A stretch of DNA of 64,000 bases from Cognatundibacterium jejuense (GTDB lineage Bacteria > Pseudomonadota > Gammaproteobacteria > Burkholderiales > Burkholderiaceae_D). Of this stretch, positions 1 to 64,000 are shown piece after piece. Positions within the stretch are counted from its first letter, which is position 1. Each line of letters begins with the position of its first letter. A model generated the notes under the pieces. It saw only the letters and a program-made list of their open reading frames with translations, had not been told where the DNA came from and ran no database searches. Position numbers and translations under genes: made by a program. Where the stretch lies: positions 1-64,000 of the forward strand of contig NZ_JACOFV010000017.1 in the NCBI RefSeq assembly GCF_014284255.1, in the 5' to 3' direction.

Positions 1-315
1 ATAGTGCATTAATAACAACAAAGAGATAAGAAAAACTTTTTGACGGTATCTATGACGGTATCTTTGATTTTTAAAAATGAAAAGTCCTTTATTCATGCGG
101 GTTTCAAGACATTATTCGTCTTCCCCCTTCCGCCAAGATATAAAAAAGCCCCTGAACGAGCAATTGTTCAGGGGCTTTTTGTTTATTCCATGCATATGTC
201 GAATACTTTGAGCATATTACTGCTTTCGTCATTGTTCAAATTTTTGTGTTGACGAAATAATCGCCCGCTGAGCACCTCATTACTAGCGGAAATAGTTTTA
301 CAGCGTCTAAAACAG
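1..315. other. Left-edge intergenic region
   Basis: No convincing gene is seen here. It holds two copies of TGACGGTATCT (41-51 and 53-63, 12-bp period) and the strong terminator listed separately. The AUG-started frame across 40-252 has no RBS, runs straight through the terminator hairpin and has no family-like composition. Confidence 0.6.
142..180. terminator. Rho-independent terminator
   Basis: Perfect 10-bp stem GCCCCTGAAC/GTTCAGGGGC with an 8-nt loop, preceded by six A and followed by five T, so it can act in both directions. It probably ends a gene lying left of the window. Confidence 0.85.
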
Positions 316-1512
316 TTATACAGAATAAGTGGGATGCAGATGAGAAGCTATGCCGTCTTTAGCATCTAAACGCCCTGCCAACGTCGTTAAGACCAAAGCA
401 AATAGAACAACAATTGATCCTATCCATGGCGTGGCCATTAAACCCAGGTGTTCCACAATCAGACCTCCGCCCCATGCGCCGCCAGCGATGCCAATATTAA
501 AGGCGGCTATATTTAAACCGGAGGCAACGTCAACAGCCTGAGGTGCGTCAAGTTCTGCACGCTGGACGACATAGACTTGCAAGCCAGGTACATTTCCAAA
601 TGCAACAGCTCCCCAGAGCAATACCGTCAATAATGATAACCACATAGATGACGCTGTAAAAGTCAGGGAAAATAAGACGAGCGCCAGTAACGCAAATACA
701 ATTTGAAGTGCACGAATCGGCCCTTTTTTGTCAGCCAATTTTCCACCCCAAACGTTACCAAAAGCAACCGACACACCATAAATAAGCATGACTAAACTTA
801 CATTTTGAGCAGAGAACCCAGAAATGTTTTGCAAAATAGGTGCAAGGTAAGTGAACGCAACGAACGAGCCGCCATAACCCAGTGCAGTCATCGAATAAAT
901 AAGTAATAGACGTGGCTTTTTAAGCACTGCTAGTTGGGTCAATAAAGAAGCAGGTCGATGATGGCTAAGCGTCTCCGGCACCAAAATCCAACTACCTACA
1001 AAAGCAATCAGTCCTAAGAAAGAGACTGCAAGAAAAGTCGACTGCCAACCAAATGTCTGACCAATAAACGTACCAAGCGGAACGCCAGTGACCAGCGCTA
1101 CAGTCAGTCCAGTAAACATGATAGCGATCGCGCTCGCCGCTTTCTCTTTGGGTACCAGACTAGTAGCAATAGTTGAACCGATCGAAAAGAAAACACCATG
1201 TGCCAACCCAGTCAAGACTCTCGCAACAACAAGCGTTTCATAGCCGGGTGCATGCCATGCAATTAAATTTCCAATCGTAAACAATGCCATTAACGCTAAT
1301 AAAAGAAGCTTGCGGTGTACGCGACCAGTCAGCGCCGTCAATACAGGCGCGCCAATAGCGACGCCTAATGCGTACAGACTCACTAACAAGCCAGCGGAGG
1401 GCACAGAAACGCGAAGGCTGTCGGCAATGGTAGGAATGAGACCGACAATAACAAATTCTGTGGTCCCGATAGCAAAGGCACTGAGGGTTAGCGCCCAGAG
1501 AGCTAAAGGCAT
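316..1512 (-). CDS. MFS transporter, DHA1/AraJ-like efflux
   Basis: A 398-residue, 12-helix-type major facilitator of the proton-driven drug/sugar efflux group (AraJ/YdhP-like, COG2814), acting in the inner membrane. The N-terminus has the family hallmark of a first helix with FAIGTTEFVIVGLIPTIA; the helix 2-3 loop has the GRVHRK-type motif and helix 5 carries the GVPLGTFIG antiporter motif. Length is normal. It is transcribed divergently from the LysR gene starting at 1614, with about 100 bp between them, so that regulator probably controls it. The substrate cannot be read from the sequence. Confidence 0.9.
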   Translation of the reverse strand: MPLALWALTLSAFAIGTTEFVIVGLIPTIADSLRVSVPSAGLLVSLYALGVAIGAPVLTALTGRVHRKLLLLALMALFTIGNLIAWHAPGYETLVVARVLTGLAHGVFFSIGSTIATSLVPKEKAASAIAIMFTGLTVALVTGVPLGTFIGQTFGWQSTFLAVSFLGLIAFVGSWILVPETLSHHRPASLLTQLAVLKKPRLLLIYSMTALGYGGSFVAFTYLAPILQNISGFSAQNVSLVMLIYGVSVAFGNVWGGKLADKKGPIRALQIVFALLALVLFSLTFTASSMWLSLLTVLLWGAVAFGNVPGLQVYVVQRAELDAPQAVDVASGLNIAAFNIGIAGGAWGGGLIVEHLGLMATPWIGSIVVLFALVLTTLAGRLDAKDGIASHLHPTYSV

Positions 1513-1613
1513 GATTTTTCTTTCAGGTTGTAGTTGAGGTGTCGCAGTTTGCGCGTTTTATTACCAAAGAAAAATTCGCCTGGTTACAATATACTTTTGA
1601 CTGGGAATCACAA

Positions 1614-2510
1614 ATGTTGAATATTGAATCGCTGATTGCGTTTGTTGCGGTGATAGATACTGGATCATTTTCGGCCGCCGCCGAGCGTTTGAGCCAAACA
1701 CCGTCCGGAATAAGTCGCGCTATCTCGCGTTTGGAAGCGCAACTGGGTACATCCTTACTGACCCGCACAACCCGACGCCTAGATATGACTGAAGAGGGGC
1801 ACTGGCTGCTGACGCGTGCCCGAAAAATTCTCTCAGAATTAGACGACCTAGAAGACTGCATGAATGAGCGATTATCGCAACCCTCAGGTCTGGTTCGGGT
1901 TAGTGCGGCAACACCGGTATTAGATCATTTAGTAGCGCCATTGATCACTGAGTTTATGGAAACATATCCTTTACTACGTTTGGAATTGATCAGCGGCGAA
2001 ACCGTGATTGACCTGATTGAAGAGAGAGTTGATTTAGCAATCAGAATTGGCGTACTCCCAGATTCGACGCTCAATGCCCGGCGATTAGGAACGAGCCGTT
2101 TACGTATTCTGGCATCGCCAGAATATCTTGAGCGCCACGGCATACCTGAAACCGTCAACGATCTCAACGCTCATCGCTTACTAGGATTTACCTCACCAGC
2201 CTCACTCAACATGTGGCCACTTACCCAAGACAATGGTGATCATCATGTGACACATCCACTTATTGCAGTTTCAAGCGGAGAAACACTTCGCCACATGGCT
2301 TTGCATGGTGCGGGCATTGTTTGTCTCGCGCATTTTTTAACAGCAGATGACATAAAAAAAGGGTTACTGGTTCCGATTCTGGAAAATATCACACTACCCT
2401 GGAGTCAACCCGTCTGGGCTGTGTTTTACAAACAAGAGAAACTTGCGCCGCGTATCAACGCACTAGTCAGCTTTTTAGGTGAACGACTAAAAAACTTCTT
2501 AGATCAATAA
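1614..2510 (+). CDS. LysR-family transcriptional regulator
   Basis: 298 residues. Residues 1-60 form the winged helix-turn-helix (GSFSAAAERLSQTPSGISRAIS), followed by the LysR substrate-binding domain. The family start at MLNIESL (1614) is preferred over an upstream ATG at 1539, which would add 25 residues overlapping the promoter region of the divergent MFS gene. It belongs to the subgroup with a DTGSFSAAAERL N-terminus and RITR/RTTRRL recognition region (AaeR/DmlR-like). The likely target is the divergent efflux gene. No T-N11-A operator could be singled out with confidence. Confidence 0.9.
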   Translation: MLNIESLIAFVAVIDTGSFSAAAERLSQTPSGISRAISRLEAQLGTSLLTRTTRRLDMTEEGHWLLTRARKILSELDDLEDCMNERLSQPSGLVRVSAATPVLDHLVAPLITEFMETYPLLRLELISGETVIDLIEERVDLAIRIGVLPDSTLNARRLGTSRLRILASPEYLERHGIPETVNDLNAHRLLGFTSPASLNMWPLTQDNGDHHVTHPLIAVSSGETLRHMALHGAGIVCLAHFLTADDIKKGLLVPILENITLPWSQPVWAVFYKQEKLAPRINALVSFLGERLKNFLDQ

Positions 2511-2587
2511 ATAAGGAAAATCTTTAGGCGAATAAAAGCAATCAATCGGATTAAACGAAGCCCCTGTTAGAATAGGATTTAGCTTGT

Positions 2588-3250
2588 TCATTTCGGATCC
2601 GCAATTTCATTCACAATTTTATTGGTCCAGGCATCAACAACTGGTTCCAGGGATTTCATATTTGCCTGCAATTTGGTATCGCCCGTGCGGCCTATGTTTT
2701 TTCCAGCGGAGTGATGCACTGCTTCGAATACGATCTGCCTGGTTTTGGCGTCACGCATGGACATTTCTAAAGTCACGACGATTTGCTGTTGTTTACCCAT
2801 TGCAGCGTCTTTGATCGGCTTTGTGAGTAGACGTAGCGGAATAAAATCAATCACGTCACGACCAGCGTCAATAGTCTTGGCTTCTGTTGCGGCGATTTGC
2901 ACTATCGTGTCAGCTTGCTCTGGCGTATCAACGAGCAGATTTTTGTCTTTCAATTTGTGACGCAAAACCTGATCGAGTTTTTCCATCATGGCATCCGCAG
3001 TGGACTTATCGATCAGGTCAAATTGTTTATCTTCGGGGTAACTTTTTATCTTTAAAAAATAGATCTTACCTACTTTACGTCCTAGCGCTTCTGGCGGGGT
3101 GTAATGAAAATAGTTGTCCGCGGAACGAGGATCAAGCACCAGCCTGGAATATTCACTGAGGAAACCATTTGATGTGACAGCCTGGCTATCTTGCGCATGT
3201 AGATTGCTAAGCAGGCCTAAACATAAAAGGAAAGTGAGGAATTTTTTCAT
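2588..3250 (-). CDS. DUF3313-like periplasmic protein
   Basis: 220 residues with a clear Sec signal peptide (MKKFLTFLLCLGLLSNLHAQ) and no lipobox cysteine at the cleavage site. The mature part begins GFLSEYSRLVLDP, the usual entry of DUF3313 proteins, followed by a Y-T-P-P-E segment, a mixed alpha/beta core and a C-terminal W-T-N-K-I segment. Function is unknown. It converges with the LysR gene and stands alone on its strand; nothing around it suggests a pathway. Confidence 0.7.
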   Translation of the reverse strand: MKKFLTFLLCLGLLSNLHAQDSQAVTSNGFLSEYSRLVLDPRSADNYFHYTPPEALGRKVGKIYFLKIKSYPEDKQFDLIDKSTADAMMEKLDQVLRHKLKDKNLLVDTPEQADTIVQIAATEAKTIDAGRDVIDFIPLRLLTKPIKDAAMGKQQQIVVTLEMSMRDAKTRQIVFEAVHHSAGKNIGRTGDTKLQANMKSLEPVVDAWTNKIVNEIADPK

Positions 3251-3532
3251 GATAGTTATTTGCTAGGTCTAAAAAGGGCTGCATGATTTTTTACCACACA
3301 GACATCATCACCTACATAAATCTCGTTATTCAAACATCATATCTCAAAAATGTAAATTCAGATCTTTCATGGTTAAATTAACATCTATCGCCGCGTCTCC
3401 GGTGCATTTTTTCGTCCGTTGATATAATAAAAAAGTGCGATACATCAAGATAGTTTGATCAGAGTGCTTGCAAGTATAAATTCGTAGTAGAGCGAGCAAA
3501 TGATCACACATTGATTGGCAAGGAACCTCTTC

Positions 3533-3685
3533 ATGCGGATGCGAAAAAAAGCCGATTTACCAACTAAGCTTTGCCCATATTGCATGCGTCCTTTTGCTTG
3601 GCGTAAAAAATGGGAAAAAGTTTGGAATGAAGTGAAATACTGCTCGGAGCGTTGCCGTAGCGCCAGCAAAGGTAAGACATGCTGA
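3533..3685 (+). CDS. DUF2256 zinc-finger-like mini-protein
   Basis: 50 residues. The sequence has LCPYCMRPFAWRKKWEKVW followed by KYCSERCR, i.e. CxxC and CxxxC pairs that could bind one zinc, with an RKKWEKVW core. This matches DUF2256, a small family characteristically found beside cryptochrome/photolyase genes; its role is unknown. AAGGA lies 8 nt upstream of the ATG. The stop overlaps the start of the CRY-DASH gene (ATGCTGA, 3679-3685), implying translational coupling. An alternative ATG exists two codons downstream. Confidence 0.85.
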   Translation: MRMRKKADLPTKLCPYCMRPFAWRKKWEKVWNEVKYCSERCRSASKGKTC

Positions 3686-5088
3686 AATCAACAATAGTAA
3701 ATACCTCATCGCAAACGCAACCTAGCCAATCGAGCCCTAAAAAAATTGTTATCTATTGGTTTCGTAATGACTTACGTATTGAGGACAATACCGCCCTGGT
3801 AAAAGCATGTCAAGTCGCAGAAAAAATCGTATTTGTGTATTGCCACGTCAGTGCGATTGATGTTTTCGATTCGCTACAACGATGTAGACTCCCAAAAAGT
3901 AACGGACATCGTCAGCAGTTTATCGCCGACGCGCTAACCGAAGTGAGAATGCAATTAGAGGCAAGCGGTAACACCTTGCTCGAACTTCATGGCAGTGCCG
4001 CAGCATGTTTGCCGCAATTGGCGAGTGAGATCAATGCTAAAGCGGTTTATTGTGAAGAAATAGCTGCGCCCTACGAGCAAGACGAGGTACATGCATTGCG
4101 TTCTGCAGGTTTGCATGTGCATACCGTATGGCAATCAAGCTTACTTGACCCTGCAGATTTGCCGTTCACGGCAGATGCCCTGCCTCAGGTTTTCACCCAA
4201 TTCCGCCAGGTGATTGAAGCAGAAAATGTGAGACCACGATCACCTGCACCAAAGCCAGCGGTAATTCCGGCATTGCCTGATAATTTCAACACTGTTGCTG
4301 CCCGCTGGATTCAATTGGAAACTAAACGTCCGAAACAGGGAGCGTTAATGGTGTCAGTCGCGTCGATGCCAACACCGTTAAGCCATGATCCACGTTCTTC
4401 GTTTCCGCATTATTTACCGGCGTTTTCCGGTGGCGCGAGTGCTGCCCGCAACCATTTACAGAATTATTTGACGAAAAAACTTCCGCACACTTATAAGCTC
4501 ACCCGCAATCAATTGTCAGGGCATGATTATTCAACGAAGTTTGCGCCGTGGTTGGCATCGGGTGCCCTTTCCGCACGCCAGATTTACCAAGAGTTAAAAG
4601 AGTTTGAAACGAATTACGGTGCCAATGAAGGCAGCTACTGGATTTGGTTCGAACTACTCTGGCGCGATTATTTTCGCTTTTTACATCTTCAATATGGGCG
4701 CAAGCTCTATGCGGCAAGTGGCTTGACTCAAGCACCAACGCCGACACATCACGAAGATAGATTTGAACAATGGTGTATGGCGAAAACGGCAGAGCCCTTG
4801 GTTAACGCTGGCATGAGAGAACTCTATAGCACAGGATTTTTATCCAACCGCTTGCGGCAGATTGTCGCCAGTTATCTGATCTACGATCTGGAATGCGATT
4901 GGCGTGCGGGTGCAGCTTGGTTTGAGGCATCATTGATTGATTACGATGTCTATAGTAATCAGGGGAATTGGCTCTATATCGCAGGATGCGGAACCGATCC
5001 ACGCCATGGCCGACGATTCAATATTCAAAAACAAATGCATGACCATGATCGTGATGGATCGTATCAAGGTTTATGGAATACATTTTAA
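3679..5088 (+). CDS. Cryptochrome DASH-type photolyase
   Basis: 469 residues. The N-terminal alpha/beta antenna-binding domain starts at about residue 22 (IVIYWFRNDLRIEDNTAL) and the C-terminal helical FAD domain covers about 250-469. CRY-DASH features are the YKLTRNQLSGHDYSTKFAPWL region, EGSYWIWFELLWRDYFRF, and GNWLYIAGCGTDPRHGRRFN near the end. Known members bind MTHF and FAD and repair cyclobutane dimers in single-stranded or looped DNA, or act as blue-light sensors. It overlaps the DUF2256 gene upstream and is followed after 14 nt by a second photolyase. Confidence 0.93.
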   Translation: MLKSTIVNTSSQTQPSQSSPKKIVIYWFRNDLRIEDNTALVKACQVAEKIVFVYCHVSAIDVFDSLQRCRLPKSNGHRQQFIADALTEVRMQLEASGNTLLELHGSAAACLPQLASEINAKAVYCEEIAAPYEQDEVHALRSAGLHVHTVWQSSLLDPADLPFTADALPQVFTQFRQVIEAENVRPRSPAPKPAVIPALPDNFNTVAARWIQLETKRPKQGALMVSVASMPTPLSHDPRSSFPHYLPAFSGGASAARNHLQNYLTKKLPHTYKLTRNQLSGHDYSTKFAPWLASGALSARQIYQELKEFETNYGANEGSYWIWFELLWRDYFRFLHLQYGRKLYAASGLTQAPTPTHHEDRFEQWCMAKTAEPLVNAGMRELYSTGFLSNRLRQIVASYLIYDLECDWRAGAAWFEASLIDYDVYSNQGNWLYIAGCGTDPRHGRRFNIQKQMHDHDRDGSYQGLWNTF

Positions 5089-5102
5089 AAAAGATAAACA
5101 CC

Positions 5103-6629
5103 ATGACGACAATCAGGCTGCTACTTGGCGATCAACTAAATATTCAACATTCCTGGTTCAGGAACGTGGATAAAACCAAGATCTACATTCTGATGGAAGT
5201 CAGGCAAGAAACGGACTACGTACTCCACCACGCACAAAAAATTCTGGCGATTTTTGCAGCGATGCGAGATATGGCACGTCAGTTAAAGGAACTGGGTCAT
5301 CAGGTTCATTACCTCAAGATTGACGCCCCTGAGAATTTACATGCTATTCCTGCCAATATCGATGTATTGATCACGCAATATAAAGCCGATGCGGTTGAAT
5401 ATCAGGCACCAGATGAGTGGCGTCTGGATCAACAACTCTACCAACATGGGCGTACATCGACTATCCCCTGGCGCATGGTAGATAGCGAGCATTTTTACAC
5501 GCATCGTGGACAGGCAGCCGAAATCTTCAAGGGACGCAAGCAATGGTTGATGGAATATTTTTACCGCCAGATGCGCGTGCAACATCAGATATTAATGGAT
5601 GACAAAAAACCGGTTGGGGATCAATGGAATTTTGATCACGACAATCGCAAAGCCTGGAAGGGAATTCCCGTTGAGCCTGCCGATATAAGATCCAGACACG
5701 ATCATTCAGCGCTATGGCAAAGCATCGTCAATGCCGGTGTCGCGAGTTTTGGACAAGCACACGCAGACGCCTTTGCGTGGGCATTAAACCGCCAAGAGGC
5801 TTTACAACAACTTGAAGGCTTTGTTGCGCATGCGCTACCGCACTTCGGGGATTTTCAGGATGCCATGCATACCAAAGCGTGGCGCTTATTTCACTCTCTT
5901 CTCTCGTTTGCGCTCAACGTGAAAATGCTGACACCACATGAGGTGGTAAAACGGGTAGAAGATGCTTATCGGGCAGGTCAGGTTCCACTGGCCGCCGCTG
6001 AGGGATATATCCGTCAAATTTTAGGCTGGCGTGAATATATACGTGGTGTGTATTGGGCTAATATGCCTGAGTATGCAGAAAAGAATTTCTTTCAACATCA
6101 ACGCGAACTACCTCAATGGTTCTGGACCGGCAAAACCAAAATGAATTGTCTGTCCCATGCAATTACGCAATCATTGGAGCAAGCGCATGCACATCATATT
6201 CAGCGATTGATGGTGATAGGGAATTTTTCTTTGCTTGCAGGCTTAGATCCCGTGGCGGTACATCAATGGTATCTGGGAGTATATATCGATGCATTTGAGT
6301 GGGTAGAATTGCCAAACACCATAGGCATGAGTCAATTTGCCGACGGCGGCCTGCTGGCGACCAAGCCGTATGTGTCAAGCGCAGCATATATCGATAAAAT
6401 GAGCGACTATTGCAAAGGCTGCTACTACGATAAAAAATCCCGTATTGGCGACAATGCTTGCCCATTTAACGCGTTGTATTGGGATTTTTTTGAACGTAAT
6501 AAGGCGGCACTCTCAAAGAATCCACGGATCGGCATGGCATACAGGCAGCTAGAAAAAATGGACGTAAAGGCGATTAGTGATTTTAAAATGCAAGCGCAAA
6601 AAATGCTGGATAATTTGGATATGCTGTAA
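5103..6629 (+). CDS. Iron-sulfur bacterial cryptochrome/(6-4) photolyase
   Basis: 508 residues from ATG 5103, giving the family N-terminus MTTIRLLLGDQLN; an earlier in-frame ATG at 5073 overlaps the CRY-DASH gene and adds ten atypical residues. Four cysteines, C349, C437, C440 and C453, match within one position the [4Fe-4S] ligands known in Agrobacterium PhrB (350, 438, 441, 454). Family knowledge: FeS-BCP proteins carry FAD and a lumazine antenna and repair (6-4) photoproducts, or work as photosensors. Together with the CRY-DASH gene it would cover both main UV lesions. Confidence 0.92.
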   Translation: MTTIRLLLGDQLNIQHSWFRNVDKTKIYILMEVRQETDYVLHHAQKILAIFAAMRDMARQLKELGHQVHYLKIDAPENLHAIPANIDVLITQYKADAVEYQAPDEWRLDQQLYQHGRTSTIPWRMVDSEHFYTHRGQAAEIFKGRKQWLMEYFYRQMRVQHQILMDDKKPVGDQWNFDHDNRKAWKGIPVEPADIRSRHDHSALWQSIVNAGVASFGQAHADAFAWALNRQEALQQLEGFVAHALPHFGDFQDAMHTKAWRLFHSLLSFALNVKMLTPHEVVKRVEDAYRAGQVPLAAAEGYIRQILGWREYIRGVYWANMPEYAEKNFFQHQRELPQWFWTGKTKMNCLSHAITQSLEQAHAHHIQRLMVIGNFSLLAGLDPVAVHQWYLGVYIDAFEWVELPNTIGMSQFADGGLLATKPYVSSAAYIDKMSDYCKGCYYDKKSRIGDNACPFNALYWDFFERNKAALSKNPRIGMAYRQLEKMDVKAISDFKMQAQKMLDNLDML

Positions 6630-6674
6630 TCGTCCGTGACATATCGTTTAACGTTATTTGAGATGTGAGAAACA

Positions 6675-7949
6675 ATGAAAATAGGCATGCAAACCTGGGG
6701 TAGTCATGGCGACATACGCCCATTCCTGGCGCTCGCCGAAGGCTTGCAAGCAAGCGGTCATGATGTGACTCTGCTCATCACTTGTTTTGATAGCGCAGCT
6801 TATACGAACGCTACATCAGCTAATGGAGTGAAGATCAAACTCATCGCATCACCGGTCGTGAGTCTTGAAGAAGCCGAAAAAATCTCGAAAATCGCCTATA
6901 ACATCCGCGATCCGATGAAACAAATCGCAACCATTTTGCAAAGAGGATTTGCACCAGTTGAAGATCAGATGTTTATTGCAGCCCAACAACTGAGTAAAGA
7001 CAACGATTTACTGATCGGTCATTACTTCATGCATCCGTTGCAAATCGCTGCGGAAAAAGAACGTAAGCCCTATGTCAGTATCGTACTTGCCAATATCGTT
7101 GTCCCCAGCGACTACACCGATCCACTGGGCTTTAATGCACTTGGAAAATGGGGGCATCGTCTGATTTGGTGGATCACAAAATTTAGTATCAACCGCGTCA
7201 TCCGGCATTATCCAAATCGTTTGCGTAAACAATTGGGTATGCCATTAACTCAAGATCTGATGACACAAGTATGGATGTCGCCGTCACTGACCTTGCAGGC
7301 TGTCAGCCCACAATTTTGTCCGCGCCAGCCGGACTGGCCTTCATCAGTTGAAGTTTGCGGTTTTCTTGATACCCCCAATCTGAGCATGGAAGGGACGCTG
7401 CCAGGTGCTTTAAGTAACTTCCTTTGCGCTGGAGATGCGCCTGTGTACATGACATTTGGTAGCTGGATGCCACAAGATTTTGTGAATCAAACCGCTACAT
7501 TGCACCTCTTGACCCAAGCCGCAAAACTGGCTGGTTGCCGCGCCATTATCCAGAGTCCGTCGTGGCAGGAGTGCGGGTTCAACTCGAACGAGCAGGTGTT
7601 ATTTGTTTCTGCCGCACCACATCATTTGATTTTCCCGCACTGCCGTGCAATTGTGCATCACGGCGGTGCCGGAACAACGCAATCGGCCACTCTGGCAGGA
7701 AAACCATCCATCGTCGTTGCGCACCTCAGTGAACAAGAGCATTGGGGACGTGAATTACATCGTTTAGGGATTGCCGGCAAACTCAGCAAACGTCGCAGCC
7801 TGAGCGTGAAACAACTAGCAGATCAAATCAGATACATTCTGAATAATCCTGGTTTAGCCCATACTGCGGAGAAAATTGCGACAGCCATGAAACAAGAAAA
7901 TGGCGTGGCTGAGGCAGTCAAGGTGATCGAGCAAAGGTTTATGGCATAA
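6675..7949 (+). CDS. GT1/MGT-family glycosyltransferase
   Basis: 424 residues, GT-B fold. The N-terminus MKIGMQTWGSHGDIRPFLALA is the acceptor-side start typical of sterol/antibiotic/carotenoid UDP-glycosyltransferases (COG1819). The donor-binding signature HHGGAGTTQSA followed by GKPSIVV and EQEHWG lies at about residues 334-360. It follows the photolyase gene by 45 nt on the same strand and may share its transcript. The acceptor is unknown; a pigment or membrane lipid is possible but no carotenoid gene is in the window. Confidence 0.88.
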   Translation: MKIGMQTWGSHGDIRPFLALAEGLQASGHDVTLLITCFDSAAYTNATSANGVKIKLIASPVVSLEEAEKISKIAYNIRDPMKQIATILQRGFAPVEDQMFIAAQQLSKDNDLLIGHYFMHPLQIAAEKERKPYVSIVLANIVVPSDYTDPLGFNALGKWGHRLIWWITKFSINRVIRHYPNRLRKQLGMPLTQDLMTQVWMSPSLTLQAVSPQFCPRQPDWPSSVEVCGFLDTPNLSMEGTLPGALSNFLCAGDAPVYMTFGSWMPQDFVNQTATLHLLTQAAKLAGCRAIIQSPSWQECGFNSNEQVLFVSAAPHHLIFPHCRAIVHHGGAGTTQSATLAGKPSIVVAHLSEQEHWGRELHRLGIAGKLSKRRSLSVKQLADQIRYILNNPGLAHTAEKIATAMKQENGVAEAVKVIEQRFMA

Positions 7950-8137
7950 AGCAATTTGTTTTAATGCAATACGATTCCCATGTGTTGCGCCTGAGCAGGT
8001 CAAAATAAGGCCATCCTGATCGGTGTCGACACGCCTGAGTATCGTTTCATTCGCAACTCTGATTCAAATTTTTTTATCTTCTTCCATCTCGAAGGCATAG
8101 AAGTACCACTGAATCCTCTACATCCAACGGGGTAGCG
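7950..8137. other. Intergenic region after the glycosyltransferase
   Basis: Part of a 363-bp gap (7950-8312). No terminator with a T-run and no RNA gene was recognised. Only the doubtful 40-codon frame at 8138 could be coding in the gap. Confidence 0.4.
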
Positions 8138-8260
8138 ATGCAAGCGATGTCTGGAGCTACCGCGGCCAGACCGCTTGAATATTCCGCTTTTCAAGCACTT
8201 CATCACGAGGTTTTTACCGCCTGTCGCATGCGAATTGATACCGATCGATCCAACGAATAA
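8138..8260 (+). CDS. Possible 40-residue protein (doubtful)
   Basis: The ATG at 8138 is preceded by ACGGGGTAGCG (a possible GGGG Shine-Dalgarno) and opens a 40-codon frame whose product has EYSAFQALHHEVFTACRMRI. No family is recognised. The frame ends 52 nt before the start of the membrane protein at 8313. It may be a leader ORF, or chance. Confidence 0.25.
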   Translation: MQAMSGATAARPLEYSAFQALHHEVFTACRMRIDTDRSNE

Positions 8261-8312
8261 GATGGTTTCATCAACAAAAACATTTAATTTGTTACCCAAG
8301 GGAGAGATCATC

Positions 8313-8690
8313 ATGAAAACAACAACACGTAATCTGCTTATTTTGCTGGTATTAGTAACAATTGCAGCGACATGCTCGATGTACTTCGTTTCACCTCATA
8401 CCATCATCATCAATGACGAAGAAGTTACTGGCGTTGTTGGCTTTGGTGCAGCATTTGTCGGGATTATCATCGCGGCCCTTGCATGTATATTTGCAGTGAT
8501 CGTTACTAGTGCGGTTTTAGCAGGTGTTTCTGCTTTGTTAATTTTCGTATTTGCAGCTCTTGCAATCGCTTTGGCACTGGCAGTCGCCCCTTTGTGCTTA
8601 CCTTTACTATTGCTAGTGGGTGTAGTGATGTTTTTCAATCGCCGCAAGCAAGCCAAAACTGTGAATACTGAAACGCTGGCTCAAAACTAA
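8313..8690 (+). CDS. Small multi-span membrane protein
   Basis: 125 residues from the ATG at 8313, which follows AAGGGAGAGA at a good distance; the frame is open further upstream but without an RBS. Three or four hydrophobic segments are seen (about residues 8-25, 40-70, 72-95, 96-112), very rich in Ala, Val and Leu. It ends with a basic, soluble FFNRRKQAKTVNTETLAQN tail, so the C-terminus is probably cytoplasmic. No family is recognised. It stands alone between the glycosyltransferase and the DUF4272 gene. Confidence 0.7.
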   Translation: MKTTTRNLLILLVLVTIAATCSMYFVSPHTIIINDEEVTGVVGFGAAFVGIIIAALACIFAVIVTSAVLAGVSALLIFVFAALAIALALAVAPLCLPLLLLVGVVMFFNRRKQAKTVNTETLAQN

Positions 8691-8777
8691 TCAAATCATT
8701 CATCCCGGAAGAAAAACTTGCCACAGCGTCGCGCTCAGCACTGGTACAATCTGTGACCTTTTTTCTTCCGGTTGATT

Positions 8778-9431
8778 ATGAAATCTCCAGAACTGCGCAA
8801 AGAATTATCAGAACTGGTGCTGCATAAACGTGGTATCCGCATTAACCTCCAGTTGCCCCTGATCGAAAGTGAAGACGAAATAAGCCTGCGTAGTGCTGAT
8901 GCCTTGGCGCAACGCCTAACCGCACTCAGTCTGATCCGGCAATTTTCTCTGTCCGAGCCGACACAACAAGCAATATTGCGTAACGATATTCAAGCAAAGC
9001 AACTGCATGATTGTTTCAGTGCCAACGAGCAGCAATATATATTTGATCCAGCGGGTAACCAAAACTTGCTCAGTATAAATGGCGAAGCATTACGTTTTTT
9101 ACTGTGGGCAAGTGGTTTGCAAAAAAATATAGGTATGCCAGACGGTCAATCGCCAGGAGCAGAGTTTGAGATTCTTTTAGCGAGCTTACCAGATGCGCCA
9201 AATGAACTAGCAAATCGCGTCAAACCACGCAGTAAATCCGAAATTTTGGATTGGGCGGATTTATTGTATCGCTTGCACTGGGCGGTGCGACATGCACACA
9301 TCACCGCTAAACCTACGCCAGGCAGGCTGCACGTTGATGCTGTACATGAGTGGCACAAAGCGGCAAATTGGCTGATCCAATATGATGATGAAAACGATTG
9401 GGATAAAATCAGTACTGAAACTGCGGGATAG
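8778..9431 (+). CDS. DUF4272 protein
   Basis: 217 residues from ATG 8778; an in-frame TTG two codons earlier is less likely. Diagnostic segments of DUF4272 are LTALSLIRQFSLSE near residue 50, EALRFLLWASGL near 108, RSKSEILDWADLLYRLHWAVR at about 150-172, and NWLIQYDDENDWDKISTET at the C-terminus. The function of the family is unknown. The gene is monocistronic and ends at a strong terminator. Confidence 0.8.
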   Translation: MKSPELRKELSELVLHKRGIRINLQLPLIESEDEISLRSADALAQRLTALSLIRQFSLSEPTQQAILRNDIQAKQLHDCFSANEQQYIFDPAGNQNLLSINGEALRFLLWASGLQKNIGMPDGQSPGAEFEILLASLPDAPNELANRVKPRSKSEILDWADLLYRLHWAVRHAHITAKPTPGRLHVDAVHEWHKAANWLIQYDDENDWDKISTETAG

Positions 9432-9448
9432 TCATTGGACTGAACAAA

Positions 9449-9486
9449 AAAAGGCCAACATCTGATTGTACAGATATTGGCCTTTT
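9449..9486. terminator. Rho-independent terminator, bidirectional
   Basis: A 16-bp stem (AAAAGGCCAACATCTG with CAGATATTGGCCTTTT, one mismatch) and a 6-nt loop, A-rich on one side and T-rich on the other. It serves the convergent DUF4272 and glycerophosphodiesterase genes. Confidence 0.9.
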
Positions 9487-9505
9487 ACTTTAAGCTTGTC
9501 AGGGT

Positions 9506-10642
9506 TTATCCAGAAATCGCCTTGCGTGCAACGGCTGAATCATCGGAAAAGAATCCATCAATACCCTCAGCAAGATAGGTTTTGATCTCGGCAATCGAAC
9601 CAGCCTCATTACGTGCATTTGGTCCATCAGCATTGCGGAAATCTGCCGCCAAAAAGCAATTCTCAGGACGGAAGGTGTAGGTATGCACCAACAAGCCTGC
9701 CGCATGCGCATCGGCTACCAAAGACGTCGCTTTAGCCAATTTGCCATTGGCCTGAACCGGAATCACCGCCCTGTGAGGTGGCGCTACGACATCGGCATAA
9801 ACTGCGATGTCACGCAACCCCTGCGCACTACACATTCGCTCAAATGTCAGAGTACCACCAGCTGCGACCACATCAGCAGGACGTGCATCGCCCATGTAAA
9901 CCAATTGCATCAGGCGCGTATTCGGACGTCGTCCTATCAAACTACGCAAGTACTTCAAATTGGCAATTTCAAACGATTGAATTTCTAATGGGCAGCGGCG
10001 CGTATATTCGTGGGCATCAATACTTTTCAAAAAACGATCTTCAAGTGGCAAACCCAGACCAGCAAAATACGTAGAATGTTTTAACTCAGGAATCAAGCCG
10101 ATCACTTTACCAGTGGTTGCTGCTGTCGCCGCGGCAAAATCGATAATCTCATCCCAGGTCAATATCTGAAACATCCCATCGTATTGCGTGTTTTGTGGTC
10201 GAATTTTTGGCAATCGTTCCACCGCACGCAAAGTCTTTAATTCTGCCAGGGTAAAGTCTTCTGCATACCAATCGGTGCGGGTTTCGCCGTCGATAGTTTT
10301 GGTGATTTTTTTGTTTGCAAACTCAGGACGCTGTGCAACGTCTGTGGTCTCGCTCAAAAATGCTTCGTGTCGTGCAACTAACACGCCATCTTTGGTAATA
10401 ACCAGATCGGGTTCAATGTAGTCAGCCCCATCTGCAATCGCTTTAGCATACGATGCCAAAGTGTGTTCGGGGCGTAAGGCAGGTGCCCCGCGGTGCCCGA
10501 ACAAGTCTATCTTGCGCCCTTTATTTTTTGGCTCTGCTTTTGACTCCGTGGCTGCGGTAGTGATTCCACTGCATGCAGCCGCGTACATCACCGCAGCAGT
10601 ATTGACTGCAGTCTTTAAAAATTTCCTGCGAAACTGCTTCAT
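9506..10642 (-). CDS. glpQ: Glycerophosphodiester phosphodiesterase, exported
   Basis: 378 residues from ATG 10642 (a GTG two codons earlier is also possible). The N-terminus FRRKFLKTA is a twin-arginine motif followed by a hydrophobic run, so export folded through Tat is likely. The GDPD domain starts HRGAPALRPEHTLASY, with metal and catalytic residues in the HRG, EPDLVITKDG and RHE segments, and ends with DGFFSDDSA. It hydrolyses deacylated phospholipids to glycerol-3-phosphate plus an alcohol in the periplasm. It starts 12 nt after the TonB-receptor stop, so the two form an operon. Confidence 0.92.
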   Translation of the reverse strand: MKQFRRKFLKTAVNTAAVMYAAACSGITTAATESKAEPKNKGRKIDLFGHRGAPALRPEHTLASYAKAIADGADYIEPDLVITKDGVLVARHEAFLSETTDVAQRPEFANKKITKTIDGETRTDWYAEDFTLAELKTLRAVERLPKIRPQNTQYDGMFQILTWDEIIDFAAATAATTGKVIGLIPELKHSTYFAGLGLPLEDRFLKSIDAHEYTRRCPLEIQSFEIANLKYLRSLIGRRPNTRLMQLVYMGDARPADVVAAGGTLTFERMCSAQGLRDIAVYADVVAPPHRAVIPVQANGKLAKATSLVADAHAAGLLVHTYTFRPENCFLAADFRNADGPNARNEAGSIAEIKTYLAEGIDGFFSDDSAVARKAISG

Positions 10643-10654
10643 GCTCACTTTCGA

Positions 10655-13075
10655 TTAAAACTCTGCGCCAAAGGTTACAAAAAACTGACGCGGTGCAATT
10701 GGATAAGTATTGTAGGTACCGCTCGCTGCACCAACCACGACTGCTGTGGCACCGGTTCTTTGGTTCAGATTGGTCACGTTCAAACGCAGTTTGGCATTCT
10801 TCATCAAACCTGTAGACAAGGATGGTAATTTCGCAGTGACACCAAGATTCATCATGAAGTAGCCACCCACATACAAATCATTCGTGTAAGTTGCATAGCG
10901 ACGACCAACATAATCACCCGTCAATTGTGTTTCAATGTCACCAAAGGTTGCCGTTGCCACGAACTTATTCATCCATTGCGGCGCACCTGGCACTTGCTTG
11001 CCGGATGTTTGTACAACAGCGCTACCATTGGTATAGTTGTCTTGATAGACCGAGCGGTTATACGACAAAGCATTGTAGAAACTAAAGTTTTTACCGAAAT
11101 GCAAGGTGCCAGCAATATCAATGCCATCCGTAGTCACGCTACCGACGTTAGCGAGGACAGGGTTACCACCGACAATTGCCGTAATCACTGCCGTTGGGCT
11201 GATTTGCAAAATGCGATTACTGAAATCAACGTGATAGACGTTCACCTGACCATCAATTTTATCCAAAGCACCTAACTGCACATCGCGTTTGCCACGAATA
11301 CCCATTTCATAGGTGACCGAAGTTTCTGGCTGCGCGGTATTCTTAAACAGGTCAAATGCAGACTGGCTTGCCAGGCTCCACGGAGATGCACCACCAGCCC
11401 CATAGGTCACAAACTGGCGCATATTTTTTTGAATATTAGCGAAAAATTGATCACGCGGGTTGATATCCCACAAGACGCCTAATTCAGGCAAGAACCATTT
11501 CTTAGTATCAATTTTTCCAACCGGCAAAGCGGTTGAACCTCCGGCAATCGCACCAGACAAAGGCTGTACCGGGAATAATCCTTCGGCAAATTGCAAACTC
11601 GATTTAAAACCAGCTTGCAAAGCAAGGTTCGGCTTTACGCGCCATTCGTCTTGAACGTGCAATTGCACCACATCGTTCGTTATATTGCTGCCGTATTGGG
11701 TAATCAGAGGATTGCTAGGACGTTGATACGGCGTACTTGGATTGTTCACGTCCAATGCAAACCAGCGACGATACGTGGAAGAATTATTGTGCTCCCACCA
11801 GCCACCAAATTCCAGTTGATGATCACCCAGATCCATACGAACATTAGAAATGATACCGGGTCGATTAATGACATATTCGGTAGCGCGGGTTGCATAACCG
11901 GAGTTACCAAAAATCTGTTTCAGATTTTGATTAGGGAAGTAAACACCAAACAAAGCGGGCAAACCTGCCGCACCTATAGGACCTGCAACGACACCAACAC
12001 CATCATCATGATGGAAGTAGACTTGATTCGTCCAGGTGGTAGTCTGATTCAAATTCCAGTCGTATTTTGCGTACGTCAAAAAGTCAGTGCGTTGCGCGTC
12101 GCTGTAATAGTTATGGTAATTTGCACCATCGGCCGCTGGAGTTGCGCCTTTAGGTGACAAATAAGTTAACGCAGTGGCAAAATCCGGATACAAAAATGCT
12201 CTTGTGTATGGCGCACTACTCTCACCAGCAACGTGCACAGTCGCATCTTCATTCGGTTCTATTTTATCGCTGTAATTGGCAAATACGGTGAGCTTACCAG
12301 TCTCGGAATTATGAACAAACTTTCCGTTGAATTGATTACCACCTTGTCTGCCATCAAAGTCCCAGGCACGCGCTTCATGATGCAAGCCAGAAATGTAAGC
12401 GCTGTTGCCATCACCAAAATTACCTGTATCAAAACGGACAAAAGTACGTGATGTGCTATAGCTACCAACTGTTTGTTGAACGCTGGTGGTTCTGGTAGCT
12501 AAAGGATCGCTAGAGAACACTTCAATCGTTCCACCCAGATTGCTGGTTGATGGCGTCACCAAATCACCGGCGCCAGAGGACAAGACGACATTGCGCACGT
12601 TTTCACTAATCACTGCACGCTGTGGCGACAAACCATTGTAGTTACCGTATTGTTGGTCACCAAGCGGTACGCCGTCCATGGTGTAACCCAATTGTTGTCC
12701 ACTAAAACCATGCACAAACAAGGTTAGATTTTGTTCATTATTTCCCCATGGATCGGCAGTAGAAAAGCTCACACCTGGCAAGGTTTCTATGCCTTTTAAT
12801 GGATTAGTCCCAGGTAATTGACTTTGCAACTCTTTTGCACGCAAAGAAACGGATGAACGTGTACTTTGAGAAGAAATTTCTACGGTAGAAATGCTATTGT
12901 CCAGCCCATCGGTTTTCTTTGCATCCTTGGATACCTGATTATCAGCACTTGCGACAACCGTCGTCGATTGCGCTGCGGCAAAAGACGAGAAAGCCATTAA
13001 ACATGCTGCGGACATTACCAACAAAGGAAAATGGCCGAGCTGACCCGGCTTAGATTTCGAAGGGGAGGTTTTCAT
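10655..13075 (-). CDS. TonB-dependent outer-membrane receptor
   Basis: 806 residues. A signal peptide ends near residue 35 (FAAAQS). The plug domain lies at about 70-190 (GIETLPGVSFSTADPWG, LFVHGFSGQQLGYTMDGVPLGD), and a 22-strand-type barrel with many aromatic beta strands ends in VTFGAEF with the required terminal Phe. No N-terminal STN signalling domain is present. Because it is co-transcribed with an exported glycerophosphodiesterase, its ligand may be a phosphorus-containing compound such as a glycerophosphodiester, but the sequence does not prove this; iron chelate uptake is the alternative. Confidence 0.9.
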   Translation of the reverse strand: MKTSPSKSKPGQLGHFPLLVMSAACLMAFSSFAAAQSTTVVASADNQVSKDAKKTDGLDNSISTVEISSQSTRSSVSLRAKELQSQLPGTNPLKGIETLPGVSFSTADPWGNNEQNLTLFVHGFSGQQLGYTMDGVPLGDQQYGNYNGLSPQRAVISENVRNVVLSSGAGDLVTPSTSNLGGTIEVFSSDPLATRTTSVQQTVGSYSTSRTFVRFDTGNFGDGNSAYISGLHHEARAWDFDGRQGGNQFNGKFVHNSETGKLTVFANYSDKIEPNEDATVHVAGESSAPYTRAFLYPDFATALTYLSPKGATPAADGANYHNYYSDAQRTDFLTYAKYDWNLNQTTTWTNQVYFHHDDGVGVVAGPIGAAGLPALFGVYFPNQNLKQIFGNSGYATRATEYVINRPGIISNVRMDLGDHQLEFGGWWEHNNSSTYRRWFALDVNNPSTPYQRPSNPLITQYGSNITNDVVQLHVQDEWRVKPNLALQAGFKSSLQFAEGLFPVQPLSGAIAGGSTALPVGKIDTKKWFLPELGVLWDINPRDQFFANIQKNMRQFVTYGAGGASPWSLASQSAFDLFKNTAQPETSVTYEMGIRGKRDVQLGALDKIDGQVNVYHVDFSNRILQISPTAVITAIVGGNPVLANVGSVTTDGIDIAGTLHFGKNFSFYNALSYNRSVYQDNYTNGSAVVQTSGKQVPGAPQWMNKFVATATFGDIETQLTGDYVGRRYATYTNDLYVGGYFMMNLGVTAKLPSLSTGLMKNAKLRLNVTNLNQRTGATAVVVGAASGTYNTYPIAPRQFFVTFGAEF

Positions 13076-13249
13076 GGTTTAATCAATGCTTGATTCAGTG
13101 GTTAAAGTAAATTGCTTATAAGTTTCTTTTAAGCAACTGCAAAATTGCGTGTAGCTTAATTACTTTTTATGACCACGAAATGACCATGCGTTATCCATTT
13201 GCAAAAATGCCTCTCCTTTGATTTTATTGCTTTTCATAGAGAAGTATGA

Positions 13250-14869
13250 CTATGAAGGTGACGCTGGTTCCTTATACCAATTGCTCTTAGCTACCACTTT
13301 TTCGTGTTCTGGATCACCAAGATAATGTGGCGACATAATCTGTACTCCATATTCATTGAACACATCCTGAATGTTGGCATGTAATTGATTCATCACCTCA
13401 GCCCGAGGTCTCGGGTCTGTCGGAATCGCCTGACAGACCAGTAAATATTCGGGATAAAAATCAGATAATGCGGTTTGAAAAACCTTGGGTGAAGGTTCCG
13501 GCAAAATACCAGGTGTTCTGTGCGCCGCCTCAATCAACATTGCCTGCACTTGCCGCCACGGCGTGTCGTAACCGATCGTCACTTTAGTATCGACTACAAA
13601 ACCATCACCAGAAACAACACGTGAATAATTCTTGGTGACGCTGCTCAACACGTAAGAATTCGGCAGCGTCAGCTCGACGCCCATGCCATTCCGTATCCGT
13701 GTACTAAACATGCCAAGCTCAGTGATCGTTCCGTCATGCTCGCCGATACGGATAAATTCACCTTTGCGGTAAACTCTTGAATACGTCAGTATCAACCCAC
13801 TAGCCGCTTGTCCAACCAAGCTGGACGCGCCCATCGACAACATCAAACCAACCAGTACAGACACACCTTTAAATGCTTCAGTCCCGGAACCAGGCAAATA
13901 CGGATAAGCCATCGCCAATGCAAACAGCCAGACCGCGATGATCGCTATGCGGCGTGTTGGGCCAACCAGATCAGCATCCAACCATGCAATTTCTATTGAC
14001 CGGTTTTGCACCAGGTCAAAAAAGTGCCCCATCCCCTTCGCAAATAATTTAGCCAGAACAAAAATCACACAGGCAACAAACAGATCAGGAATCGCTCTTA
14101 AGATCGCGCCACCCAACATCAACACCAGGCCAAATAAATAACCGTTCAGATGTTCGCCCCAAGGACGCGTAAACGGAAACTGAGACATGATGACACCTAG
14201 CCACTGGTAACTGAGCAACATGATGATGAGCCAGGTCAATAACTGAAACACCTTACGCATAACCCAATTGATGCGCTCTCTGCGTAGCAGTAAGACACCT
14301 ACATCATTCAGCTCAGCCATTTTCTCATGTGCAAAATTGAGCAATTTTCGTATTGCAACCCGGCGCAATTTGATGAGCAGCCAGATTAAGCCAACATAAA
14401 CCAGGCTTGCCAGCGCAGCGTAGCCTAGCGCATGTAAAATACTCTTCAGGCTATGACTCTCACGGATCTCACTCAATGATTGATTGAGTGCTTTGACCGC
14501 ATTCTCAGCCACACTTTCTAGTGTTTCCTGTTCATAGGGATCAATATCTTCCGGAGAGATATAAAAACTTCCCGCACCATCAATTTGTATCAGCATACCG
14601 GGAGCCACCACTACCGCTTTAGCCTGATGGTCACCAGTCACTTCAAGTTGTTGAGTGATACGCGCTTTCGCTCGCATCACCCGCTCGGTCGGATGCATAC
14701 CAAGGACAGTACTGCGGAACACCACAATGTCACGATTAAAAACACTTAGTGTCGCTTCATCGGTTTTCTCGTGGTTATCGGTAGTAGATAACTCAGTGGC
14801 ATGCAACATGCTTGTCAGCAACAGCATGAAAAGGCAACACAACAAATGGTAGATTTTGAATATTTTCAT
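13250..14869 (-). CDS. MscS-family mechanosensitive channel
   Basis: 539 residues from ATG 14869; a TTG at 14926 would add 19 residues. The layout is a signal peptide (MKIFKIYHLLCCLFMLLLTSMLHA), a periplasmic domain to about residue 150, four or five membrane helices, then the MscS pore helix GASSLVGQAASGLILTYSR and the beta domain (KGEFIRIGEHDGTITELGMFSTRIR, LPNSYVLSSVTKNYSR). Such channels open under membrane tension to release solutes on osmotic downshock. The periplasmic part makes it larger than E. coli MscS. Confidence 0.9.
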   Translation of the reverse strand: MKIFKIYHLLCCLFMLLLTSMLHATELSTTDNHEKTDEATLSVFNRDIVVFRSTVLGMHPTERVMRAKARITQQLEVTGDHQAKAVVVAPGMLIQIDGAGSFYISPEDIDPYEQETLESVAENAVKALNQSLSEIRESHSLKSILHALGYAALASLVYVGLIWLLIKLRRVAIRKLLNFAHEKMAELNDVGVLLLRRERINWVMRKVFQLLTWLIIMLLSYQWLGVIMSQFPFTRPWGEHLNGYLFGLVLMLGGAILRAIPDLFVACVIFVLAKLFAKGMGHFFDLVQNRSIEIAWLDADLVGPTRRIAIIAVWLFALAMAYPYLPGSGTEAFKGVSVLVGLMLSMGASSLVGQAASGLILTYSRVYRKGEFIRIGEHDGTITELGMFSTRIRNGMGVELTLPNSYVLSSVTKNYSRVVSGDGFVVDTKVTIGYDTPWRQVQAMLIEAAHRTPGILPEPSPKVFQTALSDFYPEYLLVCQAIPTDPRPRAEVMNQLHANIQDVFNEYGVQIMSPHYLGDPEHEKVVAKSNWYKEPASPS

Positions 14870-15126
14870 TTTTGAATTAAATCGAAAAAACTGCGCTGAG
14901 TAAATGAAAGACAATCTTATCAGCAAGCCTGAGAGAAAATCGAAGAAACTCTATTCCGGCTTCTTTCACGCAACAGATTTGAATCTATGCTCGTTTGACA
15001 ATCATCACCACGCAAAGGTGAGTAATCTTTTTAGATCCGGATCAAAAAAATATTGCCAAACTGACCTACAATAACTGTAAATTCCAACTACAATGAAACT
15101 TCCATGTTCTCCTCATGGAGCAAATA

Positions 15127-15876
15127 ATGACTTTCCGCAATTATAAATTTCCTTCCATTCTCTCAACTGTTGCTGTGATAGGCACAATGGGCATTGCTTT
15201 ACATTTTGCCTATGCCGACGAGAGCGAAGATGGTGTGAGCAAGTATCAAGACAATGATTTTTCAGCTGCTGCTGAAGCGTTTCAGGCAGCCGCGGATAAT
15301 GGCGATGCGGAAGCACAAACTAGTCTTGGGATCATGTATCTGAAAGGCGAAGGCGTTGACGAGGATGAAAAGAAGGCACTAAGCTTATTTGAGAAAGCCG
15401 CAGCGCAAGGCAATGTGCGCGCCGAAGTCAATCTGGGCAGAATGTATGCCAAAGGCAAAGCCGGGTTAGTACCTAATTATGGCATCGCAGTCTCATGGTT
15501 TGATAAAGCCGCGACCCAAGGATATGCCGATGCGCAATATACGCTGGGCGTGCTGTATGTGACGGGTAATGGCGTTCCTCTGAATTACAAAAAAGCACAG
15601 GAATTATTCAGCAGTGCCGCAGATCAAAACAATGCCAGCGCGCAATACCAGCTTGGTTTGATGAATTTCAAAGGCAAGGGAATGCCGGTCAATTACGCCG
15701 AAGCCTACAAATGGCTATCGTTAGCAGGCGACTATGATGATGCCGCTGTCTATCGCGACTTTGTGTCACAAAAAATGTCGAAAGAGCAAGTGGAACAAGC
15801 GGTGGCCCTGGCTGATGATTGGAAGCAAGATCAAGAACAAAATCAAGATAAAAATAGCGAAAAAGCAGGAAAATAA
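15127..15876 (+). CDS. Sel1-like repeat (TPR-type) exported protein
   Basis: 249 residues. ATG 15127 is chosen because GGAG sits 7 nt upstream; an ATG at 15115 contains that RBS. A signal peptide ends near ALHFAYA. Five or so 36-residue Sel1 repeats follow (AQTSLGIMYLKGEGVDEDEKKA, AEVNLGRMYAKG, AQYTLGVLYVTGNGVPLNYKKA, AQYQLGLMNFKGKGMPVNY). The C-terminus is a charged, Gln/Lys-rich tail. It is probably a periplasmic scaffold for protein interactions; no partner is evident. Confidence 0.85.
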   Translation: MTFRNYKFPSILSTVAVIGTMGIALHFAYADESEDGVSKYQDNDFSAAAEAFQAAADNGDAEAQTSLGIMYLKGEGVDEDEKKALSLFEKAAAQGNVRAEVNLGRMYAKGKAGLVPNYGIAVSWFDKAATQGYADAQYTLGVLYVTGNGVPLNYKKAQELFSSAADQNNASAQYQLGLMNFKGKGMPVNYAEAYKWLSLAGDYDDAAVYRDFVSQKMSKEQVEQAVALADDWKQDQEQNQDKNSEKAGK

Positions 15877-16145
15877 AACACCTCCGCCAATACTTTTGAG
15901 GCGGCTCTGACTGAAAATTTTCTTTGAGCCACTCCAATCGCTCGAACTTGTGTTGAAGAATTAGTGTCCCAAGTTCAGGTTCATAGGTCAATCACAAAGG
16001 CAGTATTGTGTAAAGCCTAAAGAAAACTAAGAACGAATACATCGGCATACAAAATCCATGTCGATGTATTCGATATGTGCAGGAAAATCCCGCTTAGTAT
16101 TAAAAATACTTCAAAGTAAAATCAATATCAAATTCAATGATGAAA

Positions 16146-16292
16146 TTAGCGCTGAAACGGACGATGCGCGTTCAACCATTTGATTGATGTTAAAAATATG
16201 CCACCTAAGGTACCGTAGGTTTTATCTTCTTTTTCAAGTGAAATTTGTGGGTAAACTTCTGGTAAGCCACTAACGAGGTATGCGAAATTCAT
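16146..16292 (-). CDS. Small protein, last of a small-gene cluster
   Basis: 48 residues (MNFAYLVSGLPEVYPQ at the N-terminus), with GGAG 8 nt upstream of the ATG at 16292. No family is recognised; a short semi-hydrophobic region is seen at about 28-40. It is the downstream member of a leftward run of small ORFs that starts near 17425. The strong RBS and the same-strand order are the main evidence that it is real. Confidence 0.4.
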   Translation of the reverse strand: MNFAYLVSGLPEVYPQISLEKEDKTYGTLGGIFLTSIKWLNAHRPFQR

Positions 16293-16401
16293 GATGTTCT
16301 GCTCCAAAATAAATGAAGTGTCAGAACAGTTCGCCTGATCCTTTAATCGCGCAGAATATGTCCGCCTCGACCCGGATTCAGTTTCACCACTCTGCACTTT
16401 T

Positions 16402-16449
16402 TTAATAAAAAATTTTTAAGAATGTTCTACAACTACTACCATCAGTCAT
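16402..16449 (-). CDS. 15-residue peptide ORF (possible leader)
   Basis: The ATG at 16449 is preceded by GGAGTCAAT and opens a 15-codon frame encoding MTDGSSCRTFLKIFY. Its start region (GGAGTCAATATGAC) closely resembles that of the 120-residue gene (GGAGGTCAATATGAC), and its GTAGTAGTTGT stretch recurs in the leader at 17425. It may be a regulatory leader for the 48-residue gene. Confidence 0.35.
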   Translation of the reverse strand: MTDGSSCRTFLKIFY

Positions 16450-16473
16450 ATTGACTCCCAGTTCGTTGATCGG

Positions 16474-16495
16474 AATCTGCACATATGTGCAGATT
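16474..16495. promoter_or_regulatory. 22-bp perfect palindrome, candidate operator
   Basis: Arms AATCTGCACAT/ATGTGCAGATT meet with no spacer. It lies between the 120-residue gene and the 15-residue peptide, 25 nt upstream of the latter's start, where a repressor or activator of the distal small genes would bind. The protein that binds it is unknown. Confidence 0.5.
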
Positions 16496-16539
16496 AGCTT
16501 CGCATGAAAATGAAGATCATTCCTATAGAATTTTTAAAT

Positions 16540-16902
16540 TCATTTTCTGCCATTTCCAACAGCCGCACTCCAACGGATACTACGTACGCTGCCTTCCAGA
16601 CCCAGACGGCTGACCATCTGAACCAGATGGTTACGGACATTTTCTGCGCAACGTACTTCGATATCAAAGACGGCCAATCCTTGCACATCTTGAGAAATAT
16701 AATCAAAGCGCTCTATCGTTCCCCCTATCGATACCAAAGACTGGCGTACTAAGGTTTCGACATACTGAATATCATCATCACGAAAAGTGGTGCGAATGTG
16801 ATATAGCGGTGCGATATTTTTGACTGGCATTATCACCACCGCTTCACGGTGTGGAATGGAGATTTGTTGAAATACAAAAGATGCTAAATCAATGAGTGTC
16901 AT
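16540..16902 (-). CDS. MgtC C-terminal-like ACT-domain protein
   Basis: 120 residues from ATG 16902 with GGAGG 5 nt upstream; the frame is open 54 nt further but without an RBS. From about residue 33 it reads as one ACT-like beta-alpha-beta-beta-alpha-beta unit (YHIRTTFRDDDIQYVETLVRQ, FDIEVRCAENVRNHLVQMVSRL) and ends LGLEGSVRSIRW, which resembles the conserved end of the C-terminal domain of MgtC/SapB proteins. The membrane domain of MgtC is absent. The assignment rests on motif resemblance only. It begins 16 nt after the 57-residue gene, so they are co-translated. Confidence 0.6.
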   Translation of the reverse strand: MTLIDLASFVFQQISIPHREAVVIMPVKNIAPLYHIRTTFRDDDIQYVETLVRQSLVSIGGTIERFDYISQDVQGLAVFDIEVRCAENVRNHLVQMVSRLGLEGSVRSIRWSAAVGNGRK

Positions 16903-16918
16903 ATTGACCTCCACATTC

Positions 16919-17092
16919 TTATTTGTTGTGACGTGTAAGAACACGCGAAACGACACCCACCATTACCCCAACAACTGGAATTGAAGCAGGAAAAACATGT
17001 GTCATTACATTGAAGCAGCGACCGATAGGTGTATCAGCGTCACTGCTGGCTAGCGCATGGTGAGCGCCGTTGATGAGTAAGTACCATTCCAT
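16919..17092 (-). CDS. 57-residue putative membrane protein
   Basis: The ATG at 17092 has a near-perfect GGAGGA 7 nt upstream. The product starts MEWYLLINGAHHAL, has a polar middle, and a hydrophobic segment FPASIPVVGVMVGVVSRVL at about 35-52 that could span the membrane, ending with a basic TRHNK tail. No family is recognised. It is followed after 16 nt by the ACT-domain gene, suggesting a functional pair in which this protein could anchor the soluble ACT domain (inference). Confidence 0.55.
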   Translation of the reverse strand: MEWYLLINGAHHALASSDADTPIGRCFNVMTHVFPASIPVVGVMVGVVSRVLTRHNK

Positions 17093-17356
17093 TGCAAAGT
17101 CCTCCGCAATAACAATTCACAACGTACAGGCGAACAACAGCCTCGCACGTGGCGAATGAAAGAAAAACGCGCACAAATAAAAACGGTCAACACTGACACG
17201 ACGAACACCAGGCTACAAACAGAAAGCCGTGACCGAGCGCAAGAATGCGAATTTATTTGAACGAAAAAAAGCTTAGAGATGGGAATGTTTGCTGACGACG
17301 AAATCGTCGGGAAACTATAGCCTGCATTGCGCACGCTAGAGATAAGAGCTGGTCTA

Positions 17357-17425
17357 TCAGGAGTGTGCGGAAATGACGGGGCTAACCCATCCATTTAATT
17401 GATAACGACAACTACTACAGTCCAC
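17357..17425 (-). CDS. 22-residue leader-peptide ORF
   Basis: A GTG start at 17425 with GGAG 7 nt upstream; the product begins MDCSSCRYQLNGW. It lies about 24 nt after the predicted transcription start of the promoter at 17456-17485 and 264 nt before the 57-residue gene, the arrangement expected of an attenuation leader. It shares the SSCR motif and the underlying GTAGTAGTTGT with the 15-residue ORF at 16449. Confidence 0.35.
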   Translation of the reverse strand: MDCSSCRYQLNGWVSPVISAHS

Positions 17426-17455
17426 AATGGAACTCCTATAAAACGCAATGGGCGA

Positions 17456-17485
17456 ATTGTAAGCGCCTTAATTTTAAGGTGTCAA
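17456..17485 (-). promoter_or_regulatory. Sigma-70-type promoter for the small-gene cluster
   Basis: On the minus strand, TTGACA (17480-17485) and TACAAT (17456-17461) are separated by 18 bp. The spacer contains the inverted repeat CCTTAA-2-TTAAGG. It points leftward toward the 22-residue ORF and the ACT-domain genes, and lies just beyond the stop of the LysR gene. Confidence 0.65.
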
Positions 17486-17520
17486 TCAATAATTCAAATT
17501 TCTATAAATAATTTTTCACC

Positions 17521-18426
17521 TCAAATATACGCACGATAAAAATCAATAAATGCCCTGACCTTTGCAGGCACCAGTCGTCCCGGAGGTAGCACTGCATAAA
17601 TTCCACCGACAGGTAGAGACCACTCAGGAAATAATTGAGCCAGCTTACCGCTTTCGATTGCCACTCGCGAGGTCATCGCATCCATCACAGAAATACCGGC
17701 ACCGTTTTGCACCAACGACAAAAGTGCACTTGGCGAATCGACTTGAATACGCGATTTCATATGCAATGTCTCAACATGCCCACGGCTATCGGTTAACTTC
17801 CAGGTTAATGGTGTCTGTAGCAAAGATAACGCTAACCATTCATGCTGTCTGAGGTCTTGCAATTGTCGGGGCATGCCGTGTTTTTTTAAATAAGATGGCG
17901 CTGCCACCATCACTTGCTTAAACTCACCGAGCTTGATCGCCCTTTGCGAAGAATCGCGCAGCCAGCCCATGCGAAAGGATAGATCAATACCGTCGGCGAC
18001 CAAGTCGGTGATGCGATCACCAGTGCGCAAGTCGATGCGCAGGCGCGGATGCATTTGCGCAAAATCGGCCAGCGCCGGTGCGAGTGATTGCGCCGCCTGA
18101 TTCACGGTAGCGGATACGCGTAACATACCCGTCAATTCAGTCGCCGTCGATTGTTCGCTACGGACTAAGATAAGAGCATCGCGCAAGCCATGCAATAAAG
18201 GTTGGCATTGCTCATGCAAAAGCCGCCCCGCTTCTGTGAGGACAATTTTTCGCGTTGTACGGGTAAATAATGAGCAGGATAATTGTTGCTCAAGACGACT
18301 GATACTGACGCTGATTTTTGCTTTCGCAACGTCCAGCCTGTGTGCGGCGGCAGTGAAACTTCCTGCCTCAACGACTGCATCAAAAATACTGAGCATATTT
18401 AAATCAATCTGATCCGGACTCAACAT
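17521..18426 (-). CDS. LysR-family regulator of the adjacent NAD-binding protein gene
   Basis: 301 residues from ATG 18426; a TTG seven codons earlier is less likely. The DNA-binding domain lies at about residues 8-65 (GSFTAAAHRLDVAKAKISVSISRLEQQL), followed by the effector-binding domain. It is divergent from the NAD(P)-binding protein gene at 18588 with a 161-bp shared control region. The sequence is typical of DmlR/AaeR-group LysR proteins that control a neighbouring oxidoreductase. Confidence 0.9.
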   Translation of the reverse strand: MLSPDQIDLNMLSIFDAVVEAGSFTAAAHRLDVAKAKISVSISRLEQQLSCSLFTRTTRKIVLTEAGRLLHEQCQPLLHGLRDALILVRSEQSTATELTGMLRVSATVNQAAQSLAPALADFAQMHPRLRIDLRTGDRITDLVADGIDLSFRMGWLRDSSQRAIKLGEFKQVMVAAPSYLKKHGMPRQLQDLRQHEWLALSLLQTPLTWKLTDSRGHVETLHMKSRIQVDSPSALLSLVQNGAGISVMDAMTSRVAIESGKLAQLFPEWSLPVGGIYAVLPPGRLVPAKVRAFIDFYRAYI

Positions 18427-18587
18427 AGGTATCCGTCTGAAGGTCAAAAACGAGCACCTATCTTAACATTGATTGATAAGAATTTTAAAACAATGAATTA
18501 TTGATTCACTCGTTTATCTGTTTAATCTTTGGTGTCAAACTTCGTATCAATGAATCACGGGATTCAACACCTATCGGAGAAAACATC

Positions 18588-19226
18588 ATGAACATCGCAT
18601 TAATTGGCGCATCTGGCTTTATTGGTTCTGCATTATTGAAAGAAGCGTTATCACGTCAACATCAGGTAACAGCACTGGTTTCTCGTCCAGAAAAAATGAG
18701 TGCTTCGGCACAACTGACGGTCAAAGCAACCGACGTGCAAAATCTGGCGCAACTGAGTGAGCAATTGCACGGTTTTGATGCCATCATCACAGCGTTCAGT
18801 GGTCACGCCAACGGCGACGTGCTCGGCTATTATGTGTCAGGGGTAAAAAACATCATTCAAGCAACGAAAAATGCACAAGCAAAGCGTTTGTTGGTCGTCG
18901 GTGGTGCAGGATCTTTGGAGGTGGCACCTGGATTGCAAGTGATTGATACTCCTGACTTTCCGGAAGCGTATCGGGCGTCTGCGGAAGGTGCACGCCAAGC
19001 CCTGAATTTATTGCGTGCGGAAGCAGAATTGAACTGGACCATGTTGAGCCCATCAGCCATGATTGCGCCAGGCCAGCGCACTAATCAGTTCCGTCTCGGC
19101 ACAGATCAGTTACTCATTGCAGCAGACGGAAAAAGCCATATTTCTGTCGAAGATTATGCCGTCGCCATGATCAACGAATTAGGGCGCCCAGCGCATACAC
19201 GTCAACGCTTTACCGTTGGTTATTGA
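18588..19226 (+). CDS. NAD(P)-binding NmrA/SDR-like protein
   Basis: 212 residues. The Rossmann motif GASGFIGSALL is at residues 7-17; the rest follows the COG2910 pattern (putative NADH-flavin reductase/epimerase-like), with VVGGAGSLEVAPG, a WTMLSPSAMIAPGQRT segment and ISVEDYAVAMINEL at the end. ATG 18588 has CGGAG upstream; the open frame extends to 18501 without an RBS. It is divergent from its probable LysR regulator. Substrate unknown. Confidence 0.88.
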   Translation: MNIALIGASGFIGSALLKEALSRQHQVTALVSRPEKMSASAQLTVKATDVQNLAQLSEQLHGFDAIITAFSGHANGDVLGYYVSGVKNIIQATKNAQAKRLLVVGGAGSLEVAPGLQVIDTPDFPEAYRASAEGARQALNLLRAEAELNWTMLSPSAMIAPGQRTNQFRLGTDQLLIAADGKSHISVEDYAVAMINELGRPAHTRQRFTVGY

Positions 19227-19251
19227 TCGTCTCTTAAACCGATTTTTTGTT

Positions 19252-19290
19252 GAAAACCGCCCGGCGTGGTCGAGTATCCGGGTGGTTTTC
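19252..19290. terminator. Terminator of the NAD-binding protein gene
   Basis: A 13-bp stem GAAAACCGCCCGG/CCGGGTGGTTTTC (one G-U pair) with a 13-nt loop, lying between the convergent NmrA-like and TetR genes. Confidence 0.75.
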
Positions 19291-19328
19291 AGAAACCCCA
19301 CGGAAGTTTGTACGAAGTCTGGCTCAGA

Positions 19329-19937
19329 TTATGTTGAGTAAAACTGCATAAACATCTTTGCAGCTGTTTCGATCAGCGCCCGTTGCTGCTCATTGGTGAG
19401 GATAGGCTGGCCCATTGCAACCTGCGGCCAAAAGGCAAGCGCCTTGATCTGCCCGAGCAGCATATCTGCCATCATTGTCGGCTCCACGACGCGCAGTTTA
19501 CCGTCGTTTTGAGCAGCCTTAATCCAGGTAACGATGCTTGGTTCATTTTTGCTAAGCTTTTCTACCATATCACGCGCGCGGTCCGGGGCATGGATAGTGG
19601 CCGCCACTGCCACCCGCGCCAGATCCAGAAAATTCTGATCACACAACATCGCCATCTTACGGGTCAGATATTTTTCTAACTGCTGTTGCATATCAATGTC
19701 AGCGGCATAAGTCACTAATTCACTTGTTATCGCACTTTGCCACAATTGCATCAGAATCGCCGAAAACAATTCCTCTTTACTTGGAAAATGGTTGTACACC
19801 GTCCGTTTTGAAACCGCCGCAGTGGCTGCTATCTTATCCATACTGGTCGCCTCAAAACCGTTTTGGCGAAACTCCGTTATCGCGGCTTGTAAAATTGCTT
19901 CGCGTTTGCGGTCAGTTTGTCGCTGCAGTTGAGTCAT
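19329..19937 (-). CDS. TetR/AcrR-family repressor
   Basis: 202 residues. The N-terminal helix-turn-helix reads KREAILQAAITEFRQNGFEATSMDKIAATAAVSKRTVYNHFPSKEELF in family fashion; the C-terminal part (about 70-200) resembles the AefR-like ligand/dimer domain (DLARVAVAATIHAPDRA). It is divergent from the metallo-hydrolase gene and probably represses it and itself through the palindrome near 20119. Confidence 0.9.
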   Translation of the reverse strand: MTQLQRQTDRKREAILQAAITEFRQNGFEATSMDKIAATAAVSKRTVYNHFPSKEELFSAILMQLWQSAITSELVTYAADIDMQQQLEKYLTRKMAMLCDQNFLDLARVAVAATIHAPDRARDMVEKLSKNEPSIVTWIKAAQNDGKLRVVEPTMMADMLLGQIKALAFWPQVAMGQPILTNEQQRALIETAAKMFMQFYST

Positions 19938-20118
19938 TGTGTTAAACCAATAGAAAAGTAAGCATTAAAAAGACGCCACCGAGCTCAATTCTCCGACTTG
20001 AACTTCGCTTGCGGGTTGTTTTGCCTCGAAAATCGCTGAGAAAGTAAACATAGCGATAAGCAAATAAACAGATAAGGAAATATTTTACACTAAGTAGTTT
20101 ACTTTTCTAAATTTAAAA

Positions 20119-20133
20119 ACTACACTGTGTAGT
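20119..20133. promoter_or_regulatory. Candidate TetR operator
   Basis: Perfect ACTACAC-T-GTGTAGT palindrome inside the 358-bp divergent region between the TetR gene and the metallo-hydrolase gene. A related AAGTAGTTTACTT element lies about 30 bp to its left. The rest of the gap is AT-rich and shows no other gene. Confidence 0.55.
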
Positions 20134-20295
20134 GTAATTTAAAAGACCTGGCATCAATACCCTGAGCAAAAAAGCGCTCTCAAAGAACGCATTTTCTCCA
20201 TTTGTAGTATAAGAAGAAACCATAAAAAAAGAACACTTGCGGCCAGGTATCCAACGTAGACAAATCGGTACATGACGACATTCAGGATGAGTAAA

Positions 20296-21387
20296 ATGAC
20301 TTTGAATACATCAGTAACTGCAACATCACAAGTAGCGACAAGCACTGCACCAGAGTTCAACGCAAAAAAGCTGGGACTCAAGTACAGCAATCAAAAGCAA
20401 ATGCGTGAGCCAGGTTTTTTCAAAAATCTGTCACTGGCCTGGCGTTTTTTGTTTAACAAGCCAAAAAATACCGTTCCTCAAGGCAGCATTCCGGTTCATG
20501 AATTAAGTCGTGCACAATTGCTGGCCGCCCCAGACGCCACACTTTTCAGATTGGGACATTCGACTATCTTGTTGAAATTGCAGGGTGAATTCTTTCTGAC
20601 TGACCCTGTATTTTCCGAACGCGCCTCACCTTTTCAATGGATGGGACCAAAACGTTTTCATCAGCCACCGATCAACATTGCCGACTTGCCACCAATTAAA
20701 GCAGTGATTTTGTCGCATGATCATTATGACCACCTGGATCATGCAGCGGTTCTTGCTTTAGCGCACAAAACTGAACACTTCCTGACCACGACCGGTGTGG
20801 GTGACAGATTAATAAAGTGGGGAATTGCTGCGGATAAAATCCAGCAATTAGACTGGTGGCAAGAAACGGCGGTACATGGAATACGCTTTGTGGCGACACC
20901 AGCACAACATTTTTCGGGTCGTAAATTAAACGATCGTGACCATACACTATGGGCGTCATGGAGCATTCTGACACCTGAATTAAAGATTTTTTTTAGTGGC
21001 GACTCTGGCTATTTCAAAGGCTTCAAAGAAATCGGTGAACGTCTTGGGCCTTTCGATTTAACGCTGATGGAAACCGGGGCGTACAACAAACTCTGGCCCG
21101 ATGTCCACATGCAGCCAGAAGAATCACTGCAAGCGCATCTCGATTTAGGTGGAAAGCATTTACTGCCTATCCATAACGGCACGTTTGATTTATCGCTGCA
21201 CGCTTGGTACGAACCATTTGAACGCATTGTTGATCTCGCAAAACGTCATGGTGTAAAAATTAGCACACCGCAAATGGGTGAAGCCGTGGATATCGCCGAA
21301 CCCCAAACTGGTCAACACTGGTGGCGATTTAATCACGCAGTGCGGCGCCCAGTTGATCTTCATACCGCAATCACTGAATACAATTAG
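20296..21387 (+). CDS. MBL-fold metallo-hydrolase (UlaG/NAPE-PLD-like)
   Basis: 363 residues from ATG 20296, chosen because AGGATGAG lies upstream; in-frame ATGs at 20272 and 20287 are possible. Zinc ligands are clear: SHDHYDHLDH (HxHxDH), H in TPAQHFSGR, D in FFSGDSGYF, and H in LLPIHNGTFDL. The N-terminal GHSTILLKLQGEFFLTDPVFSERASPF is typical of the lactonase/NAPE-PLD-like clade. It is controlled by the divergent TetR gene. Substrate unknown; a phosphodiester or lactone is expected from the family. Confidence 0.88.
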   Translation: MTLNTSVTATSQVATSTAPEFNAKKLGLKYSNQKQMREPGFFKNLSLAWRFLFNKPKNTVPQGSIPVHELSRAQLLAAPDATLFRLGHSTILLKLQGEFFLTDPVFSERASPFQWMGPKRFHQPPINIADLPPIKAVILSHDHYDHLDHAAVLALAHKTEHFLTTTGVGDRLIKWGIAADKIQQLDWWQETAVHGIRFVATPAQHFSGRKLNDRDHTLWASWSILTPELKIFFSGDSGYFKGFKEIGERLGPFDLTLMETGAYNKLWPDVHMQPEESLQAHLDLGGKHLLPIHNGTFDLSLHAWYEPFERIVDLAKRHGVKISTPQMGEAVDIAEPQTGQHWWRFNHAVRRPVDLHTAITEYN

Positions 21388-21427
21388 TGCTAATTTAGTG
21401 CTAATTTAGTGCTAATTTATTGCTATA
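21384..21427. repeat. 11-bp tandem repeat over a stop codon
   Basis: Three perfect copies of TTAGTGCTAAT (21384-21416) plus one degenerate copy. The stop codon of the metallo-hydrolase gene is inside the first copy. Because 11 is not a multiple of three, copy-number change leaves the stop untouched but alters the 3' end of the mRNA. Confidence 0.9.
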
Positions 21428-21590
21428 TGACTATTTCCATTTAAGACCGTATAATTTATTTATTGCAAAATAAATACCGAATTAGATCGCATCGATACGC
21501 ATTTTTAGAAGCGTCTGGTGAATTGAAATTTTTGGTACAGACGTCATATTCATTTCTTACTTTTCTTAATCTCGTCAGTTAAGCATAACT

Positions 21591-23468
21591 ATGGACAATA
21601 ATAAAAAGCTGCTCGCAATAAGTATCGCATCAATTTTCGCTTTACCACTCATAGCCTATGCAGAAGGTGAAGGACATTATCGTTCTTTATTTCAACATAC
21701 TGATGTAACCATCAATGCGGATAGCACCAGTGTCGTGGATGAAGAATACATTTGGCGCGGAGTTGATCAGCAAGGTGCGAATGGACTTGGTCAGCAGTAC
21801 CTGAGTTTTGATCAGGACAAACAAGAATTAGAAATAATAGAAGCAGAAACCATACGCGCCAACGGTGAGAAAATCAAAGTACCAGCATCTGACATCAAGT
21901 TACAGGATGGTATGTTGGGAGGCATTTCCTATCCACACAGAAAACTGTACCAGATTACTTTTTCCAAGCTTTCACCTGGTGATGCGATACACCTGCACTA
22001 TCGTCAAAAACAAACCAAGCTTGATTTGCCAGGCGGAGACTCGCACAGTACCTACTATAACCGTGATGTCATCCGCGATGACACTTCATATTCGTTACAT
22101 TATCCTGAGACTATGTCATTGCACATTGCAAGTAATGAGCTCGATAAAACTGAAGACAAAATTTCCAACGGTACACATACCATTAAATGGACACATCACA
22201 GCACAGACACCAGAACCAACGATCCGAATATGGTCAATGCCTGGCGTCAAACGCCGTACGTCATGGTTAGTAGCTTCAAAGACTTAAAAGCCATCGCCGA
22301 CGCCTACCAGATTGGAGCGACAGAAAAAGCCCGCATAACACCTGAGGTACAAGCATTGGCAGCAAGCTTAGTTCAAGGTCGTAGCACTGACGCAGATAAA
22401 GCAAAAGTAATCTACGACTGGGTAAGAAAGAATATCCGCTATGTGGCAAGTTATATTGGCGATGGTGGTTTTGTCCCGAATGACACTAAAACCATTTTAG
22501 AAAAGCGTTATGGCGACTGCAAAGACCACGCAACGATCTTAGAAGCACTACTTGAAGCGAGTGGCATCCCAACCTCGCAAGTACTGATCAATGCCAGCAC
22601 CGATTCTTATACGATGTTGCCGATTCCGGTCTTTAACTATAATCACGCAATAAACTATTTACCAAGTTTGAATTTATTCCTGGATTCCACCTCGGATCAG
22701 ACACCTTACGGCTTATTGCCGGAAATGGATACGAGTCACACTGTGTTAGTCACTAAAAATTTTAAAGAAGTAAGCCAGACGCCACCGATTTCTACGGGTG
22801 GATTTAAAATGCTACGTCAGACAAAAATCGATCTAGCAGTTGATGGCTCAGCAACCCGCACGACGGACATTACTGGATATGGACTGGCAGCGGTTTCTGT
22901 GAAGACGCTACTTGATGGAATAGGTCCCGGAAAAGAAAGTGATTGGGCGCGCAAAACTTTGGCTAATTCGGGCATGCATGGCTCGTCTGAATTCAAGGCA
23001 TTACCATCCAATGACCCGCTCAAACTGTCATATCGCTATACTGAAAAGGTCAGTAACTTCATCTCGCAACCAGAAGCCAGCACAATCAACTTTTACGTCG
23101 CTCTGCAAGGCCCGATTGCTGCAGGAAGCATCCTGCGTCGATTTACAGAAAAAGACAGAAAGTCGGATTTTAAATGCGATGCTTTTGCAATTGAAGATCA
23201 GGTAGAAATCAATTTGGCACCGGAATTGAAAGTGTTATTCGTGCCTAAAGATGTACACATTAAAGAGGGAGACATTTTCTTTGATGCTGTTTATCAGCGC
23301 CATGGTAATACATATAGCGTCAACCGTACTTGGGGCTCCACATCGACCAAAGCGTGGTGCGCGCCAAAAGAGTACGATGCGATGAAAAAAGCCATGAACA
23401 ATATCGACAAAGCTATTGGTGGGCGCTTATTATTTATGAATAAAAATGAAGCTCGTAGCGATCTGTAA
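21591..23468 (+). CDS. DUF3857/transglutaminase-like exported protein
   Basis: 625 residues with a signal peptide (ISIASIFALPLIAYA). The DUF3857 domain covers about residues 45-200, the transglutaminase-like domain about 250-360 with catalytic Cys in RYGDCKDHATIL, His in FNYNHAINYL and Asp in LFLDSTSDQTPYG, and a C-terminal beta-rich region follows. Family members are periplasmic or surface proteins with possible peptidase or cross-linking activity; the substrate is unknown. It is a single gene ending at a bidirectional terminator shared with fbp. Confidence 0.88.
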   Translation: MDNNKKLLAISIASIFALPLIAYAEGEGHYRSLFQHTDVTINADSTSVVDEEYIWRGVDQQGANGLGQQYLSFDQDKQELEIIEAETIRANGEKIKVPASDIKLQDGMLGGISYPHRKLYQITFSKLSPGDAIHLHYRQKQTKLDLPGGDSHSTYYNRDVIRDDTSYSLHYPETMSLHIASNELDKTEDKISNGTHTIKWTHHSTDTRTNDPNMVNAWRQTPYVMVSSFKDLKAIADAYQIGATEKARITPEVQALAASLVQGRSTDADKAKVIYDWVRKNIRYVASYIGDGGFVPNDTKTILEKRYGDCKDHATILEALLEASGIPTSQVLINASTDSYTMLPIPVFNYNHAINYLPSLNLFLDSTSDQTPYGLLPEMDTSHTVLVTKNFKEVSQTPPISTGGFKMLRQTKIDLAVDGSATRTTDITGYGLAAVSVKTLLDGIGPGKESDWARKTLANSGMHGSSEFKALPSNDPLKLSYRYTEKVSNFISQPEASTINFYVALQGPIAAGSILRRFTEKDRKSDFKCDAFAIEDQVEINLAPELKVLFVPKDVHIKEGDIFFDAVYQRHGNTYSVNRTWGSTSTKAWCAPKEYDAMKKAMNNIDKAIGGRLLFMNKNEARSDL

Positions 23469-23506
23469 TTCCGCAAAAATTCCGCAAAATATCTAAAAAA
23501 ATGAAG

Positions 23507-23539
23507 CAAAAAAAACCGCGAAAATTCGCGGTTTTTTTT
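23507..23539. terminator. Bidirectional terminator
   Basis: An A8-CCGCG, 6-nt loop, CGCGG-T8 hairpin between the convergent DUF3857 and fbp genes. Confidence 0.9.
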
Positions 23540-23566
23540 CTCATGGAAATGCAATCCTGACCCGGA

Positions 23567-24568
23567 TTATTCCTGATGATATTGCGTAACGCGTTCCACT
23601 TCGTTTTTCGAACCCAGGAACACTGCAACACGTTGATGCAAGGCTGTCGGTTGAATATCGAGCATACGTTGCTTGCCGTTAGTCGATGCACCACCGGCTT
23701 GTTCAACGATGAAAGACATAGGATTAGCTTCATACATCAGACGCAACTTACCCGCCTTATCTGGTTCACGCTTGTCGGCTGGATACATAAAAATACCACC
23801 ACGATTCAAAATACGGTGCACATCGGCCACCATAGATGCAATCCAACGCATATTAAATTCTTTGCCGCGTGGACCAGTAGAACCTGCCAGCATTTCATCA
23901 ACATAACGCGTGACTGGTGGATACCAGTGACGTGTATTGGAAGCGTTGATCGCAAATTCTTTGGTGTCAGCAGGAATTTGCATATTGCGTTGAGTCAAAA
24001 CCCATGAACCCATTTCGCGATCCAGGGTAAAGCAATTCACGCCATTGCCCGTCGTCAAGACCAGCACGGTTTGCGGACCATAGACCGCGTAACCTGCTGC
24101 AACTTGCTTGCTACCTGGCTGCATGAAATCTTGCTCTGTTGGCGTGGTCATTCCATCGGGTGCTTTTAACACAGAGAAAATCGTACCAATAGAAACATTC
24201 ACGTCGATGTTGCTGGAACCATCGAGTGGATCAAACAACAGCATGTATTCGCCTTTTGGATAGCGATTTGGAATCTGATGGATGGTTTCCATTTCTTCCG
24301 ATGCCATCGCTGCCAGATGGCCACCCCATTCATTGGCTTCTAACAAAATTTCATTCGACAAAATATCGAGTTTCTTTTGTACTTCACCTTGTACATTTTC
24401 GCTACCAGCGCTGCCTAATACTTCACCGAGGGCGCCTTTACCAACAGCGTGGCTAATCGTTTTACAAGCACGCGCAACCACTTCGATCAACAAGCGCAAT
24501 TCGGCAGGGATGGAGTTATTGAGGCGCTGTTCTTCAACCAGATACTGGGTCAGACTGACACGTTTCAT
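23567..24568 (-). CDS. fbp: Fructose-1,6-bisphosphatase class I
   Basis: 333 residues, normal length. The FBPase/IMPase metal motif [20 protein letters not shown] is at about residues 112-131; the substrate region includes [23 protein letters not shown] and the lysine in [16 protein letters not shown]. It hydrolyses fructose 1,6-bisphosphate to fructose 6-phosphate for gluconeogenesis in the cytosol. It lies downstream of pepN on the same strand with a 115-bp gap, an arrangement common in Burkholderiales. Confidence 0.97.
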
Positions 24569-24683
24569 CTCATTCTTTCATTAAAAATAATCGTTTTAAG
24601 ACTTCTTGCCATCTACTAATCAATGACAAGACCATTGTTCAGCAATTTCAGCAGACAACAAGAAGGTGTAAATTAACGCCTCA

Positions 24684-27362
24684 TCAGGCAGCCAAGGCTT
24701 TACCAATAACTTCCGCCACATCTTTTGATAACTTCTTAGTTGCGGCAACCTTTTCCAATGCCAGCTTCATATGTTCTTGCAAATGCAGCGGGTATTTCTT
24801 CCAACGATCCAAACTACGGGCCAGACGCGCGGCAACTTGTGGATTAATTTTATTAAGTTCAATCACCAATTCTGCCCACAAAGCGTAACCACTGCCATCA
24901 GCCGCATGGAAACGTGATGGATTCCCATTACAGAAGCTGAAAGTCAAGCTGCGTGCGCGATTCGGGTTACCTAGGGTGAATGCTTTATGTTCCATCAATT
25001 CACGAACCTTTGCGACATCCGTCGTATCCGCAACTGCTTGCAACATGAACCATTTATCAATAACCAGTGCTTCTTTTTTGAAATCTTTATAGAATTTTTT
25101 CAAAGATTGTGCAGCGGCATTTGCTTGCGTCTCAGTACCATGGAAGTTAGTCAGCGCCGACAAGGCTGCCAATCTGTCTGTCATGTTTTCAGCTTCATCG
25201 AACTGCGTTTGCGCCAATTCGAAAGTGCTTTCATCGGACCATGCAGACAGATAGGATAAAGCCAGATTTTTCAATGCACGTTTAGCCATTGAAATTGCGT
25301 CTGGCGTATATTGTCCTGGTGTCAGGTTAGCCTCATAGGCCGACAGAAACTCAGCACGTAAATGCTGTGTTAAGGCCGTACGAACAAACTGACGTGCAGT
25401 ATGAATCGCTTGCGGATCAACGACATCAAATTCTTCAGCAATCATCGCTTCTGATGGCAAGGTCAATACTAATTCACGGAACGATGGATCAAGGCTTTCA
25501 TTGACAAGCGTTGCGCGCAAGGCTTCGATGAACATACTGTCGAGCTCCAGCGTTTCTCCAGCCTGTACTGCCTTGGTCAATTTCACCAGACGACGGGTTG
25601 CCAGACGTTGACCAGCCTCCCAACGGTTAAACGGATCGCTATCATTGGCTAACAACAGACCGAGTTCTTCATCGCTATACTCGATATCAAGTAGCACCGG
25701 TGCCGAGAAATTACGCAGCAAAGAAGGAACTGGTTTTGCCGCAACACCTGTAAAGGTAAAAGTCTGGCTGGCTTCTGTCAATTCCAGTATCAGATTTGTT
25801 GCACCAGCCAAAGCTGAATACGCATCGCAATGCAAGGCAATATCTTTACCTTCAGCATCCAATAAACCCATCGCTACAGGAATATGGAATGGCAGTTTTT
25901 CGTCCTGGCCTGGCGTTGCTGGACAAGATTGTGACAGCGTCAATTGGTAGGTTTGTGTCTCTGCATCATACGTTGTTTCAGCTTTGACGCGGGGCGTGCC
26001 AGATTGGCTGTACCAACGTTCAAACTGAGTCAGATCACGCCCACTGGAATCTGCCATCGCCGCGCGGAAATCATCGCACTCTACTGCTTGTCCATCGTGG
26101 CGCGCAAAGTATAAATCCATACCCTTACGGAAGCCTTCGTGCCCCAGTAGCGTGTAATACATACGCACCACTTCCGATCCTTTTTCATAGATCGTTACGG
26201 TGTAAAAATTGTTGATTTCGACAAAAGAATCAGGACGAACAGGATGCGCCATTGGCCCTGCATCTTCCGAGAATTGCACTTGACGCAAAACGCGCACATC
26301 TTCAATACGTTTCACCGCACGGCCGGTTGTTGTACCGACCAGATCTGCAGAAAACTCCTGATCGCGGAAAACAGTCAAACCTTCTTTTAAGGACAATTGG
26401 AACCAATCGCGACAAGTTACACGATTACCCGTCCAGTTATGGAAGTATTCATGACCAACTACCGATTCAATACCGGCATAATCCACGTCCGTTGCAATGC
26501 GAGAATTTGCCAATACGTATTTAGTATTGAAAATATTCAAACCTTTATTTTCCATCGCGCCCATATTGAAATCGCTGGTGGCGACGATCATGAAACGATC
26601 CAGATCAAGTTCCAGACCAAAGCGTTCCTCATCCCAACGGATACTGTTTTTCAGCGAATCCATGGCATGCTGGGTTTTATCCAGATTACCGTCTTCAACC
26701 CACACTTGTAGCAATACTGAGCGGCCAGATTTGAGGGTGTAATTTTCTTCCTGACACACCAATTTACCCGCCACCAGTGCAAACAAATACGAAGGCTTTT
26801 TGAATGGATCTTCCCATTTAGCGAAATGGCGTCCATCGCCCAAATCACCTTCTTCGATCAGATTGCCGTTACCCAGCAAGATCGGGAATTTTTTCTTATT
26901 AGCACGCAGCATGACAGTGTATTTTGCCATCACATCCGGGCGGTCAGGGAACCAGGTAATCTTACGGAAGCCCTCTGCTTCGCATTGGGTAATGAAATTA
27001 CCGTTCGATGCATACAAACCAGACAAGGAGGTATTCTTCAACGGTTTAATCAGCGTTTCGATTTCCAATGTCACTTCATCTGGCGCGTTAGCAATGCGCA
27101 TAACTTCGCCATCTATCGTGTAGGCGTTTTTTTTCAAATTGACGCCATTCATACGCAATTGCAACAGCTTGAGCGAAGCGCCAAACAAAACCAGATCCTT
27201 TTCGGCGCTGTCGTGGTTACGGCGCATGGTTATGCGGGTAGCAACATGGGTTTCATGTAAATCCAGATCAAAACCCATTTCGACCGTGTCAACCCAGAAG
27301 CCTGGAGCAACATAGTCTTTGCGGAAAATGGTTGGTGGGGTAGCAGCGATATCGTTACTCAT
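24684..27362 (-). CDS. pepN: Aminopeptidase N
   Basis: 892 residues, M1 family. It has the GAMEN exopeptidase motif (MGAMENKGLNIFNTK, near 272) and the zinc site HEYFHNWTGNR plus the downstream Glu in LKEGLTVFRDQEF. It removes N-terminal residues from peptides in the cytoplasm, the last step of ATP-dependent protein breakdown. It is full length and begins with the usual short leader (TPPTIFRKDYVAPGFWVDTV) seen in proteobacterial PepN. Confidence 0.97.
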   Translation of the reverse strand: MSNDIAATPPTIFRKDYVAPGFWVDTVEMGFDLDLHETHVATRITMRRNHDSAEKDLVLFGASLKLLQLRMNGVNLKKNAYTIDGEVMRIANAPDEVTLEIETLIKPLKNTSLSGLYASNGNFITQCEAEGFRKITWFPDRPDVMAKYTVMLRANKKKFPILLGNGNLIEEGDLGDGRHFAKWEDPFKKPSYLFALVAGKLVCQEENYTLKSGRSVLLQVWVEDGNLDKTQHAMDSLKNSIRWDEERFGLELDLDRFMIVATSDFNMGAMENKGLNIFNTKYVLANSRIATDVDYAGIESVVGHEYFHNWTGNRVTCRDWFQLSLKEGLTVFRDQEFSADLVGTTTGRAVKRIEDVRVLRQVQFSEDAGPMAHPVRPDSFVEINNFYTVTIYEKGSEVVRMYYTLLGHEGFRKGMDLYFARHDGQAVECDDFRAAMADSSGRDLTQFERWYSQSGTPRVKAETTYDAETQTYQLTLSQSCPATPGQDEKLPFHIPVAMGLLDAEGKDIALHCDAYSALAGATNLILELTEASQTFTFTGVAAKPVPSLLRNFSAPVLLDIEYSDEELGLLLANDSDPFNRWEAGQRLATRRLVKLTKAVQAGETLELDSMFIEALRATLVNESLDPSFRELVLTLPSEAMIAEEFDVVDPQAIHTARQFVRTALTQHLRAEFLSAYEANLTPGQYTPDAISMAKRALKNLALSYLSAWSDESTFELAQTQFDEAENMTDRLAALSALTNFHGTETQANAAAQSLKKFYKDFKKEALVIDKWFMLQAVADTTDVAKVRELMEHKAFTLGNPNRARSLTFSFCNGNPSRFHAADGSGYALWAELVIELNKINPQVAARLARSLDRWKKYPLHLQEHMKLALEKVAATKKLSKDVAEVIGKALAA

Positions 27363-27941
27363 GGGATGAATGTCTCTTGAAAAAAGTGAATATCACGGGA
27401 CTAAGGCGAAATAACTCTGGTAGTGCCTGGCAATAATCAAGGATGATAAATCCCGGCTACCAAAAGCCATCATGCCAGTTTTGAGTTACTAAGTCAGTCC
27501 TTTATCAAAGTTTCATGAACTTTGCTCAGACCAGCATTTTACCAAGTCAGCAGGTGATAGGCATAAAACACGCACAAAATAGCCTATTTACATCAATCAC
27601 AGCATATTCTAAAAGCTGTTCCAATTGCGACTCCACCGCAAAAACCTTTGTAAACAGCGACCGCGCGTGCACTCATTTCAGTCTAATTCATTGATTTCCA
27701 GGAACTATTAGGATCAAGCGTAGTCATAAAGTTACAAGTTGAAATAGACATTGTCACAAATCGTCTTATCATAGTGATCTTTAGCCGCACCAACGCAAAA
27801 GTAGTTTTTGGCTAAATTGAGCGAGTTTAATAGTCAAATTCTCCTGGATATTATTCAAGCGAGGATTCAAAAAAAACCATCTGCAATCTTCCAGCAGAAT
27901 TGACCTATTGGGTCGCTTTTGATCAGGTTAAAGGAGTTGAA
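27363..27941. other. Long divergent intergenic region
   Basis: 579 bp between the divergent pepN and lipoprotein genes. No ORF with an RBS was seen. It contains a small hairpin CAAAGTT-5-AACTTTG (27506-27524) and must carry the promoters of both genes; no promoter could be singled out. Confidence 0.5.
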
Positions 27942-28583
27942 ATGAAACGTTTTTTAAGCACCGCAATCATCGCTGCCAGCATGGTGCTGACTGGATGTGC
28001 AACCACTTATAGCAGCCAGGTCAGTGTTTTTCACGAATGGCCACAAGGAAATCAGGATAAATCGTATATTCTGGAACGCTTGCCAGCTCAGGAAAACAAT
28101 CCTGAATACAAATTTTATGAAGAAGAGTTAAGAACTCAACTTGGCTTACACGGCTTTAAAGAAATCGCAGTGGGCGCAACACCTGCTCTCAAAATTGGCA
28201 TGCAATACGGAACGACCATGAGCGAATTGCAATATTCCAGCGCTTGGCATCCTGCGATGTATGACCCATTCTGGAACATGCATTTCCGTCGTGCGTACTT
28301 ATACGATCCGTATTTTCCGTATTACGGAAGGCGCTTGTCTGGCCCCATTGATATCAATGTCACACGCTACTATTTGCATCAATTAGAAATCGATATGAGT
28401 GACTTTGCGAGCAATAAAAAGCTGGCTTCGATCAGAGTCAGCAGCGAACAAACAGAACCAGAAATTTCTAAGCAAATGCCATATTTGATAGAAAGTGCGC
28501 TGCAAGGTTTCCCTGGCAAAAACGGCAGCACTACTAATGTAGAACTGCCGTTCAATAAGGAACACAAGGACACAAATAAATAG
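27942..28583 (+). CDS. DUF4136-like lipoprotein
   Basis: 213 residues from ATG 27942, preceded by AAAGGAG; the frame is open from 27900 but the signal peptide starts here. Lipobox VLTGCA with Cys near residue 19, so it is lipid-anchored, probably to the outer membrane. The body (YSSQVSVFHEWPQGNQDKSYIL ... FYEEELRTQLGLHGF) follows the DUF4136 pattern, with a Tyr/Pro-rich middle (YDPYFPYYGRR). Function unknown. It converges with the DUF1631 gene two bases away. Confidence 0.8.
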   Translation: MKRFLSTAIIAASMVLTGCATTYSSQVSVFHEWPQGNQDKSYILERLPAQENNPEYKFYEEELRTQLGLHGFKEIAVGATPALKIGMQYGTTMSELQYSSAWHPAMYDPFWNMHFRRAYLYDPYFPYYGRRLSGPIDINVTRYYLHQLEIDMSDFASNKKLASIRVSSEQTEPEISKQMPYLIESALQGFPGKNGSTTNVELPFNKEHKDTNK

Positions 28584-28585
28584 AA

Positions 28586-30802
28586 TTAACCCGGAGGATC
28601 GCGCAAAGCTTCAACCAAAGCGCGATCCACCACTGAAGCAGCTGATATCTGTACTGCGCCTCCACTACGAAACTGTGTCACCAACTCCTCGCTGGAAATT
28701 GAAAACGAATCGTGCCCTTGCCGATTGGTGAAAATATAGCGAGTACGTTTTGGGCTAACCCAAGCCAGCTTGAAACGTGTCGTTACGCCAGCACTGGTCG
28801 TAAAATCAACCCAAACACCGCGCTCTAACCCTTCCACCATTTGAACACATTCATCTGGAATGTGTTCATGCTGATCCTGCACATGTCGGTTTAGACGTTT
28901 TTCACTTGCCCGTTGTGCGATATTAACGGCAATTTCCAACTGACGCCGCGGAGATAACTCTAACGGCGCTCTGGCGATGGCCGCATGACGTTCGGCTAGT
29001 TTAGAGAAGAACAAAACACGTTGAGGTTCATCCCACTTAATCGCATTCAACCAGGCATTGAGCAAAGTCAGCATGGATGGCAACTTACTGACCAATTCTT
29101 TACGCTCTTCCGAACTATTTTTCGGCTTCAGGCTCCAGATCAGATCGTCCATCGTCCGCAAAGCATTTTCCAATGCATTGGGCTTTTCTTCTTTCACATT
29201 ATGAGCAATGGTTAAGATTCTGATCCATTGATCCAGCAAAAATTCTTCCAGAAAACCGGCGACCTCACCGGTTTCTACCCGAATCGCGACGTCGTTTTCG
29301 GCAAATTCGCGCGCCAGTCGCATTTTTTCTTGTTTGAGTGCCAGTGCTACCGGTTCAACAATTGATTGCTCAGCGGTTTGTTCTTCTTCTTTGAGAAAGG
29401 CCTCAAGATCAGCAACCACATCGGAAAAAAGGTCAATCTGCTGATCAAAATCCTGCTGAACTTTTTCAACTATCCCTTCTATCATCTGGAACAAAGGGTC
29501 TTCCGAACTAGCATCTCCGCTAAAAAACACGCTGGACTTAGCCAAGGTATCGATCAGAACACGTGCTGGATGGTTATCTTTAAAGAAAAAATCCTTGTCC
29601 ATCAATGCGACCTTGAGGGTCGGTATCTGTAACTGTCCGATCAAGCTTTTGATTTCGTCGGGAATACTCGTGTCGTTAAATACATAATCAAAAATACGCG
29701 CCAACAACTCAATGGTATTCTGATCGATATGCGTTAACTCAGTTGCTGACGCATTTTGTGAGAGTTGACGCAGATGAGTGCTGTCTCGCGGCGTTTCTGC
29801 AGATGCCTGAGATCGCTGCAACCCCGTCAGATAATTAAAAAACTCACGATCAATCGTTACGGTTTCAGCACTCTTCCCTCTCGTATAGGACTGCTCTTGT
29901 GGTGCATCTGACCAGCTATTGGTATCACCCAAGCTGGCACGCCCCTCAGCAAAATCACGCTCCTGATCAGCCGCATAGGTGGAGTTGAACGAGGTTTCGC
30001 GTTCATTTTTTTCGTCTTGCTTGGACACGGAAAAAATATTTCTTAATTTATTTTCCAGATACGGATCCTGCAGGTCCAGATCATTTTGACGGGTTCGCAT
30101 TAGACGTTTTTTATCTTCACGTTTAGCATTATCAATATCGACTAAAATACCTCGCTCTATCAAAGCGTCGTTCAAACCTTGATAGACGCTGTTGAGTTGC
30201 AAAAACAATTCTGGTTGCAGCAATCGCAACACCAAATGCTGAGTTTCTTTACTCGATTCAAATTCTGACCACGCTTGTGTTACTGCGGAAACAAACAATT
30301 CCGGACGAAACGGGTTTTGCGAAACACTAATTGGTGTGCGTCTCAACACATGGCCAATACGAATATTGAGCGCCACCAACTGATCAGCATTATTGACTTC
30401 GAGCGCGTTGCTCAAATTATTCGTCAACACCTTATTTTCCATCTCTTCAAAACTGACGAGTGAAAAATCCTGTCCCTCCACCGTTGCTTTCGCTTTTTTG
30501 CGTGTATTAACCACACTCACTTCTTTGGTCAAGACGGCATTAATCTGAGATGTGAGTATTTTATAAAAACTGCCTGGATTTCGTTTTAGCAACTGATATG
30601 CCAAAAAGCTGCTACCTGCTTCTTCCGGTCGTACCGTCTGGTCAGAAACCACAAACAATGCCTGCGTCAAGCGCGATGCAAATGCCTCTAGCTGCGACGA
30701 CACCAGATTCGTCGCAATCGGTACCAGACTCTGCAGCAAGAGCAAGCGACTGGAGCTAGAAAATTCACTTTTCTTAGCAGTGTTTAAAGGAATGGTGTCC
30801 AT
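28586..30802 (-). CDS. DUF1631 family protein
   Basis: 738 residues, largely helical and acidic, cytoplasmic, ending with a beta-rich PilZ-like segment (GVWVDFTTSAGVTTRFKLAWVSPKRTRYIFTN in family style). DUF1631 proteins are widespread in Betaproteobacteria and poorly characterised; the C-terminal region suggests nucleotide or c-di-GMP-related sensing, but the canonical RxxxR PilZ motif is not obvious here. It is the last gene of a leftward run EamA-qor-small membrane protein-DUF1631. Confidence 0.85.
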   Translation of the reverse strand: MDTIPLNTAKKSEFSSSSRLLLLQSLVPIATNLVSSQLEAFASRLTQALFVVSDQTVRPEEAGSSFLAYQLLKRNPGSFYKILTSQINAVLTKEVSVVNTRKKAKATVEGQDFSLVSFEEMENKVLTNNLSNALEVNNADQLVALNIRIGHVLRRTPISVSQNPFRPELFVSAVTQAWSEFESSKETQHLVLRLLQPELFLQLNSVYQGLNDALIERGILVDIDNAKREDKKRLMRTRQNDLDLQDPYLENKLRNIFSVSKQDEKNERETSFNSTYAADQERDFAEGRASLGDTNSWSDAPQEQSYTRGKSAETVTIDREFFNYLTGLQRSQASAETPRDSTHLRQLSQNASATELTHIDQNTIELLARIFDYVFNDTSIPDEIKSLIGQLQIPTLKVALMDKDFFFKDNHPARVLIDTLAKSSVFFSGDASSEDPLFQMIEGIVEKVQQDFDQQIDLFSDVVADLEAFLKEEEQTAEQSIVEPVALALKQEKMRLAREFAENDVAIRVETGEVAGFLEEFLLDQWIRILTIAHNVKEEKPNALENALRTMDDLIWSLKPKNSSEERKELVSKLPSMLTLLNAWLNAIKWDEPQRVLFFSKLAERHAAIARAPLELSPRRQLEIAVNIAQRASEKRLNRHVQDQHEHIPDECVQMVEGLERGVWVDFTTSAGVTTRFKLAWVSPKRTRYIFTNRQGHDSFSISSEELVTQFRSGGAVQISAASVVDRALVEALRDPPG

Positions 30803-30836
30803 GACTCACATTATAAAAATACAAATAAAGCAAAAA

Positions 30837-30974
30837 CTATGAGGAGTAATACGCCTCACTAGCTATCGTCACCAACACAATCAACATGACTGCGACGAGC
30901 AAGACGACGAGTAAACGACCAAACTTGGGACTTGAACTAGTACCAGTTGGTAAATCCGCGTTATTCTGAGCCAT
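30837..30974 (-). CDS. 45-residue single-span membrane protein
   Basis: M at 30974. The product has a polar N-terminus (MAQNNADLPTGTSSSPKFGR), then a hydrophobic helix LLVVLLVAVMLIVLVTIA and a short tail EAYYSS. It starts 11 nt after the qor stop and ends 34 nt before the DUF1631 start, which supports co-transcription. No family is recognised. Confidence 0.6.
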   Translation of the reverse strand: MAQNNADLPTGTSSSPKFGRLLVVLLVAVMLIVLVTIASEAYYSS

Positions 30975-30984
30975 ATCTATTGCC

Positions 30985-31959
30985 TTATGGAATTAATAAT
31001 GTAGAACCTGTTGTTTTTCGCGCTTCTAAGTCTCGGTGCGCTTGTGCAATCTCACTCAGGGGATAACGTTGGCGAATATCAATTTTGATTTTGCCACTCT
31101 CCACCATCGCAAATAAATGCGCTGCCATCATTTCCAGATCAGCACGTTTAGCGGTGTAATTCATCAGACTCGGACGTGTAATGAACAAAGAGCCGCGCGA
31201 GGCTAATTCGTTCAATGCAAATGGTGGAACTGGTCCTGAAGCGTTACCAAAACTGACCATCATCCCCAGAGGGGCGAGGCAATCCAAAGAACCTGTGAAA
31301 GTATCCTTGCCAATCGAATCATACACAACTGGCACACCTTTTCCTTCGGTAATTTCTTTCACCCGCTGAACAAAATTCTCAGTATTGTAGTTAATGACGT
31401 GAGTACAACCATGCTCTCTGGCCAGCGCTGCTTTCTCATCAGATCCAACTGTACCTATCATCGTAACGCCAATCGCCCTAGCCCACTGACAAGCAATCAA
31501 ACCAACCCCACCAGCCGCAGCATGGAATAAGATGGTTTCTCCGCCTTGCAAAGGAAAGGTTCTGTGAAACAGATATTGCACTGTCAAACCTTGCAACATC
31601 ATGGCAGCGGCAGTATCAAAAGAAATGCTATCTGGTAGTCGCACCAGATTGTCTACCGGCATGATGCGCGCCTCAGCATATGCACCTATCGGACGCCCTG
31701 CATACGCTACACGATCACCCACCGCTACATAGCTCACGCCCGCACCAATTGCCTCAACAATGCCCGCAGCCTCCATCCCCAAACCCGCCGGTAAAGTTTG
31801 CGGATATAAACCAGTTCTGAAGTAGACATCAATGTAATTCAAGCCGCAGGCTTTATGCCTTACCAATGCTTCACCTGGTCCTGGCGTGCCTAGTTCAATG
31901 TCCTCATACCGCATCACGTCCGGACCACCTACCTCTAACATTCTGACTGCTTTTACCAT
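30985..31959 (-). CDS. qor: NADPH:quinone oxidoreductase
   Basis: 324 residues, zeta-crystallin/Qor subgroup of the medium-chain dehydrogenases without catalytic zinc. N-terminal GroES-like fold (RHKACGLNYIDVYFRTGLYPQ, GMEAAGIVEAIG), nucleotide-binding motif HAAAGGVGLIACQWA at about 148-162, and the SDEKAALAREHG NADPH-specificity region. It reduces quinones with NADPH in the cytosol. It is 22 nt downstream of the EamA transporter gene. Confidence 0.92.
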   Translation of the reverse strand: MVKAVRMLEVGGPDVMRYEDIELGTPGPGEALVRHKACGLNYIDVYFRTGLYPQTLPAGLGMEAAGIVEAIGAGVSYVAVGDRVAYAGRPIGAYAEARIMPVDNLVRLPDSISFDTAAAMMLQGLTVQYLFHRTFPLQGGETILFHAAAGGVGLIACQWARAIGVTMIGTVGSDEKAALAREHGCTHVINYNTENFVQRVKEITEGKGVPVVYDSIGKDTFTGSLDCLAPLGMMVSFGNASGPVPPFALNELASRGSLFITRPSLMNYTAKRADLEMMAAHLFAMVESGKIKIDIRQRYPLSEIAQAHRDLEARKTTGSTLLIP

Positions 31960-31981
31960 CTCCGCCCCTTTTAGCCATTTG

Positions 31982-32893
31982 TTACGACTTCTTTTTCGAT
32001 AACAAGTACATCCCTCCCATTACCAAAGCTGTACCGCCCAATTGCCACGTCGTAATCGCTTCATTAAGAAAAAATGCACCCAAAAATAGGGTTGAAACTG
32101 GTCCTATCATCCCCGCTTGTGAAGCGGTCGCAGCGCCAATGCGCTTTACGGCGATCATGGTCATAAAAACCGGCAATACCGTACAAAACACGGCATTAAT
32201 CAAAGACAGCCAATAAACTTCAAGCGGTTGGATCAACATAGAAACAGGGCGCAATAGAAAAAATTGCCCGACACAAGCGGCACTGGAAACGCACATAGCG
32301 TATGACACCAGTCTTAGCGAGCCAATCTTCGTCACCATTTGACCCGATTGGATCAAATACACAGCGTAGGATATTGCCGCCCCGAGCACCATGGCTGATC
32401 CTAGCAAGACCTTATCACCACCAAATTTCAGATCATGCAAAAAGACTAAAACAATACCAAAATAACTAACCAGCAAAGCTGCTAGTTCCAGTGTAGACAC
32501 TTTTCGTTTAAAAAATAGCGCTGACATGATTAAAACAAACGAGGGCGTTAAAAATAAAATCAAGCGCTCTAAGCCTGCCGTAATGTATTGCAATCCCAAA
32601 AAATCCAAAAATGATGATAAATAATAACCAATCAAGCCAAGAGCAATCAAACGCCAACGCTCTGATTTAACTAAGGGTGGTGATTTGCTCATCTGCCATA
32701 CAGCGATGACAGCAAACAATGGAAAAGAAAATGCCATACGAAAGCCGATTAGAGTCACGGCATCGACGTGGTAACGATAAATCAGCTTGGCAACAATGGC
32801 CTTGGTTGAAAATAAAATAGCACCAGTCAGGGCAATCAGTAAGCCGCCAAGATAATGCTGACGCGAAAAAGAGGGAGTGGATTGTACGTTCAT
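31982..32893 (-). CDS. EamA/DMT-superfamily transporter
   Basis: 303 residues from ATG 32893 (a TTG nine codons earlier is the alternative). Ten hydrophobic segments in two EamA repeats: first GGLLIALTGAILFSTKAIVAKLIYRY, second from about 165 (LLGSAMVLGAAISYAVYLI), closing with GTALVMGGMYLLSKKKS. An inner-membrane exporter or permease of unknown substrate; the first gene of the leftward operon with qor. Confidence 0.9.
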   Translation of the reverse strand: MNVQSTPSFSRQHYLGGLLIALTGAILFSTKAIVAKLIYRYHVDAVTLIGFRMAFSFPLFAVIAVWQMSKSPPLVKSERWRLIALGLIGYYLSSFLDFLGLQYITAGLERLILFLTPSFVLIMSALFFKRKVSTLELAALLVSYFGIVLVFLHDLKFGGDKVLLGSAMVLGAAISYAVYLIQSGQMVTKIGSLRLVSYAMCVSSAACVGQFFLLRPVSMLIQPLEVYWLSLINAVFCTVLPVFMTMIAVKRIGAATASQAGMIGPVSTLFLGAFFLNEAITTWQLGGTALVMGGMYLLSKKKS

Positions 32894-33118
32894 GGACGCA
32901 ATTGTAAGGTGATATTTCAAAAACAGATTTAATTACAAAAAATGTTAATTAAATGCTCAAGATCAACAAAAAATAGTTGTTGAATTTCCGCCAGGAAAAG
33001 ATATAACAATTCATTACAAATCTTGGGGAAAAACCACCTTGAATGTGACTTTGCTTAACGATTTACAAATGTCAGTTTGCTTACAATTTGTGTTTCTTTT
33101 ACAACTAGCAAAACCACC
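32894..33118. other. Divergent intergenic region before yebC
   Basis: AT-rich stretch forming part of a 657-bp gap between the EamA gene and yebC. It presumably carries the EamA promoter; nothing else is recognised apart from the doubtful 58-codon frame at 33119. Confidence 0.4.
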
Positions 33119-33295
33119 ATGGAAATGTATTCTCCTCGCCTACAGTTCGCTGAAAATGCAAGACCGCGCCCAAAACTCGCCAATAAAGCCACGCCGGGGT
33201 CGATTGGTACGATCGTACATTTTCAAAGTGAAAACTCAGACAATCAATTACGGCAGCTGTTTCAACGCTTATTCAAAAACGAACCATCAGCCTAA
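33119..33295 (+). CDS. Possible 58-residue protein (doubtful)
   Basis: An ATG at 33119 opens a 58-codon frame with SPRLQFAENARPRPKLAN and a C-terminal QLRQLFQRLFKNEPSA amphipathic stretch. No strong RBS is present (ACCACC only). Composition is more protein-like than the alternative frames, but there is no family support. Confidence 0.3.
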   Translation: MEMYSPRLQFAENARPRPKLANKATPGSIGTIVHFQSENSDNQLRQLFQRLFKNEPSA

Positions 33296-33550
33296 ACTAG
33301 CTCTCAAATTAATTAATCTGACAAATAAATCATTTCCATCGAAAACTGATGACGATGAATTCCCGGTCTTAATTCCGTCATTCACAGCAGCTCAAATTTT
33401 TTATGTATAGCAAAGCTCAAACTTAAAGGTATTGATTTCAAGAATTTCTGCAGTGCCAATATGGTAAAATGCTGGTCTTCAATATCAAACTAAGCCAGGC
33501 AAAACTGCCACCTCAAGGGTGCATTGTTGCCGATTCAGGAAAGAGCGATC

Positions 33551-34276
33551 ATGGCAGGACATAGTAAATGGGCCAATATTAAGCATAAAAAAGCGGCGAC
33601 TGATGCAAAACGCGGCAAAATCTGGACCCGTCTGATTAAAGAAATTACCGTTGCTGCCCGTATGGGCGGTGAAGATGTCGACTCCAACCCACGTTTGCGG
33701 CTCGCAGTGGATAAGGCAGCCGACGCCAATATGCCTAAAGAAAACGTGACCCGTGCGATCCAACGCGGTGCAGGCACATTAGAAGGCGCAAATTACGAAG
33801 AAGTTCGCTATGAAGGTTATGGTATCGGTGGTGCTGCGCTGATCGTCGACTGCATGACTGATAATCGCGTCCGTACTGTGGCTGAAGTCCGCCACGCTTT
33901 CAACAAATACGGCGGCAATATGGGTACAGAAGGCTCGGTTGCTTTCATGTTCAAACATTGCGGACAGATGTTATTTGCACCAGGCACCAATGAAGACGCT
34001 CTAATGGAAGCCGCGCTCGAAGCTGGTGCTGACGACGTTATTACGGATGACGAGGGCGGTATCGAAGTCTTGTGCGCACCTTTTAGCTTATCGGATATCC
34101 GTTCAGCGTTAGAAGCCGCAGGCTTCAAACCTGAAGTCGCCGAAGTCCTCATGAAACCAGATGCAGAAACCGTATTCACTGGCGAAGACGCCATCAAAAT
34201 GCAAAAATTGCTGGACGCGCTGGAAAATCTGGACGACGTACAAGACATTTATACCAACGCCATCGTAGAAGAATAA
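33551..34276 (+). CDS. yebC: YebC/PmpR-family protein
   Basis: 241 residues, starting with the invariant [23 protein letters not shown]. Members bind DNA and/or help ribosomes through polyproline stretches. Three-domain layout of normal length, with acidic C-terminal domain. AGGAAAGAG precedes the ATG. First gene of the conserved run into purD, 1 nt downstream. Confidence 0.97.
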
Positions 34277-34277
34277 T

Positions 34278-35552
34278 ATGAAAATTCTCGTTGTCGGCTC
34301 GGGTGGCCGTGAACACGCACTCGCCTGGAAACTGGCTCAATCAGAACGCGTACAAACCATTTTTGTCGCACCGGGTAATGGCGGTACTGCCAGTGATATC
34401 CGGCTCAAAAATATCAACATTACCGATCCGGTCACATTGGCGGATTTTGTTGAGCAAGAGCACATAGGCTTAACCGTGGTTGGCCCGGAAGTGCCACTGG
34501 CGGCCGGCATCGTGAATATTTTCCGCGATCGTGGTTTGAAAATTTTTGGCCCATCCAAAGAAGCTGCGCAATTAGAAAGCTCTAAGGATTTCGCCAAAGC
34601 GTTCATGAAAAAACATGCGATTCCGACGGCGGAATATCAGACTTTTTCAGATTTGCAAGCGGCACATGATTACATCGACGCCAAAGGCGCGCCTATCGTG
34701 ATCAAAGCGGATGGCTTAGCGGCTGGAAAAGGCGTCGTCGTTGCCATGACGCTGGCTGAAGCGCATGATGCGGTCGACATGATGTTGTCTGACAACAAGC
34801 TAGGCGATGCGGGTGCGCGCGTTGTCATCGAAGAATTTTTGGTCGGTGAAGAAGCCAGTTTCATCGTGATGGTCGATGGCAAAAATATCTTGCCGCTGGC
34901 GACCAGCCAGGATCATAAACGTCTGCTCGACAATGACGAAGGTCCAAATACCGGTGGAATGGGCGCCTACTCCCCTGCCCCTATCGTCACGCCACAGCTA
35001 CATGCCCGCGTAATGCGCGAGATCATTGACCCGACAGTACAAGGCATGGCAAAGGATGGTATCGTCTTTACTGGCTTCCTCTATGCAGGTCTGATGATCG
35101 ATGAGCACGGCAATCCTAAGACACTGGAATTTAACTGCCGCATGGGCGACCCTGAGACACAGCCTATTATGGCGCGTTTGAAAACCGACTTATTGCACGT
35201 GATGGAACATGCCGTCAATGGCACGCTCGACACAGTAGAGTTGGAATGGGACAGGCGCACAGCAATGGGCGTGGTCATGGCTGCGGCGGGTTATCCAGAT
35301 ACACCACGCAAAGGCGATAAGATTACCGGTATTCCGGCAGAAACTTCGGACAGCATGACGTTTCATGCAGGCACCGTATTAAACGAAAAAACCTTGCTGT
35401 CGAACGGCGGCCGTGTTTTGTGCGTAGTTGGATTGGGTGACACTGTCAAGCTGGCGCAAAAACATGCGTATGATGTCGTGGAAAAAATCCACTTTGACGG
35501 CGCACAATACCGTCACGATATTGGCTGGCGTGCACTCAACAGAAAGCACTAA
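34278..35552 (+). CDS. purD: Phosphoribosylamine-glycine ligase
   Basis: 424 residues, ATP-grasp enzyme of purine synthesis (phosphoribosylamine + glycine + ATP to GAR). The N-terminal MKILVVGSGGREHALAWKLA is diagnostic; the ATP-grasp region has PIVIKADGLAAGKGVV and VIEEFLVGEEASF, and metal-binding ETQPIMARLK. It follows yebC with one base between stop and start. Confidence 0.98.
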   Translation: MKILVVGSGGREHALAWKLAQSERVQTIFVAPGNGGTASDIRLKNINITDPVTLADFVEQEHIGLTVVGPEVPLAAGIVNIFRDRGLKIFGPSKEAAQLESSKDFAKAFMKKHAIPTAEYQTFSDLQAAHDYIDAKGAPIVIKADGLAAGKGVVVAMTLAEAHDAVDMMLSDNKLGDAGARVVIEEFLVGEEASFIVMVDGKNILPLATSQDHKRLLDNDEGPNTGGMGAYSPAPIVTPQLHARVMREIIDPTVQGMAKDGIVFTGFLYAGLMIDEHGNPKTLEFNCRMGDPETQPIMARLKTDLLHVMEHAVNGTLDTVELEWDRRTAMGVVMAAAGYPDTPRKGDKITGIPAETSDSMTFHAGTVLNEKTLLSNGGRVLCVVGLGDTVKLAQKHAYDVVEKIHFDGAQYRHDIGWRALNRKH

Positions 35553-35599
35553 GCTTTAACATCAATGAGCTTTTCGGCTCAAGTCCTGTACAATAATGG

Positions 35600-35620
35600 G
35601 GGCTGGACTGTGTCCAGCCC
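35600..35620 (+). promoter_or_regulatory. Hairpin in the hemF leader
   Basis: Perfect 9-bp stem GGGCTGGAC/GTCCAGCCC with a 3-nt loop, 7 nt downstream of a TACAAT (35588-35593) that could be a -10 box. It is followed by GTCTTGCTTTTT, so it may instead be a weak terminator for purD or a 5' stabilising stem of the hemF mRNA. Confidence 0.5.
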
Positions 35621-35647
35621 GTCTTGCTTTTTAATGAAGGCAACAGA

Positions 35648-36547
35648 ATGACGGATACACAAGCTGTTAAAAATTACTTTTTATCTCTACAAGCGAGCAT
35701 CGTTGCGTCGCTGGAAGAAGTTGATGGTAAACAATTTTTAACCGATAGCTGGGAACGCCCTGAAGGTGGCGGCGGAATTTCCCGCGTAATTGAAGAAGGA
35801 CAGGTATTTGAACGCGGCGGCGTTAATTTTTCCCACGTTATGGGGAATAATTTACCACCATCAGCCGCTGCCAGCCGTCCTGAATTAGCTGGCAGAAGAT
35901 GGGAAGCCATGGGTGTTTCGCTGGTGTTACACCCGCGCAATCCTTATGCACCAACAGTACACATGAATGTGCGCTTCTTCATCACCCATGCGGAAGGACA
36001 AGAACCCGTATGGTGGTTCGGTGGAGGCATGGACTTAACACCGTATTATGGTTTTGAAGAAGACGCACGACATTTTCATCGAACTTGCAAAGATGCCGTT
36101 TCACCTTTTGGCGCAGACTTACATCCGCGCTTTAAAAAATGGTGCGATGAGTACTTTTACCTCAAGCACCGCAAAGAAGCTCGCGGTGTAGGTGGTATTT
36201 TTTATGATGATTTTAATGAACTCGATTTTGCCAGTAGCTTTGCGATGACGCGGGCAGTTGGTGATGCTTTTGTGCCAGCCTATCGCCCTATTCTTGAAAA
36301 GCGTCACGCACTAGTCTATGGTGAACAAGAGCGTGATTTCCAGGCGTATCGACGCGGGCGCTATGTAGAATTTAATCTGGTGTTTGATCGCGGCACGCAT
36401 TTTGGCCTGCAATCAGGCGGCAGAACCGAATCCATCCTGATGTCGATGCCACCGATTGTTAAATGGCGCTACAACTGGACACCAGTGGCTGATAGTGCAG
36501 AAGCAAAGTTAGCAAGCGATTTTCTGGCGCACCGGGAATGGGTATAA
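35648..36547 (+). CDS. hemF: Coproporphyrinogen III oxidase, aerobic
   Basis: 299 residues from ATG 35648 (AAGG upstream). Oxygen-dependent decarboxylation of coproporphyrinogen III in haem synthesis, cytosolic. Signatures: [24 protein letters not shown] style N-terminal region, [60 protein letters not shown]. The stop overlaps nadD by 10 nt. Confidence 0.98.
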
Positions 36548-37209
36548 GTAATATTAAAACACGTTGTGTGCTTGTATTGGGTGGTAGTTTTGACCCGGTA
36601 CACATAGGACACATCGCCTTAGCGAGCAGCCTGACACAACTGCTCAAGCCGGATGAATTACGTATCATCCCAGCTGGGCAACCGTGGCAAAAAAACGCTC
36701 TGACGGCTACATCAGAGCAAAGAGTCAGTATGCTAAAACTGGCTTTTGAAAATTGGACAGACTGCCCCCTTTATATTGACGAGCAGGAAATCCGACGCGC
36801 AGAACGACAGCAAAGCAGTTACACCATTGATACACTCAGACAACTGCGTGCCGAACTAGGAGCAGAAACGTCGCTGAACTTTGCGATGGGAGCAGATCAG
36901 CTATTGAATCTGCATACCTGGCATCAATGGCGTGATTTATTCGAGGTAGCTAATTTATGTGCTGCGGCACGACCCGGATATAGTTTAAAGATAGCTTCAC
37001 AAGACGTCGCTAAAGAATGGCAAGACCGGCTCATGAATGGTAAGGAATTACGATCCAGATCGCACGGAGGAACCGCTTTGGAACCCGAGTTAGCGATCGA
37101 TGTGTCAGCAACCCGACTGCGCACTGAATTAAAACAGCATAACCCGACAATGAGATTGCTAGTCCCTCACAAGGTGCTAGACTACATACAACAACATTCA
37201 ATTTATTAA
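36538..37209 (+). CDS. nadD: Nicotinate-nucleotide adenylyltransferase
   Basis: 223 residues. Nucleotidyltransferase motif [18 protein letters not shown] at about 11-28 and ISVSATRLR-type motif ([11 protein letters not shown]) near 190. It makes deamido-NAD from NaMN and ATP. It overlaps the hemF end and is followed by rsfS 4 nt later, so nadD-rsfS are coupled. Confidence 0.97.
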
Positions 37210-37213
37210 AAAA

Positions 37214-37915
37214 ATGGATATCAAAAAATTACAAACTCTGGTCGTTGACGCTTTGGAAGATGTAAAAGGTCAAGACATACAACTGTTCGATACTACCCAC
37301 CTGACTAGCTTATTTGACCGCGTTCTGGTCGCGTCTGGTACTTCAAACCGTCAAACTAAGGCATTGGCTGCATCAGTTCGCGATAAAGTCAAAGAAGCCG
37401 GCGGCAACATCGTCAGCGTCGAAGGTGAAACCACAGGCGAATGGGTACTGGTCGATCTGGGTGATATGGTTGTCCATATCATGCAACCAGCTATCCGCGC
37501 TTACTATCGTTTAGAAGAGCTGTGGGGCGATAAGCCTGTTAAATTAGGCGCTGAAAAACGTACGTCCAAACGCACAGCTGCCGAGCCAGCCGAAACAGAG
37601 AAGCCAAAACGTGCTCCACGCAAAGCAACTGGCAAAGCCGCACCGCTGGAAGTGACACATGACATGATGGCGATTCAGACAACGCTAGATGATGAAAAGA
37701 AACCAGCCCGCAAACCACGCGCATCCAAAGCAGTCGATGGTGATGCAAAACCAGCACGCAAGCCAGCGACACGCAAAGCAGCAGATGGTAGCGCCGCCAA
37801 ACCAGCCAAAATACCTACTGGTGGTCGTGTGAAAGTTGCGGCAACTAAAACCGCTACTGCTTCCGCAAAGCAAGCTGCAGCAAAACGTCCGGCACGTAAG
37901 AAAGTAGCTGAATAA
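37214..37915 (+). CDS. rsfS: Ribosomal silencing factor RsfS with long basic tail
   Basis: 233 residues. The RsfS domain is residues 1-110 (MDIKKLQTLVVDALEDVKGQDI, SLFDRVLVASGTSNRQTKALA, EWVLVDLGDMVVHIMQPAIRAYYRLEELW). It binds ribosomal protein uL14 and blocks subunit joining in starvation. Residues 115-233 are an Ala/Lys/Pro/Arg-rich extension with repeated KPARKP and TRKAADG units, roughly doubling the normal length of the family; it is probably disordered and nucleic-acid binding. Confidence 0.95.
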   Translation: MDIKKLQTLVVDALEDVKGQDIQLFDTTHLTSLFDRVLVASGTSNRQTKALAASVRDKVKEAGGNIVSVEGETTGEWVLVDLGDMVVHIMQPAIRAYYRLEELWGDKPVKLGAEKRTSKRTAAEPAETEKPKRAPRKATGKAAPLEVTHDMMAIQTTLDDEKKPARKPRASKAVDGDAKPARKPATRKAADGSAAKPAKIPTGGRVKVAATKTATASAKQAAAKRPARKKVAE

Positions 37916-37950
37916 GCGACGCAATAAATACTGCGTTCATGCTAAGTAGA

Positions 37951-37983
37951 AAGCAAATGGCTGCCTCGTGCAGCCATTTGCTT
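37951..37983. terminator. Perfect hairpin between rsfS and rlmH
   Basis: A 14-bp perfect stem AAGCAAATGGCTGC/GCAGCCATTTGCTT with a 5-nt loop. No T-run follows on the + strand, so it may be a processing/attenuation site rather than a classical terminator. Confidence 0.6.
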
Positions 37984-38057
37984 GACTGGCGCTATACTTA
38001 TCGTGGTCAGGTCATTTCGATTTATTCATCATACAGATTTTTATTTAAAGTATTACC

Positions 38058-38528
38058 ATGCAACTCATCATCGCCGCTGTCGGCCATAAAATGCCAGACT
38101 GGATAGAAATTGCCTTTCAGGAATATGCCAAGCGTATGCCGCCTGAAATTCGCATTCATCTAAAAGAAATTAAACCAGTCGAACGCTCCGGCAGCAAGAC
38201 CGCTGAGACGGTAATGGCTTTAGAACGCGCCAAAATTGAAGCAGTCATTCCCAAAAATGCGCGCGTGATTGCACTTGATGAACGTGGTAAAGATTGGACA
38301 AGCGTCGCCTTATCCCAAAATTTAAATAACTGGCAGCAAGATGGTCGTGACGTGGTATTTGTCATTGGTGGTGCAGATGGCCTGGATGCTGGTTTCAAAG
38401 CAAATGCTGATGGCCTGATACGGATTTCCAGCTTAACTTTGCCACATGGAATGGTCAGAGTCATCCTTGCTGAACAACTGTACCGCGCCTGGACAATCAC
38501 CCAGAATCATCCGTATCATCGAGTATAA
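38058..38528 (+). CDS. rlmH: 23S rRNA (pseudouridine1915-N3)-methyltransferase
   Basis: 156 residues, SPOUT fold. Family segments: [39 protein letters not shown] (SAM-binding knot) and [22 protein letters not shown], ending HPYHRV. It methylates pseudouridine 1915 of 23S rRNA on the 70S ribosome. Confidence 0.97.
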
Positions 38529-38557
38529 ATACAAAATAAATACAAAATTACATCGAT

Positions 38558-39175
38558 ATGCATCAAGAAAATAAAATTTATCTGGCATCCAAGAGCCCGC
38601 GTCGTCGCGAATTACTGCATCAGGTCGGTATAGAATTTGATTTACTGCTATTGCGTGATGCCGCACCACGCGGGCCAGATGTGACCGAAATCGTCTTACC
38701 GGGCGAACTGCCCTACGACTATGTCAGCCGCGTCACCCAAGAAAAGGCCGCGATGGCATGGAAGGTCATGCAAATGCGTAAGCTACTCCCAAGACCCATT
38801 TTAGCCGCCGACACTACCGTCGTTCTGGATCAGCAGATTTTAGGCAAGCCAGCAAACCGGGATGAAGCTATTCATATGCTGACTCAACTGGCGGGTAAAA
38901 CACATCAGGTCTTGACCAGTCTGGCAGTTCAGCATGCACACGGACTAGAGGCGATTACCCAAACCTCCGAAGTCAGCTTCGCGCCTTTGACCGATGCACA
39001 AATTCACGCCTACTGCCTGACCACCGAGCCCTACGATAAAGCCGGTGGTTATGGTATCCAAGGTGTTGCAGCACGCTTTATTTCCCACATCGATGGCAGT
39101 TATTCTGGCATCATGGGGCTACCCTTATTTGAGACTTGCAAAGTGTTACGTCAGTCTGGAATTTTTATCCCTTAA
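38558..39175 (+). CDS. maf: Maf-type nucleoside triphosphate pyrophosphatase
   Basis: 205 residues. N-terminal LASKSPRRRELLHQVGIEFDLL, the ILAADTTVVLDQQILGKP segment and YDKAGGYGIQGVAARFI are diagnostic. It hydrolyses non-canonical or pyrimidine NTPs to monophosphates. It sits between rlmH and rng, the usual order in this group. Confidence 0.96.
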   Translation: MHQENKIYLASKSPRRRELLHQVGIEFDLLLLRDAAPRGPDVTEIVLPGELPYDYVSRVTQEKAAMAWKVMQMRKLLPRPILAADTTVVLDQQILGKPANRDEAIHMLTQLAGKTHQVLTSLAVQHAHGLEAITQTSEVSFAPLTDAQIHAYCLTTEPYDKAGGYGIQGVAARFISHIDGSYSGIMGLPLFETCKVLRQSGIFIP

Positions 39176-39187
39176 TTTCTGAATTTC

Positions 39188-40654
39188 ATGAGCGAAAACC
39201 TCCTCATCAACATCACACCGCAAGAAACCCGCGTGGCCCTGATTTTTCAAGGTGCCGTTCAAGAATTACACATAGAGCGCACTTTATCCCGTGGTCTGGT
39301 TGGTAATATCTACCTCGGAAAGGTGGTCCGGGTGCTACCCGGCATGCAATCAGCATTCATCGATATTGGTCTGGAACGTGCAGCGTTTTTGCACATTGCC
39401 GATATCTGGGATGCCCGCCCGCCAGAAGGAAATTCGTCCACTCCGCTGACCCCGATTGAAAAACTGCTATTTGACGGACAAGCCATTACAGTTCAGGTGA
39501 TTAAAGACCCTATCGGTACCAAAGGTGCTCGATTGTCGACGCAGATTTCTATCGCCGGCCGCATGCTCGTCTATTTGCCGCAAGATTCACACATCGGCAT
39601 TTCTCAAAAAATCGAGAATGAACAAGAGCGTGAAGCCTTACGCAGTAAAGTACAGAGCCTGCAACAACCAGATGAAAAAGGCGGATTCATCGTCCGCACC
39701 ATGGCAGAAGATGCCTCCAATGAAGACCTGAAGGCTGACGTCGATTATCTACGCCGCACCTGGTCGACCATCACTCAGCTAGCCAAAACTCAGCCGCCAA
39801 CTACCCTGCTCCATCAGGATCTGAATCTGGCACAACGTGTGTTGCGTGATTTTGTCAATGAAGAAACCGACAGTATCCAAGTCGATTCTCGCGAGAATTA
39901 TTTAATGTTGCAGGAGTTTGCGGTTCGCTACATGCCATCAGTGATTCCTAAGCTACAGCACTACACTGGCGAGCGTCCACTATTTGATTTATATGGTGTG
40001 GAAGAAGAAATCGAACGTGCTCTGGGACGTCGGGTTGACCTCAAATCTGGCGGCTACCTGATCATCGATCAAACCGAAGCCATGACCACAATCGACGTCA
40101 ACACCGGTAGTTTTGTCGCTGGCCGCAACTTTGATGACACCATATTCAAAACCAATCTGGAAGCCGCACATGCCATTGCACGTCAACTGCGCTTACGCAA
40201 TCTGGGTGGCATCATCATTCTCGATATTATCGATATGGAGAATGAAGAACATAAAACCGCGGTATTGACAGAACTGAATAAAGCGTTGTCACGCGACCGC
40301 ACTAAGTTGTCAGTCTCAGGTTTCTCTGCATTGGGATTGGTTGAAGTCACTCGCAAACGTACACGCGAATCGCTGGCACACATTTTATGTGAAACCTGCC
40401 CGGCGTGCTCCGGCAAAGGTCAGGTCAAAACAGCACGCACGATTTGTTATGAAATTTTGCGCGAATTATTACGTGAGGCAAAGCAATTTAACCCACGTGA
40501 ATTCCGCATCATGGCGTCGCAAATCGTGGTCGATATGTTCCTCGAAGAAGAATCACAACACCTGACTATGTTGGGTGATTTTATCGGCAAGCCGATCTCC
40601 TTGCAGGTCGAAAACATGTTCCATCAAGAGCAGTACGACATTATTCTGATGTAA
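39188..40654 (+). CDS. rng: Ribonuclease G
   Basis: 488 residues. S1 domain at about 35-125 (RGLVGNIYLGKVVRVLPGMQSAFIDIG), RNase E/G catalytic domain with SGGYLIIDQTEAMTTIDVNTGSFV and DIIDM metal ligands, and the zinc-link region CETCPACSGKGQV near 400. It processes 16S rRNA 5' ends and degrades mRNA. It is the last core gene before the acquired island; the integrase starts 177 nt downstream. Confidence 0.97.
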   Translation: MSENLLINITPQETRVALIFQGAVQELHIERTLSRGLVGNIYLGKVVRVLPGMQSAFIDIGLERAAFLHIADIWDARPPEGNSSTPLTPIEKLLFDGQAITVQVIKDPIGTKGARLSTQISIAGRMLVYLPQDSHIGISQKIENEQEREALRSKVQSLQQPDEKGGFIVRTMAEDASNEDLKADVDYLRRTWSTITQLAKTQPPTTLLHQDLNLAQRVLRDFVNEETDSIQVDSRENYLMLQEFAVRYMPSVIPKLQHYTGERPLFDLYGVEEEIERALGRRVDLKSGGYLIIDQTEAMTTIDVNTGSFVAGRNFDDTIFKTNLEAAHAIARQLRLRNLGGIIILDIIDMENEEHKTAVLTELNKALSRDRTKLSVSGFSALGLVEVTRKRTRESLAHILCETCPACSGKGQVKTARTICYEILRELLREAKQFNPREFRIMASQIVVDMFLEEESQHLTMLGDFIGKPISLQVENMFHQEQYDIILM

Positions 40655-40772
40655 CGTAATCGATATTTATTTTCGTATTTAATTTATTGAAAACACCTGC
40701 AACAATCAATAGTTAAAAACAAAATCACTTCATCGCCGGTGGTCGCAATATAATGGAATCTCAACTCTAATG

Positions 40773-40792
40773 GGTAGCTAAACAGGTAGCTA
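40773..40792. repeat. Paired GGTAGCTA repeats upstream of the integrase
   Basis: Two copies of GGTAGCTA (40773-40780 and 40785-40792) with a 12-bp period, ending 39 nt before the integrase start. Such short direct repeats can be arm-type or autoregulatory integrase sites; this is inferred from position. Confidence 0.4.
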
Positions 40793-40831
40793 GCCCTGAA
40801 ATCAAGATTACCATCGCAAAGGATTAAACCA

Positions 40832-42046
40832 ATGGCAAAAGTTGAATCCAATTTATTGAGTGATATTCAATTGCGTAAATGGATACGCGCCGGCGCACCT
40901 GTAGCCAAGTCTGATGGTGGCGGACTCACCTTTACCCTATCAGTCGCTGGCGCTGCTACTTGGGTACTACGGTTTCGTCATGGCGGTCGCAGACAAGAAA
41001 TCACTCTCGGACGCTACCCAGATATCACTCTTGCTATGGCGCGGATGATAGCGGCAAAAAAGCGGGTGACCCTCAACGACGGTGTGAATCCAGCCGACGA
41101 ACTTCGAAAAGTTAAAACGCATAGGAACTGGACGATACGGGAACTGATTGTAGATTATCGAAATTTAGTCTTATGCAGCCATGCTGAAAGCACTCAACGC
41201 AGCTACGAACGTAATTTGAAACGAATAGAAAACGGCATGGGTGCCATGTCAGTGCAATCTGTTGAACCTGCAGATATCGTAGCGCAAATTGAGCGAGTAA
41301 AAGCTGGATGGGTAGAAGTCTTTACGCTCTGGTGCACTTTGCGTGCCGTTTTCAAACATGCAACCGGTAAAAAAATTATCTTTGCGAGTCCATGTGCCGG
41401 CATTCAACTGGAAGCGATCATCGGTAAGCGCCCAGAAATTCGCCAACGCTTGATGCTGACAGACGATGAAATTACCACGTTGACAAATGCAGAGATGAAA
41501 CCTGACAATCTTTTGGCCATTAAAATTTTACTGGCAACAGGTACGCGTGGCTCCGAACTGTTCACAGCCTTGCGTTCCGATATTCATGTAAATGAAGCTC
41601 GTTGGCACATCCCTAAAAGTAAAACTGGAGCATCCATTGATATTCCTTTAGCTCCTTGCGTGGTCGCTTGGTTCTTGGAACTTTTTGAGTTGGCAGGCAA
41701 CTCTGCGTATGCACTCCCGGCTCGCTTACGCAAACGTATTGAGAGATTCAATGGTGATACCCACGTCTCAAAAGATACACTGCGGGAGGCTATCGATTTT
41801 TGGATAGTCAACCATCAACCGAAAATCCGTCGCTTCACCCCGCACGATTTGCGCAGTACTATGAAGAGTCACATGCGCAAACTAGGTGTGTCACGTGATA
41901 TTTCCGAGATGTGTCTGAACCATCAATTGCAAGGGGTCGAAGGAATTTACGATCAACACTCTTATTACGAGGAGAGACGGGCTGCCTTGGAATTATGGGG
42001 GCAATTTCTTGAGATTTGCCAAGCTGATCAAAAAAAAATTCCATAA
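40832..42046 (+). CDS. int: Tyrosine recombinase/integrase, P4-like
   Basis: 404 residues. N-terminal arm-binding domain of the DUF4102 type (GLTFTLSVAGAATWVLRFRHGGRRQEITLGRYP style), core-binding domain at about 100-190, and catalytic domain with Arg239 (TGTRGSEL), Lys264, His338/Arg341 (HDLRST), His364 (CLNHQ) and nucleophile Tyr373. AAGG precedes the ATG. It marks the left edge of an integrated island, next to rng. No tRNA attachment site is visible, so insertion in or near the rng 3' region is likely. Confidence 0.95.
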   Translation: MAKVESNLLSDIQLRKWIRAGAPVAKSDGGGLTFTLSVAGAATWVLRFRHGGRRQEITLGRYPDITLAMARMIAAKKRVTLNDGVNPADELRKVKTHRNWTIRELIVDYRNLVLCSHAESTQRSYERNLKRIENGMGAMSVQSVEPADIVAQIERVKAGWVEVFTLWCTLRAVFKHATGKKIIFASPCAGIQLEAIIGKRPEIRQRLMLTDDEITTLTNAEMKPDNLLAIKILLATGTRGSELFTALRSDIHVNEARWHIPKSKTGASIDIPLAPCVVAWFLELFELAGNSAYALPARLRKRIERFNGDTHVSKDTLREAIDFWIVNHQPKIRRFTPHDLRSTMKSHMRKLGVSRDISEMCLNHQLQGVEGIYDQHSYYEERRAALELWGQFLEICQADQKKIP

Positions 42047-42138
42047 CGTTGACATCAACCGCTTGACCGCCCAATTACACCGTAGCTTACTACGATACTA
42101 CCTCAGCACAAGTCATCACATACGATTTTTAAGCTTCT

Positions 42139-43038
42139 ATGAAAAAACTCGAAGGCCTACATTCCACGCAAAAAACACCGGAAGAATTTCATATATCAAA
42201 TTACAATGTCTGTGCATCGTGGGGTCTACAACAGTGGACCGATGCACTGCTGAGTCGTTGGCGCATCAGAGTTCACTGGAAGCTCGCCTGTCAGAATGGA
42301 ACTAGCGACAAGGCACCTGCCCACCTAATCCAGAATGTCCGTGATACGGCAAAAAAAATGCTTAGTCACCCGCTGACAACCGACTCCGGTTTGCCGCTGT
42401 ATAGCCCTCATACCTCGCCGATTAAAGATCAATCCGCCTACAATTTCTTTAGTGATGCGGATATTATCAACGAACCCGAGTACCTATCGTGGCATGCTCG
42501 TTTCAAGCATGCGCTCTATTATCATTTCGCTGAAGATGAAGATGGTAACGAGGTCATTGAAGGGGAATTTGAAAAAAGCATTGCAAGTGACATACAACTA
42601 GTCCTCGAAACACCTGCCTGGAAAATGCATCGCGAAGTCTCAAAACACCCGAAAGATTTTATGATCTCAGTGAATTTGGGGGCATCGAACGAATTACTGA
42701 TGAAAGAATTCAAAGACTGGATTAAAAAGACACGCAAGGAAGCCAATATTCCTCAAATCCACGGTTTTTACGACAATGATGACTTCGAAGTTTGGCATAG
42801 AGAACGTTTACTACCTTTGATGGATCTTATGTTTTGGGCAGATGTACATAAAGAGTCCATCACACAAGCTCAAATTGGCCTAGCACTCTTTCCAAATGAC
42901 TATGAACGCGACTTGGGAGAGAAGATACGGAAAACGACAATACCGAATGCTAAGAAGTTAATTAGTAAAGAAGTAGTTTTAGCGCTGACGTATCAAGTAC
43001 ACAATTTTCAAAAAAATCAAAAAAACTCGAAAAGTTAG
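42139..43038 (+). CDS. Integrase-associated DUF6387-like protein
   Basis: 299 residues. Its opening, with a YNVCASWGLQQWTDALLSRW region near residues 22-41 followed by an acidic, helix-rich body and a C-terminal FPNDYERDLGEKIRK segment, resembles the DUF6387 family that is usually encoded directly after island integrases. The function is unknown. It is 92 nt downstream of the integrase on the same strand. The family call rests on position and partial resemblance. Confidence 0.55.
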   Translation: MKKLEGLHSTQKTPEEFHISNYNVCASWGLQQWTDALLSRWRIRVHWKLACQNGTSDKAPAHLIQNVRDTAKKMLSHPLTTDSGLPLYSPHTSPIKDQSAYNFFSDADIINEPEYLSWHARFKHALYYHFAEDEDGNEVIEGEFEKSIASDIQLVLETPAWKMHREVSKHPKDFMISVNLGASNELLMKEFKDWIKKTRKEANIPQIHGFYDNDDFEVWHRERLLPLMDLMFWADVHKESITQAQIGLALFPNDYERDLGEKIRKTTIPNAKKLISKEVVLALTYQVHNFQKNQKNSKS

Positions 43039-43146
43039 CATCCATCTCTCCGCTCGATCAGGCTTAACCCCAAGATATGATGCTGCCCAGTTTTGTTTAC
43101 GCATAGAGGTAACTACTCAGCACCCAACCAAGGTTGCGGAACATTT

Positions 43147-43498
43147 GTAAGCGTCCAACCCCACCACCTTTTCAGAAGGCAGGTGTAGTGTTAAGTGCGG
43201 AGCGGTAGCAGTTCATCAATGCGGCTGTTTGGGCAGGTGGGGAGTTTTTCTAACGTTTCTTTTAACCAGGCGTACGGCTCAATCTCGTTGGCTTTCGCTG
43301 CGGCTAATAACGTTTGAATGGCAGCAGCTCTCTTGCCAGCACGTTCAGAACCAGCGAACAGCCAGTTCTTTTTGCCCAGAGCAATCGGCCTGATCGCATT
43401 CTCAATCGGATTGTTATCGATGGGCAGGTGCCCACTGTCGGCATAACGTGTGAATGCTGGCCAGCGTTTTAAACTGTAATCGATCGCCTTCGATAGCG
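43147..43498 (-). mobile_element. IS66-family right-end fragment
   Basis: 352 bp nearly identical to 43499-43850, starting with the terminal inverted repeat GTAAGCGTCCAAC and stopping abruptly at CGATAGCG, where the complete IS66 copy begins. Several base differences from the complete copy show it is an older or separate insertion. Confidence 0.9.
43191..43498 (-). pseudogene. tnpC: Truncated IS66 transposase (C-terminal piece)
   Basis: Encodes about the last 100 residues of a TnpC (KRWPAFTRYADSGHLPIDNN ... LLPLR) in the same frame as the intact gene to its right, ending at TAA 43191. No start remains. A relic of the fragment at 43147-43498. Confidence 0.85.
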
Positions 43499-43542
43499 GT
43501 AAGCGTCCAACCCCACCACCTTTTCAACAGGCAGGTACGATG

Positions 43543-45105
43543 CTAAGTGCGGAGCGGCAGCAGTTCATCAATGCGGCTGTTTGGGCAGGTGGGGAGTTTT
43601 TCTAACGTTTCTTTTAACCAGGCGTACGGCTCAATCTCGTTGGCTTTCGCTGTGGCTAATAACGTTTGAATGGCAGCAGCTCTCTTGCCAGCACGTTCAG
43701 AACCAGCGAACAGCCAGTTCTTTTTACCCAGAGCAATCGGTCTGATCGCATTCTCAATCGGATTGTTATCGATGGGCAGGTGCCCACTGTCGGCATAACG
43801 TGTGAATGCTGGCCAGCGTTTTAAACTGTAATCGATCGCCTTCGATAGCGCACTTCCTTCCGCACTGCTTTTGCGTAGTTGAACTAGCCACAGATGCATG
43901 GCATCGAGGCGAGGCTTGGCATGCTCTGCTCGCCATCGCTGTCGTTCTTCGATCGAATAATCTTGTGCTTCACTTTCTATCCGGTATAACTCGGCAATCC
44001 GTTGCAATGCTTCTTCGGCGACTGGGTGTTGATTGGCGGCATGTAAATCGAAGAATTTACGTCGCGCATGGGCCAGACATGCCAGTTCTGTGATCCCTGT
44101 TTTGAGTAGCTTTTTATAGCCTGCGTAATCGTCAACCATTAAATGTCCCTGCCAATCGGCAAGGAAGCTTTGTGCATGCGCTCCGCTACGATTTGGCTCA
44201 AACTCAAATACCACGATGGGTGCATCGGGTTCTAAGTTGTTGCTACGGTACGCCCACAGATAAGCACGCTTCGTTTTGCCTTTACCCGGATCAAGTTGTG
44301 GTACCGGTGTTTCATCGGCATGCAAGACCGTGCGTTGTTTCAGTAATTCTATGAGTCGATCAGCTAATGGTTGCAGTGCAACGCCGATGCGGCCTATCCA
44401 TTCTGCGAGCGTTGATCTGGAGATCGTGACGCCATGACGGGTGCTGATCTGTTCTATCCGATAGAGTGGCACATGATCCAGATATTTTTGAATCACTACC
44501 CACGCATGTAAGCTGGGTGTCGCTAAACCACCGTCAATGATCGCCGCCGGTATTGCTGCAGCAGTGATGGTTTCGCAATGACGGCAGGCATATTGTGGCC
44601 GGATATGCCGTTGTACAAAGAACCGTGCCGGTTCAACATCAAGCTGCTCGGTGATATCCTCGCCGATCTTCACTAAGGTTTGACCACAAGCACCACATGC
44701 GCAAGAATCAGGTTCGTGACGCTGTTCTACACGTGGCAATTCGGCAGGGAGTGGCTTACGTCCGGTTGGCTTTGCTTTGACGCGCGGTGTGGAAGAGAGT
44801 TGTTCCAGTTCCGCCTGCATGGCGTTGAGATCGGTTTCTTGCGTCTCATTAAAGAGGTCACGTTGTTGCGCCGTGAAGGCTTCTGATGTGCTGCAGAATT
44901 TAATCCGTTTATGGTACGCCAGTTCTAAAGTAAGTGCCTTGATCTTGGTGTCTTTGAGATGGATTTCCTGGCGTTGCCGGGCAACGAGATCAGCTTGTTC
45001 TTGAAGACGCTGTGCTTCTTGTGCCCAGGCTGCGACCTGTGCGGCCAGTGCTTCGGGCGTGGCCGTGTGGGGATTAAATTGAGTGAGGGCTTTGGCGAGG
45101 TCCAT
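43543..45105 (-). CDS. tnpC: IS66 transposase TnpC
   Basis: 520 residues. N-terminal coiled-coil with KDTKIKALTLELAYHKRIKF, zinc-binding CACGACGQTL and YACRHCETI pairs, and a DDE domain with VLHADETPV, MVDDYAGYK and NNPIENAIRPIALGKKNWLF. Intact; the active transposase of the IS66 element. Confidence 0.96.
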   Translation of the reverse strand: MDLAKALTQFNPHTATPEALAAQVAAWAQEAQRLQEQADLVARQRQEIHLKDTKIKALTLELAYHKRIKFCSTSEAFTAQQRDLFNETQETDLNAMQAELEQLSSTPRVKAKPTGRKPLPAELPRVEQRHEPDSCACGACGQTLVKIGEDITEQLDVEPARFFVQRHIRPQYACRHCETITAAAIPAAIIDGGLATPSLHAWVVIQKYLDHVPLYRIEQISTRHGVTISRSTLAEWIGRIGVALQPLADRLIELLKQRTVLHADETPVPQLDPGKGKTKRAYLWAYRSNNLEPDAPIVVFEFEPNRSGAHAQSFLADWQGHLMVDDYAGYKKLLKTGITELACLAHARRKFFDLHAANQHPVAEEALQRIAELYRIESEAQDYSIEERQRWRAEHAKPRLDAMHLWLVQLRKSSAEGSALSKAIDYSLKRWPAFTRYADSGHLPIDNNPIENAIRPIALGKKNWLFAGSERAGKRAAAIQTLLATAKANEIEPYAWLKETLEKLPTCPNSRIDELLPLRT

Positions 45106-45186
45106 GTAGTAAGTTTACATAGACTTGGTGATGTTTACAATCAAAAAAGTGATGTGTCGTCATTTTTTTGATGCTATCCGTGCCGA

Positions 45187-45525
45187 TCAGACGTGCCAGT
45201 GTGCAGGTGCCGGTGCAGATAATCGTTGCCAGTCAACGCCTTTGATGAGCCAATCCCATTGGTCTTGTGTCATCACCCAGTAGCGATCATCCGCACGAGG
45301 CCAGACAAACGCACCACGGTGTAAGCGGCGCTGACAACACCATACGCCAGTACCATCCCAGATGTGCAACTTCAAGCGTGTTTTAGAACGATTGCTAAAG
45401 GCATAAGCGGTGCCATCGCAAGGCGTCGTACCCAAACTGGTTTGTATCCATTGCGACAAGCTCTCCATGCCACGACGCATGTCCACAGGTTCTATGACGC
45501 AAAAAATCTGACCGGGTGCCATCAT
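45187..45525 (-). CDS. tnpB: IS66 accessory protein TnpB
   Basis: 112 residues; IS66 Orf2 with the usual MRRGMESLSQWIQ and DGTGVWCCQRRLHRG segments. Essential partner for IS66 transposition. Overlaps the tnpA stop by 4 nt. Confidence 0.95.
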   Translation of the reverse strand: MMAPGQIFCVIEPVDMRRGMESLSQWIQTSLGTTPCDGTAYAFSNRSKTRLKLHIWDGTGVWCCQRRLHRGAFVWPRADDRYWVMTQDQWDWLIKGVDWQRLSAPAPAHWHV

Positions 45526-45845
45526 ACTAATTGATTGAGTAATTGACCAAGCCAGGTGGTCTGCATATCAGCAGGTAGTGAGAGTTGCCACCCAGAGTCA
45601 TGGCGTAACACGATGGACGGCAAATTTGAAGCGGCTGGTGGGCTGGGTTGAACAACAATCGGTAAAGTCGTCAGCGGTGCGCACGCCAAAGCAGGTACTT
45701 GGCCACGTGAAATCCAACCATGAAATGTGGAGTGATTTAATTGATACTCACGACAATACGCCGCTTGCGATAGCCCTGAGCCTTGCCAGGCGGTGACATG
45801 TTGCAACCATTGCGCACGACTGAGGGTGGATTTGATTCTTGACAT
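45522..45845 (-). CDS. tnpA: IS66 accessory protein TnpA
   Basis: 107 residues; helix-turn-helix start SRAQWLQHVTAWQGSGLSQAAYCREYQL as in IS66 TnpA proteins. First gene of the IS66 operon. Confidence 0.93.
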   Translation of the reverse strand: MSRIKSTLSRAQWLQHVTAWQGSGLSQAAYCREYQLNHSTFHGWISRGQVPALACAPLTTLPIVVQPSPPAASNLPSIVLRHDSGWQLSLPADMQTTWLGQLLNQLV

Positions 45846-45930
45846 GCTTGCTCTCCAAAGTGATCAGGTTTGAAGATTGCATGAAATTAAGGGGTGTTCA
45901 TAGGTGGGAGCGTCGGACGCTTACGTTACA

Positions 45931-45995
45931 GTGATCAGGTTTGAAGAGTGCATGAAATTAAGGGGTGTTCATAGGTGGGAGCGTTGGACGGTTAC
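45931..45995 (-). mobile_element. IS66-family left-end fragment
   Basis: 65 bp repeating the end of the complete element (GTGATCAGGTTTGAAG ... GGTGGGAGCGTTGGACGGTTAC), ending in a slightly altered inverted repeat. Together with the right-end fragment at 43147 it brackets the complete copy. Confidence 0.85.
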
Positions 45996-46144
45996 GATTT
46001 AATACGACAACTGCTCAATTTAAAGGATTTCGAAGCGAAGCGAGTTTTGATAATCGCCAAGACTCAATCCATGTTGAGGGAAATACGGTGGAGCTGCATT
46101 TCGGTCAGACCACCGAAGAATTGTCTACCTCAGCAAATCTTTAA
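45996..46144 (+). pseudogene. C-terminal gene fragment cut by IS66
   Basis: An open frame of 49 codons runs from the IS66 end to TAA 46144 and reads like a protein C-terminus (FKGFRSEASFDNRQ, GNTVELHFGQTTEELS). No start is present, suggesting the IS removed the 5' part of a rightward gene. It overlaps the HNH gene end by 15 bp. No family is recognised. Confidence 0.4.
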
Positions 46145-47167
46145 TACGCGATTAGAGTCAAGCTCTTTGAGTAAATCACGTTTTATTTTTGATAATTCAA
46201 ATTTCAAGATGCCTTGATGGTTAGGTGGTACGTTTTTCATTATTAGTGCCACAAAAATTTCTTCGTTTGGTGTGTTTAGATAGTGCTTATACTTATTAAA
46301 GTCGTCAACAATATCTTTGAGATCTTGAATCCTGTTTTGGTACTTCGCTCTTATGTTAAAGGTTGTTGGTGTGATGTCGTTTTTTTTTGTACCGTTATTG
46401 TCAATTTGAAATTCGTCAGAAGATCCATGAAAAAATGCTGGTGGAAAACTGAACTTGTAAATCTGATCGAATGATTCGTAAAAAGGATTTATATGTGTAT
46501 CCAGCGAGAAGTCAGTAACACCTCTATCAGTCGAGTTGCATGAATGACAGCTAGGAACCAAATTAAAAAATGAAAGTGCGAAAAAAGGATGTTTGGATTT
46601 TAAAAAAAAATGATCTAGGTCAAGGTAAGCTTTCTTTTTTTCGCACTTGGTTACGTCTAATCTTGTGTAATTGCAATATGGGCAGGTTGCGGAAGTAAAA
46701 TCAAGTTTAGTGAGTGTTTTTTTGCATTGCACCGTCTTTCGATATGCACCGTATGGAAAAATTGTCTCGCTTAGAAATTTGCCGAACCTTGTCTGCTTCA
46801 AAACACCATCCACCACAGTATAAATATCTTCATCTTTAAGAATCGAATATATCTCTTTATTTAGTGAAACTAGTGTTGTGGGTGTGCCGACGATAATCTC
46901 TCGTAACTTTATGAAATTATTTGACAATACATATTTAAAGAATTCTTCATGACGCTTTGCTTTTTCCGGTCTATTTTCAGCATATTCTTTTAAATATCTA
47001 GGTGTCGAAGAGGCCCCTTTCGCAGATTCACACCTTGCAACCAGCGAATGTTTACCACGTGTACCATTGCTCTTACTTTTAATTAGGTACTTCCAATGAT
47101 CGTCAGCCAAATTTGTAATAACTTGGTCCGCGTCAGCTCTGTTTAAATGATCCCGAATATTAATCAT
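46130..47167 (-). CDS. HNH nuclease, PtuB-like (Septu-type partner)
   Basis: 345 residues. HNH-type zinc finger: C162-x2-C165, LDLDH with Asp185/His186, NLVP at 202-205, and C207-x2-C210-N211. This is the architecture of the nuclease encoded beside SMC/ABC-type ATPases in Septu (PtuA/PtuB) and in some retron systems. Its ATG overlaps the ATPase stop by 8 nt, implying a complex. Base composition is markedly AT-richer than the core genome, suggesting transfer. No reverse transcriptase is nearby, so Septu-like is preferred over retron. Confidence 0.8.
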   Translation of the reverse strand: MINIRDHLNRADADQVITNLADDHWKYLIKSKSNGTRGKHSLVARCESAKGASSTPRYLKEYAENRPEKAKRHEEFFKYVLSNNFIKLREIIVGTPTTLVSLNKEIYSILKDEDIYTVVDGVLKQTRFGKFLSETIFPYGAYRKTVQCKKTLTKLDFTSATCPYCNYTRLDVTKCEKKKAYLDLDHFFLKSKHPFFALSFFNLVPSCHSCNSTDRGVTDFSLDTHINPFYESFDQIYKFSFPPAFFHGSSDEFQIDNNGTKKNDITPTTFNIRAKYQNRIQDLKDIVDDFNKYKHYLNTPNEEIFVALIMKNVPPNHQGILKFELSKIKRDLLKELDSNRVLKIC

Positions 47168-48836
47168 TGCCGAACAATCTCTGAAGCTTAAAGCGGATTA
47201 CTTCATCACCAATCAGGTGTGAAATATCATCTGGATTTCCTTTTACTGAACCGGAAGTCGCCTCAACGAGTTCAAGGTAACGTGCAATTTTTTCGTAAGC
47301 AAATTTACTCATCTTTTGATCACCAAGGAAGAACGGTTTTGCGTATAAGTCATAAAGATTGCCACCAAACGTTTGTTCATCTAACGCAATTCCATTCATA
47401 GTGCCGCCCTGAATATGTTGATCAAGAATCGTGATGCACTGGTTTGGTAGATCAGAAAGTAAGAACGGTGAATGCGAGGTCAATACAATTTGAATTTCCC
47501 CTCGAAACATCTCAGGCAAAACGCTTAAAAGTTTACTGAAAAATTCAACTTGCCAAAAAGGGTGAAGATACAAATCACCCTCATCAATACATAGAAGTAG
47601 TGATCTTTGACGAACGTTCTTGAGCTCGTCGTAAATTGAGGAAAAGAGATTTAAGTACGCTAAGTGACCGGAGCTTATCCCACTCCAATCGATGTTCATT
47701 CCTATAGACTCTCCAAATAACGAAACAAATTCTTGGATCAGGCCTTTCGATTTTTGAGAGTAAGCGATTTCAAAGGTAACTTCGGAGCGGTTTCGAAATC
47801 CCTCGGTACTGTAATCAATGTCTATAGAGGAGAAATTCTCTTGAATTTTAAGTAGAAAGTCGATTTGCCGACGGATAACCTCTAGATCGAATTCACTTTC
47901 TCGACTGCTCTTTTTCTCGTAACAAATTAAGCTCGAACTTGGAAATGATTCTGAAATAAACCGAATCAAATTTTCTGATATCTCTTCTGTTTTCTGATCG
48001 TTGGAATTCCCTTGCATAAAATCAACCGCATTACTTAGGAATAACGAGTACTCATCAGCGTTGATCCGAAGGCTCAAGATGTATTCAAAGTAGGAAAGGC
48101 GTACTAAATGAAAAAATCGGTTTCGTCCATTAATTTCACGTAACCGATTTCTAAATAAATCCTTAAGTGATTCTAGGCTAACCAAAATCGAAGCTGAATT
48201 TCCACTATATCGGCTACTTAAACTAAATTTGCTAAGTCGTTTTTGCGTAAATCTGATTTTATGCGGTAGATCGATATCAATTTTCCTGAATAATCGGGAA
48301 TTGATTAAGATCATCTGCTTCTCGAAGTCACTTTTCGCCGGTCTTACTCTGTTTTCAAAGATTCCGTTTTTCACCGAGATGTCTGAAACCTCTCTTCCAA
48401 AGTAATTTCTAGACTTGTTGAATACGTTTGAAAAATAGATCACCTTAAGTTCTTTGACTTCTCCGACGTATTCAATAATTTCGATGCTGAAATTGGCACT
48501 GGGTTGACTCAAATTTTTTTTAAAAGAGTAGTGACAGGTTTGAATTCCATCTTCTTCAGTGATGATAAGGAAATGTGCATTCAGTCCCGATTTGGAATTC
48601 TTGAGGGCGTTGCATATCAAGGAAAGTGCATTACTTTTTCCCGATCCGTTCTTTCCAATTAGCCCGGTAACTTCGTCGATTCTCTGACCAAAGAAATCTA
48701 GCGGCAATTTTCTACAGGACTCGCTTGTTAATAGGTTTTTCTCTGAATCGAAATTGAACTTGGTTGTGCTTGATAGATTCAAAGAAAAATTTTCTAAGTT
48801 CCTATATTTTTCTATCCATATATAACAAATCTTCAT
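47160..48836 (-). CDS. SMC/ABC-type ATPase, PtuA-like (Septu-type)
   Basis: 558 residues. Walker A GKNGSGKS at 61-68, ABC-signature-like WSGISSGHLAYLNLF near 384-398, Walker B LLLCIDEGD at 413-421, and switch motif TSHSPFLLSD at 453-462. The long middle (about 90-380) is a helical insert. Known PtuA proteins form rings with PtuB and degrade or restrict phage nucleic acid when triggered. It lies 50 nt after hsdR with GAGAG before its ATG, on the same strand as the type I genes. Confidence 0.82.
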   Translation of the reverse strand: MKICYIWIEKYRNLENFSLNLSSTTKFNFDSEKNLLTSESCRKLPLDFFGQRIDEVTGLIGKNGSGKSNALSLICNALKNSKSGLNAHFLIITEEDGIQTCHYSFKKNLSQPSANFSIEIIEYVGEVKELKVIYFSNVFNKSRNYFGREVSDISVKNGIFENRVRPAKSDFEKQMILINSRLFRKIDIDLPHKIRFTQKRLSKFSLSSRYSGNSASILVSLESLKDLFRNRLREINGRNRFFHLVRLSYFEYILSLRINADEYSLFLSNAVDFMQGNSNDQKTEEISENLIRFISESFPSSSLICYEKKSSRESEFDLEVIRRQIDFLLKIQENFSSIDIDYSTEGFRNRSEVTFEIAYSQKSKGLIQEFVSLFGESIGMNIDWSGISSGHLAYLNLFSSIYDELKNVRQRSLLLCIDEGDLYLHPFWQVEFFSKLLSVLPEMFRGEIQIVLTSHSPFLLSDLPNQCITILDQHIQGGTMNGIALDEQTFGGNLYDLYAKPFFLGDQKMSKFAYEKIARYLELVEATSGSVKGNPDDISHLIGDEVIRFKLQRLFGND

Positions 48837-48886
48837 TTGACTCTCTATTTTGTCCCGAAAGTACGATTCATAGCGCGTTTCCTTGC

Positions 48887-51868
48887 TTAGTAATATTCTT
48901 TAATATACGCATACGCCCGATCAAACAAAGCCTGATCAGTATGCAGCTTGTACTTTAACAATGCCTTGCGCAATGACTTCTGCACCTCGCGTTCACCACC
49001 AATTGTTGTTTGCCACCCAGGGAAACGCACGATACGAACGATGGCATCGATGTCGGTAACGATCCGTTCGACTACCGCTGGTGTTTGATCTGTTTTCAAC
49101 TCTAAGAACAGTTCGGTCAGTGCTGCTTGTGGTGACTTGTCTTGCTTCGCAGCTTCTAGATCCTTTTCTGCCTGAATAGTCTCTTTCGCGATCTTACATA
49201 ACTCTTTAACGAATTCGATGGATGTGATCAGTCCTTGCTCCGCCTTATCGCGCAGATCTAGAAGTCGTTCGCTTAGTGATTTGAATCGAGGGTCGCTTGC
49301 ATGCTTTTGGAATCGTTTGGCGAGCATTTTTTCAAGTTGCTTAACTTGTTTGGAGTCGGGGTTGTTGAAAATGTTTTCGATGACGTCCGCGTCTAATACG
49401 AATTCATCTAGAGTATGTACATCTCCGACATGGATGTGGTCATGAATGAGCTGGGTGGTTTGAGCACCTAGCGTTAGCCACAATAGTTTCCCCACATTAT
49501 CTGATGCAGGCTTCACCGACTCATAAACTTGAGCCAACCATTTGTAATCTTGGTTGTAGAGGTTGAGTATTGTATCTGGCGACAATGACTCCCATAGTCG
49601 CGCTAAATACTTAAAATCTAACGCGAAAGCATCTTTCTTCTCAACCGTACTAATCGCATTTTGTGCAGCTTCCAAACCTTCAAAGCCATCTAGGGTTCTG
49701 TCAACCCCAGGAAAATGCGCCAGTGCATCCCTCATAGCTTGTGGTAGTTGATCACGCAGCTCTGAAAGATTGCTGATAACCTGCTTCACGCTTTGCTCAT
49801 CGAATTCAAGCGCTTTTGCTGCATCATCGAATACGCCAAAGTAATCGACAATCCGGCCGAAAGTCTTCTGCGGAAATAGTCGGTTGGTGCGGCAGATTGC
49901 TTGTAATAGCGTATGGTCTTTCAGCGATTTATCTAAATACATGGTCTGCAAAATAGGCGCGTCAAAACCCGTTAGTAGCTTGGCTGTGACGATAAGAAAC
50001 TGAAGCTCTGAGCCTTTATTGTTAAACTCCTCGACCACTTTCTCTTGTTGGCTTTTATCTAGGCCCCATTTTTTCTTGAAATCGAAATCGTCGTTGGCAG
50101 TCGTAGATATCACCACTCGGCTTGCCGCTTCTGGGAAGTGTTTATCAAGCTCTTCTTTGTATTGCACGCAGGCGTGACGGTCTGGTGTCACGATCATCGC
50201 CTTGAAACCTTGCGGTTCAACTTTAGTCTTGAAATGGATCGCAATATCTTCAACGATCTTCTTGACTCGTTCCGGTGATTTCAAGAAGGCTGCCATTTTG
50301 GCTGACTTTTGGTTGAGCGCATCGGCTTCCTCATCCGTCAGTGCTGTGCCTTCCTTAAACTCCGCAAAGGCTTTATCAATGGCCTCTTTATCGACATGAA
50401 CGTCGACTAAGCGTGGTTCAAAATGTAGCGGTAAGGTTGCTGCATCGCGAATGGAGTCATGGAAGGTATAGCGAGACATGTAGCCACCTTCGTCCGCTTC
50501 CGCACCAAACGCCCAAAACGTATTCTTATCTGCTTTATTGACAGGTGTTCCGGTCAGACCAAACAAGAACGCATTCGGCAAAGCAGCGCGCATTTGACGG
50601 CCTAGATCGCCTTCTTGCGTGCGATGTGCTTCATCGACCAAGACGATGATGTTATCTCTGGTATTCATGTTCGGCTTCGCATCGCGGAACTTATGAATCA
50701 TGGATATAATGATTTTTCGTGTATCGCGCTCCAACATCGTTTGCAGTTCTTTGATATTGTCGGTGCTCTCCACATTGGAAATATCTGCCGCATTAAACGT
50801 GCCGGATATTTGTGTGTCAAGATCCGTCCTATCTACTAGGACTAGAACGGTCGGGCTTTTGAGTGCTTGTGTTCGGCGCAGCTTTTGCGCGGCAAAGACC
50901 ATGAGTAGTGATTTACCCGAGCCTTGAAAGTGCCAGATCAGTCCCTTTTTTATTTGACCTTCGACTACCCGTTCAACAATTTTGTTCGCGCCTTCGTACT
51001 GTTGAAAGCGGGGGATTACCTTCATGCGAACCTTTTTGTTGTTACTCGAAAAGAGGGTGAAGTTCCGCAAAATATCTAGCAAGCGTACAGGCGAGAGTAG
51101 GTCGGACAGTTCTCGGCCGATTTCGGCGAGCCCTAAAGCCTGAGCCAGCGCCGTGTTTTCTGATTCAATGCGCCACGGTGCCCAAAACTCCAGCGGGCAA
51201 CGCACTGCACCGTAGAAGAGCTGCTTACCCTCGGTAGCAAAGGACAGAATATTGGGCACAAAGAGTTGTGGTACAGCGTTTTCGTATATGTCATGAATCT
51301 CGTGAGCACCATCGAGCCAAGAAATGGCCGGGCGAATTGGCGTTTTGGCTTCGCCTATCACCACTGGAATACCGTTGATGAAGAACACCACATCAGGAAT
51401 TTTGGTTTCGCGGTGATGAATTCGGAACTGGTTCGTTACGATACCGTGGTTGTTTGCGATGTTCTCGAAATCGAAGATTCGAACCGGGCGATGAGAATTG
51501 TTTTCTCCAAAGGGCATCGACTTTTCGCCGCAGACCCACTTGAGAAACTCCTCGTTGGCTCGGACTAAACCTGTATGTGCCACCGAACTCAGAATTCCCC
51601 GTAGATTATGAATCACCTCGTCCGCGCGCTCTGGTTTTTCAGCGATTTCCGGGTTGAGGCGGATCAGTGCAGATTTGAGCTCATTTTCCAAAAGCACTTC
51701 ATTCACGCTTCGATCAAGCTGTTCCGGCGAGCGATAGCGCCAGAAATGGCCGTAGCTGTTGTCGATGTTTTCGGCTACCCCAGATACAGTGGCTTGGGTG
51801 TTGAGATTGGTTCCCGAAAGTTTATGGATGATGAAATGTTCTACGGAATTGAGTTCGGTAAAGGCCAT
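48887..51868 (-). CDS. hsdR: Type I restriction enzyme HsdR
   Basis: 993 residues. N-terminal PD-(D/E)xK nuclease with Asp159 and Glu173-x-Lys175 (GEAK), helicase Walker A QGSGKS at 315-320, DEAH box at 412-415, and further SF2 motifs (LTGTPV, LLTGFDAP, QAICRTNR). C-terminal helical region mediates binding to the methylase core. It translocates and cuts unmodified DNA. Its start overlaps the hsdS stop (TAATG). Confidence 0.96.
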   Translation of the reverse strand: MAFTELNSVEHFIIHKLSGTNLNTQATVSGVAENIDNSYGHFWRYRSPEQLDRSVNEVLLENELKSALIRLNPEIAEKPERADEVIHNLRGILSSVAHTGLVRANEEFLKWVCGEKSMPFGENNSHRPVRIFDFENIANNHGIVTNQFRIHHRETKIPDVVFFINGIPVVIGEAKTPIRPAISWLDGAHEIHDIYENAVPQLFVPNILSFATEGKQLFYGAVRCPLEFWAPWRIESENTALAQALGLAEIGRELSDLLSPVRLLDILRNFTLFSSNNKKVRMKVIPRFQQYEGANKIVERVVEGQIKKGLIWHFQGSGKSLLMVFAAQKLRRTQALKSPTVLVLVDRTDLDTQISGTFNAADISNVESTDNIKELQTMLERDTRKIIISMIHKFRDAKPNMNTRDNIIVLVDEAHRTQEGDLGRQMRAALPNAFLFGLTGTPVNKADKNTFWAFGAEADEGGYMSRYTFHDSIRDAATLPLHFEPRLVDVHVDKEAIDKAFAEFKEGTALTDEEADALNQKSAKMAAFLKSPERVKKIVEDIAIHFKTKVEPQGFKAMIVTPDRHACVQYKEELDKHFPEAASRVVISTTANDDFDFKKKWGLDKSQQEKVVEEFNNKGSELQFLIVTAKLLTGFDAPILQTMYLDKSLKDHTLLQAICRTNRLFPQKTFGRIVDYFGVFDDAAKALEFDEQSVKQVISNLSELRDQLPQAMRDALAHFPGVDRTLDGFEGLEAAQNAISTVEKKDAFALDFKYLARLWESLSPDTILNLYNQDYKWLAQVYESVKPASDNVGKLLWLTLGAQTTQLIHDHIHVGDVHTLDEFVLDADVIENIFNNPDSKQVKQLEKMLAKRFQKHASDPRFKSLSERLLDLRDKAEQGLITSIEFVKELCKIAKETIQAEKDLEAAKQDKSPQAALTELFLELKTDQTPAVVERIVTDIDAIVRIVRFPGWQTTIGGEREVQKSLRKALLKYKLHTDQALFDRAYAYIKEYY

Positions 51869-53007
51869 TAGAATACCTCGTTGATGAGGGATTTTTGGAG
51901 AGCTTTGGAAGAATCTAGTTTCAATTCAATTGAGTCAACTGAAGCTTCTATTGAACCAATTATTTCTTCAAATATTGCTCTGTCTTTTTCGCAGAGGATA
52001 CGCAGTTTAATTGAGCCAAACTCTGTTTTGTTGATAATTGGAACTGCTGTTGTTCCAGTGCGAGCAAGGATTCTTGATTTGTGAAATCTAAGGAGATAGA
52101 GAATGTAAATTGAAGAATATTGTTTTTTGGGAATTAGCGCATTTATCTGTTGGTTCGAACAGCATTCCAACTTGTTTATCGCAACCTTTCCAATCGTTGA
52201 GCCAATACAAACCGTTAAGATTGAATTCGGCGGTATTTTTCGTGATTTTTGTGCTCCTTCTTCAGTTAGAAAACGCACATAGTTTTTTATGTAAGGGGAA
52301 TCATCTATCTCTGCCGGAGATATAAAAGGAATGCTCCCGCCCCAAAATCCATCATCACTTGTTGATGGCGTGGTGCCAGTAATTACCTCGCCTAATTCCG
52401 AAATTTTTTTAACTTCATTTGCCTTCTTGAACGATTCGTAAACGAAGCATTTTTTGGAAATTTTTAACTTCTCCATAACTGATAGATTCTGCTCAATCAC
52501 CTCATCCATTTCCCAGAACAGGTTCGCCAGTTCGGACTGCTGTTCTTTGGGTGGAAGAATGAATTCCTGAATTTTCAGTATGCTCCAGTTGATCGTTGGC
52601 GAAAGCCCACCGGCGGAAATATCCACGGCACGGTGCATAAATAGGTCGGAATGAAGAAAGAACGGCAGAAGTCTAGGATCAATCACTTCGGGATTCGCTC
52701 GCAAAACAAATGCGTGAGCGGAACAGATCGCTTCGGTAGTCACAACCGAGGCTTTTCGCTGATAGGCTCGGCGTTTGCCAAAAATCACATCGCCGGGATA
52801 GCATTTTAGCTTTTGCCCTTCCACATCTGAAGGCTGACCGAAGCGTTTGATGTGAATGGATTCGGCGTCGATATGTTCTAAGCCGATATAGATTTCAAGA
52901 TCTGTTTCACCGGGCTCTACTCGTTCAGAAATATTTTTCACAATCTGGTCAAATCGAAAGGGTTTCCAATCTGACTTATCGAGATTTCTAAGATTGATTT
53001 TTTTCAT
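51868..53007 (-). CDS. hsdS: Type I specificity subunit HsdS
   Basis: 379 residues with two target recognition domains, about 12-165 (ends LPPKEQQSELANLFWEMDEVIE) and about 200-345, each followed by a helical spacer; the second spacer is SIEASVDSIELKLDSSKALQK. The two half-sites define an unknown bipartite sequence. It overlaps hsdM2 by 4 nt (ATGA) and hsdR by 1 nt. It is the only specificity subunit for two HsdM genes. Confidence 0.95.
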   Translation of the reverse strand: MKKINLRNLDKSDWKPFRFDQIVKNISERVEPGETDLEIYIGLEHIDAESIHIKRFGQPSDVEGQKLKCYPGDVIFGKRRAYQRKASVVTTEAICSAHAFVLRANPEVIDPRLLPFFLHSDLFMHRAVDISAGGLSPTINWSILKIQEFILPPKEQQSELANLFWEMDEVIEQNLSVMEKLKISKKCFVYESFKKANEVKKISELGEVITGTTPSTSDDGFWGGSIPFISPAEIDDSPYIKNYVRFLTEEGAQKSRKIPPNSILTVCIGSTIGKVAINKLECCSNQQINALIPKKQYSSIYILYLLRFHKSRILARTGTTAVPIINKTEFGSIKLRILCEKDRAIFEEIIGSIEASVDSIELKLDSSKALQKSLINEVF

Positions 53008-54479
53008 TGTTTTGCTTCGCTCAAAGTCTGAAACAGTTCATTCATACTTAACTGTAATTTTTCAGAAGTGTCATTCCAGGCTTCCAGCGCGTCGTTAATG
53101 GAAAGATTGCTATGGTCAGAATCGACATTGCTTACATACTGTGCAATATTCAGGCTGCCTTTTTTCTCAATAACATCTTCATTACTGATCACTTTACAGA
53201 AGCCATCTTCGTCTTGAAAGTTGTGGTATGCATCGAAGATTCGTTTGATATTCTTGTGTTCAAGATAAGAAATTGACTTCTCCTGCTTCACTTCTTTGAC
53301 TGCATTAATGATCAGAACTTTGCCTTTCCGATTTGGAGCTTTATTCGTTGTTGTAATGAGTAAGCACGCTTCCATCGGCGAGTTGTAAAACAGATTCGGC
53401 CCTAGCCCAATCACGCATTCCACCAAATCTTCCTCCACCATTTTCCGACGCATCTCCGCTTCCGAATCACGGAATAAAACGCCATGCGGCCATAGTGAAA
53501 TAGAACGGCCATTCTTCTCATCAAGACTTTTCTGAATGTGCTGTTGAAACGCGTAATCTGCACAACCCTGAGGCGGAGTTCCCCATACATTTCTGCCATA
53601 GGGATCGCTTTCAAAGTTCTTTCTATCCCATGACTTAATCGAGTAGGGCGGGTTAGCAAGGATAACGTTGAATTTTTTCAGTTGATCATTTTCAAGCAAA
53701 CCCGGATTCGCCAATGTATCGCCGCGTACAATTTGAAACTCCTCTATGCCGTGCATGAACATATTCATGCGGGCAATCGCTGAAGTAAGAAGATTGATTT
53801 CTTGCCCGTAAAGTTTGAGTGTGCGGTATTCTTTGCCTTCGCTTTTGAGATGCAAAGCGCAATTCAGTAATAAGCCACCCGAGCCGCAGGTCGGGTCATA
53901 GACACTTTCGCCCGGCTGCGGGTCCATGATCATGGTCATGAGTTTGACTACAGTGCGGTTGGTGTAAAACTCGGCTGCTGTATGGCCACTGTCATCGGCG
54001 AATTCTTTGATCAAATACTCATAGGCATTGCCTAGCTTATCATCGGGAACATTAGCGAGGCTAAGATTTTGTTGCGAGTAATGCTCAATGAGGTTAATGA
54101 GCATTGCATCGGATAAGCGTTCTTTATTAGTCCAACTGGCGTCGCCAAAAATGCCATGCAGCGTATCAGGGTTTGCCTTCTCAATTGCCCGCATCGCTTC
54201 TTGCAATGCTTGGCCAACGTTGACCGTTGTTTCGCGAACGTCGCTCCAATGCGCACCTTTTGGAACGATGAAATGATGATTTTCCGCGAACTCAGCATAA
54301 GCCAAATCGCCATTGCTCTCGGCAAGCGCGAGATCGTACTCTTCATCATAAACGTCTGAAATGCGTTTGAAGAAGAGTAGAGGGAAAATGTATTGCTTGT
54401 AATCCCCAGCGTCGATCGTACCTCGTAGCGCGACTGCCGCGCCCCAGAGGTATTTTTCTAGTTCTTGTTGCGTCATCAT
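53004..54479 (-). CDS. hsdM: Type I methyltransferase HsdM (second copy)
   Basis: 491 residues. N-terminal HsdM helical domain (LEKYLWGAAVALRGTIDAGDYK), SAM-binding motif DPTCGSGG at 195-202, and catalytic NPPY at 276-279, the N6-adenine signature. Being directly coupled to hsdS (ATGA overlap), this is the likely methyltransferase of the HsdS complex. It shares much of its N-terminal half with the first HsdM but is clearly diverged. Confidence 0.95.
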   Translation of the reverse strand: MMTQQELEKYLWGAAVALRGTIDAGDYKQYIFPLLFFKRISDVYDEEYDLALAESNGDLAYAEFAENHHFIVPKGAHWSDVRETTVNVGQALQEAMRAIEKANPDTLHGIFGDASWTNKERLSDAMLINLIEHYSQQNLSLANVPDDKLGNAYEYLIKEFADDSGHTAAEFYTNRTVVKLMTMIMDPQPGESVYDPTCGSGGLLLNCALHLKSEGKEYRTLKLYGQEINLLTSAIARMNMFMHGIEEFQIVRGDTLANPGLLENDQLKKFNVILANPPYSIKSWDRKNFESDPYGRNVWGTPPQGCADYAFQQHIQKSLDEKNGRSISLWPHGVLFRDSEAEMRRKMVEEDLVECVIGLGPNLFYNSPMEACLLITTTNKAPNRKGKVLIINAVKEVKQEKSISYLEHKNIKRIFDAYHNFQDEDGFCKVISNEDVIEKKGSLNIAQYVSNVDSDHSNLSINDALEAWNDTSEKLQLSMNELFQTLSEAKQ

Positions 54480-56254
54480 TCTTCGGTTTCCGTTGAATCC
54501 GGTATTGCGCTATCGAGCAAGTTCGAGAGTTGCGCAGTTAAAGTCTTTTTCCGATTGTCGATAAATTCGATGAAATCAAAAAAGCTTAGTGATTGATCTG
54601 TCTTAATGTGATTTTGCATGAGGAAGCTCTCACGGTCTGATTGGCTACGTATATTTTTTTCTAGCCATTCAGCGAAAGGTTTATCGCTCTTTTCGATATT
54701 TTGCGTTGCTTGTAAAAGCTGCAAATTACTCAAATTATTGAACTCAGATAAATAGGCTTCTATTTGCTCTTCGCTGATTCCTACTTTCTTTAAATTCCGC
54801 TTGTAAAAATGAGATTTTGGATGGATGTGGTCTTGGTGATATTTGAAATTAAAGTTTAGGCCAGGGTACAACAAGGTTAGTACGCAATAGGTTTTTGCTT
54901 GTCCATATTGCAGGTCAAGAAGGTTCTTGATGTCATCCGAACTAAACGATATTGATTTCCTGCGCCCTTTATAGTGTTGGATAATTTCATAAAGAGGGAA
55001 GCGACCTGGAAATTTATTGATCAAGTCACGCATCGCGGGATAGATCGAATCTGGTTGTCCACCGAATACGCCTTTTAGCAGCACTCGGGCAAGCCATTCT
55101 CTAATCGCTCGGCGATCAGCGTCTCTGTGGGCTGAATGAAGTATTTGATCTTCGAATTTGTTTTTGTAAATAAAATATGCCAGCGGAATAATCGTATTGG
55201 TCGCGATGAGGTTATCTCTGTTGTATCCAAACTTGGCGACGAGTTCAATCGCTGCACGAAGAGCAGCCGAGGTCTGATCCCACTGTTTTTCGATGATGGA
55301 CATATTTTCTTTCGTAAAATTGTCCACTTTAAATTTAACATCGAAGTCCGCCAGTACCAGACAAGCCTTTAGAACGATATCTTTGTTAAACGAAAAGCCA
55401 TCGCCAATTTTATTAATGTCATCGACAAACTCATGAATGACTTCTCGCGCATCTTTCTCTTTCCACTGCGCTGTAGCAATAGATAAGAGCAAATCTGAAT
55501 AGCTTAATTTTGTGCCACCACTGTTGATACGAATAAATATTTGGAGAACTTTATCGAGTTCCTCTCCTTCTTCAAGGTAAAAACTGATAGTGCCTTTTTG
55601 ATGGATGACATTAAAGAACGCGTTTAGTGTATTTATGGCGAATGTAGACTCTTGTTCTGAATAGACCGAGCTATCCATGAGTTTGTTTTGCATCAGATAC
55701 ATGGATGATTTTCCCATGTCTGTGATTTCAAGTATCTTCCCGCATTCGAACCAAAAATGACCTTCGCTAGACTCTGCTTCTTTTTCGGTCAAGAATTTGA
55801 AATCGTATTCCATCTCGAGATCTTCTGATTTTTTCAAAAGATTAAGATAGAGTTTCTTTTCTGGGTAGGCGTGCGCACTGCTCTTATGAAAATAGGGCAT
55901 CTTCTTCGCATATGATCCAGTCAGGGCGACATACATTGACGTCATGCGCTGTTGTCCGTCTAGAATCGCAATGACGTCTTCTTCATTTTCCAGCTCGGCT
56001 TTTCGATTGTGACGGTTATCTTTCTCGTGGTATTTCTTCAGAAATTCATAAAATTGAAAATCCTTGATTTTGCTCTTATCAACCCTCCAGAAAAGAAAAG
56101 TGCTGATTGGGTAATCTCGCATCAAAGAATCGAAAAGCGTCTCTATTTGATCTGTGTCCCATACAAACTCACGTTGAATTGACGGCAGTACGTAGTTTCT
56201 TTTACGGATATTGTCGATTGCTTTTTTGATGGTAATTGGGGTTTCGTAAGCCAT
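54476..56254 (-). CDS. DUF262 + HNH (DUF1524-like) protein, GmrSD-like
   Basis: 592 residues from ATG 56254, whose start overlaps the hsdM1 stop (TAATG); a longer frame would begin inside hsdM1. N-terminal DUF262 domain: LPSIQREFVW at 23-32, DGQQR at 99-103, FIRINSGGTKLSYSDL at 240-255. C-terminal DUF1524-like HNH: DHIHP at 475-479 and NNLSNLQLL at 506-514. Proteins joining these domains act as type IV, modification-dependent restriction enzymes (GmrSD). Here it is embedded between two HsdM genes of a type I operon and overlaps hsdM2 by 4 nt. Confidence 0.9.
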   Translation of the reverse strand: MAYETPITIKKAIDNIRKRNYVLPSIQREFVWDTDQIETLFDSLMRDYPISTFLFWRVDKSKIKDFQFYEFLKKYHEKDNRHNRKAELENEEDVIAILDGQQRMTSMYVALTGSYAKKMPYFHKSSAHAYPEKKLYLNLLKKSEDLEMEYDFKFLTEKEAESSEGHFWFECGKILEITDMGKSSMYLMQNKLMDSSVYSEQESTFAINTLNAFFNVIHQKGTISFYLEEGEELDKVLQIFIRINSGGTKLSYSDLLLSIATAQWKEKDAREVIHEFVDDINKIGDGFSFNKDIVLKACLVLADFDVKFKVDNFTKENMSIIEKQWDQTSAALRAAIELVAKFGYNRDNLIATNTIIPLAYFIYKNKFEDQILHSAHRDADRRAIREWLARVLLKGVFGGQPDSIYPAMRDLINKFPGRFPLYEIIQHYKGRRKSISFSSDDIKNLLDLQYGQAKTYCVLTLLYPGLNFNFKYHQDHIHPKSHFYKRNLKKVGISEEQIEAYLSEFNNLSNLQLLQATQNIEKSDKPFAEWLEKNIRSQSDRESFLMQNHIKTDQSLSFFDFIEFIDNRKKTLTAQLSNLLDSAIPDSTETEE

Positions 56255-57735
56255 TACAGGAATCTCTTTAAAATAGTTTTGAATTTGTCTTCTGCTACCA
56301 AGCTCTCTTGCCACGCTGTTTTCAAATCAGCCATGGCTTGTTCAACAGTTGGTAGATTGTCTTCGATGATTTTTTCGACATACAACGGAATATTGAGGTT
56401 GTAGTCGTTAGCTTCTAGGTCCGCTAGTGACGCGACAAAGACTGAGTTTTCGATGTTTTCGAATTTTGAATACCAGTCGTAAATTTGGCCGACATGTTGA
56501 GTCTCTAGATAGTTCTGGGCGCGGCCAACGCGAACTTGATCAGATGCATCAATAAACAAGACTTTCCTTTTTCGGTCTTTTTCTTTGTTTTGTTTGAACA
56601 CCATGACGCAGGCTGCGAGTTGGGTACCGTAGAAAATATTTGGACCTAGGCCTATGACTGCCTCGAGAATATCTTTTTCGATTAACGCCTGGCGAATTTT
56701 TCCCTCTGCACCTTTTCTAAATAGCGCACCGTGTGGCAGCACTACCGTCATGCGTCCTGTGCTATTCATCGACTTGACCATGTGTTGAACCCAAGCCATA
56801 TCGCCGTTGCCTTGTGGAGGTACGCCAGCGATATTGCGTCCGAACGGATCATTTGCCCAGTTTTCTGAGCCCCAGTCGCTTAGAGAGAATGGCGGGTTTG
56901 CGATAACGCAGTCAAACGTCTTCAGACCGTCGGCTTCAAAAAATCCAGGGTTGCGAAGTGTATCTCCGCGAATAATCTCGAAGTCCTCGATCCCATGCAA
57001 AAACATATTCATTCTCGCAATAGAACTCGACGTTAGATTCTTTTCTTGCCCAAATAATTTTAGGGTTCTGTAGTCTTCGTTATTATGTTTAAGATGATCA
57101 ACACACTCGAGCAACATGCCACCGGTGCCGCACGCAGGGTCGTAAATCGTTTCCCCTTGATGTGGATCTAAAATCAAACCCAAAAGATGCACAACAGATC
57201 GTGGTGTATAAAACTCACCCGCTTTTTTGTTTGTAAGATCAGCGAAGTGCTTGATCAGGTATTCGTATGCTTGTCCAAGCATATCTGGATCAACATATTC
57301 GCTATTTAGACTGTATTGTGAGAAGTGTTCGATTAGATCAATAAGAAGCTTATCCGAGAGCTTGTTCTTGTTGCTCCACTGCGCATCACCAAATATCCCG
57401 TAAAGGTAATCTTGATTTGCCTTCTCAATTCCGCGAAGAGCGAATTCAATAGCCTGTCCAACATTTGTTGTTTGCTCTCTTACGTCTTGCCAATGGCAGT
57501 TCGCAGGAATTTCGAATCTATGCATCTCTGGAAGCTGGGCATAGGCTTGGTCTCCATCAGACTCCAAAAGAGCGGTTCTATATTCCTCATCGTAAACGTC
57601 AGAAATGCGTTTAAAGAAAAGGAGGGGGAAAATATATACTTTAAAGTCTGAGGCATCGACTGGTCCTTTTAAGATCCAGGCCGCTTTAGATAGATATTGT
57701 TCTAGTTGCGAAAGCGTTAATTTGTTTTTGGCCAT
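56254..57735 (-). CDS. hsdM: Type I methyltransferase HsdM (first copy)
   Basis: 493 residues from ATG 57735; a TTG eight codons earlier is possible. Helical N-domain (LEQYLSKAAWILKGPVDASDFK), SAM-binding DPACGTGG at 199-206, and catalytic NPPF at 280-283, where the aromatic residue is Phe rather than the usual Tyr but still within the NPP(Y/F) pattern. First gene of the defence operon and not followed by its own hsdS: its neighbour is the DUF262-HNH gene. It may methylate through the shared HsdS or protect against the DUF262 nuclease. Confidence 0.95.
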   Translation of the reverse strand: MAKNKLTLSQLEQYLSKAAWILKGPVDASDFKVYIFPLLFFKRISDVYDEEYRTALLESDGDQAYAQLPEMHRFEIPANCHWQDVREQTTNVGQAIEFALRGIEKANQDYLYGIFGDAQWSNKNKLSDKLLIDLIEHFSQYSLNSEYVDPDMLGQAYEYLIKHFADLTNKKAGEFYTPRSVVHLLGLILDPHQGETIYDPACGTGGMLLECVDHLKHNNEDYRTLKLFGQEKNLTSSSIARMNMFLHGIEDFEIIRGDTLRNPGFFEADGLKTFDCVIANPPFSLSDWGSENWANDPFGRNIAGVPPQGNGDMAWVQHMVKSMNSTGRMTVVLPHGALFRKGAEGKIRQALIEKDILEAVIGLGPNIFYGTQLAACVMVFKQNKEKDRKRKVLFIDASDQVRVGRAQNYLETQHVGQIYDWYSKFENIENSVFVASLADLEANDYNLNIPLYVEKIIEDNLPTVEQAMADLKTAWQESLVAEDKFKTILKRFL

Positions 57736-57859
57736 TGATTTTTGTGTCTTTTTTGACAATTTATTTTTATTGAGTTAATACGTATGTTTGATTAGTTTTT
57801 CCCTGAGGTACCAATCGACTGATTCCATTGGAGGACATTATCTTTGAAATATCGATTGT

Positions 57860-57878
57860 AATTGATAAGCTATCAATT
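57860..57878. promoter_or_regulatory. Palindrome upstream of hsdM1, candidate operator
   Basis: AATTGATA-AGC-TATCAATT, perfect 8-bp arms, 125 nt upstream of the hsdM1 start. A dimeric regulator could bind; none is encoded beside it. Confidence 0.45.
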
Positions 57879-58104
57879 ATGCGCTAATGATGTTAAATAT
57901 ATCATTTTCATATCTACATGCAAGATAGGTTAGTTCCAATTTTCTATGTGGTTGATCAAATACAAAGAGCGTCCAGAAAAATATACTTTTTTGACAAAAA
58001 TGTGAAACTAAACTCACCCCTTAGATGTTAACGAATTTAAGATGGCTCGACGCCATCTGTTGTCGCGCCAATCTATTCCAAATTTTTTCATACATATATC
58101 ACCT

Positions 58105-58133
58105 CTTAGTAACCAAGCAATGTGCTTAGTAAC
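58105..58133. repeat. CTTAGTAAC direct repeats
   Basis: Two perfect copies (58105-58113 and 58125-58133), exactly 20 bp apart, i.e. on the same DNA face, ending 45 nt before the zinc-ribbon gene start. Possible operator sites for the accessory module. Confidence 0.5.
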
Positions 58134-58178
58134 TCGGCTTATTTGCCAATTTCTCCATCACAACTAAGAGGTAAATTT

Positions 58179-58511
58179 ATGGCGCAACAATGTCCCAAGT
58201 GCGATTCAACACGCATTGTCTTGAAACATACTGGCAAAAAAACTGGCAGTGCCGTTGGAACAGTGGCAGGTACTGTCGCAGGTATTTCGGGTGCTGTCTC
58301 TGGCGCTGAAGCGGGCGCTAGTATCGGAGCATTTGCCGGCCCTGCTGGCCTCATGATCGGCGGACTAGCGGGTGCGCTCTTTGGCGGACTCATCGGCTGT
58401 TCGACTGGCTGTGTAGCTGGCGCTAAAGCGGGCGAAACGCTCGATGGCACACTTTTCGATAAATACGAATGTCTTGAGTGCGGCTATTCCTTTAGCGTAG
58501 CCGAGAGCTAA
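58179..58511 (+). CDS. Zinc-ribbon protein with glycine-zipper insert
   Basis: 110 residues from ATG 58179 (AAGAGGT upstream; an earlier ATG at 58122 lacks an RBS). CPKC at 5-8 and CLEC near 98-101 form a four-cysteine ribbon, but they are separated by about 85 residues rich in Gly and Ala, with GTVAGTVAGISGAVSGAEAG and GGLAGALFGGLIGCSTGC stretches typical of glycine-zipper membrane segments. The function is unknown. It is found in the accessory, plasmid/ICE-like part of the island. Confidence 0.75.
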   Translation: MAQQCPKCDSTRIVLKHTGKKTGSAVGTVAGTVAGISGAVSGAEAGASIGAFAGPAGLMIGGLAGALFGGLIGCSTGCVAGAKAGETLDGTLFDKYECLECGYSFSVAES

Positions 58512-58698
58512 CGCTACCCTTCCCTATCTTAAATATTGGCTCAATTCGTATCTAAAACATTTGGTAGATAACGAACTAAAGTATTACCCCCTGCTTCACT
58601 GTCGCGAGAAACGTTTTACATCGCAACGCTCTCCGTCCAATCCCTATTTTACCAATTGCATTTCTACTTATTTTCATTACCTTAATCAGGAGTTTTAC

Positions 58699-59658
58699 AT
58701 GTCACATCTCGTCGAATCAATGGCTTATACCAATCAAGTACCTTGGCATGGCCTGGGTAATCAACTCACTGCCAAGCAACCAATTGAAGTCTGGGCACAA
58801 CAAGCAGGGATGGCGTTTGACATCAAAGAAACACCTGTACGTTTTATGACCGAGAGCATTGGCAGTCTGGGTGCAATTATGTCTTTTCCAGAACAAAAGG
58901 TGCTCTATCGCTCCGATACCAAAGCTGCCTTATCTGTAGTATCAAATCGGTATCAGGTGGTACAACCCCGCGAAATCTTAGAGTTTTATCGTGACCTCAC
59001 AGAAATCTCAGGGTTTGAGTTGGAAACGGCTGGTGTACTCAAGGAAGGCCGTAAGGTTTGGGCGCTTGCTAAAACAAATCAATCGTCCGCGTTAAAAGGC
59101 AATGATGTTGTCAATGCGTATCTGCTGTTGGCGACCGCTTGTGACGGTACGTTAGCGACAACCGCGCAATTCACTAGTATTCGCGTGGTTTGCAATAACA
59201 CCCTGGCGATTGCCTTAAATAATGGCACAGGCGCTGTCAAAGTACCGCATAGCACGTCCTTTGATGCACAGGCAGTAAAGAAACAATTAGGCATTTCCGT
59301 TTCCTCATGGGACGCTTTTATCTACCGCATGAAGACCCTCTCTGAGCGGAAGGTGAAGTCGCATGAAGCCATGAATTACTTTTTACGTGTCTTTACTGAT
59401 CCAAATTCAACCGCTGGGGGATTATCGAATGAACGTGCGATTAAGAAGGTGCAAGCCCTCTATGATGGACATGGTAAAGGTGCGGAACTGGCTTCCTCTA
59501 AAGCGACGGCATTTGGCTTATTGAATGCTGTGACGGAATACGTTGACCATGAGCGTCGTGCGCGAAGTACGGATCACCGGCTTGAATCAGCCTGGTTCGG
59601 CCAGGGTGCGACATTGAAGCAAAAGGGGCTTGATCAGGCATTATTGATGATTGCATAA
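58699..59658 (+). CDS. DUF932 phage/plasmid-like protein
   Basis: 319 residues from ATG 58699 with CAGGAG upstream. Begins MSHLVESMAYTNQVPWHGLGN, the typical entry of the DUF932/TIGR03299 family, with SVVSNRYQVVQPREILEFYR and TSIRVVCNNTLAIAL. Such proteins are common on conjugative plasmids, ICEs and phages and are not well understood; roles in DNA metabolism are suspected. Followed by a strong terminator. Confidence 0.9.
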   Translation: MSHLVESMAYTNQVPWHGLGNQLTAKQPIEVWAQQAGMAFDIKETPVRFMTESIGSLGAIMSFPEQKVLYRSDTKAALSVVSNRYQVVQPREILEFYRDLTEISGFELETAGVLKEGRKVWALAKTNQSSALKGNDVVNAYLLLATACDGTLATTAQFTSIRVVCNNTLAIALNNGTGAVKVPHSTSFDAQAVKKQLGISVSSWDAFIYRMKTLSERKVKSHEAMNYFLRVFTDPNSTAGGLSNERAIKKVQALYDGHGKGAELASSKATAFGLLNAVTEYVDHERRARSTDHRLESAWFGQGATLKQKGLDQALLMIA

Positions 59659-59727
59659 AAAATCATCCATATCGTATGTCTGATGGTGTCGTTTCATTAG
59701 ATTGTTTCGCATGTACTACCCACTTTG

Positions 59728-59765
59728 ACAGCCCGTTTGCGTTTGACGCACGGGCTGTTTTTTTT
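59728..59765 (+). terminator. Rho-independent terminator of the DUF932 gene
   Basis: ACAGCCCGT/ACGGGCTGT stem with an inner CGT/ACG pairing in the loop, followed by a T-rich run. Confidence 0.85.
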
Positions 59766-59847
59766 GCCGTCATTTTGGCGGTGATCTATGAATAACGATC
59801 TTCATCTGAAATGACTTTATTTATCTTACCGAATTAAGGAATCTTTT

Positions 59848-60867
59848 ATGTCATTCACACACCACCAAGTGATTGCACCACCGCAACGGCAAACGCCACG
59901 TCCAGCGCTTAAATTAATTAAAACCAACGAGTTAAGTCGCGACCAATGGCTCGCTGTTCGTAAAGGCGGTATTGGCAGTAGCGATGCAGGTACGGCGGCT
60001 GGCCTCAATCCTTACCAGTCGCAACTAGAGCTATGGATGATCAAAACCGGGCGGGATACCTCATTACCAAAGGTCGATCCGAATGACGAGGATAGTCCCA
60101 TGTACTGGGGAACCCTATTAGAGCCTATCGTTGCGGCACACTACACCAAACGAACAGGCAATCGGGTACGTAAGATCAATGCTGTTCTACAGCATCCCGA
60201 TACAGACAAGTCTTGGATGCTGGCCAATATTGACCGAGAAGTGATGGGCGCTTCGGACGTACAGATTTTGGAGTGTAAAACAGCGGGAGAATTCGGTGCA
60301 CGATTATGGCGTGATGGTGTGCCGGACTATGTCGTCTGTCAGGTTCAGCATCAATTAGCGGTGACGGGTAAGGAAGCGGCGGACGTGTGTGTTTTGATTT
60401 GTGGCCAGGAAATACGCATTCATCGCATTGAACGGGATGATTTATTGATTGAGCGTTTAATCGCACTAGAACGGCAATTCTGGCACTACGTCGAAACAGA
60501 TACACCACCACCCGCTGATGGCTCTGCATCAGCCGACATGGCATTACGATGTTTGTATCCGCAGGATAGAGGCAACGTCATTGATTTAAGGGAGGAGAGA
60601 AATCTATCCGCCATCTTTGCTGATCTGGTGTCAGTGCGCGACGCCATTGCTAACCATGAAGCGATTGAGACGCAATTGCGGCAGACTTTGCAGCAGCACA
60701 TGGGGGACGCCAGCGTTGCACTGTTTGAGACAGGCAAAATTAGCTGGAAACGTTCTAAAGACAGTCAAAGTGTTGATATTAACCGATTACAAAAAGAGCA
60801 AACGGCATTGGTAAGTCAGTATGCCATGACGAAGCCAGGTAGTCGGCGTTTTTTGATTTCGACATGA
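59848..60867 (+). CDS. YqaJ-family recombination exonuclease
   Basis: 339 residues. YqaJ/lambda-exonuclease fold: WLAVRKGGIGSSDAGTAAGLNPY near 35-56, MYWGTLLEPIVAAHY, ANIDREV, LECKTAG (the ExK of the PD-(D/E)xK active site) and DYVVCQVQHQLAVTG. It would produce single-stranded DNA for annealing-type recombination. AAGGA precedes the ATG. A partner single-strand annealing protein (Beta/RecT) was not found within the window. Confidence 0.93.
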   Translation: MSFTHHQVIAPPQRQTPRPALKLIKTNELSRDQWLAVRKGGIGSSDAGTAAGLNPYQSQLELWMIKTGRDTSLPKVDPNDEDSPMYWGTLLEPIVAAHYTKRTGNRVRKINAVLQHPDTDKSWMLANIDREVMGASDVQILECKTAGEFGARLWRDGVPDYVVCQVQHQLAVTGKEAADVCVLICGQEIRIHRIERDDLLIERLIALERQFWHYVETDTPPPADGSASADMALRCLYPQDRGNVIDLREERNLSAIFADLVSVRDAIANHEAIETQLRQTLQQHMGDASVALFETGKISWKRSKDSQSVDINRLQKEQTALVSQYAMTKPGSRRFLIST

Positions 60868-60929
60868 GCTTATATCAAATTGATTTGTTCAGCGTCATTC
60901 CTCACCACTTAAGCCATACCCAAGATAAA

Positions 60930-60963
60930 AGCGGATCACTCATCGAGTGTTTCGCTTTTTTTA
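60930..60963 (+). terminator. Probable terminator of the YqaJ gene
   Basis: Imperfect stem AGCGGATCACTC/GAGTGTTTCGCT with a 3-nt loop followed by a T-run, just left of the IS4-type element. Confidence 0.6.
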
Positions 60964-60978
60964 TTTCATATATTTTTT

Positions 60979-62304
60979 CAGTAGTGTCCCAACGTTTCTC
61001 ATAGGAGAGACATCTGTTTCGGTTGATTTTCACCATCAGATAAATTTGATGGCGGCGTAAGTAGTTGATTTAAAGGTGTTGTTTCAAACATAGTTAAACT
61101 CAAGATTTGTAGAATTTCATAAAGGCTGTGCGGCAAATGCAACCGTTTTTTCACGATGGCGATAAGAACATAAGTTGCGACGGCGATCCATATTTGGGTT
61201 TTGACGGCGTTTTCGCTGGTTCCCAAAAAGGATTTGATACGCAAATGTTGTTTGATCCATTTGAAGAACAATTCGACTTGCCAGCGTTGCTTGTACAGCG
61301 CGGCGATCAGCTCCGGTTTGAGCGCAAAATTGTTGGTCAAAAATACGAGGCGTTTGCCGTTCTCGTCTTTGACGACAACGCGCCGCAACGTGCTTGGATA
61401 ATCCTTGCTTGCGTAATACAACGGCAGCTCTCCAGTTTGGTCGCAGATGAGATTGGTGCTGGCTCGGTCGACCGGATGGGAGTACCGGCGCTTGAATTTG
61501 GTGTTGCTCTTTGCTCTCGTTACAAAGAAAGCGTTCAGCTCGTGGAGTCGATGCAGTCGTTTGAAATCCAGGTAGCCGCGATCCATCAGATAAAACGCAC
61601 CTGGCTCGATAGCCAGATCGTCCAGGATATTGACTTCGTGGGTCTTGCCGTCGGTGATATGAATAAAGGTCGGGATCGAGCCGCGCAGATCGAGCAACGT
61701 ATGCAATTTGATCGCGGCTTTGGTGGAGCGAAACGGCGCCCATGGATGTACGGACAAACACAGATCGATTGTGGTTGCATCGAAGGCATACACAGTGGCA
61801 TCCAAATCGATCCCCATCGGTTCTTCGGCATACAGAGGCCGAGCCATCGCAATCAAATGCTGCGCAAAATCGGCATAAATCTGCCACGGACGAGTGGCAT
61901 TCGCGTTCGACAGCGTATTGCGGGAAATGGTTTCGCACCGAAATCCCATGTGATAAAGCCGGTGCGCTTGCGCCCGCAGATTGACCTAGATATCGCGCAG
62001 GGATTCTCGGTAGGTCAGTTGAGCGAATGCCATCGCGAAGAATTGATCCAGACAAGAAAAATTCTTGACCTTGTGTTCGCCACGGTGCGCCGCAACGCAT
62101 CGACGAAACGTGGTCAATGGCAGATAAGTCATGATCTGCGAAAAAACGAGTTTGCCATGATGCATAGGAGCCTTGAGCGGAAATCCGCAAAAAGCGCCTA
62201 TTTTGCGCCTCGACGTTCAAATCGAGACCAAACAAATTCATCATTTTATGCAAGTAAATCATTAACTTACAAGCTCCTGGCGTGAGAACGTTGGGACACT
62301 ACTG
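60979..62304 (-). mobile_element. IS4-family insertion sequence with 9-bp target duplication
   Basis: 1326 bp bounded by inverted repeats CAGTAGTGTCCCAACGTT. The 9-bp ATATTTTTT occurs directly outside both ends (60970-60978 and 62305-62313), a clean target-site duplication showing simple transposition. It sits in the gap between the YqaJ gene and the next gene of the module, without breaking either. Confidence 0.93.
60999..62165 (-). pseudogene. IS4-family transposase with internal stop codon
   Basis: The full frame runs from ATG 62165, with the DUF4372-type N-terminus (HHGKLVFSQIMTYLPLTTF, FAQLTYRESLRDI), but codon 60 is TAG (61986-61988) where the family has Glu. Downstream the frame stays open for over 300 codons from about 61949, with DDE elements FDATTIDLCLS, YLMDRGYLDFKRL, and YKQRWQVELFFKWIKQHL. 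So the copy is probably inactive unless the stop is read through or a truncated protein suffices. The element itself looks recent. Confidence 0.88.
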
Positions 62305-62347
62305 ATATTTTTTGCATTTTTAGATTTTACTTAACTAGGAGCCGAAC

Positions 62348-63292
62348 ATGATTAAAGGACTTGCTATCACACCACCAGTTCTGGGAAGAATATCGATTGG
62401 GAAAGTGATTGAGAGAAATGGTAAACGTCTTCCAGAAAAAGATGATCAATTTACGATCACGTCGCAAGTACAGAGCCGCGATGGATGGGTTGCGCACCCA
62501 ATCGATGAAGAATTGCGTCAAGCCGCTCCAAATGGGAAGTTGCGCTCGATTCCTGTTCGTGTCTTATTCAATGATCCCGATTTGAATCTACGTGCGGAAT
62601 ATAGTTTATTTGATCGTCAGAATGGACGGCCTTTATGCGTTGGTAATGGAGAAACGTGCAAACGGCTCACTGCGAGTGGCATGCAAACACTACCTTGTCC
62701 GGCACCGGAAAGCTGCGAGCTTGCAAAGGGACAGGCTTGCAAACCATATGGGCGCTTGAATGTCCAGATAGGTGATGAAGATGACGTGGGAAGTTTCATT
62801 TTTAGGACGACAGGCTTTAATAGTATCCGTTGCCTAACTGCTCGTCTCCATTACTACAAGGCAGTCTCGGGCAATCTCTTAGCGTGCTTACCACTGGAAT
62901 TACGTTTGAGAGGTAAAAGCACCACGCAAAGCCATCGATCTGCAATCTACTATGCTGACCTGACAATACGCGATGGCATGAGTTTGGAAGCAGCAATTCA
63001 AATGGCAAAGCAACTCCACGCACACAGACAAGCTGGTGGATACATGCAGGAAGACTTAGATCAGACAGTGCGTGAAGGATTTGCCAATGGTGCGTTTGAG
63101 GATAGTGAAGAAGATGCGAGCGACATTGTCGAGGAATTCTTTAATGCATCGGCGGTAGATATATCAATAACCAACGATCTGATGCCTTCTAGCCCGGAAA
63201 CTGTGAATGCCTCGAAACCAAAACTGAAACCTAAGCTCATGGAAAAGTTGGAACAAAGAGCCGCGTTACTGCCCTCAGCTCAGTCGAATTAA
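62348..63292 (+). CDS. Phage/ICE protein resembling recombination directionality factors
   Basis: 314 residues. N-terminal MIKGLAITPPVLGRISIGKVIERNG, a middle with cysteines (C100, C107, C119, C125, C133 region) and GSFIFRTTGFNSIRCLTARL are the pattern of a family often annotated as hydrolase or metal-binding protein and related to the phage recombination directionality factor-like group. It may help excision or DNA binding. It is 34 nt beyond the IS target duplication on the + strand. Assigned from pattern only. Confidence 0.65.
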   Translation: MIKGLAITPPVLGRISIGKVIERNGKRLPEKDDQFTITSQVQSRDGWVAHPIDEELRQAAPNGKLRSIPVRVLFNDPDLNLRAEYSLFDRQNGRPLCVGNGETCKRLTASGMQTLPCPAPESCELAKGQACKPYGRLNVQIGDEDDVGSFIFRTTGFNSIRCLTARLHYYKAVSGNLLACLPLELRLRGKSTTQSHRSAIYYADLTIRDGMSLEAAIQMAKQLHAHRQAGGYMQEDLDQTVREGFANGAFEDSEEDASDIVEEFFNASAVDISITNDLMPSSPETVNASKPKLKPKLMEKLEQRAALLPSAQSN

Positions 63293-63362
63293 ACATTCTC
63301 CTCTGAACAAACAGCCGTTCTATTGAATATAAAACTTCATAAAAGCGGTTTCGCCAAAGCAT

Positions 63363-63386
63363 AACTCCCTCGATGGGAGTTTTTTT
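63363..63386 (+). terminator. Rho-independent terminator
   Basis: AACTCCC-5-GGGAGTT stem followed by a T7 run, after the gene ending at 63292. Confidence 0.88.
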
Positions 63387-63477
63387 ATGACCTAGCCATG
63401 GATGCGTGTCGGCAATAAAACGAACACAAATCCATGGCTTAACCACAATTTCGATTTTTTAAATTGATAGGTGAATC

Positions 63478-63828
63478 ATGACAAAGCAACATACTGCATT
63501 AGCAGCAAACACAAACAACGCGCTAAAAAACTCGGCACCAACACAAGAACCTATCCCTCTTTTCCCTTTAGGCAAAGTGGTTGCAACACCAAATGCGCTA
63601 GCTTGCCTGACCAACTACTCGCGCATGACCGAGCAGTTACTCTTACGGCATCAATCTGGGGACTGGGGTGATGTGCATGAGGAAGATGCAGAAGCCAATG
63701 TTGATGCGGTCAACAACAGTCATCGCATTATATCGAGCTATGTAATTAACCCATCAGGTCAGATGATCTGGATCATTACGGAGGCTGATCGCAGTGTAAC
63801 AACATTACTTTTGCCGGATGATTACTGA
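63478..63828 (+). CDS. Conserved small plasmid/ICE protein
   Basis: 116 residues. From about residue 28 it reads FPLGKVVATPNALACLTN, RHQSGDWGDVHEEDAEANVDAVNNSHRIISSY and WIITEADRSVTTLLLPDDY, a pattern I know from small uncharacterised proteins beside accessory genes on plasmids and ICEs. No motif of enzymatic function is seen. The N-terminal 25 residues are polar and probably flexible. Confidence 0.75.
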   Translation: MTKQHTALAANTNNALKNSAPTQEPIPLFPLGKVVATPNALACLTNYSRMTEQLLLRHQSGDWGDVHEEDAEANVDAVNNSHRIISSYVINPSGQMIWIITEADRSVTTLLLPDDY

Positions 63829-64000
63829 AATTATTAGATTTTTTAGAAAATCGAATGACGTCTTCAATCAAAATCAAAACAGTGAAAAGTTGGTTTACCT
63901 TAACCGCGTCTTTTTCTGTTGAATAACTATTTTAGCTGGGTTTACTCTTCTCGCTATCCCATCAGGTTTCAATGAGATATTAATAGGCGCAAACAAGTCT
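63829..64000. other. Right-edge sequence
   Basis: 172 bp after the last gene; AT-rich with no coding start recognised. The island evidently continues beyond the window. Confidence 0.5.

Follow-up and report, generated by a model that had tools for sequence, protein, structure and literature searches.

The seven leftward genes at 46130-57735 of the window, i.e., the whole 64,000-nt stretch of Cognatundibacterium jejuense DNA that was analysed, are best explained (with a probability of about 0.7) as a composite defence operon, in which a PacII-type type I restriction–modification (R-M) core houses an embedded BrxU-type gene and is followed by a separately acquired ATPase–HNH pair of the PDC-M62 type (Table 1).

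Table 1. Genes of the defence operon and features of the element that carries it, in window coordinates
Feature	Position	Strand	Evidence
M1, HsdM of the PacII M1 type	56254..57735	-	best PDB match 7vru_A, 550 bits; NPPF, predicted m6A
BrxU/GmrSD-type modification-dependent endonuclease, PADLOC HEC-05	54476..56254	-	GmrSD_N; HEC-05 4.8e-233; 7p9k 475 bits
M2, HsdM of the PacII M2 type	53004..54479	-	best PDB match 7vru_B, 613 bits; NPPY, predicted m4C; AEFYTNR; Arg29 equivalent
HsdS	51868..53007	-	7vru_C 189 bits; TRD1 PacII-like, predicted CCC half-site
HsdR restriction subunit	48887..51868	-	TIGR00348 552 bits, cut-off 285
PDC-M62A AAA ATPase, distant PtuA relative	47160..48836	-	PDC-M62A 3.7e-77; PtuA 5.4e-18
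PDC-M62B HNH-type partner	46130..47167	-	PDC-M62B 1.1e-36; PtuB 3.4e-11
Left 21-bp direct repeat, rng 3' end	40634..40654	.	exact match; right copy G000:C9:72822-72842, outside the window
Tyrosine integrase of the element	40832..42046	+	Arm-DNA-bind_3 + Phage_integrase

All seven ORFs are present on the same strand, and a check of the ORFs and their junctions returned the coordinates and borders of the original prediction. In gene order the junctions are TAATG, ATGA, ATGA, TAATG, a 50-nt gap between hsdR and the ATPase gene, and an 8-nt overlap of the ATPase and HNH genes. The genes may be co-expressed; neither promoter-like sites (14, shuffled mean 23.8) nor terminator-like ones (11, shuffled mean 12.5) exceed the shuffled expectation. 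The predicted gene identities agree with Pfam for six of the genes (N6_Mtase and HsdM_N in both M1 and M2, GmrSD_N, Methylase_S, HSDR_N/SWI2_SNF2, and AAA_21/AAA_15), but in the last one (46130-47167) no Pfam HNH family was found, and PADLOC names it PDC-M62B, with PtuB as the weaker match. The proposal of three stacked defence modules holds as far as type I genes, a GmrSD-type enzyme and an ATPase–HNH pair are co-oriented and tightly joined, but the two HsdM proteins belong, in all probability, to one heteromeric system of the m6A/m4C type.

A 32-kb integrative element inserted at rng carries the operon. The 21-bp repeats bracket 32.2 kb comprising the integrase gene, an IS66 element adjoining the operon, the operon itself, genes for DUF932 and YqaJ proteins, and a homologue of a Gp3-like directionality factor; the family search of the element genes covered those inside the window.

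M1, M2, HsdS, and HsdR are assigned, on the basis of their sequences, to one non-canonical m6A/m4C type I R-M system. The solved example of this kind is PacII (PDB 7vru, 7vs4), in which, according to the available part of the description (Zhu 2022, PMC9613975), the subunit with the NPPF motif forms m6A and that with NPPY forms m4C. As in PacII, two different HsdM proteins, one HsdS, and HsdR are encoded in one operon-like cluster. The two HsdM proteins, 52% identical to each other, carry NPPF and NPPY, respectively, each being nearest to its own PacII counterpart among solved structures, and the best solved relative of HsdS is chain C of 7vru. Arginine 29, conserved in the M2 subunits, is present in M2 of the window and absent from M1. 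A pair of independent type I modules, one for each HsdM, was also considered and rejected, since the two HsdM proteins correspond to distinct subunits of a single solved complex. The same paper, in the part available, anticipates an R2M1M2S stoichiometry for m6A/m4C type I systems, which encode a typical R, and cites Morgan 2016 for this subgroup. It mentions neither a BrxU-type gene in the M1–M2 gap nor a pair after R, both of which distinguish the window from PacII, as does a different TRD2.

The same motifs were counted over the PacII-type loci, M1 pieces shorter than 400 aa and the loci L053 and L054, which have a single HsdM, being set aside. All 32 M2 rows carry NPPY; NPPF is present in 26 of the 27 M1 rows, the exception, L072, having none in its search stretch. 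An equivalent of Arg29 is found in all 32 M2 rows (31 by pattern, L015 by eye), but since 7 of the 27 M1 rows (four by pattern, three by eye) also carry Arg at this position, it cannot serve to tell M1 and M2 apart. In a quick tree the M2 rows form one side of a branch (SH-aLRT 100), while the M1 rows do not, two changes being needed. In two loci, L026 and L065, M1 is split.

The six residues of PacII TRD1 that contact DNA according to the part of Zhu 2022 (PMC9613975) at hand, R75, R76, Y78, Q79, K81, and H94, are all kept in HsdS of the window, and CCC is on these grounds predicted as one half-site of its system. The prediction does not extend to the whole PacII-type group, because the KRRAYQRK stretch of TRD1 is found in 10 of 31 HsdS rows only; across these rows TRD1 is more conserved than TRD2.

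The gene located exactly between M1 and M2 codes for a BrxU-like (HEC-05), putative type IV enzyme, with a DUF262 N-terminus containing DGQQR and an HNH C-terminus, alignable with BrxU over residues 2-583; its C-terminus scores 20.1 bits against the GmrSD_C Pfam cut-off of 23. BrxU of pEFER (PMC8565348; 7p9k) is also a full-length DUF262-HNH protein, ca. 42% identical to that of the window, with the DGQQR and DH..N..N stretches aligning, and both genes lie beside a DNA methylase gene. However, BrxU of pEFER is encoded in a BREX system between brxC and pglX, whereas the window gene is situated in a type I operon. The accessible part of the pEFER report, which makes BrxU with BREX a precedent, states that the enzyme cuts DNA with 5mC, 5hmC, and glc-5hmC, and contains no mention of m4C or 4mC (PMC8565348). 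TgvAB of the V. cholerae island VPI-2 is a described case of a type I operon that houses a GmrSD-type enzyme, yet there, as far as the consulted part of that paper goes (PMC11411939), two DUF262 proteins accompany three hsd genes, while in the window one BrxU-like protein is placed between two HsdM genes. The operon does not contain the two DUF262 proteins acting together that characterise the TgvAB type, as it has one DUF262 gene.

One scan of genome contigs with the window protein yielded 42 other BrxU-like loci, with hosts including Pseudomonadota and Bacteroidota. The order M1 (or its end)–BrxU–M2–S recurs in 13 of them, 11 of which have R in the stretch. Elsewhere among these loci, a contig end truncates L007, only remnants of M2 are left in L009 and L013, and L047 is broken. 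A tree of 45 BrxU-like proteins places all 15 that are encoded next to M1 in one 22-row clade (support 100/98). The linkage is not absolute, because the rest of the clade consists of two decayed PacII loci, two Hma-like ones, one canonical type I operon, and two solo genes, the Hma-like and canonical type I labels having been derived from gene sizes and short matches. Outside the clade, BrxU relatives from six plasmid records adjoin BREX in two cases, the other four showing no annotated adjoining BREX or hsdM (a lone hsdS lies near one).

A TAATG overlap joins M1 to BrxU in 11 of the 14 BrxU-bearing operons with a readable junction, the window counted, as would be expected if M1 and BrxU formed a separate methylation-protected unit and M2–S–R an ordinary type I system. 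This reading is very improbable: M1 stands beside M2–S–R without BrxU in plasmids of Streptomyces and Exiguobacterium (L051 and L052), where M1 and M2 abut, and also in L072 and L076, and the match of M1 and M2 to two subunits of one solved complex argues against it as well. The M1–M2–S–R clusters of Streptomyces and Exiguobacterium rather suggest that BrxU is a part added to the core. A search seeded with M1 matched 10 of 397 Flavobacteriaceae genomes, nine with M1, and 9 of 369 genomes of the class of the window host, including its own. The M1–M2 gap of the nine Flavobacteriaceae loci contains a DUF262 gene in five, another gene alone in three, and nothing in one; in the eight PacII-type loci of this class other than the window's own, no DUF262 gene is present. 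In four further Bacteroidota stretches M1 is followed by a 507-aa gene, with M2 next in three; the family search of this gene covered the L133 copy alone. L133 also bears an AAA_13 gene between M2 and S. So the interval between M1 and M2 resembles a slot for cargo genes, one stable occupant of which is BrxU.

The ATPase and HNH genes at the end of the operon are adjacent M62A and M62B genes, and by their profile matches the pair is classed as PDC-M62, a distant relative of Septu. The Septu label given to it originally has been abandoned, and Septu proper rejected, because PADLOC ranks PDC-M62 first and the NCBIfam scores lie far under the cut-offs (47 of 500 bits for PtuA, 16.9 of 150 for PtuB). 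The likeness to Septu/PtuAB and to the retron I-A effectors consists in an ATPase with an HNH-type partner and a similar ATPase core; in the PDB the window ATPase matches that of retron Ec78 (6.8e-8, residues 406-491). The motif CPYC...DLDHF...CxxCNS of the HNH gene is kept in three of three aligned pairs (the window and two homologues). AlphaFold gave poor models of both proteins (mean pLDDT 42.4 for the ATPase with a four-sequence input, 48.5 for the HNH protein with a three-sequence input).

PDC-M62-like pairs are found without the core elsewhere. Seven plasmid places outside annotated type I operons, three of them representing one enterobacterial lineage, have Janthinobacterium, Klebsiella, Enterobacter, Haliscomenobacter, Pantoea, and Bernardetia as hosts; gaps remain in the gene tables of these plasmids, the annotation of one Klebsiella copy is fragmented, and the PADLOC scan, which identified M62A and M62B in the L084 pair, covered some of the pairs. 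A search of viral contigs returned three contigs, with pairs outside type I operons, judging by gene sizes, on L078 and L080. The viral contig L079 ends inside the ATPase gene. The only pair found in 399 genomes of the order, as in 185 of the class, is the window's own, and none was found in four genomes of core-bearing relatives. No close relative of the window pair occurs in 30 other tabulated PacII-type loci, 20 of which are readable downstream of R, and no match to it in the further loci L129, L130, L132, L133, and L136. The pair looks like a separate acquisition. According to the original prediction, independent movement of the DUF262 gene or of the ATPase–HNH pair would speak against layered co-expression; the pair does move independently, in contrast to the DUF262 gene, which keeps its linkage in the 13 loci and the single clade described above.

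Other Septu-like pairs are present in five PacII-type operons, after R in L006 and L008 and between S and R in L016, L061, and L067, the last two coming from the M1-seeded set. L006 is the closest relative of the window core (96% identity of M1, 94% of BrxU, 86% of M2, 94% of R, and 33% of S). In L006 and L008, hsdR is directly followed by a gene for an 841-849-aa protein with an HsdM-like N-half and a PtuA C-half, and then by a PtuB gene. In the HsdM-like half, which in L008 is 26% identical to the local M1, FPPI/FPPF replaces NPPF, and since the catalytic Asn is lost, a docking or sensing role of this domain is suggested. The fusion was absent from 16 plasmid records at 80% cover, and exact short patterns did not reveal it in viral contigs. 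Such a pseudo-HsdM–PtuA protein hints at coupling of the Septu-like pair to restriction. Since it adjoins hsdR in both loci, gating by the HsdM/HsdS complex may be envisaged, and PacII-type operons would then be platforms whose passengers, a BrxU lineage that spares m4C but cuts other modified cytosines and Septu-like effectors gated by HsdM/HsdS, are wired to the restriction complex, with the window pair as an unfused gate; so far-reaching an interpretation is unlikely.

The frequencies of such passengers were compared with those in ordinary type I operons of Flavobacteriaceae, represented by the best 40 of 55 non-PacII HsdR matches, several of them cut by contig ends. Septu-like pairs occur in two of nine PacII-type operons against 0/40 (p 0.031), with three control ATPases, OLD-like (EEPE...LHP) and devoid of an HNH-like neighbour, scored post hoc as no pair; when these are included, as in the profile count, the ratio becomes 2/9 vs 3/40 (p 0.22). 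With other Bacteroidota added it is 2/14 vs 0/40 (p 0.064). This count excludes L134, whose stretch lacks M2, and L137 and G516/L068, which lack M1; it may miss Septu-like pairs in L064, L066, L131, and L135, where R is not seen within the stretch, and in L067, which ends inside R. L066 was merged with L015, and L001, L048, L049, L058, L059, and L081 are copies of the window or of other loci. A DUF262 gene is found in five of the nine PacII-type operons and in 5/40 ordinary ones, the latter counted by a DGQQR search (p 0.011), and in 5/14 vs 5/40 in the wider set (p 0.10). With samples this small, the enrichment of Septu-like pairs and DUF262 genes over ordinary type I operons is suggestive at most, and because 5 of the 40 ordinary operons hold a DUF262 gene, its embedding is not special to the PacII-type subgroup.

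These observations bear on the relation of the pair to the core. The original prediction had the pair possibly acting when restriction fails or is inhibited by phage. In a guard reading of this kind, the pair would stay silent as long as the restriction complex is whole and would fire once a phage blocks or evades restriction, like PrrC for EcoprrI. An AAA_13 ATPase-nuclease in an hsd operon is the mark of the PrrC/RloC guards, and the window ATPase belongs to AAA_21/AAA_15, not AAA_13. The guard reading draws on the Septu-like pairs of the five PacII-type operons, the fusion in L006 and L008, the AAA_13 gene of L133, and a Sphingobium type I operon that ends in a PtuA-like ATPase, named restriction system-associated in its record, and an M62B-like partner; PrrC is described as an R-M guardian in the available part of a review. 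However, the Sphingobium pair is more distant, its ATPase matching a PtuA model better than PDC-M62A, Pfam detects no HsdM-like domain in the window ATPase, PDC-M62-like pairs occur in plasmids and viral contigs outside type I operons, and the frequency difference is weak in the wider set and in the profile count. A guard role is doubtful.

For mere clustering in a defence island the odds are roughly even. The three parts would then have their location in common, and perhaps a promoter, without any functional tie, and the pair would be a recent passenger. Such clustering is consistent with the absence of the window pair from the 20 other PacII-type loci in which the region after R can be read, with the G+C content, which is 35-37% in the pair, 40% in the BrxU gene, 41% in hsdS, and 44-47% in M1, M2, and hsdR (47% in the last), and with the location of the operon on an integrative element next to IS66. 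On the other hand, the two genes of the pair overlap by 8 nt and follow hsdR on the same strand after 50 nt, and the BrxU linkage recurs in two phyla.

In the favoured reading, that of a composite operon, M1 (m6A) and M2 (m4C) would share one HsdS and, together with HsdR, cut DNA devoid of their marks. The BrxU-type enzyme encoded between them would cut DNA with 5-modified cytosines, so that phages shielding their cytosines from the m4C system would meet a second, complementary cutter; it would have to spare the m4C of the host. The autonomous PDC-M62 pair, acquired separately, may add a third, ATP-gated nuclease layer.

Each part of the operon is already known or catalogued, and its M1–BrxU–M2 arrangement is a variant, of which no description was found in a partial literature survey, Morgan 2016 lying outside its scope. 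The arrangement, which recurs in two phyla, unites m6A/m4C type I restriction with BrxU, both described before, and raises the question of how a cutter of modified cytosine lives inside a system itself modifying cytosine. In the sister loci, the fusion of an ATPase to a methylase domain that looks inactive gives a concrete starting point for asking how backup nucleases might detect that restriction has failed.

The seven-gene operon is the cargo of a 32.2-kb integrative element, delimited by exact 21-bp direct repeats of the rng 3' end. An IS66 element adjoins the operon, and tandem duplications are found near one of its ends (352 bp x2.0, window 43147-43850) and near the other (71 bp x1.9, window 45859-45996).

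Coordinates of the integrative element features and of the PtuA fusions in two loci from other genomes
Feature	Position	Remark
Left 21-bp direct repeat, rng 3' end	window 40634-40654	exact match to right copy
Right 21-bp direct repeat, rng 3' end	G000:C9:72822-72842	exact match to left copy
Integrase of the element	window 40832-42046	
HsdM-like-PtuA fusion, then PtuB	L006:17386-20675	immediately downstream of hsdR
HsdM-like-PtuA fusion, then PtuB	L008:17497-20780	immediately downstream of hsdR

FPP replaces NPP in the HsdM-like domain of both PtuA fusions. Four Bacteroidota stretches (L131, L133, L134, and L135) have a 507-aa gene after M1, followed directly by M2 in three of them; the L133 copy carries DUF4062 and HATPase_c_4. 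The M1-M2 interval of L074 contains a DUF4062 gene and a Schlafen/AlbA_2-HATPase gene (11697-13797). L133 also carries, between M2 and S, an AAA_13 gene (PADLOC PDC-S06), presumably akin to PrrC/RloC. A recurring gene pair of about 570 and 655 aa, at L060:5667-9346 and L063:8991-12672, lies in the S-R interval; a Pfam search with the L060 copies gave no match.

The L068 and L137 operons comprise an M2-type HsdM, carrying NPPY in L068, with S and R, and no M1 was seen in them; they are possibly m4C-only type I systems.
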